From the NCBI GenBank assembly GCA_024405875.1, contig JAKSOA010000013.1, positions 1 through 57,934 of the forward strand: a stretch of DNA of 57,934 nt. Direction: 5' to 3'. Numbering within the stretch: the stretch's first letter is position 1; every line of letters begins with the position of its first letter. Below, in pieces: positions 1-57,934 of this stretch. Both the position numbers and the translations under genes were made by a program. The notes under the pieces were generated by a model. The model saw nothing but the letters and a program-made list of their open reading frames with translations, ran no database searches and was not told the origin of the DNA. The DNA comes from Paludibacteraceae bacterium. Its GTDB lineage: Bacteria; Bacteroidota; Bacteroidia; Bacteroidales; Paludibacteraceae.

Positions 1-82
1 TTGGTTTTGGATATAATACGTTGTTTATGAGGCTTCGCCTTAATTATCAATTATTAATTACTAATTACTAATTACTAATTGT
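1..82. repeat. Heptanucleotide tandem repeat and intergenic spacer
   Basis: Spacer downstream of porV. It holds about three and a half copies of the 7-mer TAATTAC (roughly 53-80), flanked by related AT-rich copies, and a small GAGGCTTCGCCTT dyad at about 29-41 that could act as a weak hairpin beyond the porV stop. No gene is seen in the visible part. The 7-bp period recurs at several other junctions in this window. Confidence 0.6.
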
Positions 83-1288
83 TTACAGGTCTCCGTCCTT
101 GACATCATTGGAGGCAATCTTCTTAAGTCCTGCCATATTGAAGCCAAGAGTGAATTTAAGTGTCTGGTCAAGTGGGTTGTTACGAGCGACCGCAAGGTCG
201 TATGCAACATCAATCTCAAATACGTTGTAGTGGAATCCCGCACCAAAGGTTATGTACTTACGGTTACCGCTCTGCTGGCTCTCATTAAAGTAACCCATAC
301 GTACAAAGACCATATTCTTGTAGTCATACTCAAGACCAAGAGAGAAGTTTATCTGTTTAATCTTATATCCGAAATCAAACTTGCTGCCGTCAGGCATATC
401 AACAAATGACTTTCCAACACCTGTAATAGGGTCCATCTTATAGTAGTCATCCAAGCGCTTTTGATATTCCTCATCGGTCTCATCGCCTTTAATAGGACGT
501 GCCGGAACAAGGAGTTTGTTGAAGTCAACGCTTAATGACATTCCGTTGTATTGGTCAAACGGCATACGGAAGTGTCCGCCAAGTTTCAGTTGAGTTGGAA
601 CGAATGCGGCGCTGTGGTAATCTCCGTATTCAAGTTTCTTACCTATGTTTGATATGTTGAAACCGAACGCTCCGCGTCCCTTACCCCAGGCAAAGTCAAC
701 ATCTTGTCCGTAATATCCGGATATGTCAGCCGCTATACTCCAGCCAGGCTCAAGATAACTGCCGTCAACAGAGTGACCGCCTGTAAGGTCAGACCAGATG
801 AAACGTAATGCCACGCCCATAGAGAAGTTCTTTGCAAGTATGCGTGAATAAGATACATCTACGGCAAGGTCGTACGGCTTAACATTATAACCAGGGTCTG
901 ATTGGTCTTTCTTTATAAGTACTTGTCCTATGGAGAAGAAACGGAATGATGCGGCAATTGTCTGCACATCTTTAATCTTGTAGAATCCTGTGGCTGATAT
1001 AAGGTCAATGTCAGATACAAGTTTCCTGAGCCAAGGTACGTATGATATGGTTGCTCCGCCAATTCCGTTTATAAAGGCGTATTTTGAAGGGTTCCAGAAT
1101 TGAGAGTTCTCATCAGGAGCTGTGGCTCCACCTGTGTCACCAATACCGCCGGCACGAGCGTCAGGACCTACTGTAAGGAAGGCGGCACCCGTAGTTATAG
1201 GGCTAAATGTCTCAATTGTAGAATCGTCTGCAAGTAGTGAAGCGGAACCTGCTATGACAAGTAGAAATAATGTTATGTACTTTTTCAT
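83..1288 (-). CDS. porV: PorV (LptO), T9SS outer-membrane shuttle protein
   Basis: A 401-residue outer-membrane beta-barrel protein of the PorV/LptO family. PorV carries T9SS cargo from the secretion pore to the PorU sortase. An N-terminal signal peptide (about residues 1-20) is followed by the family's glycine- and alanine-rich start (GAAFLTVGPDARAGGIGDTG, then ENSQFWNPSKYAF). Alternating amphipathic strands run to the C terminus. Length fits the family. It lies 69 bp downstream of porU on the same strand, the porU-porV order known from Porphyromonas, and has its own -7 element (TATCTTTG on the minus strand, 1322-1329). The start ATG directly precedes the signal peptide. Identity is from family knowledge; the role in this organism is inferred. 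Confidence 0.92.
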   Translation of the reverse strand: MKKYITLFLLVIAGSASLLADDSTIETFSPITTGAAFLTVGPDARAGGIGDTGGATAPDENSQFWNPSKYAFINGIGGATISYVPWLRKLVSDIDLISATGFYKIKDVQTIAASFRFFSIGQVLIKKDQSDPGYNVKPYDLAVDVSYSRILAKNFSMGVALRFIWSDLTGGHSVDGSYLEPGWSIAADISGYYGQDVDFAWGKGRGAFGFNISNIGKKLEYGDYHSAAFVPTQLKLGGHFRMPFDQYNGMSLSVDFNKLLVPARPIKGDETDEEYQKRLDDYYKMDPITGVGKSFVDMPDGSKFDFGYKIKQINFSLGLEYDYKNMVFVRMGYFNESQQSGNRKYITFGAGFHYNVFEIDVAYDLAVARNNPLDQTLKFTLGFNMAGLKKIASNDVKDGDL

Positions 1289-1321
1289 CTGTTAAAAATT
1301 TTTACATTTCAAAAACGGCTA

Positions 1322-1329
1322 CAAAGATA
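1322..1329 (-). promoter_or_regulatory. Bacteroidota -7 promoter element for porV
   Basis: On the minus strand this reads TATCTTTG, an exact match to the TAnnTTTG -7 consensus, 33 bp upstream of the porV start. No good TTTG -33 box is seen 19-21 nt upstream. PorV could therefore be transcribed separately from porU. Confidence 0.5.
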
Positions 1330-1357
1330 ACGCACTTTTTTGAATAATATTGTGTTT

Positions 1358-4300
1358 TTATTTGGTTTTAACAATTAATTTTTTCACAAGTTGTGTATAA
1401 TTGCCGTTTGGCGTATGTATAATGGCTCTCACCCAATAGACTCCGCTGCAAACGTTGTTGAATCCTCCTGCCATTTTCCAAGTGGAGTGATATGTTCCGT
1501 CTGTATTCTCTGTTACGGTGGAACTCCAATATTCTCTCCAGCCCATATCATAAACTCTGAATGTCACGCTCAGGGGAACTTCAGGTCTGTTGTGGCGCAG
1601 ATACATAGTGGCGTGGTCTGAGGCAGGGTTAGGATAGATGAAAAACTCTTCAATTTCCGGTCTTGCCAATGTGTCAACAACAAACTCCAATGATGTGGTG
1701 TTTGATATGTTCTGTAAATTCCAGACTTTGAAATCCAGTCTGTAAGAACCTTGCTCCAAATCCCGGAACTGATATTTAAACATTCCGTTTTTATAGTCAT
1801 TGAGTGCGGAGACATAAGAATCATTCAAATTGTATGTTCCTGAGACGGGACCAGTAAGTATTACTGTGGCATCGTGGCCGATACCGGCACCAACAACGTT
1901 CACACCATATTCATCAAACGTATGGGAGTAGAATACGGGCGAACTATTTACCTTCCCTCCGTTTACAAACTCAGGTGCGTTCATATAGGCTCGTATCACA
2001 GGTCCTACGGTGGTCTCCTCATAACTTGGGTCTGTGCCGCCAACTCTGAAATCCACGTCATTACCGAATGCGTCATTTTCCGTTGAGCCCTCCTGCCAGG
2101 CGTAATATAGGATTTTACCTTTGTCAATCCGGTAATTAATATCCTTTGGAACCATAAATGTTGTCTCAAAAAGACCGTTTGTTACAGATATGGTACCCTT
2201 AAACAATTTGTTAGGGTAGTCCTTATATGAGAAGGCGGACTTGTCTCCAACTTGCCCCAATGTCTTGAGAGTCTCCTCTTTATCATATACCGTTATTAAT
2301 ATCTTACCGTTAAAATTTTTCAAGGTGTCAGCGTTGGCATTCTCCAAATGTCCTCTTATTGTCACTATGCCAAGTGCCTGCATTTCGGCTTCTGCGGGAA
2401 CGGAGTGATTGATTGAGTCTGTTTTTACTATGTGAGATGGGTAGTGTATCTTTATGGCAGGGTCACCAAGCAGTGTGAAATTAAGTTTGTTTGAGTTGTT
2501 CTTCAAATCTATTTTAGCAAGGCGGAATATCTCTCCTATTGTCTTGTGCTCTGCATTAGCCTCTGGAAACAAATAGGTGAATGCGGCTTTCATAAGTTTG
2601 AAGTTCTCTGAAGAGTAAACCACACGTGTCGTGGTATATAGGGCTATACCGCCTCCGTTCGGGTTAAGTATGACCTCCATACCGGCAGAGTGTGACACGT
2701 CATCATATCTTGAGAAATCACAGGTTGCTGTAGCCCATAACGCAAGGTTCTTGTTGTACATTCCCGTAATGTCATTCTTTGATATGGTCTGCTCTGTTGT
2801 GAGTATATTGGGACTTCCGTGCCCCACGAATGTGAATACCACTGTTCCGTCTTTCAGGTTCTGAAGAACCTTGTTCCTGGCTCCGGGATAAGATGTTCCG
2901 GCGGAACTGTTTACGGCTATGTATGAATCAAGAAATATCTTATCAGTCCTATAACTGTTATTTGTCTCGGTCACCATAGAGGCAAGCTGGTCTGCCTGCT
3001 GTTCGTGTGCGTGGGAGTCATCATTATCCCCTAAGAATGTGCATAACGCACGCCAATCTCCAGTAGATGATGAGGTTACATAATTAATTGTCTTGGTAAC
3101 GACGTTTTCAGCCTCCTGTTCGGAAGTTACAGGTAGACGCCCGACACTTATGTCCATAGTCGCCGATGAAATGTAAGCCCCTTCGTTATCATCAAGCATA
3201 CCATAAAAATCATCGGTTGTGTATGATGAGGTGCTGGTGAGGGATTCTGGTGACTGATACCCTACAAGAGGGCGCTTCTCGTTTTTTATTCCGCGGTTGT
3301 CATAACCTGTCACACCCATGAGGAGCAGATGCTGCGGAAGTCTTCCCTTGCTCTCCATAGCTCTGTCATAAAACATCTTCATCAGCAGTCTGTAGGCGGA
3401 TACGTCAGGTGTGCCTGATGAGAACTCATTGTATATTAGTTCAGGGGTTATTATATGTACTGAAAGATTGTCGTTTGTACGGTGGAAATTAGCAAGGCGG
3501 TTTGCCGCATTCATATACTCCGGTGGTGTGATGATGACCATATCCGCAACACTCAGTTGATGTAGGTTCTGGTTCCCGACAGCACCAACCATCTTTGGCG
3601 CTTTTGCCGCATTAGGGTTGAATGCTATATATTTATGAAATTCGGAACGTTCCTCTTTGAATGTCAGTGTGCCGCCTGAGATGGTAGCCGGAATCCTTTT
3701 TGTTCTTACGGGGTCTGTTATATCCCAAACCATTGTTGAACCACTTGCTCCTGTTATCTCATATTTTGCTATTACGCCCCTTGTCAACTCTTCGGGGTTT
3801 GTAATGAGAATGGAACTGTTGTTTGAGTCCAGAATCAGCCTCTTGTAGTAATTTGCGCAGATGTAGTATAGATAACCTGCGTCAGAGGCGGAGAAAGGTG
3901 AGTATTTCAGTGAAATCCGGGGATTTGAGGAGGTGTTGTTATTCAAATATTTTTGGAACAGCCCCTTTTTGCCCGCAATATGTGAACTTGTTGAAGCGGC
4001 AATGTTGACTGTACCAGCGTCAGCTCCGTTAAAGGTTACGGCAAATTGTGTTTTGTTTGATGAATGTGCTACAAGTGTGGCGTCAATATATATATCCTCA
4101 CCTGTGTCAATATTAGTGTCACATATGGTGAATGTGCGTGACAGTGTGCCGCTACTGAATTTATATCCATACCACTCACGTCCGCTTGTCAGCAGGGTTG
4201 TCTCATCAGAATGAATATAATAACCTGCTAAAGTGTTTTTGAAGGTGACTGTGGGTTCATTTGTCACCAATGCCGCTTTCTCCATTCTCAAACCCTCTCC

Positions 4301-5149
4301 TGAACCACAGGTTATAAAGTAATACCCCTCCTTACTACAATAATTGTACGTGTATGAGTGTGTTGGTTCCTCTTTGGAAATATTGTCCTTCACCACACCT
4401 TGTGCGTAGAAGAGAATGTAATCACCTTCTGAGAATACTCCATCAGCACCTTTCTCCATATAGACGGCTACTTCAGGCAAATCATCATATCGTGGCAACG
4501 CCTTGCTCAGGTCTTCATCAATAAGAGCGCCTCCGTATCCGTATACCCTCACTCCGGCAGGGTCTCCTATTCCCATATTTTTTATATCAGAGTATGTTAG
4601 TTTGTATAACCCCGATGTCTCCACAGCAATTTTGTACCAACTACCGCCTGCCAGCACTGAATTAGCCGCATATTTTTGTGCGGTTTTTAATGCTTCACCT
4701 GTTTTTAATCCTCCGGATGCCTGACTGATGTGCAGAGAGGCACTCTCAATACGGTGCGCTGTACCATTTTTTATAAAAAACGGCAGTACATATATTTCAA
4801 GTGTTTTCTCACCACGTGTGGTTGCTATTTCCTTGTTAATAATGGGCTCTTCCCCGATGCCATAAAGCAGTTCTGACTCATCAGATGAGCAAGGGGCGCT
4901 TTTTATGTTGGTGAGTTCAACTATGAAATCAGAGGCTTTGCTTGACCGTTGTGCAGGAAAGTCTGTGTTGAACCAGGGAATGTTGTTGATGTGAATGGCG
5001 TCAGTGAATGTAAGCCTGATGAGCGTGTCGTCAAGGGCTGAGATGGTCTCAGCCTTGAAGCCTTCCGTTGTCAGAGGCGTGTAAAACTCTGTGGCGTGTG
5101 ATTTTATCACAGCAGTTAATAGAAACAATATGTAGATGAATCTTTTCAT
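1358..5149 (-). CDS. porU: PorU, gingipain-like T9SS sortase (peptidase C25)
   Basis: A 1263-residue exported protein matching PorU, the outer-membrane sortase that removes the C-terminal signal of T9SS cargo and links cargo to A-LPS. A signal peptide (about 1-19) precedes a prodomain-like N-terminal half. The C25 domain shows the catalytic His in FVGHGSPN (H777) and the catalytic Cys in ATATCDFSRYDD (C810). The last 90 or so residues resemble a T9SS C-terminal domain (FFIYPNPASDHATMYLRH), which PorU is known to carry. Start: the ATG overlaps the stop of the upstream FAH-family gene by 3 nt (ATGA), which suggests translational coupling. Downstream is porV. Strong family call; A-LPS attachment is not visible from sequence. 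Confidence 0.92.
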   Translation of the reverse strand: MKRFIYILFLLTAVIKSHATEFYTPLTTEGFKAETISALDDTLIRLTFTDAIHINNIPWFNTDFPAQRSSKASDFIVELTNIKSAPCSSDESELLYGIGEEPIINKEIATTRGEKTLEIYVLPFFIKNGTAHRIESASLHISQASGGLKTGEALKTAQKYAANSVLAGGSWYKIAVETSGLYKLTYSDIKNMGIGDPAGVRVYGYGGALIDEDLSKALPRYDDLPEVAVYMEKGADGVFSEGDYILFYAQGVVKDNISKEEPTHSYTYNYCSKEGYYFITCGSGEGLRMEKAALVTNEPTVTFKNTLAGYYIHSDETTLLTSGREWYGYKFSSGTLSRTFTICDTNIDTGEDIYIDATLVAHSSNKTQFAVTFNGADAGTVNIAASTSSHIAGKKGLFQKYLNNNTSSNPRISLKYSPFSASDAGYLYYICANYYKRLILDSNNSSILITNPEELTRGVIAKYEITGASGSTMVWDITDPVRTKRIPATISGGTLTFKEERSEFHKYIAFNPNAAKAPKMVGAVGNQNLHQLSVADMVIITPPEYMNAANRLANFHRTNDNLSVHIITPELIYNEFSSGTPDVSAYRLLMKMFYDRAMESKGRLPQHLLLMGVTGYDNRGIKNEKRPLVGYQSPESLTSTSSYTTDDFYGMLDDNEGAYISSATMDISVGRLPVTSEQEAENVVTKTINYVTSSSTGDWRALCTFLGDNDDSHAHEQQADQLASMVTETNNSYRTDKIFLDSYIAVNSSAGTSYPGARNKVLQNLKDGTVVFTFVGHGSPNILTTEQTISKNDITGMYNKNLALWATATCDFSRYDDVSHSAGMEVILNPNGGGIALYTTTRVVYSSENFKLMKAAFTYLFPEANAEHKTIGEIFRLAKIDLKNNSNKLNFTLLGDPAIKIHYPSHIVKTDSINHSVPAEAEMQALGIVTIRGHLENANADTLKNFNGKILITVYDKEETLKTLGQVGDKSAFSYKDYPNKLFKGTISVTNGLFETTFMVPKDINYRIDKGKILYYAWQEGSTENDAFGNDVDFRVGGTDPSYEETTVGPVIRAYMNAPEFVNGGKVNSSPVFYSHTFDEYGVNVVGAGIGHDATVILTGPVSGTYNLNDSYVSALNDYKNGMFKYQFRDLEQGSYRLDFKVWNLQNISNTTSLEFVVDTLARPEIEEFFIYPNPASDHATMYLRHNRPEVPLSVTFRVYDMGWREYWSSTVTENTDGTYHSTWKMAGGFNNVCSGVYWVRAIIHTPNGNYTQLVKKLIVKTK

Positions 5150-5763
5150 TTAATATAAAAATCAAGCAACTTGCGTCCCTCAAGCCAGCCTTCAAGATGG
5201 TTCCCTATCTTTACCGCTCCCACTCCTTCTGGTGTCCCTGTAAAGAAAATGTCACCTATCTTTAATGTGTAAAACTGACTCACGTATGATATTATTGCGT
5301 CAACGCTGTGAATCATATCAGATGTATGTCCGTTTTGAACAGTTTTTCCGTCAATGTCAAGGCGAAAGTTCAGATTCTGAATATCACCGCCCAAATCAGC
5401 AAGCGGAATAAACTCACTGATGGGGGCTGATGAGTCAAAACCCTTGCAAATGTCCCAAGGCTCACCGCACTCACGCGCCTGTTTCTGAAGGTCTCTCGCC
5501 GTAAAATCAATACCAAGTCCAACTTCTGCATAATAGCGTGAGGCAAACTTCTCCGCAATTCCTTTCCCTAATCGGTTTATCTTAACAATAAGTTCAATCT
5601 CATACTCTAACTGATTTGTGAAGTCAGGAATATAGACAGGTTTGTTATCTTTCAGAATGGCTGTCTCTGGCTTAAGGAATATTGTGGGGTGTGTTGAAGC
5701 GGTATTCCCTCCAAGTTCCCTGCAATGCTGCTTATAGTTCCATCCAACACAAAGCACCTTCAT
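5146..5763 (-). CDS. Fumarylacetoacetate hydrolase family protein
   Basis: A 205-residue protein of the FAH superfamily, cytosolic metal-dependent C-C hydrolases, isomerases or decarboxylases such as acylpyruvate hydrolase or oxaloacetate decarboxylase. Visible motifs are the N-terminal VLCVGWNYKQH, the lid motif PTIFLKPETAI, the metal-binding E-x-E (EYEIEL, about residues 69-74), the GLGIDFTARDLQ segment, and the C-terminal FFTGTPEGVG. Length fits the short YcgM-like single-domain members. It is the first gene of the FAH-porU unit and overlaps porU by ATGA. It has no evident link to secretion, so the pairing is probably only positional. The substrate cannot be told from sequence. Confidence 0.88.
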   Translation of the reverse strand: MKVLCVGWNYKQHCRELGGNTASTHPTIFLKPETAILKDNKPVYIPDFTNQLEYEIELIVKINRLGKGIAEKFASRYYAEVGLGIDFTARDLQKQARECGEPWDICKGFDSSAPISEFIPLADLGGDIQNLNFRLDIDGKTVQNGHTSDMIHSVDAIISYVSQFYTLKIGDIFFTGTPEGVGAVKIGNHLEGWLEGRKLLDFYIK

Positions 5764-5796
5764 AATTAATAATTAACAATTAATAATTAACAAAGT
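5764..5796. repeat. AT-rich tandem repeat at divergent junction
   Basis: Directly before the FAH-family start, a 14-mer (two 7-mer units, AATTAATAATTAAC) is repeated almost perfectly twice. It belongs to the heptanucleotide repeat class seen at other junctions in the window. No gene is seen in the 104-bp divergent gap; a promoter for the CotH-like gene follows. Confidence 0.55.
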
Positions 5797-5807
5797 TGTT
5801 TATTTTG

Positions 5808-5839
5808 TTTGCAAATTTAATATTATTATAGTAACTTTA
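5808..5839 (+). promoter_or_regulatory. Promoter of the CotH-like gene
   Basis: TTTG at 5808-5811 and TAACTTTA at 5832-5839, separated by 20 nt, match the Bacteroidota -33/-7 pattern with one mismatch in the last -7 base. The start codon is 28 bp downstream. An almost identical string (AGTAACTTTAC) precedes the secreted EEP-fold gene at 11226. Confidence 0.6.
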
Positions 5840-5867
5840 CAAAAATTTTATTTTCTTTCAAAAGCTT

Positions 5868-8057
5868 ATGAAAAAATTTACTTCTTCACTTATCTTATTG
5901 ATAGTGTCATTGTATGGTTTTACGGCTTTAGCCGTGAATATTCCTATGGGAACATTCTATTTTGACAACACCAACACAGGGTGGGTACAGCCCAAGTTTG
6001 TTTACGGAACCGATGCCAACTCAGCCATTTGGAATATGGAATGCGTGAACGGTAATGTCTGGAAATTCACCAGTCTGACTAACGTCAAAGGAATATCCAA
6101 GTACTTCTTCTCAGACACATCACTGCCAGAGGGTAATAAATATGACCCTGTGAATGTGCTTAAGGATGATATCGCTCTTACAAGAGGTGAACACCGTACC
6201 GCCACTTCAGCCATTCAGATAAACGTTGATTATATTTTCACACCTGAGGTCGCTGAAAATTGGAATCAAGGTATATGGAGTAAGTATGAGAAGGGTTACT
6301 CAGATTTCTGCATAGCGGGGAACGGAGATGAATATGAAGCGTTGGGTTGGTGCTGCGGATTATACTGGGATCCTGCAGCCTGCAATTTATTGAAAGGAGA
6401 CTCAATAGTATATGCCTTAGACGCTGGCACCTATACATTTAAGATAACATATGGCAGTTGGGAATACAACTGGGGTTTTGCAGCCCTTGACAAAGAGGGG
6501 AGTATAGCTTGCTTTGATGATTTGGACGGTAATGTGAATTTCACTCTTACGGAGCAACACAACATCACAATTAAATTTGACCAAAAGAACCAGATTATAA
6601 CTGTTATAAAAGACGGTGTGTCTCCCACACCTCCGCCGGTGATTACTTGTAATCCGTCATCAGGTACGCTGCCTGTAATGTATCTTAACACAGACTCAGG
6701 GCTTGAGATTACTGATGATGAGAATTATGTGCCTGCCACAGTCTATATAGACGCTATGGGTATTCCAGGATATGAGTCTTTGGGAACAAAAGATGAGCCA
6801 TTAGTTGCGGAGACAAAGGGTAGAGGTAACTATACCTGGACGGGGTTTGATAAGAAACCGTACGCTCTGAAGTTTGCAAAAAAGCAGACTCCGCTTGGTC
6901 TTACAAAAGACAAGAGTTTCACACTTCTTGCCCACGCAGATGACTCTGACGCCTTCTTGCGTAATACTTTGGGCTTTAAACTAAGCAGATTGTTCGGACT
7001 TGTCTATACCCCTGGACAGGAGCCGTTTGAACTCTATCTCAACGGAATATACAGAGGAATCTATTTCCTTACAGACAAACTGAAGATAAGTAGTAACCGT
7101 GTGCAGGTTACGGAGCAAGAGGAGGGAGAGACAGACCCTGCCTTGGTTACAGGCGGCTGGTTGCTTGAGATAGATAACTATTGGGAAGACCCTTCCGTTC
7201 AATTCCAAATGGAGGAAAAAGATGGAGAAATGCTAAGAGTTACAAGCAAATCACCAGAGGTTATGTCTAATGTTCAGTATGATTATATGTGGAATTACCT
7301 CTATAAAACCAATGAAGCCATACATAAAGGAGGCTGGGAGAACTACATAGATTTGGACACATTGGTTAATTTCTATTTGGTTCAAGAGGTAATAGGTAAC
7401 GATGAGTCATTCCACGGCAGTTGCTATATGCACAAGGAGAGGGGCGATAATACAAAACTTGAGTTCGGACCAGTGTGGGATTTCGGCTCATCACTTCATC
7501 ACTATAACGGATATCATATCTATGAGTTCCCTGCTTGGGGAGATACTTGGATAGATGACCTTGCCGCCTACCCGTCATTCCAAGACCAATGCGCCATACG
7601 TTGGGAGGAGGTTAGAGGCTCTCTTTATCCTGAATTGAAGAAGGAGGCTGACGCCTTTATTGACAAGATTTCCGCTGCCGCCGCTTGCGACCTTAAAAAG
7701 TGGCCTGAGTATGGTAATGACAAACTTCAGACAAAAAAGTCTCAGGTGCTTGCATACTTAAAGGAGAGAATGGAGTGGCTTGACACACAGTGGGGTACTA
7801 CAGATGTTAATTCATACTCTGATGGCTCTGATATTAAACTTACACTATATCCTAATCCTACAGAGGGTGAGATTAATATAAAAGGAGTTGAGAATATTGC
7901 CGATGTCTATGTCACAGATTTGAGTGGCAGAAGAATCAGTGTACTCAATGTATCAGATAGTTCCTCTTGGAGCATTAACGCCGCTCCAGGAACATATATA
8001 GTAAATGTTATTGACGGAGACGGAAATTACTATAATGGCAGAGTGGTTGTGCGTTAG
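5868..8057 (+). CDS. Secreted CotH-kinase-like protein with T9SS type A sorting domain
   Basis: A 729-residue protein with a signal peptide (about 1-22). Residues of about 25-250 form two glycan-binding-like beta modules (GTFYFDNTNTGWVQPKFVYG and a later NWGFAALDKEG segment). A CotH domain covers about 285-620, with YLNGIYRGIYFLTDKLK, LLEIDNYW and the NDESFHGSCYMHKERG...GPVWDFGSS block typical of CotH. CotH proteins include atypical kinases that phosphorylate spore-coat proteins. The last 80 residues are a T9SS type A signal: LTLYPNPTEGEINI, then VTDLSGRRIS and a final basic strand. It is likely exported and anchored by the PorU/PorV system encoded just upstream. The gene's stop overlaps the convergent helicase gene by 4 bp. 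The substrate is unknown. Confidence 0.85.
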   Translation: MKKFTSSLILLIVSLYGFTALAVNIPMGTFYFDNTNTGWVQPKFVYGTDANSAIWNMECVNGNVWKFTSLTNVKGISKYFFSDTSLPEGNKYDPVNVLKDDIALTRGEHRTATSAIQINVDYIFTPEVAENWNQGIWSKYEKGYSDFCIAGNGDEYEALGWCCGLYWDPAACNLLKGDSIVYALDAGTYTFKITYGSWEYNWGFAALDKEGSIACFDDLDGNVNFTLTEQHNITIKFDQKNQIITVIKDGVSPTPPPVITCNPSSGTLPVMYLNTDSGLEITDDENYVPATVYIDAMGIPGYESLGTKDEPLVAETKGRGNYTWTGFDKKPYALKFAKKQTPLGLTKDKSFTLLAHADDSDAFLRNTLGFKLSRLFGLVYTPGQEPFELYLNGIYRGIYFLTDKLKISSNRVQVTEQEEGETDPALVTGGWLLEIDNYWEDPSVQFQMEEKDGEMLRVTSKSPEVMSNVQYDYMWNYLYKTNEAIHKGGWENYIDLDTLVNFYLVQEVIGNDESFHGSCYMHKERGDNTKLEFGPVWDFGSSLHHYNGYHIYEFPAWGDTWIDDLAAYPSFQDQCAIRWEEVRGSLYPELKKEADAFIDKISAAAACDLKKWPEYGNDKLQTKKSQVLAYLKERMEWLDTQWGTTDVNSYSDGSDIKLTLYPNPTEGEINIKGVENIADVYVTDLSGRRISVLNVSDSSSWSINAAPGTYIVNVIDGDGNYYNGRVVVR

Positions 8058-11000
8058 TCAACCTTGACTATCTCAAAATTCTCAAAATAGTAAATGTAGC
8101 CGGTTACGTTCTTGTGGCCGGCTTCTTTGTATAAGTTCATATATTCACCTACTTGTGATATGTGCGACTTCTCCTTCTGCTCACCGAATTTGTAATCTAT
8201 TACGGTAACCGCATCATTATTTGTGTTAATTAGCACACGGTCGGGGCGTTTTTCTCTTTTGACGGTTCTCCCGTCAATGTCTTTGTATATTTTTATTATG
8301 GTTCGCTCTGTCACAACTCTCATACTGCCGTCAAACCATTCAACAGGAGCCCTACGCACATACTCTGTGAGGTCTGCGAGCAGAGAGTCATATTGAGCCT
8401 TGTCAATGTGCCCTTTTAGAAGCATCTCATCTATTTGGGGTTCTATGTCACTCTCTGTGACAACTTTTTCCATAATCCTGTGCATACGGCTTCCACGCTC
8501 TGTCTGTTCTGTAATCCCGTCAGCGTCACGCAGAGGAAACAGCGACATCTTCTCAGACGGTGACAATTGACAATTGACAATTGACAATTGAAAGTTGTTG
8601 TTTTCTCTATCTTCGCATTCCATCAGCTCCTTTTTTCCCTTGTCAAAATCGGCGTGGTTCGGAATCTCCCCTATATGGCATTCAACATCTCCGTTAAAAA
8701 TGGGGAATATAGAGGAGATGACTTTGTTATAATCGTGGCCGTATTTTGTCTGGCTACAGTAACCTATTAATACATATTTGGCACGCGTGAACGCCACATA
8801 TAAAAGATTGAGGTTGTCAATGTATTGCATAAGTACCTCATCATAGTATCCGTCTTTGAATATGGAATCCCTCATTGTGGCGTTGAACTCAATAGGCACA
8901 CATTTCAGTGAGCTGTATTCAGGTGCTGAGGCTGGAATCTTCTCCCATAATATATCAACGGCTTGCTTGTTTGCTTTGAAATCCCAGTTCATCTCAGGAA
9001 TTATTACGGCTTTGAATGCCAGACCTTTTGATTTGTGAAGGGTTATTATGTTTATGGCATCGGCGGTTGTTGAGGTTGTAAGGGATTTGTTCTCCTTAAC
9101 ATCGCTCCACCACTCTAAAAAATCCTTTATATCAGAGCCTTTCTTGTCAATATAGTCTGCGACTAAATCTCTGAAGGCGTTGAGATACGGAATGTTTGAC
9201 TCATCTTTATCCATTCCGCACAGGTATATAATCTGTTCAATCAGTTCATATAAGGGTAACTTTGACAGCGTGGTTATGCTCCCGTTGATTTCAGGTGGCA
9301 GAAAATTCTCCACTATATGACCGCTTGCCTTGTCATTTCTGTTAACTATGTATGTCAAGACCGCTGTTATATCATTAACAGAACTGTTTGAACATACAAG
9401 CAGAGCCTCTTCTGAAATTACATTGATGCCGTTCCTGATAAGGTATTGCGCAATCTCAACGGCTCCTCTCTTCCATCTGTAGATTAACCCGATGTCAGAT
9501 AGGTTATATCCTTTTGACTGTAGTTCACGTATGTCATCCAATACTTTTTTGAACACCTCTTCATTGTATTCTTCTTTTGTGCAGTACGGTATCAGATTTA
9601 TGCTCACATAACCTAATCCCTTGACATTAACGTCATTTGTCCCTTCCCGTGGGGTGGGCGGTAACTGGCACACATCAGAATATGCGTCTGTTATGGTGTG
9701 GTCATCGCGGTTTGAGAATACGTTGTATGTTGTTTGCAGAAAATCTGAGAGACGCTTGAACAGGGCGTTGTTATACTCAATTATATTCCCAAGACTTCTG
9801 TAATTATGGTTAAGAACTTTTGGAGAGGTGTTGAAGTTCTCATCTATGCCGTGGTCAAGTATTGACCAGTCAGAGTCACGGAAACGGTAGATACTCTGCT
9901 TAACATCGCCTACAATAAGGTTCTCCATTCCGCTGGCGTAACTGTCCGCTATAAGCGGCTTGAAATTGTTCCACTGAAGGCGTGATGTGTCTTGGAACTC
10001 ATCAATCAGATAGTTGTCAATGAATGTGCCTGTCTTTTCATAGATAAAGGGTGTGTCACTTCCGTCAATTATCTTGTTGATAAACTCACTTGAACTACTC
10101 AATAACTGCGTGTTCTCACTTTGTGTATGCTTGCGTATCTCCCGCTCAAGTTCGTTGAAAAGAAGAAAGTATGGAGCGTTTTTCACAATAAGTGAGCAGG
10201 TGTTGAACTCCTCACGGTATTTCTCCGTGGTCTCAACAAATTCTGATATTAATTTATGAATCCATCTGTTATATGCGTCTTCAATCAAATCTCCCTTTGA
10301 TGAGGCTTTGGGGTACTTCGCACCCTCTGTAGCCCACTTTTTTATTGTGTCATTAAGAGTGGGGTATTTTCCGTCTGAAATAAAGTTGTTGATAGGAGAG
10401 AATGAACCTCGTGAGCAATCTTTCTCATCAAATTGTTCCTTGTCCATCTCATTTTTGAACCTTTTTGCAAGAGACATCAGAGTCGCCAATATCTCGCCAC
10501 GTCTTTTCTTGAGTCTCGATATTTCAGAACTGTAGGTGCCTGAATCAGGGAGAGAACTCTTTATGTCAGTGTATTTCGCATTGAAAATCTGATATGAGAA
10601 ATTCTCAAGGTTTTTGCGTAGGGTTTTCAGTTTCACATCCTCTCCACTCTCTTCAGCCGATGTCAGGTTTTTGTAAAACCATTCAAAAAAGAGAGCGTAC
10701 TCCTTATCACCTATCTTCAGCAGTATGTCAGTAATGGTGTCTCTTATAACCTGACCTTCATCAAGTTCAACCATATAGTTTGAACTGAGTCCTAGTTCCT
10801 GCACAAACGCCCTGATTATAAGTTGGAAGAACTTGTCAATGGTTGAGACTCTGAAATATGAGTAGTTGTGAAGAATGGCGCTGAGCAGTCTCTTCGCCTT
10901 GTCGGGGCTGATAACATCTCCTGCCACATCTTGTGGCTTCTCTTGCTTTGATATGTTGTATAACTTCTCAACAATCCTCGCTTTCATCTCAGCGGTTGCC

Positions 11001-11146
11001 TTATTTGTAAAGGTGACGGCAAGCACCCTGCGGAACTTCTCTTTGTCACTCAGTTCCGTATGTAAAAGCATCTTTATATACTCCTGACTGAGAGCCTCTG
11101 TCTTTCCACTCCCAGCCGATGCCTTATAAACTTTAATCTGTTGCAT
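8054..11146 (-). CDS. UvrD/AddA-like helicase-nuclease (RecB family)
   Basis: A 1030-residue superfamily 1A helicase with a C-terminal RecB-type nuclease, the kind of subunit that resects double-strand breaks. Motif I is ASAGSGKT (K15), Ia VTFTNKATAEM, II DEFQDTSRLQW, III VGDVKQSIYRFR, IV NYRS, V LHKSKGLAFKAVIIPE, VI LYVAFTRAK. The nuclease core is RPDRVLI...VIDYKFGEQ near residue 990, with the D..D-x-K pattern. The usual partner (AddB-like) is not adjacent: the upstream neighbour is divergent and unrelated. Between helicase and nuclease (residues about 853-862) the coding sequence contains four perfect TGACAAT heptamers, giving FQLSIVNCQLS. Copy-number change there would shift frame and remove the nuclease. 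It could also be called RecB-like; assignment to AddA is by architecture. Confidence 0.88.
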   Translation of the reverse strand: MQQIKVYKASAGSGKTEALSQEYIKMLLHTELSDKEKFRRVLAVTFTNKATAEMKARIVEKLYNISKQEKPQDVAGDVISPDKAKRLLSAILHNYSYFRVSTIDKFFQLIIRAFVQELGLSSNYMVELDEGQVIRDTITDILLKIGDKEYALFFEWFYKNLTSAEESGEDVKLKTLRKNLENFSYQIFNAKYTDIKSSLPDSGTYSSEISRLKKRRGEILATLMSLAKRFKNEMDKEQFDEKDCSRGSFSPINNFISDGKYPTLNDTIKKWATEGAKYPKASSKGDLIEDAYNRWIHKLISEFVETTEKYREEFNTCSLIVKNAPYFLLFNELEREIRKHTQSENTQLLSSSSEFINKIIDGSDTPFIYEKTGTFIDNYLIDEFQDTSRLQWNNFKPLIADSYASGMENLIVGDVKQSIYRFRDSDWSILDHGIDENFNTSPKVLNHNYRSLGNIIEYNNALFKRLSDFLQTTYNVFSNRDDHTITDAYSDVCQLPPTPREGTNDVNVKGLGYVSINLIPYCTKEEYNEEVFKKVLDDIRELQSKGYNLSDIGLIYRWKRGAVEIAQYLIRNGINVISEEALLVCSNSSVNDITAVLTYIVNRNDKASGHIVENFLPPEINGSITTLSKLPLYELIEQIIYLCGMDKDESNIPYLNAFRDLVADYIDKKGSDIKDFLEWWSDVKENKSLTTSTTADAINIITLHKSKGLAFKAVIIPEMNWDFKANKQAVDILWEKIPASAPEYSSLKCVPIEFNATMRDSIFKDGYYDEVLMQYIDNLNLLYVAFTRAKYVLIGYCSQTKYGHDYNKVISSIFPIFNGDVECHIGEIPNHADFDKGKKELMECEDRENNNFQLSIVNCQLSPSEKMSLFPLRDADGITEQTERGSRMHRIMEKVVTESDIEPQIDEMLLKGHIDKAQYDSLLADLTEYVRRAPVEWFDGSMRVVTERTIIKIYKDIDGRTVKREKRPDRVLINTNNDAVTVIDYKFGEQKEKSHISQVGEYMNLYKEAGHKNVTGYIYYFENFEIVKVD
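8561..8591. repeat. Coding heptanucleotide tandem repeat (TGACAAT x4)
   Basis: Four perfect copies of TGACAAT (8561-8588) plus a partial fifth lie inside the helicase-nuclease gene, at the linker between its helicase and nuclease domains. Because 7 is not a multiple of 3, gain or loss of one unit would frameshift the reading frame, while three units (21 bp) would add or remove seven residues. Confidence 0.8.
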
Positions 11147-11201
11147 ATTGATGGTAAATATAGTCTAAAATTCAAATAATTCAATCATTTTTATCAATTT
11201 T

Positions 11202-11233
11202 TTTGTGTTTTAACGTACAAAATAGTAACTTTA
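11202..11233 (+). promoter_or_regulatory. Promoter of the secreted EEP-fold gene
   Basis: TTTG at 11202-11205 and TAACTTTA at 11226-11233 with a 20-nt spacer match the Bacteroidota -33/-7 pattern with one -7 mismatch. It lies 21 bp before the ATG at 11255 and overlaps the divergent upstream region of the helicase-nuclease gene. Confidence 0.6.
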
Positions 11234-11254
11234 CCAAAATTATTGCTTTTTAAT

Positions 11255-12754
11255 ATGAGAAAATTTGCATTGGCTGTTTTGCTGGCTGTCGGAGTCGCCG
11301 CTCCTGTTATGTCTGAGAATTCAATGGTTGTTCATTTGAAAGATGGTGGTCACACTGTATATCCCATCTCTTCAGTTGATTCTGTAAAGTTGGAGACAAT
11401 GTTTGTTGTCACAGTGGCGGATTCTCCCGGCGGTAAGGTCAAGTTGACTGACAGGGGCACAAAAAAGGCAGTGAATAGTGGTGATTATGTGAAAGAGGGT
11501 GCAAGCCTTACTGTCTCTACTACCGCCGATGCAGGGTATGAAAGAACAAGCATCAATGTGAAATCACCTGTTGTCGTGGTTTCTGACACCACGATAAAAG
11601 CGGAATTCTCACCACTTCCTGAATATGTGGTGAATGTGGCTGCCGTAGCAGGCGGAACGGTGACGCTTACCTGCGGAGGTGAGCCTATAAGTGCGGGTGA
11701 TAAAGTTCAGAAGGGTAAGTATGTTGTATGTGAGATAGTGGCTGACAACAATCACTTTTTTGAGAGCGTCAATGTTTTCAAAGGTCAGGCTGTGAGAGAC
11801 TCATTCAAGGTTTCAAAAGACACTACGGTTACTCCTGTATTCTCAGAGGTGACGCTTGCCGAGGCTTCTGACAAGTATAAGGTGTGCAACTATAATATCA
11901 GATATTATAATGGTGGTCAAAGCGGAGATGACAAGGGGGACAAGGCGTGGTCTAACCGCAAAGGGAAAGTGTTTGAGATGATTCACAAGCACGCAATGGA
12001 TATTTGCGGCATAGAGGAGATTACTACTTATGAGGCACCCGATTTCATAAAATCTATGAGTGATTATGAATATATAGGTTACGGACGTGACAATGGTAAG
12101 GAGTATAAGGCTGGCGGCACGGGTGAGGAGACCGGGCTTATATATAGGAAGGCTAAGTTTGTAAAACTTGACCAAGGACGTTTCTTCCTCTCAAACACAC
12201 CTGATAAGCCATCTAAAGTAAGCGGAGCCTCTTTCAACCGTATGGTGACTTGGGTTAAGTTAAAAGACCGTCAGACAAATGATGTGATTTTCTTCTTCGC
12301 CACCCATTTTGACCATCCTACAAACCAGACAGGTATAAACACACGTTCAAAAGAGGCGGATATAGCGTTGCAGATTGTGCCTTCAATATCAGGTGATTCT
12401 CCTATGTTCTTTGTCGGAGATTTCAACTGTCGCCCCGAAGAGGAGGCTTATACAAAACTCACAGCAGAGTGGAATGACTCATATATTACTATGGGAGATG
12501 AGGCGCAAGGCGGATATGTATGTAATGAGGCTCAACTTGCAAAACCGGAACTTGCGGCAGACTGTGCCTGCAAGGGGAATACATATACCGGGCTTTACAG
12601 TACAACAGACATATTGCCCAAACGTATAGATTATGTTTTGTATAATGCGGCGTTTGCAGAGCCTGTGTCGTACAATGCTGATAATGACGATTTAGGTCAC
12701 ACAACCCACCCGTCAGACCACGTGCCGGTGGTAACAGAGATGGTTATAAAGTAA
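11255..12754 (+). CDS. Secreted endonuclease/exonuclease/phosphatase-fold protein with InlB-like repeats
   Basis: A 499-residue exported hydrolase. I take the ATG at 11255 rather than an in-frame TTG at 11243 because it starts the signal peptide (MRKFALAVLLAVGVAAPVMS). Residues of about 50-205 hold two divergent InlB B-type repeats (VTVADSPGGKVKLT and VNVAAVAGGTVTL). The EEP domain (about 208-499) shows NYNIRYYN, GIEEITTY (metal-binding Glu), ATHFDHPTN, VGDFNCRPEE and the terminal SDHVPV, so the catalytic set looks complete. The family includes DNases, phosphodiesterases and sphingomyelinases. The substrate cannot be assigned. No T9SS tail is present, so it is probably periplasmic or released by another route. 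Confidence 0.82.
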   Translation: MRKFALAVLLAVGVAAPVMSENSMVVHLKDGGHTVYPISSVDSVKLETMFVVTVADSPGGKVKLTDRGTKKAVNSGDYVKEGASLTVSTTADAGYERTSINVKSPVVVVSDTTIKAEFSPLPEYVVNVAAVAGGTVTLTCGGEPISAGDKVQKGKYVVCEIVADNNHFFESVNVFKGQAVRDSFKVSKDTTVTPVFSEVTLAEASDKYKVCNYNIRYYNGGQSGDDKGDKAWSNRKGKVFEMIHKHAMDICGIEEITTYEAPDFIKSMSDYEYIGYGRDNGKEYKAGGTGEETGLIYRKAKFVKLDQGRFFLSNTPDKPSKVSGASFNRMVTWVKLKDRQTNDVIFFFATHFDHPTNQTGINTRSKEADIALQIVPSISGDSPMFFVGDFNCRPEEEAYTKLTAEWNDSYITMGDEAQGGYVCNEAQLAKPELAADCACKGNTYTGLYSTTDILPKRIDYVLYNAAFAEPVSYNADNDDLGHTTHPSDHVPVVTEMVIK

Positions 12755-12760
12755 GCCCTC

Positions 12761-12834
12761 TTTACGTCATTACCTAACGGTCTGTAAATAGTCTGAGCAC
12801 CCTTTACGTCATTCTGAGCGAAGCGAAGAATCTT
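12761..12834. repeat. Dispersed GTCATTCTGAGCG repeat, copy 1
   Basis: The spacer holds TTTACGTCATT twice (12761-12771 and 12803-12813, 42 bp apart). The second copy runs into CTGAGCGAAGCGAAGAATC, a small imperfect hairpin (ATTCT paired with AGAAT). The same element is at 18115-18140, and a diverged inverted form lies at 13916-13970. It lies between two co-directional genes and has no ORF. Confidence 0.75.
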
Positions 12835-12850
12835 TTAATAGAAATATAAA

Positions 12851-13165
12851 ATGTCTGAATTTCTACAAATAGAAGAGGGTATAGTCAAAATGCTTAAAAC
12901 AGTGTTTGACCCGGAGATACCAGTAAATGTATATGATTTAGGTCTTATCTATAAAATTGATGTTGATGATGATAAGAATGTTACCATAGATATGACCCTT
13001 ACGGCGGTAGGGTGTCCTATGGGAGAATTTATTGCAGAAGATGTAAAGCAAAAGGTCCAAAGTGTGGAGGGTGTCAACAGCGTTACTGTAAACATAGTCT
13101 TTGAGCCTGCTTGGGATAAGTCAATGATGAGTGAGGAGGCGCAGTTGGAGTTAGGCTATCTATAA
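12851..13165 (+). CDS. MIP18-family (DUF59) Fe-S cluster assembly protein
   Basis: A 104-residue single-domain protein of the MIP18/DUF59 family, the fold of SufT and PaaD, which assist maturation of Fe-S proteins. Diagnostic segments are KTVFDPEIPVNVYDLGLIY, the VTIDMTLTAVGCPMG motif with the conserved Cys, and VNIVFEPAWDKSMMSEEAQ near the end. It has no signal peptide and is cytosolic. It sits 8 bp before the TtcA-like gene, and TtcA is itself a 4Fe-4S enzyme, so a link is plausible but inferred. A repeat element and not a clear promoter lies upstream. Confidence 0.9.
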   Translation: MSEFLQIEEGIVKMLKTVFDPEIPVNVYDLGLIYKIDVDDDKNVTIDMTLTAVGCPMGEFIAEDVKQKVQSVEGVNSVTVNIVFEPAWDKSMMSEEAQLELGYL

Positions 13166-13173
13166 TAAAATCA

Positions 13174-13926
13174 ATGACAGACGACACCTTTGTATATCAC
13201 TTGCGCGGTAAATTCTCAAAGGCGCTGAAGGATTATGCCCTTATTGAAGATGGGGACAAGGTTCTCATTGGTTTGTCAGGAGGGAAGGACAGCCTTGCTT
13301 TGGTTGACTTTTTTGCCGAGAGGATGAAAATCTTTAAGCCTAAGTTTACCGTTGAGGCGGCACACATTATTGTGAGGAATATACCGTATCAGTCAGATAT
13401 TGAGTATCTGAAAAACTATTGTAGCGGTTTTAATATACCTTTGCATATAGTGGAGACAGAGTTTGACCAATCCACAGACACACGCAAGTCTCCTTGTTTC
13501 CTCTGCTCCTGGAACAGACGTAAGAAACTGTTTGAGACGGCATCGGGGTTAGGTTGTACTAAAATAGCATTGGGGCATCACCAAGATGATATTATAGAGA
13601 CTCTGCTTATGAACCTCACTTTTCAAGGTGCTTTCGCCACTATGCCTCCGCTACTGAAAATGAAGAAGATGGATTTCTCCATAATACGTCCGCTATGCCT
13701 TATCAGAGAGAGTGAACTACAGCGGTTCGCGTCAATTAAAGGCTTCAAAAAGCAGATTAAGAACTGTCCGTATGAGAATGACTCCAACCGAGCCGATATG
13801 AAAGCCTTGCTTTCAGAGTTGGAGAAACTTAACAAAGATGCCCGATACAGCATTTGGGGTGCGATGCAAAACATTCAAATGGAGTATTTGCCAAAAAAAG
13901 ATAAGCCTTCATCCACGTCATTTTGA
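13174..13926 (+). CDS. TtcA-like tRNA 2-thiolation ATPase
   Basis: A 250-residue PP-loop ATPase resembling TtcA, which makes 2-thiocytidine in tRNA using a 4Fe-4S cluster. The PP-loop is LIGLSGGKDSLALVDFF (about 31-47). The CxxC pair is CFLC (C108 and C111) and a third candidate ligand is in KNCPYENDSNR near residue 205. GHHQDDIIETLLMNL is the second conserved block. The extreme C terminus (KPSSTSF) and the stop codon are encoded inside a palindromic repeat (13916-13970), so the natural end may have been replaced. It is probably co-transcribed with the MIP18 gene 8 bp upstream. Confidence 0.87.
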   Translation: MTDDTFVYHLRGKFSKALKDYALIEDGDKVLIGLSGGKDSLALVDFFAERMKIFKPKFTVEAAHIIVRNIPYQSDIEYLKNYCSGFNIPLHIVETEFDQSTDTRKSPCFLCSWNRRKKLFETASGLGCTKIALGHHQDDIIETLLMNLTFQGAFATMPPLLKMKKMDFSIIRPLCLIRESELQRFASIKGFKKQIKNCPYENDSNRADMKALLSELEKLNKDARYSIWGAMQNIQMEYLPKKDKPSSTSF

Positions 13927-13970
13927 GTGGAGCGTAGCGTAACGAAAAATCGCTAACGCTCAGAATGACG
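13916..13970. repeat. Inverted copy of the dispersed repeat, overlapping the ttcA-like 3' end
   Basis: CGTCATTTTGAG (13916-13927) and CTCAGAATGACG (13959-13970) are inverted repeats with one mismatch, with an inner AGCGTAGCG / CGCTAACGCT dyad. The element belongs to the GTCATTCTGAGCG family but is arranged as a full hairpin. It contains the stop codon of the TtcA-like gene and could serve as its transcript end. Confidence 0.75.
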
Positions 13971-13989
13971 CAAAAAGTTGATAAAATTA

Positions 13990-14021
13990 TTTGAATTACA
14001 TAAAAATAAACTATACCTTTG
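13990..14021 (+). promoter_or_regulatory. Promoter of mutA-mutB
   Basis: TTTG at 13990-13993 and TACCTTTG at 14014-14021, spacer 20 nt, match the Bacteroidota consensus in full. A leader of about 60 nt follows, with period-7 TAATTAT repeats (about 14054-14082) right up to the mutA start. Confidence 0.75.
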
Positions 14022-14050
14022 TGTTCCATTAAGGTGTATATGAAAATCAG

Positions 14051-14083
14051 TTATTAATTGTTAATTATTAATTATTAATTATA
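14051..14083. repeat. AT-rich heptamer repeats in the mutA leader
   Basis: Three TAATTAT-type heptamers plus a TAATTGT variant sit between the promoter and the mutA ATG. They may keep the start region unstructured, as expected where Shine-Dalgarno pairing is little used. This is inference. Confidence 0.55.
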
Positions 14084-14088
14084 TAGTT

Positions 14089-15954
14089 ATGGCAACAAAA
14101 AAATTGAATTTTTTGGCTGACTTTCCCGCTATCTCAACGCAGGAATGGATGGACAAAATCACTGCTGACCTGAAAGGTGCCGACTTTACAAAGAAACTTG
14201 TATGGCGTTCACCTGAAGGCTTCAATGTGCAGCCTTTCTACCGTCAGGAGGATTTGAACGGCTTGCAGACAACAGAGAGTGCTCCTGGAAAGTTCCCGTT
14301 TGTGCGTGGCAACAAGGAGAACAATGTATGGCGTGTGCGTCAGAACATTAATGTCAAGGAACTTGGTGCCGTAGAGGCAAACAAAAAGGCTCTTGACATT
14401 CTTACAAAGGGAGTAGACTCCATTGGTTTCAAATTGAATGCCGATGACCTTAACGCCGCTTATATTGCCACACTTCTTAAAGGCATTGACGCTGAAAAGG
14501 TGGAACTGAACTTTAAAGTTTGCGTTAAAAAGACCGCTGAACTTGCAGACCTTCTTGTTGAGAATTTCAAGGCTAACGGTTTTGACCCTGCAAAGGTAAA
14601 AGGTTCAATTAATGTTGACCCTGTTAAGAGAATGCTCCGCAAGGGTAGGAAATTCAGCGCCGCTGAGGTTTCTGATATTATAGTGGCGGCAGTAAAGGCT
14701 GGAGAGAAACTTCCTGAGTTCCGTACTGTTGGTGTTGGTGCAAAGGCATTCTGCAACGCTGGCGTGAACTGTACTCGTGAACTTGGATACGCTCTTGCCT
14801 GGGGTAACCAATATATGGAGATGCTTACAGAGGCTGGCATTGACGCAAAGACCGCTGGTAAGGCCATTAAGTTCAATATGGGTATTGGTGGCAACTACTT
14901 TATGGAGATTGCCAAATTCCGCGCGGGTCGTCTGCTCTGGGCTAAGATTGTGGAGGCTTACAAACCATCTTGTGACTGTGCCGCTAAAATGTGCGTATGT
15001 GCCACAACCTCTACATACAATATGACTGTTTATGACGCACACGTTAATTTATTGCGTTCTCAGACAGAGGCTATGAGTGCCGCTCTTGGTGGCGTATGTT
15101 CAATGGTTGTTCGTCCGTTTGACGTAACATATAAGGCATCTGATGACTTCTCAGAGCGTATTGCCCGTAACCAACAGTTGCTTCTGAAAGAGGAGTCTCA
15201 CTTTGATAAGGTTGTTGACCCCGCCGCCGGTTCTTACTATCTTGAGAACCTTACGGCAATGGTTGCCGCTGAGGCTTGGAAGATATTCCTTGAGATTCAG
15301 AATAACGGTGGTTTCTTTGCCGCTGTTGAGAATGGCTCTATAGTTAAGGAGGTTAAGGCTATTGCCGCTGACCGTCAGAAATCTGTTGCCGCCCGCAAGG
15401 AGACTCTGCTTGGTACAAACCAATTCCCTAACTTCAATGAAATGGCTGCTGGTAAGATAGAGAAGAGTGGTAAGAAGTGCTGCTGCTGTTGTGGTAACGC
15501 TCCTGAACTTGAGACCCTTCCTAAGACTCGTGGCGCTCAGGAATTTGAGAACCTGCGTCTTGCGGTGGAGAATTCAGGCAAGCGTCCTAAAGCGTTTATG
15601 CTTACAATTGGTAACCTTGCAATGCGTCTCGCACGTTCTCAGTTCTCTTGTAACTTCTTTGCTTGTGCCGGATATGAGGTTATTGACAACCTTGGATTTG
15701 ACACAGTGGAGGCTGGTGTTGAGGCTGCCCGTAAGGCTAAGGCGGATATTATTGTACTTTGCTCAAGTGATGATGAGTATGCTGAACTTGCTATTCCTGC
15801 ATTCAATGCGGTAGGCGGTAAGGAGATATTCGTAGTCGCTGGTGCTCCTGCTTGTATGGAAGATTTACAAAAGGCTGGCATTGAGAACTTCATTCACGTT
15901 CGCAGCAATGTACTTGAGACTCTTAAATCGTTTAACACTAAACTTGGAATTTAA
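14089..15954 (+). CDS. mutA: Methylmalonyl-CoA mutase small subunit
   Basis: A 621-residue small (non-catalytic) subunit of methylmalonyl-CoA mutase, the cobalamin enzyme interconverting succinyl-CoA and methylmalonyl-CoA in the succinate-propionate route. The TIM-barrel half includes ATTSTYNMTVYDAHVNLLRS and VDPAAGSYYLENLTA. The C-terminal flavodoxin-like half (about 500-621) lacks the DxHxxG cobalamin motif, as expected for this subunit. Two cysteine-rich patches stand out: CDCAAKMCVC (residues 295-304) and five consecutive cysteines at 464-468 in the linker between halves. The gene has a consensus promoter and is followed by mutB after 15 nt. Epimerase and MeaB-type chaperone genes are not in the window. 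Confidence 0.93.
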   Translation: MATKKLNFLADFPAISTQEWMDKITADLKGADFTKKLVWRSPEGFNVQPFYRQEDLNGLQTTESAPGKFPFVRGNKENNVWRVRQNINVKELGAVEANKKALDILTKGVDSIGFKLNADDLNAAYIATLLKGIDAEKVELNFKVCVKKTAELADLLVENFKANGFDPAKVKGSINVDPVKRMLRKGRKFSAAEVSDIIVAAVKAGEKLPEFRTVGVGAKAFCNAGVNCTRELGYALAWGNQYMEMLTEAGIDAKTAGKAIKFNMGIGGNYFMEIAKFRAGRLLWAKIVEAYKPSCDCAAKMCVCATTSTYNMTVYDAHVNLLRSQTEAMSAALGGVCSMVVRPFDVTYKASDDFSERIARNQQLLLKEESHFDKVVDPAAGSYYLENLTAMVAAEAWKIFLEIQNNGGFFAAVENGSIVKEVKAIAADRQKSVAARKETLLGTNQFPNFNEMAAGKIEKSGKKCCCCCGNAPELETLPKTRGAQEFENLRLAVENSGKRPKAFMLTIGNLAMRLARSQFSCNFFACAGYEVIDNLGFDTVEAGVEAARKAKADIIVLCSSDDEYAELAIPAFNAVGGKEIFVVAGAPACMEDLQKAGIENFIHVRSNVLETLKSFNTKLGI

Positions 15955-15969
15955 TAGGAGGATGTAAGA

Positions 15970-18096
15970 ATGAAACCAAATTTTAATGATATAGATATTA
16001 AGAAAGTTGCCCCTTCCAAGGCTGAATGTGGCAATCAGGCAGATTGGCTTACTCCTGAGCAAATACCGGTTAAGTCAATATATACAAAAGATGATATAAA
16101 GGATCTTGATTTCCTTAACTATGCCGCTGGTCTCGCTCCATTCCTGCGTGGACCTTACAGTGGTATGTACCCAATGCGTCCTTGGACAATCCGTCAGTAT
16201 GCGGGATTCTCCACGGCACAAGAGTCAAACGCTTTCTATCGTAGAAACCTTGCATCTGGTCAGAAGGGACTTTCAGTTGCATTTGACCTTGCCACACACC
16301 GTGGCTACGATGCAGACCACGCACGTGTTGTAGGTGACGTTGGTAAGGCTGGTGTATCCATCTGCTCTGTAGAGGATATGAAAGTTCTTTTCAACGGAAT
16401 ACCTCTAAACAAAATGTCAGTCTCTATGACAATGAACGGTGCCGTTCTTCCAATTATGGCATTCTACATTAACGCTGGTCTTGAGCAGGGTGCTAAACTT
16501 GAGGAGATGGCAGGTACAATCCAAAATGATATTCTTAAGGAGTTTATGGTGCGTAACACCTATATTTACCCACCTAAGTTCTCTATGAAGATTATTGCTG
16601 ACATCTTTGAATATACATCAAAGAATATGCCTAAGTTCAACTCAATATCAATCTCAGGATATCATATGCAGGAGGCTGGCGCCACCGCAGACATTGAGTT
16701 GGCATACACACTTGCAGACGGTCTTGAGTACTTGCGTGCAGGTGTAAACGCTGGTATGGACATTGATGCTTTCGCACCACGTCTGTCATTCTTCTGGGCT
16801 ATTGGTACAAACCACTTTATGGAGATAGCCAAGATGCGTGCCGCTCGTATGTTGTGGGCTAAGATTGTAAAGCAGTTCAATCCAAAGAATCCTAAATCTC
16901 TTGCATTGCGTACACACTGTCAGACATCTGGTTGGTCACTTACAGAGCAAGACCCGTTCAATAACGTAGGTCGTACTTGTATTGAGGCTATGGGTGCCGC
17001 TCTTGGTCACACACAGTCACTTCATACAAATGCTCTTGATGAGGCTATCGCATTGCCAACAGACTTCTCCGCACGTATTGCCCGAAACACTCAGATATAC
17101 ATTCAGGAAGAGACAAAGATTTGTAAGGAGATTGACCCTTGGGCAGGTTCTTACTATGTAGAGTCTCTTACAAATGAACTTGCTGAGAAGGCTTGGGCTC
17201 ACATTGAGGAGATTGAGAAACTTGGAGGTATGGCAGCCGCTATTGAGACAGGTATTCCTAAGATGCGTATTGAGGAGGCTGCCGCCCGTACTCAGGCTCG
17301 TATTGACTCAGGTGCCCAGACAATTGTCGGTACAAACAAATATCGTCTTGACCACGAAGACCCGATTGATATTCTTGAGGTTGACAACACAACAGTGCGT
17401 ACAGAGCAGATTGAGCGTCTTAACGCCCTCAGAGCAAACCGTAATGAGGCAGATGTTCAGAAGGCTCTTGACGCCATTACAAAATGTGTTGAGACCGGAG
17501 AGGGTAACCTTCTTGAACTTGCCGTTGAGGCAGCCCGCGTAAGAGCGTCACTTGGTGAGATTTCATACGCTTGTGAGAAGGTTGTAGGTAGATATAAAGC
17601 AACAATTAGAACAATTTCAGGAGTGTATAGTTCAACTGCAAATCAAGACCCAAGCTTCAAGGAGGCTTGTGACCTTGTAGCCAAATTCGCTAAGAAAGAG
17701 GGTCGTCAACCACGTATTATGATAGCCAAGATGGGTCAGGACGGACACGACCGTGGCGCTAAGGTAGTAGCGACAGGTTATGCTGACTGCGGCTTTGACG
17801 TAGATATGGGTCCTCTGTTCCAGACTCCTGAGGAGAGTGCCAAACAGGCTGTTGAGAATGATGTGCACGTACTTGGTGTATCTTCTCTTGCGGCAGGTCA
17901 CAAGACACTTATTCCACAGGTTATAGCAGAACTTAAGAAACTTGGCAGAGAGGATATTATAGTTATAGCAGGTGGTGTAATTCCTGCACAAGACTATGAC
18001 TTCCTTTACAAGGCTGGCGTTGCCGCCATCTTTGGTCCTGGAACATCAGTTTCAAAGGCTGCCGTGGATATTATGAATATTCTGCTTGCAGAGTAA
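15970..18096 (+). CDS. mutB: Methylmalonyl-CoA mutase large (catalytic) subunit
   Basis: A 708-residue catalytic subunit binding adenosylcobalamin and methylmalonyl/succinyl-CoA. The barrel domain begins with [20 protein letters not shown], the family's substrate-channel signature, and continues with [20 protein letters not shown] and [15 protein letters not shown]. The C-terminal B12 domain has the DxHxxG lower-ligand motif (D591, H593, G596) followed by the expected GVSSLAAGH and AGGVIP motifs. Unusually for this phylum, a strong AGGAGG Shine-Dalgarno sequence lies 8-9 nt before the ATG. It forms an operon with mutA and ends 18 bp before a dispersed repeat and a terminator. Confidence 0.96.
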
Positions 18097-18114
18097 GTCT
18101 CGTCATCTCCTCCC

Positions 18115-18140
18115 GTCATTCTGAGCGAAGCGAAGAATCT
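18115..18140. repeat. Dispersed GTCATTCTGAGCG repeat, copy 2
   Basis: The 26 bases repeat copy 1 (12808-12833) exactly: GTCATTCTGAGCG followed by AAGCGAAGAATCT. It lies between the mutB stop and its terminator. Confidence 0.8.
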
Positions 18141-18141
18141 C

Positions 18142-18182
18142 AACCTCCGGTAAGAAAATTTCTCTTATCGGAGGTTTTTTTT
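18142..18182 (+). terminator. Rho-independent terminator of mutAB
   Basis: AACCTCCGGTAAGA (18142-18155) pairs with TCTTATCGGAGGTT (18163-18176) over 14 positions with one mismatch, and is followed by a run of eight T (18175-18182). It closes the mutA-mutB unit. Confidence 0.85.
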
Positions 18183-18194
18183 CAAAAATATTTT

Positions 18195-18202
18195 TATCTT
18201 TG
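18195..18202 (+). promoter_or_regulatory. -7 promoter element of candidate ncRNA
   Basis: TATCTTTG is an exact TAnnTTTG match. No ORF with a plausible start follows closely, but a structured 300-nt stretch does. The -33 region overlaps the T-run of the mutAB terminator and has only a TTTC match. Confidence 0.55.
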
Positions 18203-18500
18203 CAAGGCTGTACGCGCTGGAAGTGCTTAATTAAAAGAGCGGTGAGGGTGGACAGACACAGAGACAAACGAGTCTCTGTTGACATAAAATAGGCGTTTAT
18301 TGACGCTCAGTTTCTGCATTTCAGAATCTGGTAAATTCTTTTAATTATAGTGGAAACATAGCAACAATGAATGTCCTGCGAGTATGGATATTCGCATACG
18401 GCTTGGGCTTCTTGTTGCTTGGACTTCTGTAATGGGCTTACCAGAGCCTTTATATGCGGGACGAGCAGCAATCGGGTTCCGCTTTTTATACCCGTATGTA
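18203..18500 (+). ncRNA. Candidate structured non-coding RNA
   Basis: This 300-nt stretch lies between the mutAB terminator and the next gene and follows a -7 element. It holds several hairpins: ACAGAGAC/GTCTCTGT closing on AAACGA (about 18258-18279), GCGT/ACGC around 18293-18305, GTTTC/GAAAC around 18310-18356 enclosing AGAAT/ATTCT, GTATG/CATAC (about 18382-18399), GTCCTGC (18373-18379) able to pair with GCGGGAC (about 18456-18462), and CGGGT/ACCCG (about 18474-18494). The density of helices is far above the spacer norm here. It is not tmRNA, RNase P or SRP RNA by their hallmark motifs. A 6S-type RNA (Bacteroidales-1 class) is possible but I cannot confirm it. A 21-codon ORF (18367-18432) lies inside. 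Confidence 0.5.
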
Positions 18501-18594
18501 AAATAAGTTAGATTTTGAAAGATTGTGGTGTATGTTTGTCTCTAATAATAAGATATTGTTTTAACCTATTTATTAACTTTTAAAAAATTAAAGT

Positions 18595-19419
18595 ATGAAA
18601 AAATTTTTAACTCTTGTATTTGTAGCTGTAATGGCAATGATGGCAAATGCCCAAAAAACGTATGAATTGGGCGAGATTGTAGAAATGGATGGCGTAAAAG
18701 GTATGGTTTACCAATTGGATGAAAACGGACGACATGGTAAGATGTTTTCAATTCAGGTGCCCAAAAAGGTAAAGTTCTGCACTAATAAGAAATTTGCAGA
18801 TGATTTGGGTGCAGATGATTATTATGATGGTCAGAAAAATATGGCAGCCATAGATAAGTATCTGAAGGAACATAATTTGGATTGGTCTTATTTCCCAGCA
18901 TATCAATGGGCGAAGGAATTAGGCGAAGATTGGTATGTGCCTTCCATTAAGGAGTTACAAACTCTTTTTGAGTTTTTGTTAGGTGTAAATATGACTTTAG
19001 ATACAGAAGGAGAAGATGATTCGGCGGAACCAGAGGAGGTTGGTTCTTCAACCGACGATGAAAATGAGTTGGCGGAAATATCTTCTGTTTTAAAAGAGTC
19101 TGATGTGAAAATACCCAAAGGTGCAACAAAAAGGGGTAAGGCTTTAAATAACCAATTAAAAGATGCTGGTGGTGAAAAGTATTTTAATTTTGTGTATGGT
19201 GGAGGATATAGAATTACATCATTGATATCTTCTACGTACGTAAACGTGTCTTATGAGAAAAAAGGTAAAACGAAATATGTGAACGGTGGCCTTATGTATT
19301 TCCATCAAAATTTATCAGGTGTTGGTGTGGCATTGCTCGGGAAGGTAAAGCCTTTTATGTTTACTGCTAAAAATTTTTCATTAGCAGCTCCGCAAGTTCG
19401 TGCAATCCGTGAATTTTAA
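18595..19419 (+). CDS. Exported protein with DUF1566/FGE-sulfatase-like segment
   Basis: A 274-residue protein with a clear signal peptide (MKKFLTLVFVAVMAMMANAQ). The segment WAKELGEDWYVPSIKELQTL (about 103-122) resembles the W-x-LP-x-x-x-EL signature of DUF1566 and related lectin-like domains. Residues of about 140-170 form an acidic, Glu/Asp/Ser-rich linker. A YGGGYRITSLISSTYVNVSY stretch follows, also typical of that fold. It starts a run of nine genes for exported proteins and is 6 bp before the WG-repeat gene. A weak promoter-like TAACTTTT lies at 18574-18581. The function is unknown. Confidence 0.75.
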   Translation: MKKFLTLVFVAVMAMMANAQKTYELGEIVEMDGVKGMVYQLDENGRHGKMFSIQVPKKVKFCTNKKFADDLGADDYYDGQKNMAAIDKYLKEHNLDWSYFPAYQWAKELGEDWYVPSIKELQTLFEFLLGVNMTLDTEGEDDSAEPEEVGSSTDDENELAEISSVLKESDVKIPKGATKRGKALNNQLKDAGGEKYFNFVYGGGYRITSLISSTYVNVSYEKKGKTKYVNGGLMYFHQNLSGVGVALLGKVKPFMFTAKNFSLAAPQVRAIREF

Positions 19420-19425
19420 AATTTT

Positions 19426-20721
19426 ATGAAGAAAATAGTGCTTTTAAATCTGATGCTGTGCATGTGTGTATGTACCTATGCACAGCATCTTGTTCCTATA
19501 TCCCAAAGTGGTAAATGGGGGTATGCTGATGAAGATGGCAATGTTATTATTCCTGCCAAATATTCTGCTGTCGGAGATTTTTGTAAAGGTTATGCTTGGG
19601 TTAATCAAGGTGGTAAGGCTAAATACGCCCAATGTCCGGAAGGAGGTAAATGGGGGATAATTAACAAAAAAGGGGAGATTGTATGTCCGATAGAATATGA
19701 TTGGATTGATTATTTGACAGGCGATATCATAGCCGTTAACAAGGGTGGTGTTATGAGTTACACCAAATATAAAGACAAACCTAATCATTATATAGTTTCA
19801 GGTGGTTTGTGGGGTTATTATGATTTGGCTAATAAAGTAGAACTGGTTTCGCCACAATATAATCAGGTAAGTGCATTTTATAAAGATGGAGTGGCTTGGG
19901 TTCAGAAAGGAGGAGACCTTGTTTTTCAGATACGTGTAAGAGAAGAGAAGAATGCAAAGGGAAAGGTTGAGAATTTGGAACGTATGTTCGAGGTGTTTGG
20001 TTTTTATTCTATTTTGCGACAATTTGAACGTTATAAAGCAAGTGGTCAATGGGCACTGATAAACAAAAAGGGCGAATTGCTTACAGATTTCACATTTACC
20101 ACTGTCGGTGATTTTAAAAGCGGATATGCATGGGCATATAATAATGGTTATGGTGTCCTAAATATGAGTGGTAAAACAATAATTCCGTTTCAATATGAGA
20201 ATATCTCTGAATGTTTTGATGGTAATGTTTTCTGGGTATGGCAAAAGGATGGCAAAGGGGATGATGACTTAATAGGTCTAGTAAATGCTGACAATAAATT
20301 ACTTACAGAGTTTAAATACAATAGGGTGACTGATTTTGATGATGGTGTTGCTTGGGCTAAAATAGGAGAAAAGTGGGCTGTTGTCAGCGACAAAGGCAAA
20401 GAATTGTCTGATTTTATTTATGATAAACATGGTAAATTTACAAATGGAGTGGCGTATGTAAGCAAGGATAATTTGTATGGCTACATTAACAGTTCTGGTA
20501 ATCTGATAACAAATATTGAATATATAGGTGCGCAATCAAGATTCGGTTTGGGCTGTCCATTTAGATTTAATAGGAACGACAACGATTTGTCTATAGGTTG
20601 GGTTCGTGCTGTTGATAAGAAAATTGTCTGGCTTGATTCAAATGGCAAGATTATTTGTGAAAGCGATAAAACAATATACGGTATAACAGATACCATTCCA
20701 AATGCTTTGTGGGATTATTAA
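19426..20721 (+). CDS. Exported WG-repeat protein
   Basis: A 431-residue protein with a signal peptide (about 1-19) and a tandem series of WG (KWG) repeats of about 45-60 residues: GKWGYADEDGNVIIPAKYS, GKWGIINKKGEIVCPIEYD, GLWGYYDLANK, GQWALINKKGELLTDFTF, GYGVLNMSGKTIIPFQYE, then later copies to about residue 390. WG repeats are beta-rich modules thought to bind ligands or proteins. No catalytic domain is visible. It lies between the DUF1566-like gene (6 bp upstream) and a paralogue-pair member 10 bp downstream, so it is likely in one transcript with them. Confidence 0.85.
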   Translation: MKKIVLLNLMLCMCVCTYAQHLVPISQSGKWGYADEDGNVIIPAKYSAVGDFCKGYAWVNQGGKAKYAQCPEGGKWGIINKKGEIVCPIEYDWIDYLTGDIIAVNKGGVMSYTKYKDKPNHYIVSGGLWGYYDLANKVELVSPQYNQVSAFYKDGVAWVQKGGDLVFQIRVREEKNAKGKVENLERMFEVFGFYSILRQFERYKASGQWALINKKGELLTDFTFTTVGDFKSGYAWAYNNGYGVLNMSGKTIIPFQYENISECFDGNVFWVWQKDGKGDDDLIGLVNADNKLLTEFKYNRVTDFDDGVAWAKIGEKWAVVSDKGKELSDFIYDKHGKFTNGVAYVSKDNLYGYINSSGNLITNIEYIGAQSRFGLGCPFRFNRNDNDLSIGWVRAVDKKIVWLDSNGKIICESDKTIYGITDTIPNALWDY

Positions 20722-20731
20722 AAAATCAAAT

Positions 20732-21982
20732 ATGAGACGAATATTTACTATAATTTTATCAATATTGTTGCCAATGATGGCGATATGCCAACAGAGTGAC
20801 AAATATATGCGAAGTTCTCTATATTCTATTCTTCTTTCCCATCCGGAACAAAAAATGGATAAAGAGATTACGTCTGCGTTTATGAAATTGAAAACACCAG
20901 ATAAGTTCAATAATCATGATCTTAGTGTAAAATATATAACAACTACCAAAGCTAAAGGGGATGATCTAGAACAAATGATCTCATCTTTCCTTTATGTAAA
21001 CCAAGTACCTAAACGAATGATATCAAAATGGTTTAATCGTGATGAAAATGGTGCATTTGACATTGACCTTCTTAAAGAGAGAGGCTTATACGGGACTTCA
21101 TGGCAAGATAACCAGATTTCTAAATTTACGATAAGAGGGAAAGCAGAATTGGCTGATGCCGGAGAGCAGTTAATAGGCAATACATTCCTTGTTGTAAATA
21201 ACGTAAGGTATATAGATAAGGAAAAAAATGCACAAATAGCTAAAATAATTCTTTCTGCTATAGCATCTTTCATACCTGGAGTTGGTGGTGCAGTTGGCGA
21301 TTTGATAAAAAATGTTGTTGATTTAGCATCTCAAATAGCGAATCTCATTGCTGGATTTACAGTTAAAATTACTACATATCTTTATCAAATAGAATGGAAT
21401 GATGAGGTTGCAAATACCTTTTATAACCAATACTATGCTGATAAAAAACATATTACACCAGAAATGAAAGCCACATTTGAATCAGATACTACATTATTTA
21501 GAATCAAGTATATCGGCAGATTTACATCGACAAGTTCAAAAACCGTGGCTCGTGGTATTCAGGAACCCAGTGATGTATTCCGAAAAGTATTGGCTCGTGC
21601 CATTGACCGAAATATTGTGGATTTACAACGTAAATATGATGTGTTTAAGGTGAAAGTACCTGTTTTAGCAGTAAAAGGAGATAGATTAACAGCTCCGATA
21701 GGTATGAAGGAAGGAATAACAGCAACTTCAAAATATGAAGTTTTAGAACGTGTTTTAAGTAAAGATGGCAAGACTCAGTATCAACAAGTTGGTGTTGTAC
21801 GACCTATAAAAGACCTTATTTGGGATAACCGTTATATGTCAGTTGAGGAAGAGGCTGATGGAGCAGAGTTAGGATATACCACTTTTGAAAAGGTTTCAGA
21901 AACAAAAGAATTTTACGCTGGAATGTTGTTAAGAGAGGCATCTTTCTCAGGTAGTGTTGTTGATGAATCGGAGGATGATTAA
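20732..21982 (+). CDS. Exported protein of unknown function, paralogue of 26013-27365
   Basis: A 416-residue exported protein. I take the ATG at 20732, which begins the signal peptide MRRIFTIILSILLPMMAICQ, over an in-frame ATG at 20702 inside the preceding gene. It shares a whole-length architecture with the gene at 26013: TPDKFNNHDLSVK near the N terminus, ERGLYGTSWQDNQISKFTIR, then a hydrophobic patch (about 175-215, SFIPGVGGAVGDLIKNVVD), TTYLYQIEWNDEVANTFYNQ and a C-terminal IGMKEGITATSKYEVLERVL...IWDNRYM module. That last module resembles the GxxxG..YEV pattern of FlgT-like or SH3-like C-terminal domains, but this is only suggestive. No characterised family is recognised. Confidence 0.75.
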   Translation: MRRIFTIILSILLPMMAICQQSDKYMRSSLYSILLSHPEQKMDKEITSAFMKLKTPDKFNNHDLSVKYITTTKAKGDDLEQMISSFLYVNQVPKRMISKWFNRDENGAFDIDLLKERGLYGTSWQDNQISKFTIRGKAELADAGEQLIGNTFLVVNNVRYIDKEKNAQIAKIILSAIASFIPGVGGAVGDLIKNVVDLASQIANLIAGFTVKITTYLYQIEWNDEVANTFYNQYYADKKHITPEMKATFESDTTLFRIKYIGRFTSTSSKTVARGIQEPSDVFRKVLARAIDRNIVDLQRKYDVFKVKVPVLAVKGDRLTAPIGMKEGITATSKYEVLERVLSKDGKTQYQQVGVVRPIKDLIWDNRYMSVEEEADGAELGYTTFEKVSETKEFYAGMLLREASFSGSVVDESEDD

Positions 21983-22016
21983 ACTTTGATACAACATAAT
22001 AGGTCAAAGAGACATA

Positions 22017-22048
22017 TTTGCACAAAAAGATATTTATGCATAAATTTG
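22017..22048 (+). promoter_or_regulatory. Promoter within the exported-protein cassette
   Basis: TTTG (22017-22020), a 20-nt spacer and TAAATTTG (22041-22048) match the consensus fully. It lies 40 bp before the start at 22089, so the cassette has at least two transcription units. Confidence 0.75.
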
Positions 22049-22088
22049 TATCCTGTATGGAACGGTAAACATTTTTAAAATTTATAAT

Positions 22089-22574
22089 ATGAAAAAGATT
22101 GTTTTATTTCTGGTAACCGTTATGGCGGCAACAGTTTGTATGGCTAAATCTTCTGCCGACAAAAACACAGAGCAGTGGAAATATGATATTGAGTGTGCTG
22201 GTGTGGGTGCTCAGGGTACATACCTTGTCAAGGTCTATTCATACTCAAAATCACAAGCAAAGGCACAGAAACAGGCTATTAAGAATGCCGTCCACGGCGT
22301 AATCTTCAAAGGTGTTATGGGAAAGGGCAGAGAGTGCAACTCACAGCGTCCTTTAGCCAAGGCTGAGGTTGCAAGCCAGCATCAGGATTTCTTTGACAGA
22401 TTCTTTGCTGAGGGTGGTGATTATGCTAAATACGCATCTGCCACAGGCGCTCCTGAGACGTCAAAAGTTGGAAAGGAGTATAAGGTTGGTGTTGTGGTAT
22501 CTGTACAAAAAGACCAATTGCGCAAGGATTTGGAGGATGCCGGCGTACTTAGAGGTTTAAGTTCAGGATTTTAA
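22089..22574 (+). CDS. Small exported protein, paralogue of 23572-24054
   Basis: A 161-residue protein with a signal peptide (MKKIVLFLVTVMAATVCMA). Core: a strand pair, GTYLVKVYSYSKSQAKAQKQAIKNAVHGVIF, then a conserved Cys near GRECNSQ, HQDFFDRFFAEGGDYAKY and a final VGVVVSVQKDQLRKDLEDAGV. The alternation of a short strand, an alanine-rich helix and a final strand is like LPP20/FlgO-type envelope domains, but the identity is not established. It shares order and spacing of all these elements with the 160-residue protein at 23572. First gene behind a consensus promoter. The role is unknown. Confidence 0.75.
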   Translation: MKKIVLFLVTVMAATVCMAKSSADKNTEQWKYDIECAGVGAQGTYLVKVYSYSKSQAKAQKQAIKNAVHGVIFKGVMGKGRECNSQRPLAKAEVASQHQDFFDRFFAEGGDYAKYASATGAPETSKVGKEYKVGVVVSVQKDQLRKDLEDAGVLRGLSSGF

Positions 22575-22583
22575 TGTTTAACA

Positions 22584-22616
22584 GACGGCTTCAATACCTT
22601 TTGTGCGGGAGCCGTC
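22584..22616 (+). promoter_or_regulatory. Intercistronic hairpin
   Basis: GACGGCT (22584-22590) and AGCCGTC (22610-22616) form a perfect 7-bp stem between the small exported-protein gene and the barrel gene, 17 bp before the next ATG. There is no T-run, so it may be an mRNA-processing or stability element rather than a terminator. Confidence 0.45.
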
Positions 22617-22632
22617 ATAACATAATGATTTT

Positions 22633-23553
22633 ATGAAAAAAATAATACTCTCATTGATTTTGTGTGCCGTAGGCGTATGCTCACTGATGGCACAGGATGT
22701 GGTTTACCTGAAAAACGGTAACATTGTTAAAGGTGAGGTTAAAAAGAACGACGCTACCACAGTGGAGATTGTTTCAAATGGCAACACTTTGACTTATAAA
22801 GCCATTGATGTGCAAAAAGTGCAGATTGGCAGCACCGCTGTAACTGTGCCTGAGACACCTAACCGTCCTAAATATAAAGATTATGATACAGCGGAGAAAG
22901 GTTATTGGACTGCTGTAGAGTTGTGGGGTGGTGGAGCCGTTGATTTCGGAGGCAAGCCTAATATGTGCAATATTGACATTCATTGGATTAACGGATACAG
23001 ATTCAATGAGTGGATACGCATAGGTGTAGGTCTTGGTTTCCGTTACTATCTTGGTGATTTGAACTTTGCCTCTGCTGATGGCAAAAGTTATCCGGAACCA
23101 ATCAGTTCAGGTTATAATTGGACAGACCCGTCTAATCCAAAAGAGGGCTTGGGCGGCTCACAGTGGGCTCTTCCGCTATATTTGGACTTGCGTGGTAACA
23201 TTATGTCAATGGCAACCCGTATGTGCGTTCCATATTGGTCATTTGACGCAGGTTACACCTTCTCTGGAAAGTTTGTGAACCAGGCTGAAACTGTTAAGAG
23301 CGCTGCCACTGGAGACGACCCTACAATTGTAATAGGTGGAGATAAACTGCAAGGTCAGGGTTTCTTCTTTGCTCCCACACTTGGTATTAAGATAGTAGGT
23401 CCGCGTCACACAGTGTTGCTTGGTATAAGTTATATGGGGCAGATTTTGCCAAGATATAGTGACTATACAGCAGGCCCTCAGGCTCAGGCTGTTCCATACG
23501 TATCAGCAAAATACACAAACTTCCTTATGGGAAGAGTCGCATACGAATTTTAA
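22633..23553 (+). CDS. Predicted outer-membrane beta-barrel protein
   Basis: A 306-residue exported protein with a signal peptide (about 1-20). Residues of about 21-75 form a small domain (DVVYLKNGNIVKGEVKKNDATTVEI) that occurs at the start of many Bacteroidota outer-membrane proteins. The rest alternates amphipathic strands with polar turns (GYWTAVELWGGGAVDFGG, IRIGVGLGFRYYLGD, FFFAPTLGIKIVG) and ends in an aromatic residue (GRVAYEF), as expected for a barrel assembled by BAM. It lies between the two small paralogues of the cassette and could be its membrane component. Function inferred from architecture only. Confidence 0.75.
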   Translation: MKKIILSLILCAVGVCSLMAQDVVYLKNGNIVKGEVKKNDATTVEIVSNGNTLTYKAIDVQKVQIGSTAVTVPETPNRPKYKDYDTAEKGYWTAVELWGGGAVDFGGKPNMCNIDIHWINGYRFNEWIRIGVGLGFRYYLGDLNFASADGKSYPEPISSGYNWTDPSNPKEGLGGSQWALPLYLDLRGNIMSMATRMCVPYWSFDAGYTFSGKFVNQAETVKSAATGDDPTIVIGGDKLQGQGFFFAPTLGIKIVGPRHTVLLGISYMGQILPRYSDYTAGPQAQAVPYVSAKYTNFLMGRVAYEF

Positions 23554-23571
23554 TCTAAAAACTTTAATGAT

Positions 23572-24054
23572 ATGAAGAAAAGTTATTTAATAGGTTTGGC
23601 ATTGACGATGTTTATTCCAATGTCATTAAATGCTAAGAAAACTGATTTAGGAGCATATCAGAACATACCTACAGAGTGTATGAATGTGGAACTTGACGGT
23701 TCTCAGACACTTAGGGTATATGGCAAGGGACGTAACCGCACTGATGCCATAGAGCAGGCTAAGAAAAACGCCGTATATGAGGTTCTTTTCAGCGGTATCA
23801 AGAGCGGTAACGGTGGTTGCAACACACAGCCGTTGTTGCTTGAAGTTAACGCTAAGGAGAAATATGAGTACTATTTTAATGTCTTCTTCAAAGATAAAGG
23901 AGAGTATTTGAAGTATATTAGTATGGAAGACCAGCGCATACTCTCTAAGAAATGGGGCTACCGTAAGGAGCAGATGTATTATGGTATCACAGTAAGAGTT
24001 CTGCGTCCCGAACTTAAACAACGTCTGATTGATGACGGTATTATTAAACCATAA
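23572..24054 (+). CDS. Small exported protein, paralogue of 22089-22574
   Basis: A 160-residue protein with a signal peptide (about 1-22, MKKSYLIGLALTMFIPMSLNA). It repeats the layout of the 161-residue protein: TLRVYGKGRNRTDAIEQAKK, NAVYEVLFSGIKSG, a Cys in GGCNTQP, YEYYFNVFFKDKGEYLKY and a terminal YGITVRVLRPELKQRLIDDG. The conserved single Cys in the same place in both copies is notable. It lies 18 bp after the barrel gene and 49 bp before the DUF6175-like gene. Function unknown; LPP20/FlgO-like folding is a guess. Confidence 0.75.
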   Translation: MKKSYLIGLALTMFIPMSLNAKKTDLGAYQNIPTECMNVELDGSQTLRVYGKGRNRTDAIEQAKKNAVYEVLFSGIKSGNGGCNTQPLLLEVNAKEKYEYYFNVFFKDKGEYLKYISMEDQRILSKKWGYRKEQMYYGITVRVLRPELKQRLIDDGIIKP

Positions 24055-24103
24055 GCGGTTGATATTGTCTAACGGATAATAGATAAACAAATAACTTTTA
24101 GAT

Positions 24104-25054
24104 ATGAAAAGAATATTGATTTTTGTAACATCGCTATTAGTTGCGGTGTCAGCAATGGCAGAGTCACACGCTACAAAACCAACTCTTATGGTCGTTCCAA
24201 GTGACGCTTGGTGTAGTGAGAACGGTTATGTGCAAGACTTTGACAATCAGGGTACTGTAGAGAGAATTCCTGATTATAAAAGAGCGTTGCAAAGTGACCA
24301 GAACCTGATGCTTGCAATCTCAAAGATTAATGATATGATGGCGGACCGTGGTTTCCCGCTAAAGGATTTGGAGAGCAATCTTAAATCCATTGCAAACCGC
24401 ACGGCTGAAATGAATGTGACAACAAGCAAGTCTGGCTCAACTATTGCTCAGAGCCCGTTGGATATGTTAAAAAACACCGCTAAGGCTGACATTATTATTC
24501 AACTGGGTTGGTCTGTTTCAGAAACAGGTCCTAAAAAGACTCTGACATACATTTTAAGAGGTCTAGATTCATACACAGACAAACAGATTGCGGGTGCGAG
24601 CGGAAGCGGAGCCCCATCTATGAGTTCAGAGGTGCCTGTGTTGCTTGAAGAGGCTGTTGTTGATAAAATGGATGAGTTCACAGGACGTCTTGAAGAGTAT
24701 TTTAATGATTTGTTTGACAACGGACGTGAGGGTATATTTGAGGTTCGTGTGTTTGACAACGGCTCCGGACTTGATTTGGAGAGTGAGTTTGGCGGCACGG
24801 AACTCAGTGAGATTATTGATGACTGGATGCACCAGAACACTGTAGAACACCGTTATTCACAATCTGAGGCTTCTGAGAACTATATGTTGTTTGAACAAGT
24901 CCGTATGCCTCTTATGGATGAGAAAGGCAAGGCTATGACAGCAAAGGTTTTTGCAGACAATCTGCGTAAATACCTTAAGCAGACATACCAAATAGAATCC
25001 AAAACTGCAAACAGAGGTTTGGGTAGGGCATATTTGATAATTGGTGAGAAATAA
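24104..25054 (+). CDS. DUF6175-like exported protein
   Basis: A 316-residue protein with a signal peptide (about 1-20). Its start LMVVPSDAWCSENGYVQDFD and the following RALQSDQNLMLAISKIN and DRGFPLKDLESNLKSI match my memory of the DUF6175 family of Bacteroidales. ADIIIQLGWSV, a LTYILRGLDSYTDKQIAGAS segment and FDNGREGIFEVRVFDN follow. The GLDSYTDKQIAG stretch resembles CsgG/TolB-type domains that form multimeric envelope structures, but this is a weak similarity. It is 17 bp before the next gene. No biochemical function is known to me. Confidence 0.7.
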   Translation: MKRILIFVTSLLVAVSAMAESHATKPTLMVVPSDAWCSENGYVQDFDNQGTVERIPDYKRALQSDQNLMLAISKINDMMADRGFPLKDLESNLKSIANRTAEMNVTTSKSGSTIAQSPLDMLKNTAKADIIIQLGWSVSETGPKKTLTYILRGLDSYTDKQIAGASGSGAPSMSSEVPVLLEEAVVDKMDEFTGRLEEYFNDLFDNGREGIFEVRVFDNGSGLDLESEFGGTELSEIIDDWMHQNTVEHRYSQSEASENYMLFEQVRMPLMDEKGKAMTAKVFADNLRKYLKQTYQIESKTANRGLGRAYLIIGEK

Positions 25055-25071
25055 TTAAAAACAGGCGAAAT

Positions 25072-26025
25072 ATGAAAAAGTTAAGTTTGATTATATTGAG
25101 TGTTTGTATGTTTGGCATTCAGGCGTACGCCCAGACAGTGGACTTTAATGACAAGAATAGTCAGATTCACCTTTCAATAATGATTCCAGACCAGGAGGGA
25201 GAGACAATACAGACAGGTGCCAAGAGTTATCTGACCAATAAACTTAAGCAGATTGCTGTTAAAAACGGTATAGCGGCTAATGAGGATTTCAGTAGATTCT
25301 TCATTACAACAGTCATAACACCGCTTACAAAGGACATTCTGCCTGGCCCACCTGCTCAGGTAGTGGAGAATCTGGAGATGACATTCTATATTGCAGATTA
25401 TTATGACCAGAAAGTCTATTCAAGCACCTCTATGGAGGTTAAGGCAATAGGCACAAATGATACCAAAGCATATATAAATGGTATTAAGAACATAAATGTG
25501 AACAACAAGCAGTTGGCTGATTTTATGGATGAGGGTAAGAGCAAGATTATAGCCTACTATAACGCACGTTGCTCTCAAATTATGCAGATTGCTCAGAGTA
25601 AGGCTGATAAGAAGGAGTATGAGGCTGCCATCTTTGACCTTATGTCAGTGCCGGAGGTTTGTGACTGCTACAATGAAGTTCTTGCTTTGTCACAAAAGAT
25701 ATATCAGCAGTATATAGACCACCTTTGTCAGGTTAATTTGGCACAAGCACGTACAGCGTGGGCTGCCGAGCAAAATTCAGAAGGTGCCAAGGCCGCTGGT
25801 CAGTATCTTTCTCAGATTCTTCCTGACGCCGCCTGCTATGGTGATGCTATGGCACTTTATACAGAAATCAAGTCTAAGGTGCTTGATGACTGGAAGTTTG
25901 AGATGAAGATATATCAAGACCAGGTTGATTTGGAGAAACAGCGTATAGATGCTATGCGTCAGGTAGGAATAGCCTACGGAAATCACCAACAGCCGGTAAC
26001 AACAGTATTCCCTTGGCTAAGATAA
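25072..26025 (+). CDS. Exported protein of unknown function
   Basis: A 317-residue protein with a signal peptide (MKKLSLIILSVCMFGIQAYA). The N-terminal half is beta-rich with IHLSIMIPDQEGETIQTGAK and MTFYIADYYDQKVYSS. The C-terminal half (about 150-317) is helical, with NARCSQIMQIAQSKADKKEY, two CDCYNE/AACYG cysteine sites, and a coiled-coil-like end (YQDQVDLEKQRIDAMRQV). The helical part looks like a TPR-type array. Its last 13 bp overlap the next gene, so the two are probably translationally coupled. No named family is recognised. Confidence 0.7.
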   Translation: MKKLSLIILSVCMFGIQAYAQTVDFNDKNSQIHLSIMIPDQEGETIQTGAKSYLTNKLKQIAVKNGIAANEDFSRFFITTVITPLTKDILPGPPAQVVENLEMTFYIADYYDQKVYSSTSMEVKAIGTNDTKAYINGIKNINVNNKQLADFMDEGKSKIIAYYNARCSQIMQIAQSKADKKEYEAAIFDLMSVPEVCDCYNEVLALSQKIYQQYIDHLCQVNLAQARTAWAAEQNSEGAKAAGQYLSQILPDAACYGDAMALYTEIKSKVLDDWKFEMKIYQDQVDLEKQRIDAMRQVGIAYGNHQQPVTTVFPWLR

Positions 26026-27365
26026 GATTATCAGTTATAATTATGCTTGCAGTATCCTGTGTGGAAATCTCCGCACAGGATATTGTTAATGACGGGCTGC
26101 AACGGTACCGCCGTAATGCCATTGCCACAATGATGGTGCTACACCCTGAAGATGAGTTCGGAAAGGATATAAAAGACGCCTATCTTGAGATTCCCACTCC
26201 AGACAAGTATGATAACCACGATATAGGCATCAAGGTGTTGGATAACAGTTGGTTTACAGGAGTACAGCGGAACAAGGACGGCTTGTACAAGGCTGTATAT
26301 GGTAAGAATCTCTCAAAATCAGAGATTGAGAAGAACGGGTTGGCGTTGGAGCGGTTCTTCAACCAGAATAATGTAGGAATGTTAATGGTCGCCAAGTGGT
26401 TTAACCTCAAATCTGACGGTTCTGGCGAGTTTGACTATTCCACAGCAAGATTCAGTACAAATCTCATTCAGGAACGTGGAATGTATGACGCCACAGCCTT
26501 AGACGTGGAGATGGCACGCCATACAATAAGAGGGGTGGATATGCTTGCTGACGCGGGAGAGGAACTCATATCACAAACATTCATCATTGTGAATGATATG
26601 ACATACGTTACAGCGGAGCAGAAGGCAGAGGCTGCAAAGGCCGCATTGTCAGTACTCGGAAGTATTACAGATGCTTTTCTTGGAGGACACTCAGGTAGGG
26701 ATATGGCGAATATGGCAGGTGCCATAGCAGACAGTTTCACAGGGTTCAAAGTCCGCAACCACTCATACCTCTTTCAACTTCAATGGAATGACTCCATTGC
26801 CGCACTCTTTTACAAATACTACTATACAGAGACCCCCGATGAAGAGAAAATCAGGGCGTTTGAGCGTAATGACTCTTTGTTTAAGGTGAAGTACGTGGCG
26901 TATGAATATGAGTATGATGAGAACTCCGTGCTAAAAGGTCAATATGACCGCCATGACTTGATAAAGATAAACTGCACCAGAAGCCAGGATAAAAATATCG
27001 CTCAACTTCAGGTAAAGTATGAGGATTTCAAGTTGAAGACTCCTATATACAAGGTGGTTAGAAATGACCAAGGCAAGGTGCTCTATTATGCCGCCAAAGT
27101 TGGAATGAAGGAGGGTATAACCCCTAAAAGCAAATTCCAGGTGGTGCAACGTATAATAGACCCAAAGACAAACAAATCAAGATATAAGTATGTGGCAACC
27201 CTTAAACCCATCAAGGGCAAGATATGGGATAACCGCTATATGGCTACAGAAGAGCAGGAGAAGGGCTCTGAGTTGGACGCAACTCAGTTCAAAAAGTCCG
27301 GTGGCGGAGAAATTTATGAGGGTATGCTCATTATTGAAGGAAAATACCGCAAGGTAGAGCAGTAA
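26013..27365 (+). CDS. Exported protein of unknown function, paralogue of 20732-21982
   Basis: A 450-residue protein. The start is probably the TTG at 26013, overlapping the previous gene by 13 bp, since the next ATG (26043) would cut the signal peptide (AKIRLSVIIMLAVSCVEISA). It shares with the gene at 20732 TPDKYDNHDIGIKV, an ERGMYDATALDVEMARHTIR block, ADAGEELISQTFIIVND, SYLFQLQWNDSIAALFYKYY and VGMKEGITPKSKFQVVQRI...IWDNRYMATEE. It differs in the N-terminal third and a shorter hydrophobic patch. The pair encloses the rest of the cassette. Function unknown. Another TTG-free start cannot be ruled out. Confidence 0.75.
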   Translation: MAKIRLSVIIMLAVSCVEISAQDIVNDGLQRYRRNAIATMMVLHPEDEFGKDIKDAYLEIPTPDKYDNHDIGIKVLDNSWFTGVQRNKDGLYKAVYGKNLSKSEIEKNGLALERFFNQNNVGMLMVAKWFNLKSDGSGEFDYSTARFSTNLIQERGMYDATALDVEMARHTIRGVDMLADAGEELISQTFIIVNDMTYVTAEQKAEAAKAALSVLGSITDAFLGGHSGRDMANMAGAIADSFTGFKVRNHSYLFQLQWNDSIAALFYKYYYTETPDEEKIRAFERNDSLFKVKYVAYEYEYDENSVLKGQYDRHDLIKINCTRSQDKNIAQLQVKYEDFKLKTPIYKVVRNDQGKVLYYAAKVGMKEGITPKSKFQVVQRIIDPKTNKSRYKYVATLKPIKGKIWDNRYMATEEQEKGSELDATQFKKSGGGEIYEGMLIIEGKYRKVEQ

Positions 27366-27366
27366 C

Positions 27367-27397
27367 TTTGCAGTTGAATAAAAAATTTGTAACTTCG
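27367..27397 (+). promoter_or_regulatory. Possible promoter of the ABC-F gene
   Basis: TTTG (27367-27370), a 19-nt spacer and TAACTTCG (27390-27397) fit the consensus with one -7 mismatch. The -33 overlaps the region just behind the stop of the preceding gene. Confidence 0.5.
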
Positions 27398-27419
27398 TGC
27401 CTTCAAAATTTAAAGGTAG

Positions 27420-29039
<1,620 letters not shown>

Positions 29040-29040
29040 G

Positions 29041-29097
29041 AAAGGAGAAAGGAAAAAGGAGACTGTGACCGTCTTTCTCATTTCTCATTTCTCCTTT
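29041..29097. repeat. TTTCTCA heptamer repeat and inverted repeat before miaA
   Basis: AAAGGAGAAA (29041-29050) pairs with TTTCTCCTTT (29088-29097); between them lie two TTTCTCA heptamers and a run of purine-rich copies. The element overlaps the candidate start region of miaA and may double as a hairpin between the ABC-F and miaA genes. Confidence 0.55.
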
Positions 29098-29850
29098 AAT
29101 TTTTTCTTTATTATTTTTTCACTATTAACTATATTAGGTCCTACAGCATCAGGCAAGACAGGTTTCGTTTGCAGGCTTGCTTATAAACTTGGCGGAGAAA
29201 TTCTCAGTGCGGATTCCCGTCAGGTGTATCGTGGTATGGATATAGGTACGGGAAAGGATTTGGAAGACTACACAGTAGATGGTAAGAAAATTCCGTATCA
29301 TCTTATTGACATACGTGATGCAGGTGAGCAGTACAATATATTTGAGTATCAAAGGGATTTTCATAAGGCTTATCAAGAGGTTCTTTCAAGAGGAATGCAA
29401 CCTATACTCTGCGGTGGCTCAGGACTTTACATAGAGTCTGTACTTAAAGGATATGAATTTAAGGAGTCTGAGAATGTAAAACCTATTGATAGTCTTATAG
29501 TTGGAATTGATATAGATAGGGAGAGCCGCAGAAACCGTATTACAGAGCGTTTGAAATCAAGGCTTGAAAACGGTATGGTTGATGAGGTTAAAGGTCTTAT
29601 AGAGAGTGGCGTAAAAACAGAGGCTCTTATCAGTTACGGATTGGAGTATAAATACATAACACTATATCTGCTTGGAAAACTTACATACAATGAGATGTTC
29701 AGTCTGCTTGAGATTGCCATACACCAGTTTGCCAAACGTCAGATGACTTGGTTTAGGGGTATGGAGAAGCGCGGTTTCCACATAAATTGGATTGATTACT
29801 CAATTCCTGACGAGGAAAAGGTGTCAATTGTTACAAAAATGTTACAATAA
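29065..29850 (+). CDS. miaA: tRNA dimethylallyltransferase (MiaA)
   Basis: MiaA adds a dimethylallyl group to A37 of tRNAs reading UNN codons. The P-loop GPTASGKT, the family motif SADSRQVYRGMDIGTGKD, PYHLIDIRDAG, CGGSGLYIESVLKGY and ISYGLEYK are all present. The start is uncertain: no ATG lies in frame close to the P-loop. The earliest in-frame ATG (28972) lies deep inside the ABC-F gene. I use the GTG at 29065, but it would give a hydrophobic N terminus (FNFFFIIFSLL). An ATT start at 29110 would give the normal MiaA length before the P-loop. The upstream region is built from TTTCTCA heptamers and inverted repeats, so the true start may have been remodelled. About 260 residues, a little short for the family. 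Confidence 0.85.
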   Translation: MTVFLISHFSFNFFFIIFSLLTILGPTASGKTGFVCRLAYKLGGEILSADSRQVYRGMDIGTGKDLEDYTVDGKKIPYHLIDIRDAGEQYNIFEYQRDFHKAYQEVLSRGMQPILCGGSGLYIESVLKGYEFKESENVKPIDSLIVGIDIDRESRRNRITERLKSRLENGMVDEVKGLIESGVKTEALISYGLEYKYITLYLLGKLTYNEMFSLLEIAIHQFAKRQMTWFRGMEKRGFHINWIDYSIPDEEKVSIVTKMLQ

Positions 29851-29858
29851 TTTTACAA

Positions 29859-29900
29859 TTTTACTACACTTGGAAACTATTGTAGTAAAAAAGTTTCCAA
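29859..29900. promoter_or_regulatory. Interlocked inverted repeats, candidate operators of the TetR regulator
   Basis: TTTTACTACA (29859-29868) is inverted at 29881-29890 (TGTAGTAAAA), and TTGGAAACT (29870-29878) is inverted at 29892-29900 (AGTTTCCAA). The two perfect dyads are interlocked (A, B, A', B'). They lie 58-99 bp before the TetR start and upstream of its -7 element. They could be a TetR operator pair. In RNA the topology would be pseudoknot-like. Confidence 0.55.
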
Positions 29901-29938
29901 ACAGCCGTTGACATTGACAGAGTGTCGGCATATTGTTA

Positions 29939-29946
29939 TATATTTG
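29939..29946 (+). promoter_or_regulatory. -7 element of the pump operon
   Basis: TATATTTG is an exact TAnnTTTG match, 11 bp before the ATG of the TetR gene, so the mRNA would have almost no leader. Only an imperfect -33 (ATTG, 29913-29916) is seen. Confidence 0.55.
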
Positions 29947-29957
29947 TGTGTCAGAAT

Positions 29958-30581
29958 ATGGAGAATCTGCGTCAGAACATATTAAAAGCCGCTGAGAGTG
30001 AGTTCCTGAAGTACGGAATACGCAGCGTGAGCATTGATGATATATGCAATCAGTTGCACATATCAAAAAAGACATTCTACACAGAATTCCGTCAGAAAGA
30101 GGAACTTATATTATATGTGCTTGAGGTTATATCAGAGCGGAACAGGAAAGAGGACAAGGAGTACTCACAACTATTCTCATCATACAATGCAATAGACATA
30201 GTGCTTGCCTACCGCCACCCGATATTCAAGGAGAGAAGTTCAAAGAATGAGAAGTTTATGCACGACCTTATTAAGTATTACCCCGATATACACAATGAGT
30301 TCCTGTCAGGTAAAAAAGAGAATATAAAGGGCTTTATACTTAATAATATTGACAAAGGTGTGCGTGAAGGATTTTACAGAGCCGAATTTGAGGGGATGAC
30401 AGTAGATGACATCTATCTGGATTATCTATATAATATAATAGTAGTTTCAATTGATATGGCTGAGAAAGATAATATTATTTCAAAAAATGCGTTGATAGAT
30501 ATGCGGGCTGACACTTTCCTGCGTTTGGTCTGCAATGAGAGAGGATTAAGATATTACGAACAGAAAAATAAGATAAGGTAA
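29958..30581 (+). CDS. TetR/AcrR family transcriptional regulator
   Basis: A 207-residue repressor. I take the ATG at 29958 over 29922 because it fits the TetR start (MENLRQNILKAAESEF) and the -7 element just upstream. The N-terminal HTH is LKYGIRSVSIDDICNQLHISKKTFYTEFRQKEEL (about 18-51, quoted only in part elsewhere), with the typical recognition helix KKTFYTEF. The rest is a ligand-binding helical domain of no recognisable subtype. Its stop overlaps the ATG of the TolC gene (TAATG), so it is the first gene of a four-gene pump operon and likely represses it. Two interlocked inverted repeats upstream are candidate operators. Confidence 0.85.
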   Translation: MENLRQNILKAAESEFLKYGIRSVSIDDICNQLHISKKTFYTEFRQKEELILYVLEVISERNRKEDKEYSQLFSSYNAIDIVLAYRHPIFKERSSKNEKFMHDLIKYYPDIHNEFLSGKKENIKGFILNNIDKGVREGFYRAEFEGMTVDDIYLDYLYNIIVVSIDMAEKDNIISKNALIDMRADTFLRLVCNERGLRYYEQKNKIR

Positions 30582-31912
30582 TGAGAAAAGTATTGATTGT
30601 TTGTTTAGGGATTGTTTTGTCACTCCCGATTCTGGCTCAGGAGAATACAACGGAGCAAAATCCGCAGTTCTTGAAAATCTCTTTGAGAGAGGCTGTGCAA
30701 TACGCTGTTGACCACAACCGTTCACTACAGAACGCCACACTTGATGAGAAGCAGCAGCACGCCGCGCGTTGGCAGACCATAGCCACTATGCTCCCGCAGG
30801 TTAGCGGCACTTTGGATTACCTTAATATGTGCGGGTATAAGATGAATATAGGTGGTATGGCTTCAGTGCCAATGAACCCAAACGGAACTTTGGGTGTTAC
30901 CGCCGCAATGGCTTTTTCAGGCAAGCAGGTTGTTGCCTCTCTTCTGAATAACCTTGCCATTGAAATGTCAGAGGTTTCAAAGAAAAAGACAGAGCAAACC
31001 GTAATAAACAATGTAATAACTAATTATTACACAATTCTTACACTTACTGAAACCATTGATTTGCTTGAACGCAACTATGAGAATCTGACGGTTTTGCATC
31101 AGAGGGCTCAAAAGGCTGTAGATGTAGGTGCGGCGGAGCAGATTTCAGCAGACCAGATAGAGGTGCAGGTCAATACTTATAAGACCTCAATAAGCGATGT
31201 AAAACTTAACAGAGAGGTTCTTATCAGTATGCTTAAGTTTATATTGGGTCTTGATAATGTAACTGAAATTGAATTGACAGACAAAATAAGTGATTTGATG
31301 AGTGTTGAGGAGTCTCTCGCAATTCTGAATGAGGAGTTTGACATAGAGAAGAACTATGATTATCAGTTGGTAAGCAAAAACACTGAACTTGCCAAAAAGC
31401 AGATTACTCTTGCCGCAATGGATTACATTCCCTCAATCAGTGCATATTACAAGTATTCTGCCAAAACATATTTTGGCGCCGATGAGGGCTTTAATATGAC
31501 AAACCCGAATACCGTTGGAGTTTCACTTTCAGTGCCTCTGTGGTCATCGGGTCAGAGAGCGTCAGCAATTACTCAAAAGAAACTTGCCCTGCAGTCTGCT
31601 CAGAACACTCTTCTTGACACAAAAGACCAACTTAACATAAGTAATTACCAGTACAGATATAACTTGAAAAACGCATACGAAAAGTATATGGTGCAGAAAA
31701 AGAATACAGAGGTGTCTCAAAAGGTGCTTGATAACATTTCAAAGAAGTTTGATTACGGGTATGCCTCATCAACTGAGGTTACAACGGCATCGCAGGACTT
31801 GATTACGGCTCAGACAAACTATGTAAACGCCGTTCTTTCAACAGTTGAGGCTTACCTTAACCTGAAGGATTTGATAAACATTCCGTATGAAGATATAAAT
31901 GATAACAAATAA
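30581..31912 (+). CDS. TolC-family outer-membrane channel protein
   Basis: A 443-residue outer-membrane efflux protein. A signal peptide (about 1-20) precedes the two repeated alpha/beta halves of the TolC fold: ISLREAVQYAVDHNRSLQNA at the start of the first and VGVSLSVPLWSSGQRASAI in the second. YNLKNAYEKYMVQKKNTEV and TYEVTTASQDLI-type helical segments follow. It forms the exit duct of the RND pump encoded just downstream. The start is coupled to the TetR stop (TAATG). Substrates are unknown. Confidence 0.9.
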   Translation: MRKVLIVCLGIVLSLPILAQENTTEQNPQFLKISLREAVQYAVDHNRSLQNATLDEKQQHAARWQTIATMLPQVSGTLDYLNMCGYKMNIGGMASVPMNPNGTLGVTAAMAFSGKQVVASLLNNLAIEMSEVSKKKTEQTVINNVITNYYTILTLTETIDLLERNYENLTVLHQRAQKAVDVGAAEQISADQIEVQVNTYKTSISDVKLNREVLISMLKFILGLDNVTEIELTDKISDLMSVEESLAILNEEFDIEKNYDYQLVSKNTELAKKQITLAAMDYIPSISAYYKYSAKTYFGADEGFNMTNPNTVGVSLSVPLWSSGQRASAITQKKLALQSAQNTLLDTKDQLNISNYQYRYNLKNAYEKYMVQKKNTEVSQKVLDNISKKFDYGYASSTEVTTASQDLITAQTNYVNAVLSTVEAYLNLKDLINIPYEDINDNK

Positions 31913-31924
31913 AATTTTACAGAT

Positions 31925-32944
31925 ATGAACAGATTATTTAAGTGTGTTGCGGTTTTGACAGGTGTAATTTCACTTGTGGCTTGTACAAAAGAGACAACCG
32001 ATGCTGAAGTTGAGAAGATTGAGCAGGTTGCTGTGCAGAAAATTGAAATGAAGCAGATTGATAGGGTTATAGAACTGCCTACAACTCTTCAGGGTTATGA
32101 GACTATGAACATATCTTCCACAGTAAGTGGTATAATTGACCATATTTTTGTAGAGGTGGGAGACAAGGTGTCAAAGGGTCAGTTGCTTGTAAGAATGGAC
32201 CCTACACAATATACCACTTATAAGTTGCAATATGCGAATCTTGGTGTGGAGATGGGGCGTATGGAGGCTCTGAAAGAGGCGGGAAGCATATCACAGCAGG
32301 CATACGACCAAACCAAAGTGCAGTATGACCAACTTGGAGAGACTCTTGCCCTTTATGAGAAGAACACTTTTGTAAAGGCTGAGTATGCGGGTGTTATCTC
32401 CGCAAAGAACTTTGAGAACGGAGAGTTGTGCGCGGGGCAGCCAATTCTTACCCTTACTCAAATAAATGTGTTGAAGGCATATATCAACATTCCAGAGGCG
32501 TATTTCCCAAAACTGAAGGTTGGAATGCCGCTTACACTTGTCTCTGATATATACCCTGATAAGGTCTTTTCAGCAACCGTGGAGATTGTATATCCTACAA
32601 TAGACGCCTCTTCACATACATTCACCATAAAGGTTAAGATACCTAACGCCTCTGAATTGTTACGTCCGGGTATGTATGTAAAGACCACGATTCCTGTGGG
32701 TAAGGCTTCAACACTTGTTGTACCATATCAGGCAGTGCTTAAACTTATAGGTTCAAATAACCGTTACATATTCATTAAGGATGGTGACAAGGCACGCCGT
32801 GTTGATGTTGAGCTTGGTCAGCGTTTTGACAAGTATGTTGAGATTATAGGAGATGTTAAAGAGGGCGATGAGATAGTTACAATGGGTCAGAGCAGACTTA
32901 TTGACGGCTGTACCATTGCCGTTGCACCTGATTCAATAGATTAA
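31925..32944 (+). CDS. RND efflux periplasmic adaptor lipoprotein
   Basis: A 339-residue membrane-fusion protein. The lipobox LVAC (Cys20) marks a lipoprotein anchored in the inner membrane. The lipoyl-like and barrel modules are seen in STVSGIIDHIFVEVGDKVSKG (about 60-80) and AEYAGVISAKNFENGELCAG. The shortened helical hairpin is typical of Bacteroidota adaptors. It connects the RND permease to the TolC duct. It lies 12 bp after the TolC gene and 16 bp before the permease. Confidence 0.9.
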   Translation: MNRLFKCVAVLTGVISLVACTKETTDAEVEKIEQVAVQKIEMKQIDRVIELPTTLQGYETMNISSTVSGIIDHIFVEVGDKVSKGQLLVRMDPTQYTTYKLQYANLGVEMGRMEALKEAGSISQQAYDQTKVQYDQLGETLALYEKNTFVKAEYAGVISAKNFENGELCAGQPILTLTQINVLKAYINIPEAYFPKLKVGMPLTLVSDIYPDKVFSATVEIVYPTIDASSHTFTIKVKIPNASELLRPGMYVKTTIPVGKASTLVVPYQAVLKLIGSNNRYIFIKDGDKARRVDVELGQRFDKYVEIIGDVKEGDEIVTMGQSRLIDGCTIAVAPDSID

Positions 32945-32960
32945 AAGGAGGATTTGAGTT

Positions 32961-35900
32961 ATGAGTATCTACAAAACAGCCATTGATAAGCCGGTTTCCA
33001 CCATACTTATATTTGTGGCGGTTATTATAATAGGTGTATTTTCATTCTTGAAGTTGCCTATTGACCAGTTTCCGGAAATAGACCCGCCGTACATTATGGT
33101 TATGACCACCTATCCGGGTGCAAACGCATCTGAGATAGAGACAAACGTAACAAAGTTAATGGAGAACACCCTTAACTCTGTTGACGGACTTGACAAACTC
33201 ACCTCACAGTCAAAAGACAATATGTCAATTGTGACGCTTGAATTTGAGTGGGGTTGGAATCTTGACGAGGCGTCAAACGATGTGCGTTCATACATAGAGA
33301 TGGCAAAAGATGAGTTGCCTGACGGAGCAATGACTCCTATAATATTCAAGTTGAGTTCAAGTTCAATGCCTATAGCCCAATATGCCATAACGGCTGAAGA
33401 AACCTATCCGGGACTTGAGAAACTGCTTGATGATGAGGTGATTCCTGTGCTTAACCAGGTTGACGGTATAGGTAACATATCAATGTCAGGAGAGCCTGTC
33501 AGGGTTGTGTATGTTGATATTGACCAATCAAAACTTGACGCATACGGTATTCCTCTTGAGACGGTGGGAACCGCTGTCAGCGCTAACAATCTTAACTTGT
33601 CATCAGGAAAGGTTAAGATGCTTGATGAGCAGTATCAGTTGCAGGTTCGCAGTGAGTTTATTGAGAGCCGTGAGATTGAGGATTTGGTGGTTACAACAAC
33701 TCCGCAGGGCAAGCAGGTCTATGTGCGTGATATTGCCACCGTACGTGATACAATACAGGATATGACGCTAGATGAGAAGTTGAACGGAGAGGACGGTGTG
33801 CGTCTTATAATTATGAAACAGTCAGGTGCCAATACTGTTCAGATATGCCGTGATGTAAACAAGAAGATAGCGGAACTTTTGCCTACGCTTCCGCCTGATG
33901 TGAAGATTCAGACAATTTATGACTCATCAGAGAATATTCAGAACTCAATTGACTCACTTGAAGAGTCAATCTTATACGCACTTTTATTTGTAGTGCTGGT
34001 GGTTCTGTTCTTCCTTGGCAGATGGAGGGCGACATTCATAATAGGTATAACCATTCCTATTGCACTTATTGTGGCGTTCATATATCTGTTGTTTGTTGAC
34101 AGTTCTCTGAACATTATATCACTCTGCTCATTGACCATAGCCATCGGTATGGTTGTGGACGATGCCATCGTGGTACTTGAGAATATTACAAGACACATAG
34201 AGCGTGGTTCTAATCCGCACGAGGCCGCCATCTATGCAACCAATGAGGTGTGGGTATCAGTAATTGCCACAACACTTGTAATTGTGGCGGTGTTTGTGCC
34301 ACTTACAATGCTTACAGGTATAGCGGGTATTATGTTCAAGGAACTTGGTTGGATTGTGACTATAGTTGTATGTACTTCAACAACTGTTGCTATTACCCTT
34401 ACCCCTATGTTATGCTCAAAACTATTGAAGGCTAAGAAAGTCAAGGTGGTTGACGGCAAACTTATTGAAGAGAACGTGCAGGCTGGTTGGTATCAAAGAT
34501 ATGTGGTTTCTTGGCTTGATAAGGTTGACCAATGGTATGCTAAGGCATTGGGCGCCTGTCTTAACCATAAGGCACTCACAATTTCAGTTGCTGTAGTGTT
34601 CTTCCTGTTGTCAATATCTCCAATGATAGTTGGTTGGGTTGGTACTGACTTTATGCAACAGCAGGATAACGGTCGTCTGACAGTGAACATAGAGTTGCAT
34701 CAGACAACACGTGTTGAGGAGGCGTCTGAACTTGCCCGTGTAATAGAGAAGAGGTTTGTGTCGCTTGCACCTGAGATTGAACTTATAAGTACAACCACAG
34801 GTTCTGCCGATGACGCAGGCTTTGCGGCACTTATAAACAATACGTCAAACAATAAAATAAAGATGACCGTCAGATGCTCTAAGAAATATGAGCGTGAGCG
34901 TTCTATTTTTGAGATTGCTGAAGTGTTCCGTAAAGAACTACAGCGTTATCCTGAAATAGTTGACTATACCTGCCAGATGGCAAGCGGTATGGGTGGCGGT
35001 GCGTCAACTGTTGATGTTGAGATTTACGGATATGACTTTGACGCCACCAACCGTTTCTCACAGGAGGTTAAGCGTGCCATTGCTGAAAATTGCGAGGGTG
35101 CCCGTGACATTGACATAAGCCGTGAGGATGACCGTCCTGAACTTAAGGTTGTTGTGGATAAGGAGAAAGCCTCACGTCTTGGTCTGACATCGGCGACTGT
35201 ATCTTCATACGTAAGAAACAGGGTGAACGGCTACACCGCAGGATTTTTGAAAGATGACGGTGATGAATATAATATTCTTGTCCGTCTGGAAGAGGAGGAT
35301 CGTAACTCCATTTCAAAGATAGAGAACCTTACGATTCCTACACCAACGGGAAAATTTGTGAAGTTGAGTGAGATTGCTGATGTGGTGGAGTATTTCCAAC
35401 CACCTCAAATTGACCGTAAGACCCGTCAGCGTGTTGTAACCGTTGCTGTCACTCCATACGATATTTCTCTTGGAGAACTTGCGGCGAATATACAGAAAGA
35501 GGTTGCCAAACTTGATAAGCCAATGGGTGTGTCGGTACGTTATGCAGGTGATTATGAGGAACAACAGGAGTCATTCCAAGATATTTTAATGCTGTTCATT
35601 CTTATTATAATTCTGGTTTATGTGGTTATGGCATCACAGTTTGAGAGTTTCTCAAAGCCATTCATCATTATGCTTGCCTCTGTGCCGTTTGCGTTGTCAG
35701 GTACGGTATTGGCATTGTGGATTACACATACCACACTTGATATGATTGGTGCTTTAGGTGTTGTAATGCTTGTGGGTATTGCGGTTAAGAACGGTATTGT
35801 GCTTGTTGACTACATTAACCTTATGCGTGAGCGTGGTTATGAACTTAATGAGGCAATTAAGATTTCAGGAGCGTCACGTTTGCGTCCGGTGCTTATGACA

Positions 35901-36128
35901 GCCTTTACAACACTTCTTGGTATGGTTCCTATGGCACTTAGCCAGGGTGAGGGTTCTGAGATGTGGCAGCCTCTTGGTATTGTTGTTATTGGCGGACTTC
36001 TTGTATCAACATTTGTTACAATGATGATAGTTCCTGTAATCTATGCCGCTATGTCAAAGCACGGAGAGCGTGACAAGCAGGAGAAGCGTCGCAAGGAGTA
36101 TGTATTTATGCAGTTAAAAGTTGAATAA
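32961..36128 (+). CDS. RND efflux transporter permease (AcrB/MexB-like)
   Basis: A 1055-residue proton-driven inner-membrane pump of the hydrophobe/amphiphile efflux (HAE-1) type. The start is YKTAIDKPVSTILIFVAVII, then the large periplasmic loops, and the TM4 DD pair in MVVDDAIVVLENITRHIE (D400 and D401), which relays protons. The C-terminal TM block is QFESFSKPFIIMLASVPFAL and GIAVKNGIVLVDYINLMRERG. A strong Shine-Dalgarno sequence (GGAGG, 32947-32951) precedes the ATG, which is rare in the phylum. The substrate cannot be predicted. It is the main gene of the operon. Confidence 0.93.
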   Translation: MSIYKTAIDKPVSTILIFVAVIIIGVFSFLKLPIDQFPEIDPPYIMVMTTYPGANASEIETNVTKLMENTLNSVDGLDKLTSQSKDNMSIVTLEFEWGWNLDEASNDVRSYIEMAKDELPDGAMTPIIFKLSSSSMPIAQYAITAEETYPGLEKLLDDEVIPVLNQVDGIGNISMSGEPVRVVYVDIDQSKLDAYGIPLETVGTAVSANNLNLSSGKVKMLDEQYQLQVRSEFIESREIEDLVVTTTPQGKQVYVRDIATVRDTIQDMTLDEKLNGEDGVRLIIMKQSGANTVQICRDVNKKIAELLPTLPPDVKIQTIYDSSENIQNSIDSLEESILYALLFVVLVVLFFLGRWRATFIIGITIPIALIVAFIYLLFVDSSLNIISLCSLTIAIGMVVDDAIVVLENITRHIERGSNPHEAAIYATNEVWVSVIATTLVIVAVFVPLTMLTGIAGIMFKELGWIVTIVVCTSTTVAITLTPMLCSKLLKAKKVKVVDGKLIEENVQAGWYQRYVVSWLDKVDQWYAKALGACLNHKALTISVAVVFFLLSISPMIVGWVGTDFMQQQDNGRLTVNIELHQTTRVEEASELARVIEKRFVSLAPEIELISTTTGSADDAGFAALINNTSNNKIKMTVRCSKKYERERSIFEIAEVFRKELQRYPEIVDYTCQMASGMGGGASTVDVEIYGYDFDATNRFSQEVKRAIAENCEGARDIDISREDDRPELKVVVDKEKASRLGLTSATVSSYVRNRVNGYTAGFLKDDGDEYNILVRLEEEDRNSISKIENLTIPTPTGKFVKLSEIADVVEYFQPPQIDRKTRQRVVTVAVTPYDISLGELAANIQKEVAKLDKPMGVSVRYAGDYEEQQESFQDILMLFILIIILVYVVMASQFESFSKPFIIMLASVPFALSGTVLALWITHTTLDMIGALGVVMLVGIAVKNGIVLVDYINLMRERGYELNEAIKISGASRLRPVLMTAFTTLLGMVPMALSQGEGSEMWQPLGIVVIGGLLVSTFVTMMIVPVIYAAMSKHGERDKQEKRRKEYVFMQLKVE

Positions 36129-36164
36129 TGGTTATGCGGTTATACGGTGATGCGATAACAAATC

Positions 36165-36200
36165 ACCGAATCACCGAATCACCAATAAATTAATAATTAT
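36165..36200. repeat. AATCACCG short tandem repeats
   Basis: Three copies of AATCACCG-like octamers (about 36166-36182) are followed by AATAAATTAATAATT. The spacer between the pump gene and the PG0541-like gene thus combines octamers with AT-rich heptamer copies. No gene is seen in it. Confidence 0.5.
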
Positions 36201-36262
36201 GAATTTTTGGAGTAGCGAGAGCAGAACAAGTTTACTTGTTATGCCGAGTCACGACAAAAAGG

Positions 36263-36291
36263 CATAAAAATTTACGGAGGAAATTTTTATG
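36263..36291 (+). promoter_or_regulatory. Palindrome with Shine-Dalgarno in loop and ATG in stem
   Basis: CATAAAAATTT (36263-36273) and AAATTTTTATG (36281-36291) are perfect inverted repeats that enclose ACGGAGG. The GGAGG is at 36276-36280 in the loop and the PG0541-like ATG is the last three bases of the 3' arm. In RNA this would form an 11-bp hairpin able to hide the start codon while exposing the Shine-Dalgarno sequence. Confidence 0.7.
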
Positions 36292-36582
36292 AAATCAGTA
36301 ATGATAATATTTAATCAAGCCAACACAGAGCGTGTTGAGTTTATGCTTGATGAACTTAAGATAAGTGGCTTCACTTTTTTTGAACAGGTACAGGGTAGGG
36401 GAACAAACGGCGGTGAGCCGAGGCGTGGAACCCACACTTGGCCTGAGATGAACTCTGCGGTAATGACGGTCATTGATGATGAAAAAGTGCCGGAGTTACT
36501 CACCACAGTACGCAAACTTGACGCCCGTAACCCTGAGGTGGGCGTAAGGGCGTTTGTCTGGAACATTGAAGCCACTGTATAG
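36289..36582 (+). CDS. PG0541-family transporter-associated protein
   Basis: A 97-residue ferredoxin-like (PII-like) protein that resembles the PG0541 family, which is often encoded just behind RND pumps in this phylum. Sequence landmarks are MKSVMIIFNQANTERVEFML, GFTFFEQVQGRGTNGG, EPRRGTHTWPEMNSAVMTVI and the terminal VGVRAFVWNIE. The fold suggests a small regulator or ligand sensor, but no function is known. Its translation start is inside a perfect palindrome with a Shine-Dalgarno sequence in the loop, so it may be controlled after transcription. It is 160 bp from the permease; the spacer holds AATCACCG tandem repeats and an AACAAG/CTTGTT hairpin. Confidence 0.85.
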   Translation: MKSVMIIFNQANTERVEFMLDELKISGFTFFEQVQGRGTNGGEPRRGTHTWPEMNSAVMTVIDDEKVPELLTTVRKLDARNPEVGVRAFVWNIEATV

Positions 36583-36621
36583 GAAATGGAGTAATCCTTC
36601 AATTCCTAATATTAAGAAATT

Positions 36622-36643
36622 GTTTCAAATTCTGCTTTGAAAC
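36622..36643 (+). terminator. Hairpin downstream of PG0541-like gene
   Basis: GTTTCAAA (36622-36629) and TTTGAAAC (36636-36643) form a perfect 8-bp stem. No strong T-run follows, but a much longer inverted repeat is 16 bp downstream, so together they probably end the pump operon. Confidence 0.45.
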
Positions 36644-36658
36644 GATTGTGTTATAGGT

Positions 36659-36709
36659 GAAATGTTAAAATTTTCAAAACATAAAAATTTTAACATTTCA
36701 TTTTCTTTT
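36659..36709. terminator. Long A+T hairpin, likely bidirectional terminator
   Basis: GAAATGTTAAAATTTT (36659-36674) and AAAATTTTAACATTTC (36684-36699) form a perfect 16-bp inverted repeat with a 9-nt loop, followed by ATTTTCTTTT. The perfect arms suggest a transcript end, or a protein-binding site between the pump operon and the giant gene. Confidence 0.6.
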
Positions 36710-36726
36710 GTTAAAATAGTTTTAAC

Positions 36727-36734
36727 TAAATTTG
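36727..36734 (+). promoter_or_regulatory. -7 element of the giant repeat-protein gene
   Basis: TAAATTTG is an exact TAnnTTTG match, 52 bp before the start. TTTG at 36707-36710 is 16 nt away, shorter than the usual 19-21, so the -33 is uncertain. Confidence 0.5.
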
Positions 36735-36785
36735 TGACAACATTTAAATAAGGGTAGTATAGCCCACACATATTTAGTTATTATT

Positions 36786-39700
36786 ATGAGACATCTATTC
36801 CCTAAACTAACGCTATTATTAGTTTTTTTAACATTTGCGGGTGCGTTTTTTAACATTTCCACGGCACAACAGTTGCCAAATGCGGGCTTTGAGCAGTGGA
36901 ATGGCTCCTGGAACGGTAAACCGCAGCCTGACGGTTGGAATCTGTCAAATGTTGAACAGGTAGGATTGAAATTCAATGTGGGAGAGCGTACGTCAGACGC
37001 TCACTCAGGTTCATACGCTGTCAAGTGTCAGGGAACTGAGGTTGGTGCTATGGGTATTACCGCAGTATCTCCGTCTTGGGTCACATTAGGTACCTCATGG
37101 GCTTACTTGGATGGTCTTGATGTAGGTTCCGCCACAGCGGGAACAACGGGCGGTATATCGTGGGGTTACAGACCTGATACACTTGCCGTATGGATAAAAA
37201 GAACCAGTGCCGGTAATGAGGATATGAACCTTGTCTACTACTCTTGGAGAGGTACCGCATACAATGATAGATATAAAAATAAGGATAACGGTTGTACTGA
37301 GACAGGACGTACCGATGAGGAATCAGATATTTGCAAATCAGATATCAATGAGTGTAAGACGCCATCGGGCGATGCGGTCCAAGTTGCTGAAGGATGGTTG
37401 AGAACCAAAACCCAATATCCTGCTTGGACACGAATAAAACTTCCTATCAAATATTTCAATAATGATATTCCCACAAAGATGAATGTCATTCTCTCAGCGT
37501 CACGTTACCCTGAAAAACGTGCCAATAGCGGACAATATACGTCAAGTGTGCTTATTGTTGATGATATATCAATGATTTACGCATCAGACATTCACGAGAT
37601 ATATTTTGACGGAAAGAAATATTCAAACTTCAACAAAGACAAAAGAGAGATATATTATGAGGTTCCTGTCGGCAAGTCACTTCCAGAGATTGTGTGTAAG
37701 CGTAGTGGCAGAAAACTGAGCGGTAGTGAGATCTCAATAGTTAATGGTGTTAAAGACGGCACTCCCGCTGTTATTACAGTAAGGGCTGAGGATGGAAGTT
37801 CCACTACAGAGTATAAGGTATATTTTGTCTCAGTAAGAGATATAAATCCATATCCTTCAACCATAAAAGTTAACGGCACTGCAATATCAGGCTTTAACGC
37901 ATACGCTTCCGACTACACCGTAACTCTTCCATACGGTACAACTGAAACACCTGTGATTGATGTTGTCAAGGCAAATAATAAGCAAACAGTTAAAATAGAG
38001 CCTTACTCAGTGCCAGGTACTGCAAAAATAACTGTCTTTGCTGAGAATGATGAATATACGGCTGTTTATAATATTAAGTTTGAAATTGGCAAACTAAATG
38101 ACACAACACTTAAGGATATTCAGGTTAACGGAGTCTCAATAGATGGCTTCTCACCCACAAAAACCATATATACTGTTGATATTCCGGAGGGTACTACAGA
38201 CGCTCCTGAGATAACACCTGTGTCAGCATACGAGCCAGGTGCCCAGACAATAGTGATTGACCGTAAGGGTATAAAAGAGCCTTCTACAGTAACAGTCTCC
38301 GCTCCGGGAACCATATCAAGCCGTGTATATAAGATTTCTTATAATGTAATAAAGTCAAAATACTCATATCTTAAGGATTTGAAGGTTGCCGGAGTTACTA
38401 TTGAAAACTTTACGCCTGCTGTATTGTCATACACATACCCTCTGCCTATAGGCACACCAGAGGTACCTGCCGTAACATACACACCAGGTGACGCATATCA
38501 GACAATCACCAAGGAGGACGGAGGTCTTGACGGTATAACCAAAATTACCGTAAAGGCGCAGAATGGCATAAACACCTCAATTTATAGAATCTCATTCCCG
38601 CTTAGCAAATCATCAAATTCAAAACTCACTGATTTGAAGGTGGCAGGTAAGACAATAGAGGGTTTCTCTTCAGATGTCACCTCATATTCATATAAGTTAG
38701 CCACAGGCACAACCATACTGCCTGAGATTACTTGGACACAAGGTGATGAGTACCAGAGTGTTAAGGCTACATACGGTGGCGTTAACGGGACTACTAAGAT
38801 TGTTGTCACCGCTCAAGACGGCACAGCAACGGTTTATACCATAGCGTTCAGTGTTGACCAGGCTACAAACTCCACATTGAGGGATATTCAACTTGACGGG
38901 GTAAGCCTTGAGGATTTTGCTCCTGATAAAACGGAATACTCAATTCTTCTGACTCGTGGAACAAAGACGCTTCCTGTAATAACATACACTCCGTATGATG
39001 AATTCCAGAAAATAACAAAGGTTGAGGGTGGGGTGAACGGAGATACGAAAATTACGGTAAAGGCTCAAAGTGGAGATATGACTGTTTACGTTCTCTCATT
39101 CTCTGTTGACAAATCAACAAACTCATATCTGAGTGACTTGTTGGTTGCCGGTAAGTCTATAGATGGCTTTGCTTCAGATAAATTTGAGTATGACTACAAA
39201 CTTAACCCGGGCACTATTTCAGTACCTGATATAACATATGTACAAGGTGATGATTATCAAATGGTTATAGTGGTAAAGGGAGGCGTTAATGATGCGTCTG
39301 CCATAAGAGTTACGGCTGAGAGCGGTGACATTACCACTTACACCATCAATTTCTCAGTCGAGAAATCAGAGAACGCCAATTTGAAAAACATTCTTCTTAA
39401 CGGCGTATCACTTGAAGGTTTCTCACCTGAAATCTATAATTATGAGGTTCTGTTGCCTGTTGAGGCTACGGAATCACCTGCTGTCTCTGTTGAGAAGGAG
39501 GCTACACAGACCGTATCCATAGTAAAACCTGCACTTTTTGGCACTGCATATATAGATGTAATTCCTGAAGAGGGTGCAAAGAACATATACACCATTAAGT
39601 TCCTTACAGCAAAGGGTAGTAATTGTGAACTTGCTGATATTCAGGTGGCTGGTGAGACAGTTGAGGGTTTCAACCCCGATGTCACTACATACAACATCAC

Positions 39701-42700
39701 ATTGCCGCAAGGCACAACCGCCCTGCCTTCAATCTCATATACAAAGGGTGATGAGACACAGAGTGTTGAGTTGGCTGAGGGAGATATAAACAGTGCATCC
39801 ACTATCTCTGTAATGTCAGAGAACGGCAGCATAAAGGTCTATACCCTCAACTTTACCACAGAGAAATCATCTGACGGTCTGCTCTCTGATATTTTGATTG
39901 ACGAAGAATCAATAGAGGGCTTCGCCTCTGACAAGTATGAATATACATACATTATGGCTAAGGGTACTGCAGAGCGTCCTTCTGTAGTTGCCGTCAAGTC
40001 AAACGGTTCATCAAGAGTTGATGCCGTATATCCATATCTTGACGGTGATGTCAAGTTCTATGTAAAGTCAGAGGACGGAACATCAGAGTCACTCTATACC
40101 GTACATCTTGTATATGCTATTGATAAAAACGCAAACCTCTCAGAAATTAAGGTAGGCGGAGAGGCTATTGCTCTTGTTGAAGACCAATATACATACAATG
40201 TAGAGGGCTCATTTGAAACCGTGCCAACGGTAGAATATACAAAAGCCTCTAAAACACAGAGAGTTATACTTAATAACAATATTTCAGGAGCCACGCTTGA
40301 TGTAAAGGCGGAGGACGGAACATCAGTGACATACACAATAAATTATAACAAGGTTCCAGGCACAAACGCCTCACTCTCAGACCTTCAATACTTTGACGGT
40401 GAATTACAGCAGTTTGTCTCAATTGAGGGCTTTGCGTCAGACAAGTATGAGTATGAGATTACACTTCCGCTAAACGCCTCTGATATATACACACTTAATT
40501 GCGTTGGTGCCGCTCAGAATCAGACATATCAGATAAGTTACGCCTCAATTAATGAGGTTACTAAAATAAAGGTTACCGCAGAGGATGGCGAAACCACAGC
40601 GGACTACTCTGTAAAGTTCATTGCCACCAAGTCAAATGTCTGCACGCTTGATGACATTACAATTGGTGGAGAGCAGGTACCGGAATTCTCATCAGAAATA
40701 ACCGAGTATGAAATCACATTACCGGCAGGAGATACACAAAGAGGTTTGTTACGCTATGTTAAGTCAGACGCAAAGTCATTGGTTGTTGTAAAAGATGATG
40801 TATATAATGCGACATCGGAGATAGTGGTAATAGCTGAAGATGGTACAGAGAAGAGTTACAAACTATCATTTAAGCAAGGCTTTACAGGTAAGTCCAATGT
40901 TCTTAAGTCAATCATTGTTAATGGTGCCGCTATGACAGACTTTGACCCTCAAGTATTTGTGTATAATGTAGATACATACAGTGGTATTGTTCCAAATATC
41001 TACTGTGAGAAAGAGTATGAGGAACAGTCTCTGCATATTGCCACGTCAGAACAAGGTAAGACAGTTATAACTGTCAAATCTAATCAAGAGGGTGTGGCAG
41101 ATGCGGTTTACACACTTAACCATAATGTAAAACAACCATACAATGTGCTGACATCAATAAAGATTGATGGCAAAATTATTGATGGATTTAATCCATATAA
41201 GACCAAGTATGTTGTACTTGTAACAAAAACACCAGAGACGGTTATTGCAGAGGGTGCCGAATCAGAAAAAACAATTAATACGGCTTCACACGTCAGGTTT
41301 GAGACTGCTCAATCTGATGTTTTCGCCAGCGTTAAGTATGACATATTCTTTCATTACACAACTGATGAGGTAGATGGAACATTTGAACAGAGTGTTATGA
41401 CCAAGTATAACAATAAAAACAAGCCTCAAGGTTGGAATTGCCCTGCTGATTTTGTTGAAGGGCATTTGGGTTCATACACTTCAGGATCGGAGGTCAATAT
41501 TACCACAAATTACCATTCTCAAGGTTCTAAAGCCGTACAGTTAAAGACCGTTTATCTGTTGCCGTCAGCCGAGTCAATGTTTGGATGTATGTCATTGTCT
41601 AAAATGTCATTTAAATTAGGTTCATACGAAGTCTTGATTCATTTTCCGTCAGAAAACTCATTTGGTGAAGGTATAACGTACCGCAATTCACCAGATAAAA
41701 TGTCAATGGATTTTTACCCTGTAGCCAACAACAAGATATCAGAGTGGCATTTTATATATAAATTTAAAAATGATGCCGGCACTACATATACCAATACTTA
41801 TAAAGGCTCATATGCAACTAAAAACACGTGGCAGACTATGAATTTAGACTTGAATTACCCGGCGGAATTCGGTAGTCCAAGCTCACTGGACATTATTGTA
41901 AATAGTGCGGCAACGGAAACACTGTCAGATATGTATGTTGGTACAAGTGGTGCATCGGATAAAAACAGATACACCTCAACACTTATAGTTGATAATCTGA
42001 AATTTTTCTACAATTCAGAAATCTCCGCCATTAAGGTTAATGGAATCGCCGCTACTATGGATAAAACAGCCGCGTCTGTTACAATAGATTCAGAATGCTC
42101 TGGAAATCCTGTAATTGATATCACAGGTAAGGTTGAAGACCAGATGTATGATATTGATTATGGTACAGAGGTTAATGGTGTGCGTGTTGTCAATATAAGA
42201 AGTTATGCAGAGGATATGTCATACACTGATTATACTCTCACCGTTACAAGACCTCTCTCAACACAAAATGAGTTGAAGGATATAAAGGTTGAAGGGGTTT
42301 CATTGACTGATTTTGATGCGTCAAAACTTGATTATGAATATAGTTTGACTGCTGGGAAACACATTGTTCCTAATGTAACTGTCAATGGCAAGTCTTCTCA
42401 TCAGAATTTGTCTATGAGTATGAGCGGCTCTGTTCTTTCAATAGTCTCAACATCAGAAAGCGGAGAGTCAAAGACATATACAGTAACCTTTATTGAGGAG
42501 AAAATCTCAAGTGCTGACCTGACCTCTTTAAGTGTTGCAGGCAAGGAGATTTCATTTGACCCTGCTCAGACTGAGTATGCCGTTGAACTTGAGCCGCGCA
42601 CCGTAGCGTTGCCTGAGATTCTCTACTCAAAAATCTCAGACAAGCAGAGTGTAGTGATGACAGAGGGCGGTGTGAACGGAGTAACCACTCTTGCTGTCAA

Positions 42701-45700
42701 GTCAGCCGACGCCTCTACAGAGAAGGAGTACAAGATTGCGTTCTCTGTCACCGATAACAAGTCCACGACATCAAAACTGAGTAGTATGTCTGTTATTGAT
42801 GCCGTTAATCCTATAGAGTTTGACCCGGATACAAAGGATTACACATTTGATATAGCGGAGGGTGAGACTCCTGTCGCAAATTACGGCAGAGCCTTCCGTG
42901 AGGACTCTATGGTTGTTACGCTGAACAGAGACTCTGTAATGTGGTCATTGCATAACTCACTCTCAGAGACTGAGATGGATTATAAACTTACATATTATGT
43001 TGTTAAATCAAGTAACTCACACCTTGCGGGTGTAAGACTTGCGGGAGAGAGTGTTGAGGATTTCAATCCAAACCTTACAGAGTACAATTGGAGCGTTGAG
43101 CGTAATGAGGTTCCTACAATAGATGCCATAATGGCTGAGGCAGGACAGGCTGTTGAAACTGTCTATGATGAGGATGCGGGAACATACGCCATCACAGTAA
43201 CCGCTCCTGACGGAGTTTCCGCCACAACATACAATATTAAGGTATCAGTTAAGAGTGAGGCTGAGGCTAAGGCGGCTAAAATAACTCTTGACGGAGTTGA
43301 GATTTCAGGCTATGACCCGGAGGTTACCGTCTATAATGTAGATATGCCTGTGGGAACAGAGAGAGTTCCTGAGATATACGGCTATTGCGGTAATGGCGGC
43401 TCATCGGCTGTAATGACAGTTAAGTCCATTAATGAGGTATCTGAGATAACAATAACCTCAGAGGACGGCACTTCCGCCCAAACTTACTATATAGGCTTCA
43501 ATGTTAAGAAGTCTGATGATGCCACACTGCGTAGGCTGTCTTCAAATTTTGCAGCTTTGGCTGATTTCACACCAGACAGATTTGAGTATGAGATTACGGT
43601 TCCTGTAGGCTGTAATGACCCTGTGATGACATATCTGAAAAATTATAAAAATGAGAGTGTGAGTGAAGAGAGCACAGCCGATGGCTATAAGATAGAAGTG
43701 ATTTCTGAGAACGGAGATGTAACCAATGTATATAAGGTGATGTTCAACCGCATTCAGGCATCTGGTTCAGATTTGGCTGACATCACCCTTGATGGTAATT
43801 CTATTGAGGGCTTTGAACCAACAAAGTATGAATATAGTATAGAACTGCCAGAAGAGACAACAGTGCTTCCTGTAATATCAACAGTAAGCGGTGATTACGG
43901 TCAGAATGTCACAGTTTTGACAAACGGTGTGAACGGAGATGCTGTAGTAACCTCTAAGTCACAAGATGGTTCAAATACAAGTGTATATACATTACATTTC
44001 AGTGTGGCTAAGTCAACCAATTCATATTTGAATTTGATAATGACAGACGGTGAGCCTCTTGAAGGGTTCTTCTCTGACAAATTTGACTACAATGTAACGC
44101 TTGAGCTTGGCAGAACCACATTGCCTGAGGTTACATATATTAAAGGTCACGTCGCACAGACAGTGGCTGAAAATGTTACGGATAGTGTAGTGACTCTTAC
44201 TGTCACAGCGGAAAAGGGTAATACCACCGTCTATACAATAGCGTTTGAATATAATCTGAGCAAGGCGGACACTTTAAAGATGGTATACATAAGCGGTGAT
44301 TCTGTAAAAGAGTTCTCTCCGTCTGTTTTTGAGTATGATGTTAAACTTCCTCTTGGAAGAGATTTGAGCAAGATTACTGTTGATTCTGTTGATTATCAAA
44401 TGGCTGATGAGTGGCAGACGGTGGAGAAGTCATTTGCTGACAACATATTTACACTCAATGTGAAAGCACAGGACACAGTGTATCAGAATAGATACACTAT
44501 TCATTTGAGTGTTGAGAAATCAACTAACACAAAACTTTCTGACCTGATGTCAGGCGGTAAGTCAGTTCCTGGATTTAAAGACGATGTACTTGACTATTTC
44601 ATTGAACTTCCTGTCCACACTAAGACTATCCCTGATGTAACATACAAGGAAGGTGATGAGTATCAGGTTATTGAGCAAAGTGAGTCAGAGGATAGGAAGA
44701 TTCAAAAGGTTAAGGTTACCGCCCAGAACGGAAAATCAAGAACTTACACGGTGACATACACAATCAAACTCTCCGATAACGCAAATCTGAACAGTATAAA
44801 ACTTGATGATGTGCTTATTCCGGGCTTTGACCCTGAGACGTATAAATATGAGTTTGAACTGCCATACAACACCAAAAAGGTTCCGGCAATAACATACGAG
44901 CAGGCGGAGCCTGAGCAAATTGTGGTGGAAGACTATACAGAAGACTTAAACGGCACCTCTTACATCAAGGTAACCGCTGAAGATGGTGTGACTGTCAATA
45001 CATATTCAATAGCATTCAGCGTGGCTAAGTCAGATGTTACTACGCTTGATATGATTTACTATGACGGCAAAGCTATTGAGCACTTTGACAAAGAGGATAA
45101 TAATTATGATGTTGATTTGCCATACGGTACTGTCAAGGCTCCTAATGTTACGTGGAATTTGACTCAGCCTGTTGAGACTGCCATTCTCTCAATGACTGAG
45201 GTTGAGGATGTGGGTTGGGACGCCGTTATTGAGGTAACCGCTGAGGACGGTATAAGCAGAAATGAATATACAGTTCACTTTATAGTGGCATTGGATAGTG
45301 AGAACAGACTGTCAGACATAAAGGTGTTTGGTAAAACCATATCAGGGTTTGATAAGAATGTGGTGAATTATGATATTGTTTTGCCTGCATATAGTGATTC
45401 AACATTGTTACCAAAGGTAAAAGATGTGGAGTACACAAGAATGAGCCGGAATGAGATAGTTGTGGTAAGCCAGCCTACTGTAGAGAGCATAATAATTGAT
45501 GTCACCGCTCAGGACGGCTCACAAAAAAAATATGTTATAAAGACCACTATAGCCCTCTCTTCCAACGCATCATTGAGTTCTTTGATGATAAGTGACAAGG
45601 TGTTGCCTGGCTTTGCTCCTGATGTTCTGGATTATGAATACAGGATTGAATTCGGCTCAACGTATGTGGATACTGCAAAATATGTCATTTCATATATTTT

Positions 45701-46139
45701 GCAGGAGCCTCAAGGTCAGAGCGTAACCATACAACATAAGATGGATAAACACGGTGAGGAGGACCCGTTCACATATATTGTAACGGTGGTAGCGCAGGAT
45801 AAAACCGAGAAACAATATACCATCCATTTTGTACCTGACACATTTGACCCGACTACGGAGCCTACAGCAACAGATGTGTGCATAACAAGTACCGCAGACG
45901 GTGGCTGGAAGTTTGTGACAAAATGCAAGAACATTACAGTTATTCTGAATGACTTGAATGGTAGGGTAATTGCTACGGCAACATTGCCTACGGTTGACCC
46001 TAATATAGGTGAGATATGTGACCCTAACGCTGAGGGATTCACCTATTACGCACCTCAGGACCAGTTGGTGGCATACAGATTTATGTATGCACAGAAGAAG
46101 AGAGTTCTGTCTGGAAAATTCAAAGGTCAGCGCCGTTAA
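36786..46139 (+). CDS. Giant exported protein with about 30 cadherin-like beta-sandwich repeats
   Basis: A 3117-residue exported protein. Signal peptide about 1-28. A PCMD-like, carbohydrate-binding-type domain (about 29-260: LPNAGFEQWNGSW, VLIVDDISMIY) follows, and a second related one lies near 1540-1740 (DGTFEQSVMTKYN, LIVDNLKFFYN). The rest is about 30 repeats of about 83 residues of the type L-x-D-I-x-V-x-G-x-x-I-x-GF-x-P-D...Y-x-x-x-L-P-x-GT...Y-x-I-x-F-S-V-x-K-S, matching the cadherin-like beta-sandwich family (PF12733). About 15 lie before and 15 after the second PCMD domain. The last 90 residues (GWKFVTKCKNITVILNDLNGRVIATATL, then AYRFMYAQKKRVLSG) look like a divergent T9SS-type tail without YPNP. 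It may be a long surface stalk or adhesin. Glycan and protein partners are unknown. Confidence 0.85.
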   Translation: MRHLFPKLTLLLVFLTFAGAFFNISTAQQLPNAGFEQWNGSWNGKPQPDGWNLSNVEQVGLKFNVGERTSDAHSGSYAVKCQGTEVGAMGITAVSPSWVTLGTSWAYLDGLDVGSATAGTTGGISWGYRPDTLAVWIKRTSAGNEDMNLVYYSWRGTAYNDRYKNKDNGCTETGRTDEESDICKSDINECKTPSGDAVQVAEGWLRTKTQYPAWTRIKLPIKYFNNDIPTKMNVILSASRYPEKRANSGQYTSSVLIVDDISMIYASDIHEIYFDGKKYSNFNKDKREIYYEVPVGKSLPEIVCKRSGRKLSGSEISIVNGVKDGTPAVITVRAEDGSSTTEYKVYFVSVRDINPYPSTIKVNGTAISGFNAYASDYTVTLPYGTTETPVIDVVKANNKQTVKIEPYSVPGTAKITVFAENDEYTAVYNIKFEIGKLNDTTLKDIQVNGVSIDGFSPTKTIYTVDIPEGTTDAPEITPVSAYEPGAQTIVIDRKGIKEPSTVTVSAPGTISSRVYKISYNVIKSKYSYLKDLKVAGVTIENFTPAVLSYTYPLPIGTPEVPAVTYTPGDAYQTITKEDGGLDGITKITVKAQNGINTSIYRISFPLSKSSNSKLTDLKVAGKTIEGFSSDVTSYSYKLATGTTILPEITWTQGDEYQSVKATYGGVNGTTKIVVTAQDGTATVYTIAFSVDQATNSTLRDIQLDGVSLEDFAPDKTEYSILLTRGTKTLPVITYTPYDEFQKITKVEGGVNGDTKITVKAQSGDMTVYVLSFSVDKSTNSYLSDLLVAGKSIDGFASDKFEYDYKLNPGTISVPDITYVQGDDYQMVIVVKGGVNDASAIRVTAESGDITTYTINFSVEKSENANLKNILLNGVSLEGFSPEIYNYEVLLPVEATESPAVSVEKEATQTVSIVKPALFGTAYIDVIPEEGAKNIYTIKFLTAKGSNCELADIQVAGETVEGFNPDVTTYNITLPQGTTALPSISYTKGDETQSVELAEGDINSASTISVMSENGSIKVYTLNFTTEKSSDGLLSDILIDEESIEGFASDKYEYTYIMAKGTAERPSVVAVKSNGSSRVDAVYPYLDGDVKFYVKSEDGTSESLYTVHLVYAIDKNANLSEIKVGGEAIALVEDQYTYNVEGSFETVPTVEYTKASKTQRVILNNNISGATLDVKAEDGTSVTYTINYNKVPGTNASLSDLQYFDGELQQFVSIEGFASDKYEYEITLPLNASDIYTLNCVGAAQNQTYQISYASINEVTKIKVTAEDGETTADYSVKFIATKSNVCTLDDITIGGEQVPEFSSEITEYEITLPAGDTQRGLLRYVKSDAKSLVVVKDDVYNATSEIVVIAEDGTEKSYKLSFKQGFTGKSNVLKSIIVNGAAMTDFDPQVFVYNVDTYSGIVPNIYCEKEYEEQSLHIATSEQGKTVITVKSNQEGVADAVYTLNHNVKQPYNVLTSIKIDGKIIDGFNPYKTKYVVLVTKTPETVIAEGAESEKTINTASHVRFETAQSDVFASVKYDIFFHYTTDEVDGTFEQSVMTKYNNKNKPQGWNCPADFVEGHLGSYTSGSEVNITTNYHSQGSKAVQLKTVYLLPSAESMFGCMSLSKMSFKLGSYEVLIHFPSENSFGEGITYRNSPDKMSMDFYPVANNKISEWHFIYKFKNDAGTTYTNTYKGSYATKNTWQTMNLDLNYPAEFGSPSSLDIIVNSAATETLSDMYVGTSGASDKNRYTSTLIVDNLKFFYNSEISAIKVNGIAATMDKTAASVTIDSECSGNPVIDITGKVEDQMYDIDYGTEVNGVRVVNIRSYAEDMSYTDYTLTVTRPLSTQNELKDIKVEGVSLTDFDASKLDYEYSLTAGKHIVPNVTVNGKSSHQNLSMSMSGSVLSIVSTSESGESKTYTVTFIEEKISSADLTSLSVAGKEISFDPAQTEYAVELEPRTVALPEILYSKISDKQSVVMTEGGVNGVTTLAVKSADASTEKEYKIAFSVTDNKSTTSKLSSMSVIDAVNPIEFDPDTKDYTFDIAEGETPVANYGRAFREDSMVVTLNRDSVMWSLHNSLSETEMDYKLTYYVVKSSNSHLAGVRLAGESVEDFNPNLTEYNWSVERNEVPTIDAIMAEAGQAVETVYDEDAGTYAITVTAPDGVSATTYNIKVSVKSEAEAKAAKITLDGVEISGYDPEVTVYNVDMPVGTERVPEIYGYCGNGGSSAVMTVKSINEVSEITITSEDGTSAQTYYIGFNVKKSDDATLRRLSSNFAALADFTPDRFEYEITVPVGCNDPVMTYLKNYKNESVSEESTADGYKIEVISENGDVTNVYKVMFNRIQASGSDLADITLDGNSIEGFEPTKYEYSIELPEETTVLPVISTVSGDYGQNVTVLTNGVNGDAVVTSKSQDGSNTSVYTLHFSVAKSTNSYLNLIMTDGEPLEGFFSDKFDYNVTLELGRTTLPEVTYIKGHVAQTVAENVTDSVVTLTVTAEKGNTTVYTIAFEYNLSKADTLKMVYISGDSVKEFSPSVFEYDVKLPLGRDLSKITVDSVDYQMADEWQTVEKSFADNIFTLNVKAQDTVYQNRYTIHLSVEKSTNTKLSDLMSGGKSVPGFKDDVLDYFIELPVHTKTIPDVTYKEGDEYQVIEQSESEDRKIQKVKVTAQNGKSRTYTVTYTIKLSDNANLNSIKLDDVLIPGFDPETYKYEFELPYNTKKVPAITYEQAEPEQIVVEDYTEDLNGTSYIKVTAEDGVTVNTYSIAFSVAKSDVTTLDMIYYDGKAIEHFDKEDNNYDVDLPYGTVKAPNVTWNLTQPVETAILSMTEVEDVGWDAVIEVTAEDGISRNEYTVHFIVALDSENRLSDIKVFGKTISGFDKNVVNYDIVLPAYSDSTLLPKVKDVEYTRMSRNEIVVVSQPTVESIIIDVTAQDGSQKKYVIKTTIALSSNASLSSLMISDKVLPGFAPDVLDYEYRIEFGSTYVDTAKYVISYILQEPQGQSVTIQHKMDKHGEEDPFTYIVTVVAQDKTEKQYTIHFVPDTFDPTTEPTATDVCITSTADGGWKFVTKCKNITVILNDLNGRVIATATLPTVDPNIGEICDPNAEGFTYYAPQDQLVAYRFMYAQKKRVLSGKFKGQRR

Positions 46140-46202
46140 TTGGATTTAAAAAAATTTTTTAGAAAAATTTGAGTTAAATTTTAGAAAATCAAATAATTGT
46201 TC

Positions 46203-46210
46203 TATATTTG
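46203..46210 (+). promoter_or_regulatory. -7 element of the HU gene
   Basis: TATATTTG is an exact TAnnTTTG match, 38 bp before the HU ATG. A clear -33 TTTG at the normal distance is not seen. Confidence 0.55.
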
Positions 46211-46247
46211 CAGTCCCAAAAGGATTAAAAACTAAAAAGATACAATT

Positions 46248-46526
46248 ATGACAAAAGCTGAAATCGTAAACGAAATCGCAAACAAGACAGGTCTTGAGAA
46301 AGTTGCCACAATGCAAGTAGTAGAATCATTTATGGAAGAGGTTGAGAAATCTCTGGAGTCTGGTGAGAATGTTTATCTGAGAGGCTTCGGCAGTTTCATT
46401 GTTAAGAAACGTGCCGCTAAGATTGCCCGTAACATCTCAAAGAACACATCTCTTGAGATTCCTGAGCACAATATTCCTGCGTTCAAGCCTGCAAAGACAT
46501 TTGTAGCAAAGGTCAGCAAACTCTAA
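46248..46526 (+). CDS. HU/IHF-family DNA-binding protein
   Basis: A 92-residue histone-like protein that bends and packages DNA. It has MTKAEIVNEIANKTGLEKVA at the N-terminal dimer helix, LRGFGSFIVKKRAAKIARN at the beta-saddle and PAFKPAKTFVAKV at the C-terminal strand, where Pro of the family's intercalating tip is replaced within IARNISKNTSLEIPEHN. It sits directly before the COX24-like gene, with which it may share a transcript ending at the terminator near 46681. Confidence 0.9.
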   Translation: MTKAEIVNEIANKTGLEKVATMQVVESFMEEVEKSLESGENVYLRGFGSFIVKKRAAKIARNISKNTSLEIPEHNIPAFKPAKTFVAKVSKL

Positions 46527-46560
46527 TTTGCAAAATAACAAACTAAATATTCTATTACTA

Positions 46561-46650
46561 TGCCAAACGGAAAGAAGCATAAGAGACATAAGATGTCCAC
46601 ACACAAGCGTAAGAAAAGACTGAGAAAGAATCGTCATAAGCATAAGTAAG
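46561..46650 (+). CDS. AURKAIP1/COX24-domain small basic protein (ribosomal-type)
   Basis: A 29-residue lysine/arginine-rich peptide beginning MPNGKKHKRHKMSTHKRKK, too short for many gene finders. It matches the Bacteroidota proteins annotated as AURKAIP1/COX24-domain, related to the mitochondrial small-subunit protein mS38. I think such proteins bind the small ribosomal subunit, but this comes from family knowledge and not from the sequence. It is 34 bp after the HU gene and followed 31 bp on by a strong terminator. The ATG, full ORF and stop are present and the length is typical. Confidence 0.85.
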
Positions 46651-46680
46651 ACTTAGCCCTGACGTCAGGTCTTGGAAAAT

Positions 46681-46726
46681 AAGAACAAACTTCTGACTTA
46701 TAAAAGCCGGGTTTGTTCTTTTTTTC
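46681..46726 (+). terminator. Rho-independent terminator after HU-COX24 unit
   Basis: AAGAACAAAC (46681-46690) pairs perfectly with GTTTGTTCTT (46711-46720), followed by seven T. The loop is 20 nt. It lies between the COX24-like gene and rng, whose correct ATG (46756) follows it. Confidence 0.8.
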
Positions 46727-46755
46727 TATTGAGGCATAAAAATGGTAAGGAACAG

Positions 46756-48360
46756 ATGGAAAGTAAACTGATACTGAACGTATCTCCTGAAGATATAGAG
46801 ATTGCGCTGCTTGAGGATTCCGCCCTTGTGGAGTATGCAAAGGAGAGCCGTGCCGCCACATTTGCCGTAGGTAATATATATATTGCAAAGGTTAAGAAAC
46901 TTTTGCCGGGACTTAACGCCGCCTTTGTTGAGGTGGGGTATGAAAAGGAGGGCTTTCTTCACTATCTGGATTTAGGTGCGAATTTCCACACTATTGATGA
47001 TTTCTTAGATAAACTGCCTACAGGCAGGGGACGCACACCTTCAATGAATAAGGTGGCCTTTACACAGGAGACTCCAAAATCCGGTTTGATTACAAATGTA
47101 CTAAAGGTTGGTCAGGAGATTCTTGTGCAGGTGACTAAGGAACCCATATCTACAAAAGGACCTCGCCTTACCGCTGAAATCTCCATAGCGGGGCGTTCCA
47201 TAGTGCTTATTCCGTTTGCAAAAAAGGTCAATGTATCACAAAAGATTGTTGATAACAAGGAGCGTAACCGCTTGAAAAAGGCTGTAAACTCTGTCAAGCC
47301 GCAGAACTACGGAGCCATTGTGCGTACTGTGGCTGAGGGCAAGGATGCGTCAGAACTTAAAAGTGAGATGGAGGTTCTTGTAAGACGCTGGGAGGATGCC
47401 TTACGCAGGATTCAGAAGAACCGCAAAAATTCACCAGCCCTTATCTTAGAGGAAGTCAGCAGGGCTCAGTCTGTGCTGAGAGATCATTTTAATCGTGGTT
47501 TTGAGAGTATAGTGGTGAATGATAAAGATGTTTATGAGGAACTGAAGGCTTATATTGGTCTTATTGAACCTTCTAAGGCGGGAATTGTAAAGTATTATGA
47601 TGATGAGGCTCCAATATTTGATGTGTATAATATAACAAAGCAGTTGAAATCATCATTCGGCAGGGTGGTGCCGTTCAAAAAAGGCGCCTATCTTGTGATT
47701 GACCATACAGAGGCGTTGCACGTCATTGATGTTAACAGCGGAATACGTCTGCAAAAGGAGGGGGGAGACCAAGAGAACAGTGCGTTTGAGGTTAATATGC
47801 TTGCTGTTGATGAGGTGGCTCACCAGATGAGGCTCAGGGATATGGGTGGCATTGTTATAATAGACCTTATTGATATGCACAACCAGGTGCACAAGGATAC
47901 CGTATATAACCGTATGGTTGAACTCCTTGAGAATGACAGTGCAAAGCATAACGTACTGCCGCTTACAAAATTCGGGCTTATGCAGATAACCCGTCAGAGG
48001 GTGAGACCTGTCTCTTACGTCAATACGCTTGAGCCTTGCCCGGTTTGCGGGAGCGTTGGCAGAATACACTCTTCATTGCTCTTTACTGATATGCTTGAGC
48101 GTAAGGTTGCGTTTGTTTTTGAGACTTTGAAACTCAAACACGCCACTCTTTTTGTGCATCCCTATGTTTACGCCTATATGAAACAGGGTTTCCCAAGCAT
48201 TCTTCTGCGTCTCAGATTCCGTTATCCGTTCAAACTCAAGGTGATTCCTAACCATAATTTTGAATACCTGCAATACAAGTTCATTGATGCCGACGGGAAT
48301 GAGGTTGATGTTTTTGAGAAACACGATGTAATTATACCTAAAAGTGAGGCTTACAAATAG
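46756..48360 (+). CDS. rng: Ribonuclease G (Rne/Rng family)
   Basis: A 534-residue endoribonuclease of the RNase E/G family that processes rRNA and mRNA. I start at the ATG at 46756 (MESKLILNVSPEDIEIALLE), because earlier in-frame starts lie in the terminator. The S1 RNA-binding domain is about 30-120 (VGNIYIAKVKKLLPGLNAAFVEVGYEKEGFLH quoted in part). The catalytic Asp pair is D325 (HVIDVNSG) and D370 (IVIIDLIDM). The Zn-link CPVC (C428 and C431) is intact. Length and motifs fit RNase G rather than long RNase E. It overlaps nth by 17 bp. Confidence 0.93.
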   Translation: MESKLILNVSPEDIEIALLEDSALVEYAKESRAATFAVGNIYIAKVKKLLPGLNAAFVEVGYEKEGFLHYLDLGANFHTIDDFLDKLPTGRGRTPSMNKVAFTQETPKSGLITNVLKVGQEILVQVTKEPISTKGPRLTAEISIAGRSIVLIPFAKKVNVSQKIVDNKERNRLKKAVNSVKPQNYGAIVRTVAEGKDASELKSEMEVLVRRWEDALRRIQKNRKNSPALILEEVSRAQSVLRDHFNRGFESIVVNDKDVYEELKAYIGLIEPSKAGIVKYYDDEAPIFDVYNITKQLKSSFGRVVPFKKGAYLVIDHTEALHVIDVNSGIRLQKEGGDQENSAFEVNMLAVDEVAHQMRLRDMGGIVIIDLIDMHNQVHKDTVYNRMVELLENDSAKHNVLPLTKFGLMQITRQRVRPVSYVNTLEPCPVCGSVGRIHSSLLFTDMLERKVAFVFETLKLKHATLFVHPYVYAYMKQGFPSILLRLRFRYPFKLKVIPNHNFEYLQYKFIDADGNEVDVFEKHDVIIPKSEAYK

Positions 48361-48982
48361 ATATGGTTTCATTTTAGAGTACTTTGCTAAGACTCTCCCC
48401 GATGCCGCAAGTGAACTCAACTTTACAACTCCCTTTGAACTTATTGTAGCAGTTGTGCTCTCTGCACAATGTACAGACAGGCGCGTTAATATGGTTACTC
48501 CCGCTCTGTTTGCGGCATATCCTGACGCTGAGACTATGTCAAAGGCTACGGTTGATGATATATTAAGGTATATAAGCAGTGTCTCATATCCTAACAGCAA
48601 GGCGGCTCATATATCGGGTCTCTCTAAAAAGTTGGTCTCTGATTTTAATGGGGCGGTTCCTCAGACAATGGATGAACTGACCTCTCTTCCCGGTGTTGGA
48701 CGCAAGACTGCCAATGTGGTTATGGCTGTCGCCTTTAATAAGCCGGCAATGCCTGTTGACACCCACGTTTTCAGAGTGGCGCACAGACTTGGGCTTGTAC
48801 CGTCTACAGCAAACACACCCGCAAAGGTAGAGGCAATATTAACCAAGCATATTCCTGCAGAAATTCTTTCAAAAGCGCACCATTGGTTATTACTGCACGG
48901 GCGCTACACCTGCACTGCCATTAAACCAAAATGTGAGCAGTGCGGGCTCAGGACTTTTTGCACTACATTTGTGAATATGTAG
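48344..48982 (+). CDS. nth: Endonuclease III (base-excision DNA glycosylase/AP lyase)
   Basis: A 212-residue HhH-GPD glycosylase removing oxidised pyrimidines. The HhH is LPGVGRKTANVV with catalytic K121, and the catalytic Asp is D139 in VDTHVFRVAHRLG. The 4Fe-4S ligands follow the C-x6-C-x2-C-x5-C spacing (CTAIKPKCEQCGLRTFC). The start is a GTG (48344) overlapping the rng stop by 17 bp. The nearest ATG (48363) is in another frame, and the GTG start gives the normal family N terminus (RYGFILEYFAKTLP). It is probably translated from the rng mRNA. Confidence 0.93.
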   Translation: MRLTNRYGFILEYFAKTLPDAASELNFTTPFELIVAVVLSAQCTDRRVNMVTPALFAAYPDAETMSKATVDDILRYISSVSYPNSKAAHISGLSKKLVSDFNGAVPQTMDELTSLPGVGRKTANVVMAVAFNKPAMPVDTHVFRVAHRLGLVPSTANTPAKVEAILTKHIPAEILSKAHHWLLLHGRYTCTAIKPKCEQCGLRTFCTTFVNM

Positions 48983-49036
48983 GTAAACTTTCAGTTCACA
49001 AAACGTTCTTTTTTTTCAAAAATATGCAAAGCATTT

Positions 49037-49068
49037 TTTGGTTTTGTGTTTGGTTTGCACTAATTTTG
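49037..49068 (+). promoter_or_regulatory. Promoter of thrS
   Basis: TTTG (49037-49040), a 20-nt spacer and TAATTTTG (49061-49068) match the consensus. The thrS ATG is 22 bp downstream. Confidence 0.75.
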
Positions 49069-49090
49069 CAAGTTATAATTAAAAAAGATT

Positions 49091-51034
49091 ATGAACGTAA
49101 ATTTGTTGGGTATAGGGCAGGTGAGCGCAGATGCTCCTTGCTCAATTATTGATTTAATTCTGAAGGCTAATCCTGATAGCCTTAATAGTTGGTGCGCCGC
49201 TAAAATCGGGGCTAAATTGGTTGATTTGCGTACTATCGTGGAGAGTGATTGTGAAATACAACTACTTGATAAGGATGCGCCTGAGTCACTGTCTGTATTA
49301 CGCCATACAACCGCTCACATTATGGCTGAGGCTGTAAAACATCTTTTCCCTGATGTGAAACTTACAATTGGTCCCGCCACAGACAAGGGTTTCTTCTATG
49401 ATTTTGACAGCAAACCGTTCTCTCGTGAGGATTTGGATGCCATAGAGAAGGAGATGAAGAGCATTATTAAGAAGGCTACCCGTATTGAGCGCAAGGAGGT
49501 TACCCGCAGTGAGGCGTATAAAATCTTTGAGGCTAAAGATGAACCGTATAAACTTGAACTTTTAGAGGCTATCCCTGATGGCGAACTTATTACAACCTAT
49601 TCACAGGATGATTATATTGACCTTTGCACCGGTCCTCACCTTCTGAATACAAGACTTATAAAGGGTGTCAAACTGATATCATCTTCAGCCACATATTGGC
49701 GTGGTGACCGCAATAACAAGTCTCTTGCCAGAATATTTGGTGTGGCGTTCTTCTCAAAAGAGGATTTGGAGGCTCATCTTGAGTTCCTTGAGAATATTAA
49801 GAACAGAGACCATAACCGTCTTGGCAGGGATTTGGAGTTGTTCACTACTGTTGATGTAATAGGGCAGGGCTTGCCGCTTCTTATGCCTAAGGGTACTAAG
49901 ATTGTGCAGACAATGCAGCGTTGGATAGAGGATTTGGAGACAGAATGGGGCTATGTTCGCACAAAAACTCCGCTGTTTGCAAAGAGTGACTTGTACAAGA
50001 TTTCAGGACACTGGGGACACTACAAGGATAAGATGTTTGTAATGGGTGATGAGGAAAAAGATGCGGAGGTTTTTGCTCTACGTCCTATGACTTGCCCGTT
50101 CCAATATTTTGTTTACAAGGCATCACAGAAATCATATAGAGATTTGCCTCTAAGATATGGTGAGACGTCAACTCTGTTCCGTAATGAGGATTCAGGTGAG
50201 ATGCACGGTCTTACCCGTGTGCGTCAGTTCACTATTTCTGAAGGTCACCTTATAGTACGCCCTGACCAGATGGTGGAGGAGTTCAAGGGTTGCCTTGCTC
50301 TTGCAAAACACTGTCTTACAACACTTGGATTGCAAGATGATGTGACTTACCACCTCTCTAAATGGGACCCCGATAATAAAGAGAAGTATATAGGTTCAGC
50401 GGAGGTTTGGGAGGAGACTCAACAAAATATCCGCAATGTGCTTAATGAGTTGGGTGTCAAGTTCGTGGAAGATGTGGGTGAGGCTGCCTTCTATGGTCCT
50501 AAGGTTGATATCAACGCCAAGAATGTATATGGCAAGGAGGATACTATGATTACAGTTCAGTGGGATGCAATTCTTTCTGAGCAGTATGATATGTACTATA
50601 TAGACCAAAACGGACAAAAGGTTCGCCCGTATATCATTCACCGTACAAGTGTAGGTTGCTATGAGCGTACGCTTGCCTGGCTTATTGAGAAGTATGAGGG
50701 TGCGTTCCCGACCTGGCTATGTCCTGAGCAGGTTCGTATTCTTCCAGTTTCTGACAAATACCTTGACTATGCAGAGAAAGTTAAGGCGGAACTTAAGAAG
50801 GAGGGCGTTATAGCCACTGTTGACTCCCGTACAGAGAAGATAGGCTACAAGATGCGTGAGGTTCGTGTACAAAAGGTTCCGTATGCGCTTATCGTGGGAG
50901 AGAAAGAGGTTGAGAGCAGTACAGTTTCCGCTTGGAACAGGAAGGCGGGCGACAAGGGTGCTATGGCTCTTGCTGATTTTATCTCAGAAATTACATTTGA
51001 TATCAAGAATAAATTAATAACTCCTAAACAATAA
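49091..51034 (+). CDS. thrS: Threonyl-tRNA synthetase
   Basis: A 647-residue class II synthetase charging tRNA-Thr. Editing domain: HTTAHIMAEAVKHLF and GPATDKGFFYDFD, with TYWRGDRNNKSLARIFG. Catalytic motifs: MTCPFQYFVYK, RYGETSTLFRNEDSGEMHGL (motif 2), RVRQFTISEGH and HRTSVGCYERTLAWLIEKYEG (motif 3), then the anticodon domain PVSDKYLDYA. The zinc ligands are the Cys of MTCPF and later His residues. The sequence of the motif 2-3 blocks (QFTISEGH, GCYERTLAWLIEKY) is like clostridial-type ThrS and not the RVRxFTQDDAH type I know from Bacteroides, so horizontal origin is possible. The N-terminal TGS domain is also unusual. It heads the thrS-infC-rpmI-rplT cluster. Confidence 0.94.
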   Translation: MNVNLLGIGQVSADAPCSIIDLILKANPDSLNSWCAAKIGAKLVDLRTIVESDCEIQLLDKDAPESLSVLRHTTAHIMAEAVKHLFPDVKLTIGPATDKGFFYDFDSKPFSREDLDAIEKEMKSIIKKATRIERKEVTRSEAYKIFEAKDEPYKLELLEAIPDGELITTYSQDDYIDLCTGPHLLNTRLIKGVKLISSSATYWRGDRNNKSLARIFGVAFFSKEDLEAHLEFLENIKNRDHNRLGRDLELFTTVDVIGQGLPLLMPKGTKIVQTMQRWIEDLETEWGYVRTKTPLFAKSDLYKISGHWGHYKDKMFVMGDEEKDAEVFALRPMTCPFQYFVYKASQKSYRDLPLRYGETSTLFRNEDSGEMHGLTRVRQFTISEGHLIVRPDQMVEEFKGCLALAKHCLTTLGLQDDVTYHLSKWDPDNKEKYIGSAEVWEETQQNIRNVLNELGVKFVEDVGEAAFYGPKVDINAKNVYGKEDTMITVQWDAILSEQYDMYYIDQNGQKVRPYIIHRTSVGCYERTLAWLIEKYEGAFPTWLCPEQVRILPVSDKYLDYAEKVKAELKKEGVIATVDSRTEKIGYKMREVRVQKVPYALIVGEKEVESSTVSAWNRKAGDKGAMALADFISEITFDIKNKLITPKQ

Positions 51035-51039
51035 TTATT

Positions 51040-51474
51040 ATGAAGAAGATTCTTTTTGTTATTTGTGCCACGATGCTTACGTTTGCGGCGGAGGCAAAGA
51101 ACAGCGAACTTAAAATTGAGTATGACCAGATTCCGGAGAAGGCTCAGCAGTTTGTGTCAGAATTTTACAAAGATGTTCCTGTAAAGAAGGTATCACAGAA
51201 ATTTGATGACGGTATTGCTCAGTATGTTGTATATTTGAAGGACAAAACCGTAATTGAGTTTGATATGGTAGGTGCTTGGAACTATGTTCAGTCTCCTAAA
51301 AAGAAGGTTGCTGTTATTACAACATTCATACCTGCCAAGGTAAAGGACACTCTACTTAAACGCTTTGCTGATAAGATAGTGTATAAGATAGCCACTGACG
51401 GTTTTTGGTATGAGGCAAGTTTCTCCGATGGCTCAAATGTTAAGATTAACGCCAACGGTGATGCGGCTGAATAA
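51040..51474 (+). CDS. PepSY-like exported protein
   Basis: A 144-residue exported protein with a signal peptide (MKKILFVICATMLTFAAEA). The remainder matches the PepSY-like (beta-lactamase-inhibitor-like) family of Bacteroidota: IPEKAQQFVSEFYKDVPVKK, DGIAQYVVYLKDKTVIEFDM and VKDTLLKRFADKIVYKI. Such proteins are periplasmic and of unclear role. It is only 5 bp after thrS, interrupting the usual thrS-infC order. InfC behind it has its own promoter. Confidence 0.85.
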   Translation: MKKILFVICATMLTFAAEAKNSELKIEYDQIPEKAQQFVSEFYKDVPVKKVSQKFDDGIAQYVVYLKDKTVIEFDMVGAWNYVQSPKKKVAVITTFIPAKVKDTLLKRFADKIVYKIATDGFWYEASFSDGSNVKINANGDAAE

Positions 51475-51491
51475 AAAAAGTGTTGTAGAAT

Positions 51492-51522
51492 TTTGCTGAT
51501 AAATTAAAAAGCAGTATATTTG
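51492..51522 (+). promoter_or_regulatory. Promoter of infC-rpmI-rplT
   Basis: TTTG (51492-51495), a 19-nt spacer and TATATTTG (51515-51522) match the consensus fully. A leader of about 80 nt precedes the infC start, room for regulation of translation. Confidence 0.8.
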
Positions 51523-51594
51523 CACGCTAATTTTACAGATGGAACTGTAAAGTTGGCGTGTAAATGTTTTTTTTATAACTTTAATTTAACGTTT

Positions 51595-51611
51595 GGAGGA
51601 CGTAACCCATA
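51595..51611 (+). promoter_or_regulatory. Strong Shine-Dalgarno and ATA start codon of infC
   Basis: GGAGG at 51595-51599 lies 9 nt before ATA at 51609. In this frame a stop (TAA, 51603-51605) lies just upstream, so only ATA and a CCC codon are available before the conserved IF3 sequence begins. Both features are rare in the phylum. Confidence 0.75.
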
Positions 51612-52178
51612 GCACCACAACCATTTGTACCGAGAGGTAATAACGGTCCAAGAAGACCGGTTAAAGAGAATCCGCACCGTATTAACGAGTTCATTAGAGG
51701 CGTTAATGAAGTTCGTCTTGTAGGTGATAATGTAGAACAAGGTGTTTACAACATTAAAGAGGCTATGAGGATTGCTGATGAGCAGGAACTTGATTTGGTT
51801 GAAATCTCTCCTACAGCGGTTCCTCCAGTATGTAAGATTATAGATTATTCAAAATTCCTTTACCAACTGAAAAAGAAGGCAAAGGAGCAGAAACAGAACG
51901 CCGCTAAGATTACTGTTAAGGAGATTAGGTTCGGGCCTCAGACAGATGAGCACGACTACCAGTTCAAACTCAAGCACGCTCAGAATTTTTTGAGCGAGGG
52001 TTCAAAATTGAAAGCATACGTATTCTTCAAGGGTAGGTCAATACTTTTCAAAGAACAGGGAGAGGAGATTCTTAATAGATTTGTGAATGATTTGGAGGAG
52101 TACGGCAAAGTTGACCAGCAACCAACACTTGAGGGCAAGAGAATGATTATAATGCTCTCACCCAAAAAAAAGAAGTAA
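51609..52178 (+). CDS. infC: Translation initiation factor IF-3 with ATA start
   Basis: A 189-residue IF-3, which binds the 30S subunit and rejects non-standard start codons. The reading frame opens at 51606, just after a TAA (51603-51605), and the conserved N terminus ([19 protein letters not shown]) begins well before the first ATG (51765). ATA at 51609 is thus the only near-cognate start that keeps the family's sequence. The N-terminal residues are [19 protein letters not shown], then the C-terminal domain with [23 protein letters not shown]-3 genes in enteric bacteria use AUU to autoregulate, so the same principle is likely. Strong GGAGG and its own promoter support this start. Confidence 0.92.
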
Positions 52179-52207
52179 CTTTTTTATTAATTAAATATTT
52201 TAAGACA

Positions 52208-52405
52208 ATGCCAAAAATGAAAACTAATTCCGGTGCCAAAAAAAGGTTCACCCTTACCGGATCAGGAGAAATCAAGAGAAAACACGCTTACAAGAGCCAC
52301 ATTCTGACAAAGAAAACAAAGAAACAAAAGCGTAACCTAACTTACGCAGGTCTTGTTGACGGTGCAGATAAGTCAAATGTAAAATTGTTGTTAGGTCTTA
52401 AATAG
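52208..52405 (+). CDS. rpmI: 50S ribosomal protein L35
   Basis: A 65-residue large-subunit protein (bL35). Landmarks are [20 protein letters not shown] and the basic motif [20 protein letters not shown]. It lies 29 bp after infC and 67 bp before rplT, the conserved IF3-L35-L20 order. Confidence 0.97.
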
Positions 52406-52472
52406 TTATTAACCGAATGTTCAGCCTTAAAGTTTATCAAATGATAACGCTGACAATCAAAAATTTAAAAAA

Positions 52473-52817
52473 ATGCCAAGATCAGTAAATCACGTTGCTT
52501 CAAGAGCAAGAAGAAAAAAAGTTCTTAAACTAACCCGCGGTTATTTCGGAGCCAGAAAGAATGTCTGGACAGTTGCTAAAAACACTTGGGAGAAAGGTCT
52601 TCAGTATGCTTACAGAGACCGTAAGGCTAAAAAGCGTAACTTCCGTGCGCTTTGGATTCAGCGTATTAACGCTGCCGCCCGTATAGAGGGTATGTCATAC
52701 TCAAAACTAATGGGCGCCCTTCACAAGGCAGGTATTGACATCAACCGTAAGGCACTTGCAGACCTTGCTATGAATGAGCCACAGGCGTTCAAGGCTATTG
52801 TTGAGAAGATTAAGTAG
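52473..52817 (+). CDS. rplT: 50S ribosomal protein L20
   Basis: A 114-residue large-subunit assembly protein (bL20). Its N-terminal [20 protein letters not shown] and the [16 protein letters not shown] and [18 protein letters not shown] blocks are diagnostic. In enterics L20 represses the operon through the leader; here the spacer before L20 (52406-52472) contains no repeat of the tRNA-like binding site that I can see. It is followed by a strong terminator. Confidence 0.97.
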
Positions 52818-52837
52818 TTTTGAACAATTTTTTATAG

Positions 52838-52879
52838 ATAATCCCGTTTATATGACAGATAGACGGGATTATTTTTTAT
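52838..52879 (+). terminator. Rho-independent terminator of infC operon
   Basis: ATAATCCCGT (52838-52847) and ACGGGATTAT (52863-52872) form a perfect 10-bp stem, with TTTTTATC behind it. It ends just before the glycosyltransferase start (52884). Confidence 0.85.
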
Positions 52880-52883
52880 CTCT

Positions 52884-54107
52884 ATGTATAATCTCCTTAT
52901 AGTTACAGATTCATTCACCCCTGATTTTTCACCGAGAGTAAGTTTTTTGGTGAAAAACCTAATTAAGGACGGTCATAGTGTGACCGTACTTACAGAAGAT
53001 GTTGAGAATCCGTTTTATGAGATTGACATACAAGGAGTTAATATTTGTAGGGTGGGGTTCTATAAATCCAAACCGCACACTGTTTTCAGAAAATTTGAGT
53101 GGGCGTTCAAGGCTTTTCTTAATCTATGCTTTGACTATAAGTCATCATTTTTCTTAAAAAAGTGGAGTAGTGTGGCATCGGGGTATGATGCCGTAATATG
53201 CTCAACATTCAGTTATTTCCCGTTAAAGCCTGCATACAAGTTGGCTGGAAGACTTGGAGTACCATTTATTGCAGACATCAGGGATTTGTCTGAGCAGTTC
53301 ACAGGGCGTGAGTACCAACTTCATAATGTGCCTCTCTTTAGCAAATGGTTTGAGAGGGTGCAGTGTGGAAGGCGAAACTATTATCTAAAAGAGGCCGACG
53401 TGCTTACTACGGTCTCTCCGTGGCATCAGCAGTTCTTGAAAAAGTTCAATGACAATGTCTGCCTCATATATAACGGCTATGATGAAGCGTTTTGTTTTTC
53501 AGAGACAAAGAGTGATACATTTGATATTGTCTATACCGGCAAATGGTTAGGCGTTGAGATGCAGGACCCGACTCTGCTTTTCAATGTTTTAGAGAAATTG
53601 ATTGGTTCAGGCACTCTGCCGCAAGACAAAGTGCGTGTGGTGTGGTATCTGTCAAAAGGGTCTGACACATTGAATGAATTGCTTGCACGTTATCCTATAA
53701 GCCGTAAAATCAGTAAGTTTGCAGACCGGGTGCCATACTCTGAGATTCCGTCTGTCTTGCAAAAATCATCAATAGTGCTGGTTCTTACAAATAAATTCTC
53801 AGAAAAAGGGCCAAAGGGCATAATAACCACAAAATTCTTTGAAGGCTTGGGTTGTGAAAAGCCTATACTTAATATTATCTCTGATGGCTCATATCTTGCA
53901 AATCTTATAAATGAGACAAATGCCGGACTCTCAACAGACAACGCTGCCGCAGTAGAGGAATTCTTATTGTCAGAGTATAGACAGTGGAGTGCCACAGGCT
54001 GCACGCATCAGATTGTAAATAAGACGGCAAAGAGAACTTTTGACAGAGCCTGTCAGGCAAAGCAATTTGAGGCAATTATAGAGGCATTAAATTCCAAAGG
54101 AAAATAA
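52884..54107 (+). CDS. Glycosyltransferase (GT-B fold, GT4-like)
   Basis: A 407-residue glycosyltransferase of GT-B architecture, probably cytosolic or membrane-associated. N-terminal acceptor domain: LLIVTDSFTPDFSPRVSFLV, then VLTEDVENPF. The donor domain has VYTGKWLGVEMQDP and the sugar-nucleotide motif GIITTKFFEGLGCEKPILNI, resembling the E-x7-E region of GT4. The role is likely in cell-surface polysaccharide or lipid glycan synthesis; the sugar and acceptor are unknown. It follows the rplT terminator by 11 bp, so its own promoter may be inside rplT, but none is clear. The next feature is the tRNA-Ser promoter. Confidence 0.88.
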   Translation: MYNLLIVTDSFTPDFSPRVSFLVKNLIKDGHSVTVLTEDVENPFYEIDIQGVNICRVGFYKSKPHTVFRKFEWAFKAFLNLCFDYKSSFFLKKWSSVASGYDAVICSTFSYFPLKPAYKLAGRLGVPFIADIRDLSEQFTGREYQLHNVPLFSKWFERVQCGRRNYYLKEADVLTTVSPWHQQFLKKFNDNVCLIYNGYDEAFCFSETKSDTFDIVYTGKWLGVEMQDPTLLFNVLEKLIGSGTLPQDKVRVVWYLSKGSDTLNELLARYPISRKISKFADRVPYSEIPSVLQKSSIVLVLTNKFSEKGPKGIITTKFFEGLGCEKPILNIISDGSYLANLINETNAGLSTDNAAAVEEFLLSEYRQWSATGCTHQIVNKTAKRTFDRACQAKQFEAIIEALNSKGK

Positions 54108-54130
54108 TTTTTAAAAATCCTCAATTTTCT

Positions 54131-54161
54131 TTTGTTGATTTCAAAAATTGCATTACCTTTG
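54131..54161 (+). promoter_or_regulatory. Promoter of tRNA-Ser
   Basis: TTTG (54131-54134), a 19-nt spacer and TACCTTTG (54154-54161) match the consensus. The tRNA starts 46 bp later. Confidence 0.75.
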
Positions 54162-54207
54162 TGCATCAATTTTGAGGGGCGGTCAGAGGCGTTTACATAC
54201 TAATAAT

Positions 54208-54292
54208 GGAAAGGTGGTAGAGTGGTCGATTACAGCGGTCTTGAAAACCGCCGTGCTGAGAGGCACCGGGGGTTCGAATCCCTCCCTTTCCG
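54208..54292 (+). tRNA. tRNA-Ser (anticodon UGA)
   Basis: GGAAAGG (54208-54214) pairs with CCTTTCC (54285-54291). The anticodon loop is CTTGAAA, with anticodon TGA at 54242-54244 between GCGGT and ACCGC. A long variable arm (GTGC/GCAC) marks tRNA-Ser. The T-arm is GGGGG-TTCGAAT-CCCTC. The 3' CCA is not encoded (CGC follows). Reads UCA codons. Antisense ORF-like translations here are the well-known spurious tRNA-Ser shadow. Confidence 0.97.
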
Positions 54293-54427
54293 CAAGCAAA
54301 TGAAAAATGAGAACGAGAAATCGTTCTCATTTTTTTTATGCTGTCACCCATTGAAAGCGTGCTTTCTAATGGGTGTAAAGCATAAAAATAGAAGAGGCGT
54401 AGCCTCTTTATATTTTTCATTTGCTTG
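54293..54427. repeat. Cloverleaf-like element directly behind tRNA-Ser
   Basis: Outer inverted repeats CAAGCAAATGAAAAAT (54293-54308) and ATTTTTCATTTGCTTG (54412-54427) enclose three perfect hairpins: ATGAGAACGA/TCGTTCTCAT with a GAAA loop (54307-54330, followed by T8, likely the tRNA terminator); TTTTTATGCT (54333-54342) with AGCATAAAAA (54379-54388) and inside it CACCCATT/AATGGGTG and GAAAGC/GCTTTC; and AAGAGGC/GCCTCTT (54392-54408). A four-stem structure. No ORF fits. A MITE-like element or a transcribed RNA. Confidence 0.7.
54309..54338 (+). terminator. Terminator of tRNA-Ser
   Basis: GAGAACGA (54309-54316) and TCGTTCTC (54321-54328) close a GAAA loop and run into a T8 stretch. It is inside the larger cloverleaf-like element. 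Confidence 0.75.
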
Positions 54428-54450
54428 TTAGGACGCCCGTGGCAGAGGTT

Positions 54451-54482
54451 AGGGATCACGGAGCGTCAGCGACGTAATCCCT
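54451..54482. repeat. Palindrome with AATCCCTCCC tail
   Basis: AGGGAT (54451-54456) and ATCCCT (54477-54482) with inner ACG/CGT arms enclose GAGCGTCAGCGA. AATCCCTCCC at 54476-54485 repeats the tRNA-Ser T-arm/acceptor bases 54277-54286, 199 bp upstream. The loop resembles the GAGCGAAGCGA core of the dispersed repeat family. Confidence 0.5.
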
Positions 54483-54515
54483 CCCGTTTTTTGGGTTGTA
54501 TTTTTTCATTTGAAA

Positions 54516-54547
54516 TTTGGGGATAGATGTTTAAAACCTTACCTTTG
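54516..54547 (+). promoter_or_regulatory. Promoter of the lipoprotein gene
   Basis: TTTG (54516-54519), 20-nt spacer and TACCTTTG (54540-54547) match the consensus fully. The ATG at 54573 lies 26 bp downstream. Confidence 0.75.
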
Positions 54548-54572
54548 TGGAAAGAAACAGATAAAAACAGAT

Positions 54573-55199
54573 ATGAAGAAGATATTGTTTGCAGTTTTGT
54601 TGGCGTTTGCTCTTCTGTCTTGCTCACAGCAGCAGGAGGAAGCCAAGTATGTGTGTATAAAACCACTTCCTTCGTATGTATCACTTGATTCGTTAAAGGA
54701 TGCGACTGTTCCCGCTTCATTTTCGGAGGCAGGATTCCGCTGGGTTAACCCCAGCCTGACATTTGACGTATGGATTAAGGATTTGTATGATGCGGTAGAA
54801 GTCTCTTTGATGCAAGTTGGTGACACCCTGATATATCAAAGAAAACCTATTGTTGTTGAATCAATTGACAGGGATGGTGATGTGCTTAATATCAATGGCG
54901 GTATAGAAAATGGCGGAGCCTATCTGAAGGCTTATGAGGGTGGTACATATCGTGGTTTGCAGTTTGATGACCATTCAACCTACACGCTTCTGGGTAATGT
55001 AAACCTTCCGCTCATATATGATTTCAGGATAATAAATTGTGGTGATATGCCTGAAGACCCATACGACACAATAGTTGCGGGACAGAAGATATATCTGGAC
55101 TCATTGTTTAATGCCAAGGTGGATTTCAACCACTTGAATACAACCATACTTGTTGAAAAAGGGTTTATAACAGAGATTACTCGTAAATGGATTCCGTAA
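54573..55199 (+). CDS. Predicted lipoprotein of unknown function
   Basis: A 208-residue protein. I use the ATG at 54573 (MKKILFAVLLAFALLSCSQQQ) over an in-frame ATG at 54510, because it begins the signal peptide with lipobox LLSC (Cys17) and follows the promoter. The body is beta-rich with PLPSYVSLDSLKDATVPASF, INGGIENGGAYLKAY and VDFNHLNTTILVEKGF. No known family is recognised. Its stop overlaps the ATG of the deacetylase-like gene (TAATG), so the pair is probably coupled. Confidence 0.8.
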   Translation: MKKILFAVLLAFALLSCSQQQEEAKYVCIKPLPSYVSLDSLKDATVPASFSEAGFRWVNPSLTFDVWIKDLYDAVEVSLMQVGDTLIYQRKPIVVESIDRDGDVLNINGGIENGGAYLKAYEGGTYRGLQFDDHSTYTLLGNVNLPLIYDFRIINCGDMPEDPYDTIVAGQKIYLDSLFNAKVDFNHLNTTILVEKGFITEITRKWIP

Positions 55200-56446
55200 T
55201 GCCGGAACATATATCATACATACTATCTTTTTTGCTTGATATAGAGGAGCCTGCCGCCGCTGATGCCATAAATAATATTTGTTACACTACCAACAAAGCG
55301 GAGTGGAGACGCTACAAAATTGTTATTATTCCATCGGGGTTCTTTAATAAGATTACCTACAAAAGTCAGAATACGGCGCCTCAATTACCGCTACCAGAGA
55401 TAGACGGAGTACCTTTATTGTTTGGAGCACCAGAGGTTGCTCGTGTCGGAGGTCAGTTGATTGTTAAGGCTGATATTGTTGCAAGTGCCTATTTCCTGCT
55501 TACACGGTATGAGGAACTTATTAACACTGAGCGTGACACCAATGGCCGTTTTAAGGGGAACAGTTCAATACTATATAGAAGTGGCGCCTTGCGTCGTCCG
55601 GTTGTTGATGAGTATGGCAGACTATTGAGAGGGTGGCTTAATGAGGTTGGAGTAGGGTTGCCAGAGCGGCAGTCTAAGTTCAAAAAAGTAATAACCCACG
55701 ATGTTGACCAGATAGCGCAGTACAGAAGTAACAGAGGTTTTGCGGGCGGAATTAAGCGGTTACATATAACCGATGCCCTGAAATCAAAATTGTTAGGCAT
55801 TGAGAATGACCCCCTTTTCACATTCCCTTGGATGCGTTCAAAAGAGAAGGATATTGATACAGAACTATTTATGAAGGTTGCAGGAATGAGGTTCAGTCAA
55901 GATTTGCCATACTTTGACCCTCTTTCAGCCGATGCTCGTAAGGTGCTTGAACTCTATCCGCATCCGGGTATCCATATAAGTTATGAGGCTTCAAAAAATC
56001 CGCAACTTATAGAGAGTGAGGTGGAATTTCTCTCTCATATAGCGGGGGAGAAGATAACAAAATCACGCCATCACTATCTGGCGTCACTGCATCCTTCTGA
56101 TTTCAGGTATCTTATTAACGCCGGCATAACAGATGACTATACTATGGGATATGCGGATGAGGTTGGATTCCGTTTAGGCACATCACGCCCTGTAAGGTGG
56201 ATAGACCCTGATACAATGGAGGTTACGCAACTTACCTTGCATCCGCTTATTGTTATGGATAAAACCCTGTATGACCCACGATATATGCACTTAGGATTTG
56301 ATGACGCTTGCAATACTATTGAAGATTTGCGGAAAATTACTGAAGAATTTGGCGGGGAATTTGTAACTTTATGGCATAATAGTGAAGTCTCTACAATCAG
56401 TGGCTCATATGCGCGTAAGTTATTTGAACAAATTTGCACAAAATGA
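55199..56446 (+). CDS. Polysaccharide-deacetylase-like protein (DUF7033-type)
   Basis: A 415-residue cytosolic or membrane-associated protein with no signal peptide. I start at the ATG at 55199, joined to the previous stop as TAATG; an ATG at 55187 in the same frame is an alternative. The polysaccharide-deacetylase (NodB) half shows KVITHDVDQIAQYRSNRGFA, HPHPGIHISYEASKNPQ-like, and HHYLASLHPSDFR motifs; the last GFRLGTSRPVRWIDPDTMEV block is also typical. The HDVD aspartates and HxxxSYEA histidine could bind metal. Such proteins occur in Bacteroidota beside cell-wall genes, here murB, whose start it overlaps by 4 bp. The acceptor glycan is unknown. Confidence 0.75.
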   Translation: MPEHISYILSFLLDIEEPAAADAINNICYTTNKAEWRRYKIVIIPSGFFNKITYKSQNTAPQLPLPEIDGVPLLFGAPEVARVGGQLIVKADIVASAYFLLTRYEELINTERDTNGRFKGNSSILYRSGALRRPVVDEYGRLLRGWLNEVGVGLPERQSKFKKVITHDVDQIAQYRSNRGFAGGIKRLHITDALKSKLLGIENDPLFTFPWMRSKEKDIDTELFMKVAGMRFSQDLPYFDPLSADARKVLELYPHPGIHISYEASKNPQLIESEVEFLSHIAGEKITKSRHHYLASLHPSDFRYLINAGITDDYTMGYADEVGFRLGTSRPVRWIDPDTMEVTQLTLHPLIVMDKTLYDPRYMHLGFDDACNTIEDLRKITEEFGGEFVTLWHNSEVSTISGSYARKLFEQICTK

Positions 56447-57462
56447 AAACCTACGAAAACTACAGTCTGTTGAATAATAACACCTTTGGCATAGATGTCA
56501 AGGCAAACTATTTTATTGAATATGATTCAGTTGAGGAACTTCAACAATTATTAAGAAGTGATTTGCTTGCAGAGAGTAAGTTTATGCAGATAGGTGGTGG
56601 CAGTAACCTACTGTTTATAAATGATTATCAAGGTGTTATACTTCACTCAAAAATAATGGGCATTGACGCCATTGAGGGTAGCCGCTGTATGGCTGTTCTT
56701 AGAGTTGGAGCGGGTGAGCGTTGGGATAGTTTTGTAGAGTACTGTGTGTCAAAGAATTATGGCGGAGTAGAGAACCTTTCAGGTATTCCGGGAGAGGTTG
56801 GAGCCACACCTGTACAGAACATAGGAGCGTATGGTGCCGAGGCTGCAAATACCATAGTCGCCGTAGAGTGCGTGAATGTAAAGACAGGTGAGGAACGCAC
56901 ATTCACAGCAAAGGAATGCCAGTTCGGTTACCGTGACAGCATATTCAAAAGAGACTACAAAGGCAAGTATATTGTCACCTACGTTCATTTTAAACTCTCA
57001 AAGGCGGGCTGGCAACCAAATGTGAATTATGGTTCACTCAAAGATGAGTTTGAAAAGTACCCCGATAAAAACATTGCTGCTGTGCGTAGCGCAGTGCTTG
57101 CTATAAGAGGCAGGAAACTGCCTGAGCCTAAGGTGCTTGGCAATGCGGGTAGTTTCTTTATGAATCCTGTGGTTAGCAGGTCATATTATGAGCGGTTGCT
57201 TAAAACTTACCCCGATATGCCTTGCTATGTTATCTCAGATGCTGAGGTTAAAATACCTGCTGGGTGGCTTATTGAACAGTGTGGCTGGAAGGGCAAAAGT
57301 GTGGGCAAAGTTGCCGTACACGGTTCCCAGGCACTTGTCCTCATTAATAAAGGTGGCGCTAACGGACTTGATATTATAAACCTATCAGACAGCATTAGAG
57401 CCAGCGTCCGTACCAAGTTCGGGGTGGACCTTACACCGGAAGTCAATATAATATTCGGTTAG
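56443..57462 (+). CDS. murB: UDP-N-acetylenolpyruvoylglucosamine reductase
   Basis: A 339-residue FAD enzyme reducing UDP-GlcNAc-enolpyruvate to UDP-MurNAc in peptidoglycan synthesis. I take the ATG at 56443 (overlaps the preceding stop, ATGA) rather than a TTG at 56434. FAD motifs: [11 protein letters not shown] and [20 protein letters not shown]. The catalytic Ser is in [13 protein letters not shown] and the Glu in the C-terminal LTPEVNIIF. Length is that of type I MurB. It ends in a 4-bp overlap with the convergent riboflavin gene. Confidence 0.95.
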
Positions 57463-57934
57463 AGGTGAAGTTTGTCCCCCATTCTCTCTTTTTTAGTGCG
57501 CATATACTTCTCATTATACTCATTTATGCCCACTTCAATAGGCACATTCTCAACAATTGTAAGTCCATACCCCTCCAGTCCTGCACGTTTTACAGGATTG
57601 TTAGTGATAAGACGCATACGGCGTACTCCTATCTCACGTAATATGCTTGCACCAACTCCATAGTCACGCTCATCGGGGTCAAAACCAAGATGTATGTTTG
57701 CATCTACGGTATCCAAACCCTCTTCCTGAAGTTTGTAGGCTTTTATTTTGTTCATCAACCCAATGCCACGACCCTCTTGATTCATATATACAATAACGCC
57801 CTTGCCCTCCTTCTCAACCATCTCCATAGCCTTGTGGAGTTGCTCACCGCATTCACAACGCAGTGATCCGAATATGTCTCCGGTGGCGCAAGATGAGTGC
57901 ACACGCACAAGAACCGGCTCATCTTCGGTCCAAG
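57459..57934 (-). CDS. GTP cyclohydrolase II (RibA or C-terminal half of RibBA), 5' end cut by window edge
   Basis: The minus-strand frame is open to the end of the window, so the gene is truncated at its 5' end. The visible part is [20 protein letters not shown], then [13 protein letters not shown] with zinc-binding cysteines, [23 protein letters not shown], a DFGVG-type [20 protein letters not shown] and [20 protein letters not shown]. That is the core of GTP cyclohydrolase II, the first step of riboflavin synthesis. In the phylum it is usually fused to a DHBP synthase (RibBA), which would lie beyond the window. An internal GTG at 57906-57908 would not be a real start. It meets murB in a 4-bp overlap (TTAG). 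Confidence 0.93.

Follow-up and report, generated by a model that had tools for sequence, protein, structure and literature searches.

FlgO, FlgP, and FlgT of the Vibrio and Campylobacter H-ring/basal disk are outer-membrane-associated assemblies with SHS2-like subunits, according to two papers (PMC7990780, PMC12222027). The locus described here is a cassette of nine genes, p1-p9, in a window (the whole stretch of DNA analyzed, 57,934 nucleotides) from a Paludibacteraceae assembly of 1.85 Mb that is 79% complete. A literature search via DUF6175, the WG repeat, and the LPP20/CsgG/FlgT/TolB families found no paper on this cassette and none naming the DUF6175 family, whose function is not known. 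The best explanation of the whole, to which we give an even chance, is an envelope assembly of non-flagellated Bacteroidales in which a large protein of the BIG family, clade B (p3), docks a tagged partner (p2).

Gene Content and Borders of the Locus

The initial annotation described nine consecutive same-strand genes for proteins with signal peptides, and all nine do lie on the + strand (Table 1). Intergenic distances are −13 to 106 nt with p3 read from 20732; the ORF list has an earlier in-frame ATG for p3 at 20702, with which the p2-p3 distance becomes −20. The N-termini of all nine are signal-peptide-like by eye, and a crude heuristic also scored 212 of 456 background ORFs as positive. An ORF at 27426, presumably an ABC-F ATPase, forms the right border.

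Table 1. Features of the cassette and its left border, in window coordinates.
Feature	Position	Strand	Description
Intrinsic terminator-like site after mutB	18142..18176	+	Left cassette border; 14-pair stem, T run
Putative insertion with p1-p3 (satellite module)	18197..21996	+	Approximate extent, from L004 alignment and GC3
p1	18595..19419	+	Exported DUF1566/Lcl_C-like protein; Lcl_C match sub-threshold (Pfam)
p2	19426..20721	+	Exported WG-repeat protein, candidate tagged partner; directly upstream of BIG p3
W-D-Y C-terminal tag codons of p2	20710..20718	+	Tag common to the products of genes immediately preceding clade-B BIG
p3	20732..21982	+	BIG clade B, remote CsgG/FlgT-like
Promoter-like site TTTG-N20-TAAATTTG of core operon	22017..22048	+	40 nt before p4
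p4	22089..22574	+	SML, small LPP20-fold-like protein
Insert within p4	22311..22454	+	Between long helix and next core strand; model residues 56-103
p5	22633..23553	+	Small N-terminal domain and predicted outer-membrane barrel
p6	23572..24054	+	Second SML paralogue
p7	24104..25054	+	DUF6175, remote CsgG/LpoB-type protein
p8	25072..26025	+	Exported, C-terminal part TPR-like
p9	26013..27365	+	Core-operon BIG, here called clade A; TTG start; orthologues beside core in genus

Two pairs of paralogues had been proposed, and both are real: p3 and p9 are 36% identical in alignments, and p4 and p6 are 25% identical and retrieve each other by phmmer. None of these four proteins has a Pfam match. The WG repeats of p2 (WG_beta_rep, PF14903; E 3.2e-52, 174.6 bits against a cut-off of 25.6, eight stretches) and the assignment of p7 to DUF6175 (PF19672; E 8.4e-117, 389.9 bits against a cut-off of 23) are likewise borne out. 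The DUF1566-like assignment of p1 stands in part, as a sub-threshold match to Lcl_C, with no Pfam match over threshold. A p1 relative lies near a BIG gene in locus L138 and, by eye, another adjoins BIG in L198. The predicted barrel of p5 is plausible, if unproven; its basis is an LA_0442-type N-terminal domain (NCBIfam NF047433, E 8.8e-9, below cut-off) and a C-terminus of AYEF. The p5 family is present in 8 of 58 loci. For p8, said to be helical, this holds for the C-terminal part (ARM_TT21 in 4 of 14 members, TPR_19 in 2 of 14); Pfam matches of p5 and p8 are sub-threshold only. Some p6 relatives carry a lipobox-like pattern, and a C-terminal L-x-x-G-F is common among p4-type SML proteins (window 22557-22571); model confidence is low there, and it is possibly another docking tail.

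The two BIG genes have separate histories. In a tree of 47 of 49 BIG proteins, with pieces shorter than 300 aa left out, p3 and p9 fall in different clades, which rules out a local duplication. p3 belongs to a clade of four rows (support 97/97) with a neighboring clade of four rows (92/82); we call both together clade B, and they were joined only after the tag described below had been noticed. A barrel-like C-terminal extension is found in 20 of the 49 BIG proteins; Pfam gave only sub-threshold OMP_b-brl matches, in two of the eight extensions searched, and no homology between these extensions and the p5 barrel was found.

The cassette had been taken as one nine-gene unit. It is instead two transcription units of different origin: p4-p9 form an operon that was inherited and has a promoter-like site of its own; p1-p3 read as an AT-rich insertion of 3.8 kb between the mutB terminator and that site. 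In L004, the closest relative record (a horse-faeces Paludibacteraceae assembly, with p7 89% identical), mutB is followed by about 200 bases and then by p4, and p1-p3 are absent. This intergenic sequence aligns with window positions 18098-18196 on the left and 21997-22086 on the right, and since it matches both flanks, we take p1-p3 as an insertion. The mutB terminator stem is also found in the matching stretch of L004. GC3 is 0.24-0.31 in p1-p3 versus 0.40-0.50 in p4-p9. The site before p4, which we take to be of the Bacteroidota promoter type, also occurs 37-44 nt before p4 in L004, L031, L032, and L033; it is not present in full form in L034, L035, and L036, and the 250 nt preceding each of the other eight window genes contain none. 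Across the whole window, the pattern was counted 14 times versus 3.3 expected; two of the other occurrences lie on the + strand inside p7 and p8. The terminator-like site, the p4 promoter-like site, and the L004 comparison led us to reject a single nine-gene operon.

The mutB-p4 interval holds differing inserts in relatives. Where the window has p1-p3, L031 has other genes (9620-13016), with an ATPase-like gene flanked by two genes of 275-277 aa whose first 45 residues are identical.

The insertion, its differing GC3, and the separate promoter-like site of p4 would all fit p1-p3 as a passenger island, functionally unrelated to its neighbors p4-p9, as would clade-B BIG genes without the core in L138 and L039. 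WG-BIG modules like p2-p3, however, recur inside or adjoining core operons in L043, L131, L132, L137, and L222, at either end. This recurrence makes one joint system of p1-p3 and p4-p9 plausible, and we consider a chance neighborhood improbable.

Conservation of the Core Gene Set

The genes of the cassette had been expected to occur together in other genomes. They do so in many, as the p4-p9 core rather than as all nine, and since they co-occur, the objection that the set is not found together elsewhere falls away. The order p4-p5-p6-p7-p8-p9 is kept in five relatives: L004, L031 (with p9 inverted), L032, L033, and L036. In L034, BIG has moved to the front, while L035 is without p5 and L037 without p4 and p5. 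Matches to p9 were found in 16 of 61 genomes in a first draw (genus, family, order). Of 344 Bacteroidales genomes drawn evenly, 79 have DUF6175 and 59 have BIG; 58 of the 59 BIG genomes have DUF6175, and it lies within 5 kb in 54 (Fisher P ~1e-46, genome relatedness ignored). A phylum-wide draw of 395 genomes has DUF6175 in 19.

We mapped 58 loci, all chosen via BIG or DUF6175 matches. The commonest order across them is BIG-SML-DUF6175-P8, P8 being the family of p8, and in several the genes X1 and X2 then follow. SML and DUF6175 are fused in nine loci (L041, L127, L133, L152, L153, L154, L155, L157, L158). X1 and X2 are exported LPP20-like genes, which accompany the core in L134, L135, L142, L045, and L143; both match LPP20 profiles. 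An LPP20 search of the window genome gave no match, and the same model also missed X2 in genome G032. In L128 (G592:C47), BIG genes, one of them split as two adjacent ORFs, stand without neighboring SML or DUF6175.

One record, MT836698.1 (L222), has the order WG-BIG-SML-barrel-SML-DUF6175-P8, assigned by eye, which is that of p2-p8 in the window. Filed as an unverified bacteriophage, this unannotated scaffold from faeces carries those seven exported genes at 568-7075. No phage-like gene was seen by eye in its ORF list, and it is probably a Bacteroidales fragment. It is the sole "phage" record matched by p7 and p9. No relatives of A4 or A1 (BIG) were confirmed in viral contigs, p9 had no match in plasmids, and we rejected mobile phage or plasmid cargo. 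Anti-phage defence was also rejected, PADLOC giving only a weak match to p9 (PDC-M19A, E 0.0022, 15 bits).

The type IX secretion system (T9SS) is common in this order, so these exported proteins might be suspected of being accessory to it, and the window genome has SprA. SprA_N is, however, found in 323 of the 344 genomes, so its presence is uninformative. Four genomes have BIG and DUF6175 with no SprA match (G411, G728, and G553, 99% complete; G651, 82% complete); the genes thus do not occur only with SprA, and we regard a T9SS accessory as very unlikely.

A C-terminal Tag Upstream of Clade-B BIG Genes

Clade-B BIG genes are directly preceded by a gene whose protein product has W-x-[YF] as its last three residues, in most cases WDY or WDF. 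The tag was present in 8/8 discovery genes and in 19/22 further genes, the latter lying directly before 383-479 aa BIG genes that the clade-B profile retrieved. As to the three misses, L198 ends in FYDF, and L199 and L219 have no detectable upstream ORF. Some of the tagged genes are close relatives, so they are not all independent. Upstream of BIG genes outside the tree, the tag was found in three of three (L101, L102, L104), and the corresponding protein of MT836698.1 ends in WNY. Carriers may have WG repeats or not: they are WG proteins or proteins without an over-cut-off Pfam family (L195, L138, L037, L039, and the open frame of L202).

The tag is specific to this position. Among 773 ORFs of the 58 loci, a C-terminal W[DEN][FYW] occurs in seven, all directly upstream of clade-B BIG, and W-x-[YF] occurs in 11, eight of them directly upstream of clade-B BIG. 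It is absent from all eight listed upstream ORFs of other BIG kinds and was found in none of five upstream of the BIG type of 492-513 aa. This further count examined 27 BIG places, leaving out L106, L101, L214, and L215 (already counted), L210, L211, L212, and L221 (second pieces of counted genes), and L206, L208, L209, and L220; the upstream ORF of L208 is untagged, and L206, L209, and L220 gave no upstream ORF. WG frames away from BIG are untagged (0/22, being the frames that underlie Pfam WG matches in 20 regions of 10 of these genomes, where no BIG was found). In the window genome, the five listed of seven WG matches are all in p2. A DNA-level artefact such as translation coupling was rejected because the DNA of the tag region varies, in its codons, stop codon, and spacer.

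A second ending was seen on P8 proteins, W-[LMV]-[RK], in the window (26008-26022), L004, L031, L032, L033, and L037, and also in L131 and L137. These P8 genes mostly lie just before the core BIG, as in the window; this would fit a second, less regular partner rule. ORFs before BIG frames end in GWLW in L208 and in NWVK in L212.

Outer-membrane export or surface display could also account for the tag, which would then be an export signal on WG and other cargo proteins passing through BIG as a CsgG-like pore. The CsgG-type genes that head some variant operons, the barrels in or adjoining BIG, and the sharing of the tag by unrelated proteins directly upstream of BIG are consistent with this. In the loci examined, the tag is nevertheless on one neighbor and not on many proteins, and we think export the less convincing explanation, though it deserves about one part in five of our confidence. 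Docking of a dedicated partner remains our preferred reading of the tag.

A Putative Envelope Assembly and Its Relation to Known Systems

An assembly rather than a metabolic set had been suggested, and remote homology does point to the envelope. In some BIG-less loci, a CsgG/LpoB-type gene heads the operon, over the CsgG cut-off and mostly over that of LpoB, and two variant head genes have a sub-threshold FlgT_C. The remote profile match of BIG is 87% with eight variant CsgG-type heads but 18% with a wider set; that of DUF6175 is 40% with the eight heads and 79% with the joint CsgG-type set, and P8 reaches at most 4.8% with the CsgG-type sets. For these figures, L180 was removed from the wider set, and 5 of 65 control pairs were left out of the eight-head comparison. 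CsgG (PF03783) had no match over cut-off in the nine window proteins, 20 BIG members, or 14 P8 members, and LPP20 (PF02169) is absent from the 13 families listed for 24 SML members. PDB sequence searches with family sets A1-A4 gave nothing significant. With the SML structure model, the top four VIA-align rows are of the LPP20/TIP-alpha superfamily, and the resemblance to TIP-alpha and Lpp20 is weak; the p4 insert holds four of the nine invariant columns of the family. The BIG model (pLDDT 43) was of too low confidence for a fold search.

From these likenesses and the tag, we infer rings, an outer-membrane location, and docking. The assembly would probably sit on the periplasmic side of the outer membrane. 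Its ring subunits may be the SML proteins (p4, p6), which would be of the LPP20/FlgP type with an SHS2-like fold; their insert appears to fall at the site that, in FlgP and FlgT, correlates with ring formation. DUF6175 (p7) and BIG (p3, p9) would be remote CsgG/LpoB-type proteins, and the end of BIG may resemble FlgT_C. Anchorage in the outer membrane could come from a barrel, namely p5 or the BIG C-terminal extension, with P8 as a possible scaffold through its TPR-like half. Clade-B BIG would dock the upstream-encoded protein, here p2, via the C-terminal W-D-Y tag, and the docked protein would be a swappable partner added to the core.

More tentatively, and with clearly less confidence, these genes may give Bacteroidota that lack flagella a novel outer-membrane machine. 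In it, rings of SML would be joined to a CsgG/FlgT-like BIG platform or pore recognizing W-D-[YF] at the C-terminus of a dedicated partner. The fold of this partner could be exchanged (a WG protein or one of several others), and every BIG clade would be paired with a partner of its own. The envelope ring kit would in that case be older than the flagellum and non-flagellar in nature, with the flagellar basal disk and H-ring as one of its uses. If the proposed assembly is right, gut Bacteroidales have an undescribed envelope assembly, and roles are suggested for DUF6175 and several families without a Pfam entry. A simple rule would follow, in which the partner of a neighboring CsgG-like protein is recognizable by a C-terminal tag of three residues, and the finding would bear on the origin of flagellar ring proteins.

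A doubtful alternative is a complex like LpoB or Tol that maintains the cell wall or outer membrane, with the WG and p1 proteins as sensors or ligand binders. LpoB matches some head genes as well as CsgG does (Pfam E 2.9e-9 in L150, 3.7e-8 in L156), but the patchy distribution of BIG, in 59 of 344 genomes, makes a housekeeping function unlikely.

Compared with the flagellar H-ring/basal disk, the proposed ring-and-docking assembly would share the SML insert, placed by the model at the ring-associated position, and with FlgT the sub-threshold FlgT_C of the two variant heads. It differs in that there is no flagellum, FliF being found in 0/60 BIG genomes (4/14 named control genomes were positive), and in that no window protein has a Pfam match to the FlgO, FlgP, or FlgT families. 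With the CsgG curli channel and LpoB, the likeness lies in the over-cut-off head genes of BIG-less operons and perhaps in the remote profile matches of BIG and DUF6175; unlike in those systems, the window proteins are below all cut-offs and a set of SML, DUF6175, P8, and WG proteins comes with them. The Helicobacter LPP20/TIP-alpha superfamily is approached by the top SML model rows, weakly, and by the profile matches of X1 and X2, and DUF6175 (PF19672) is met directly, in p7 as a member of the family.
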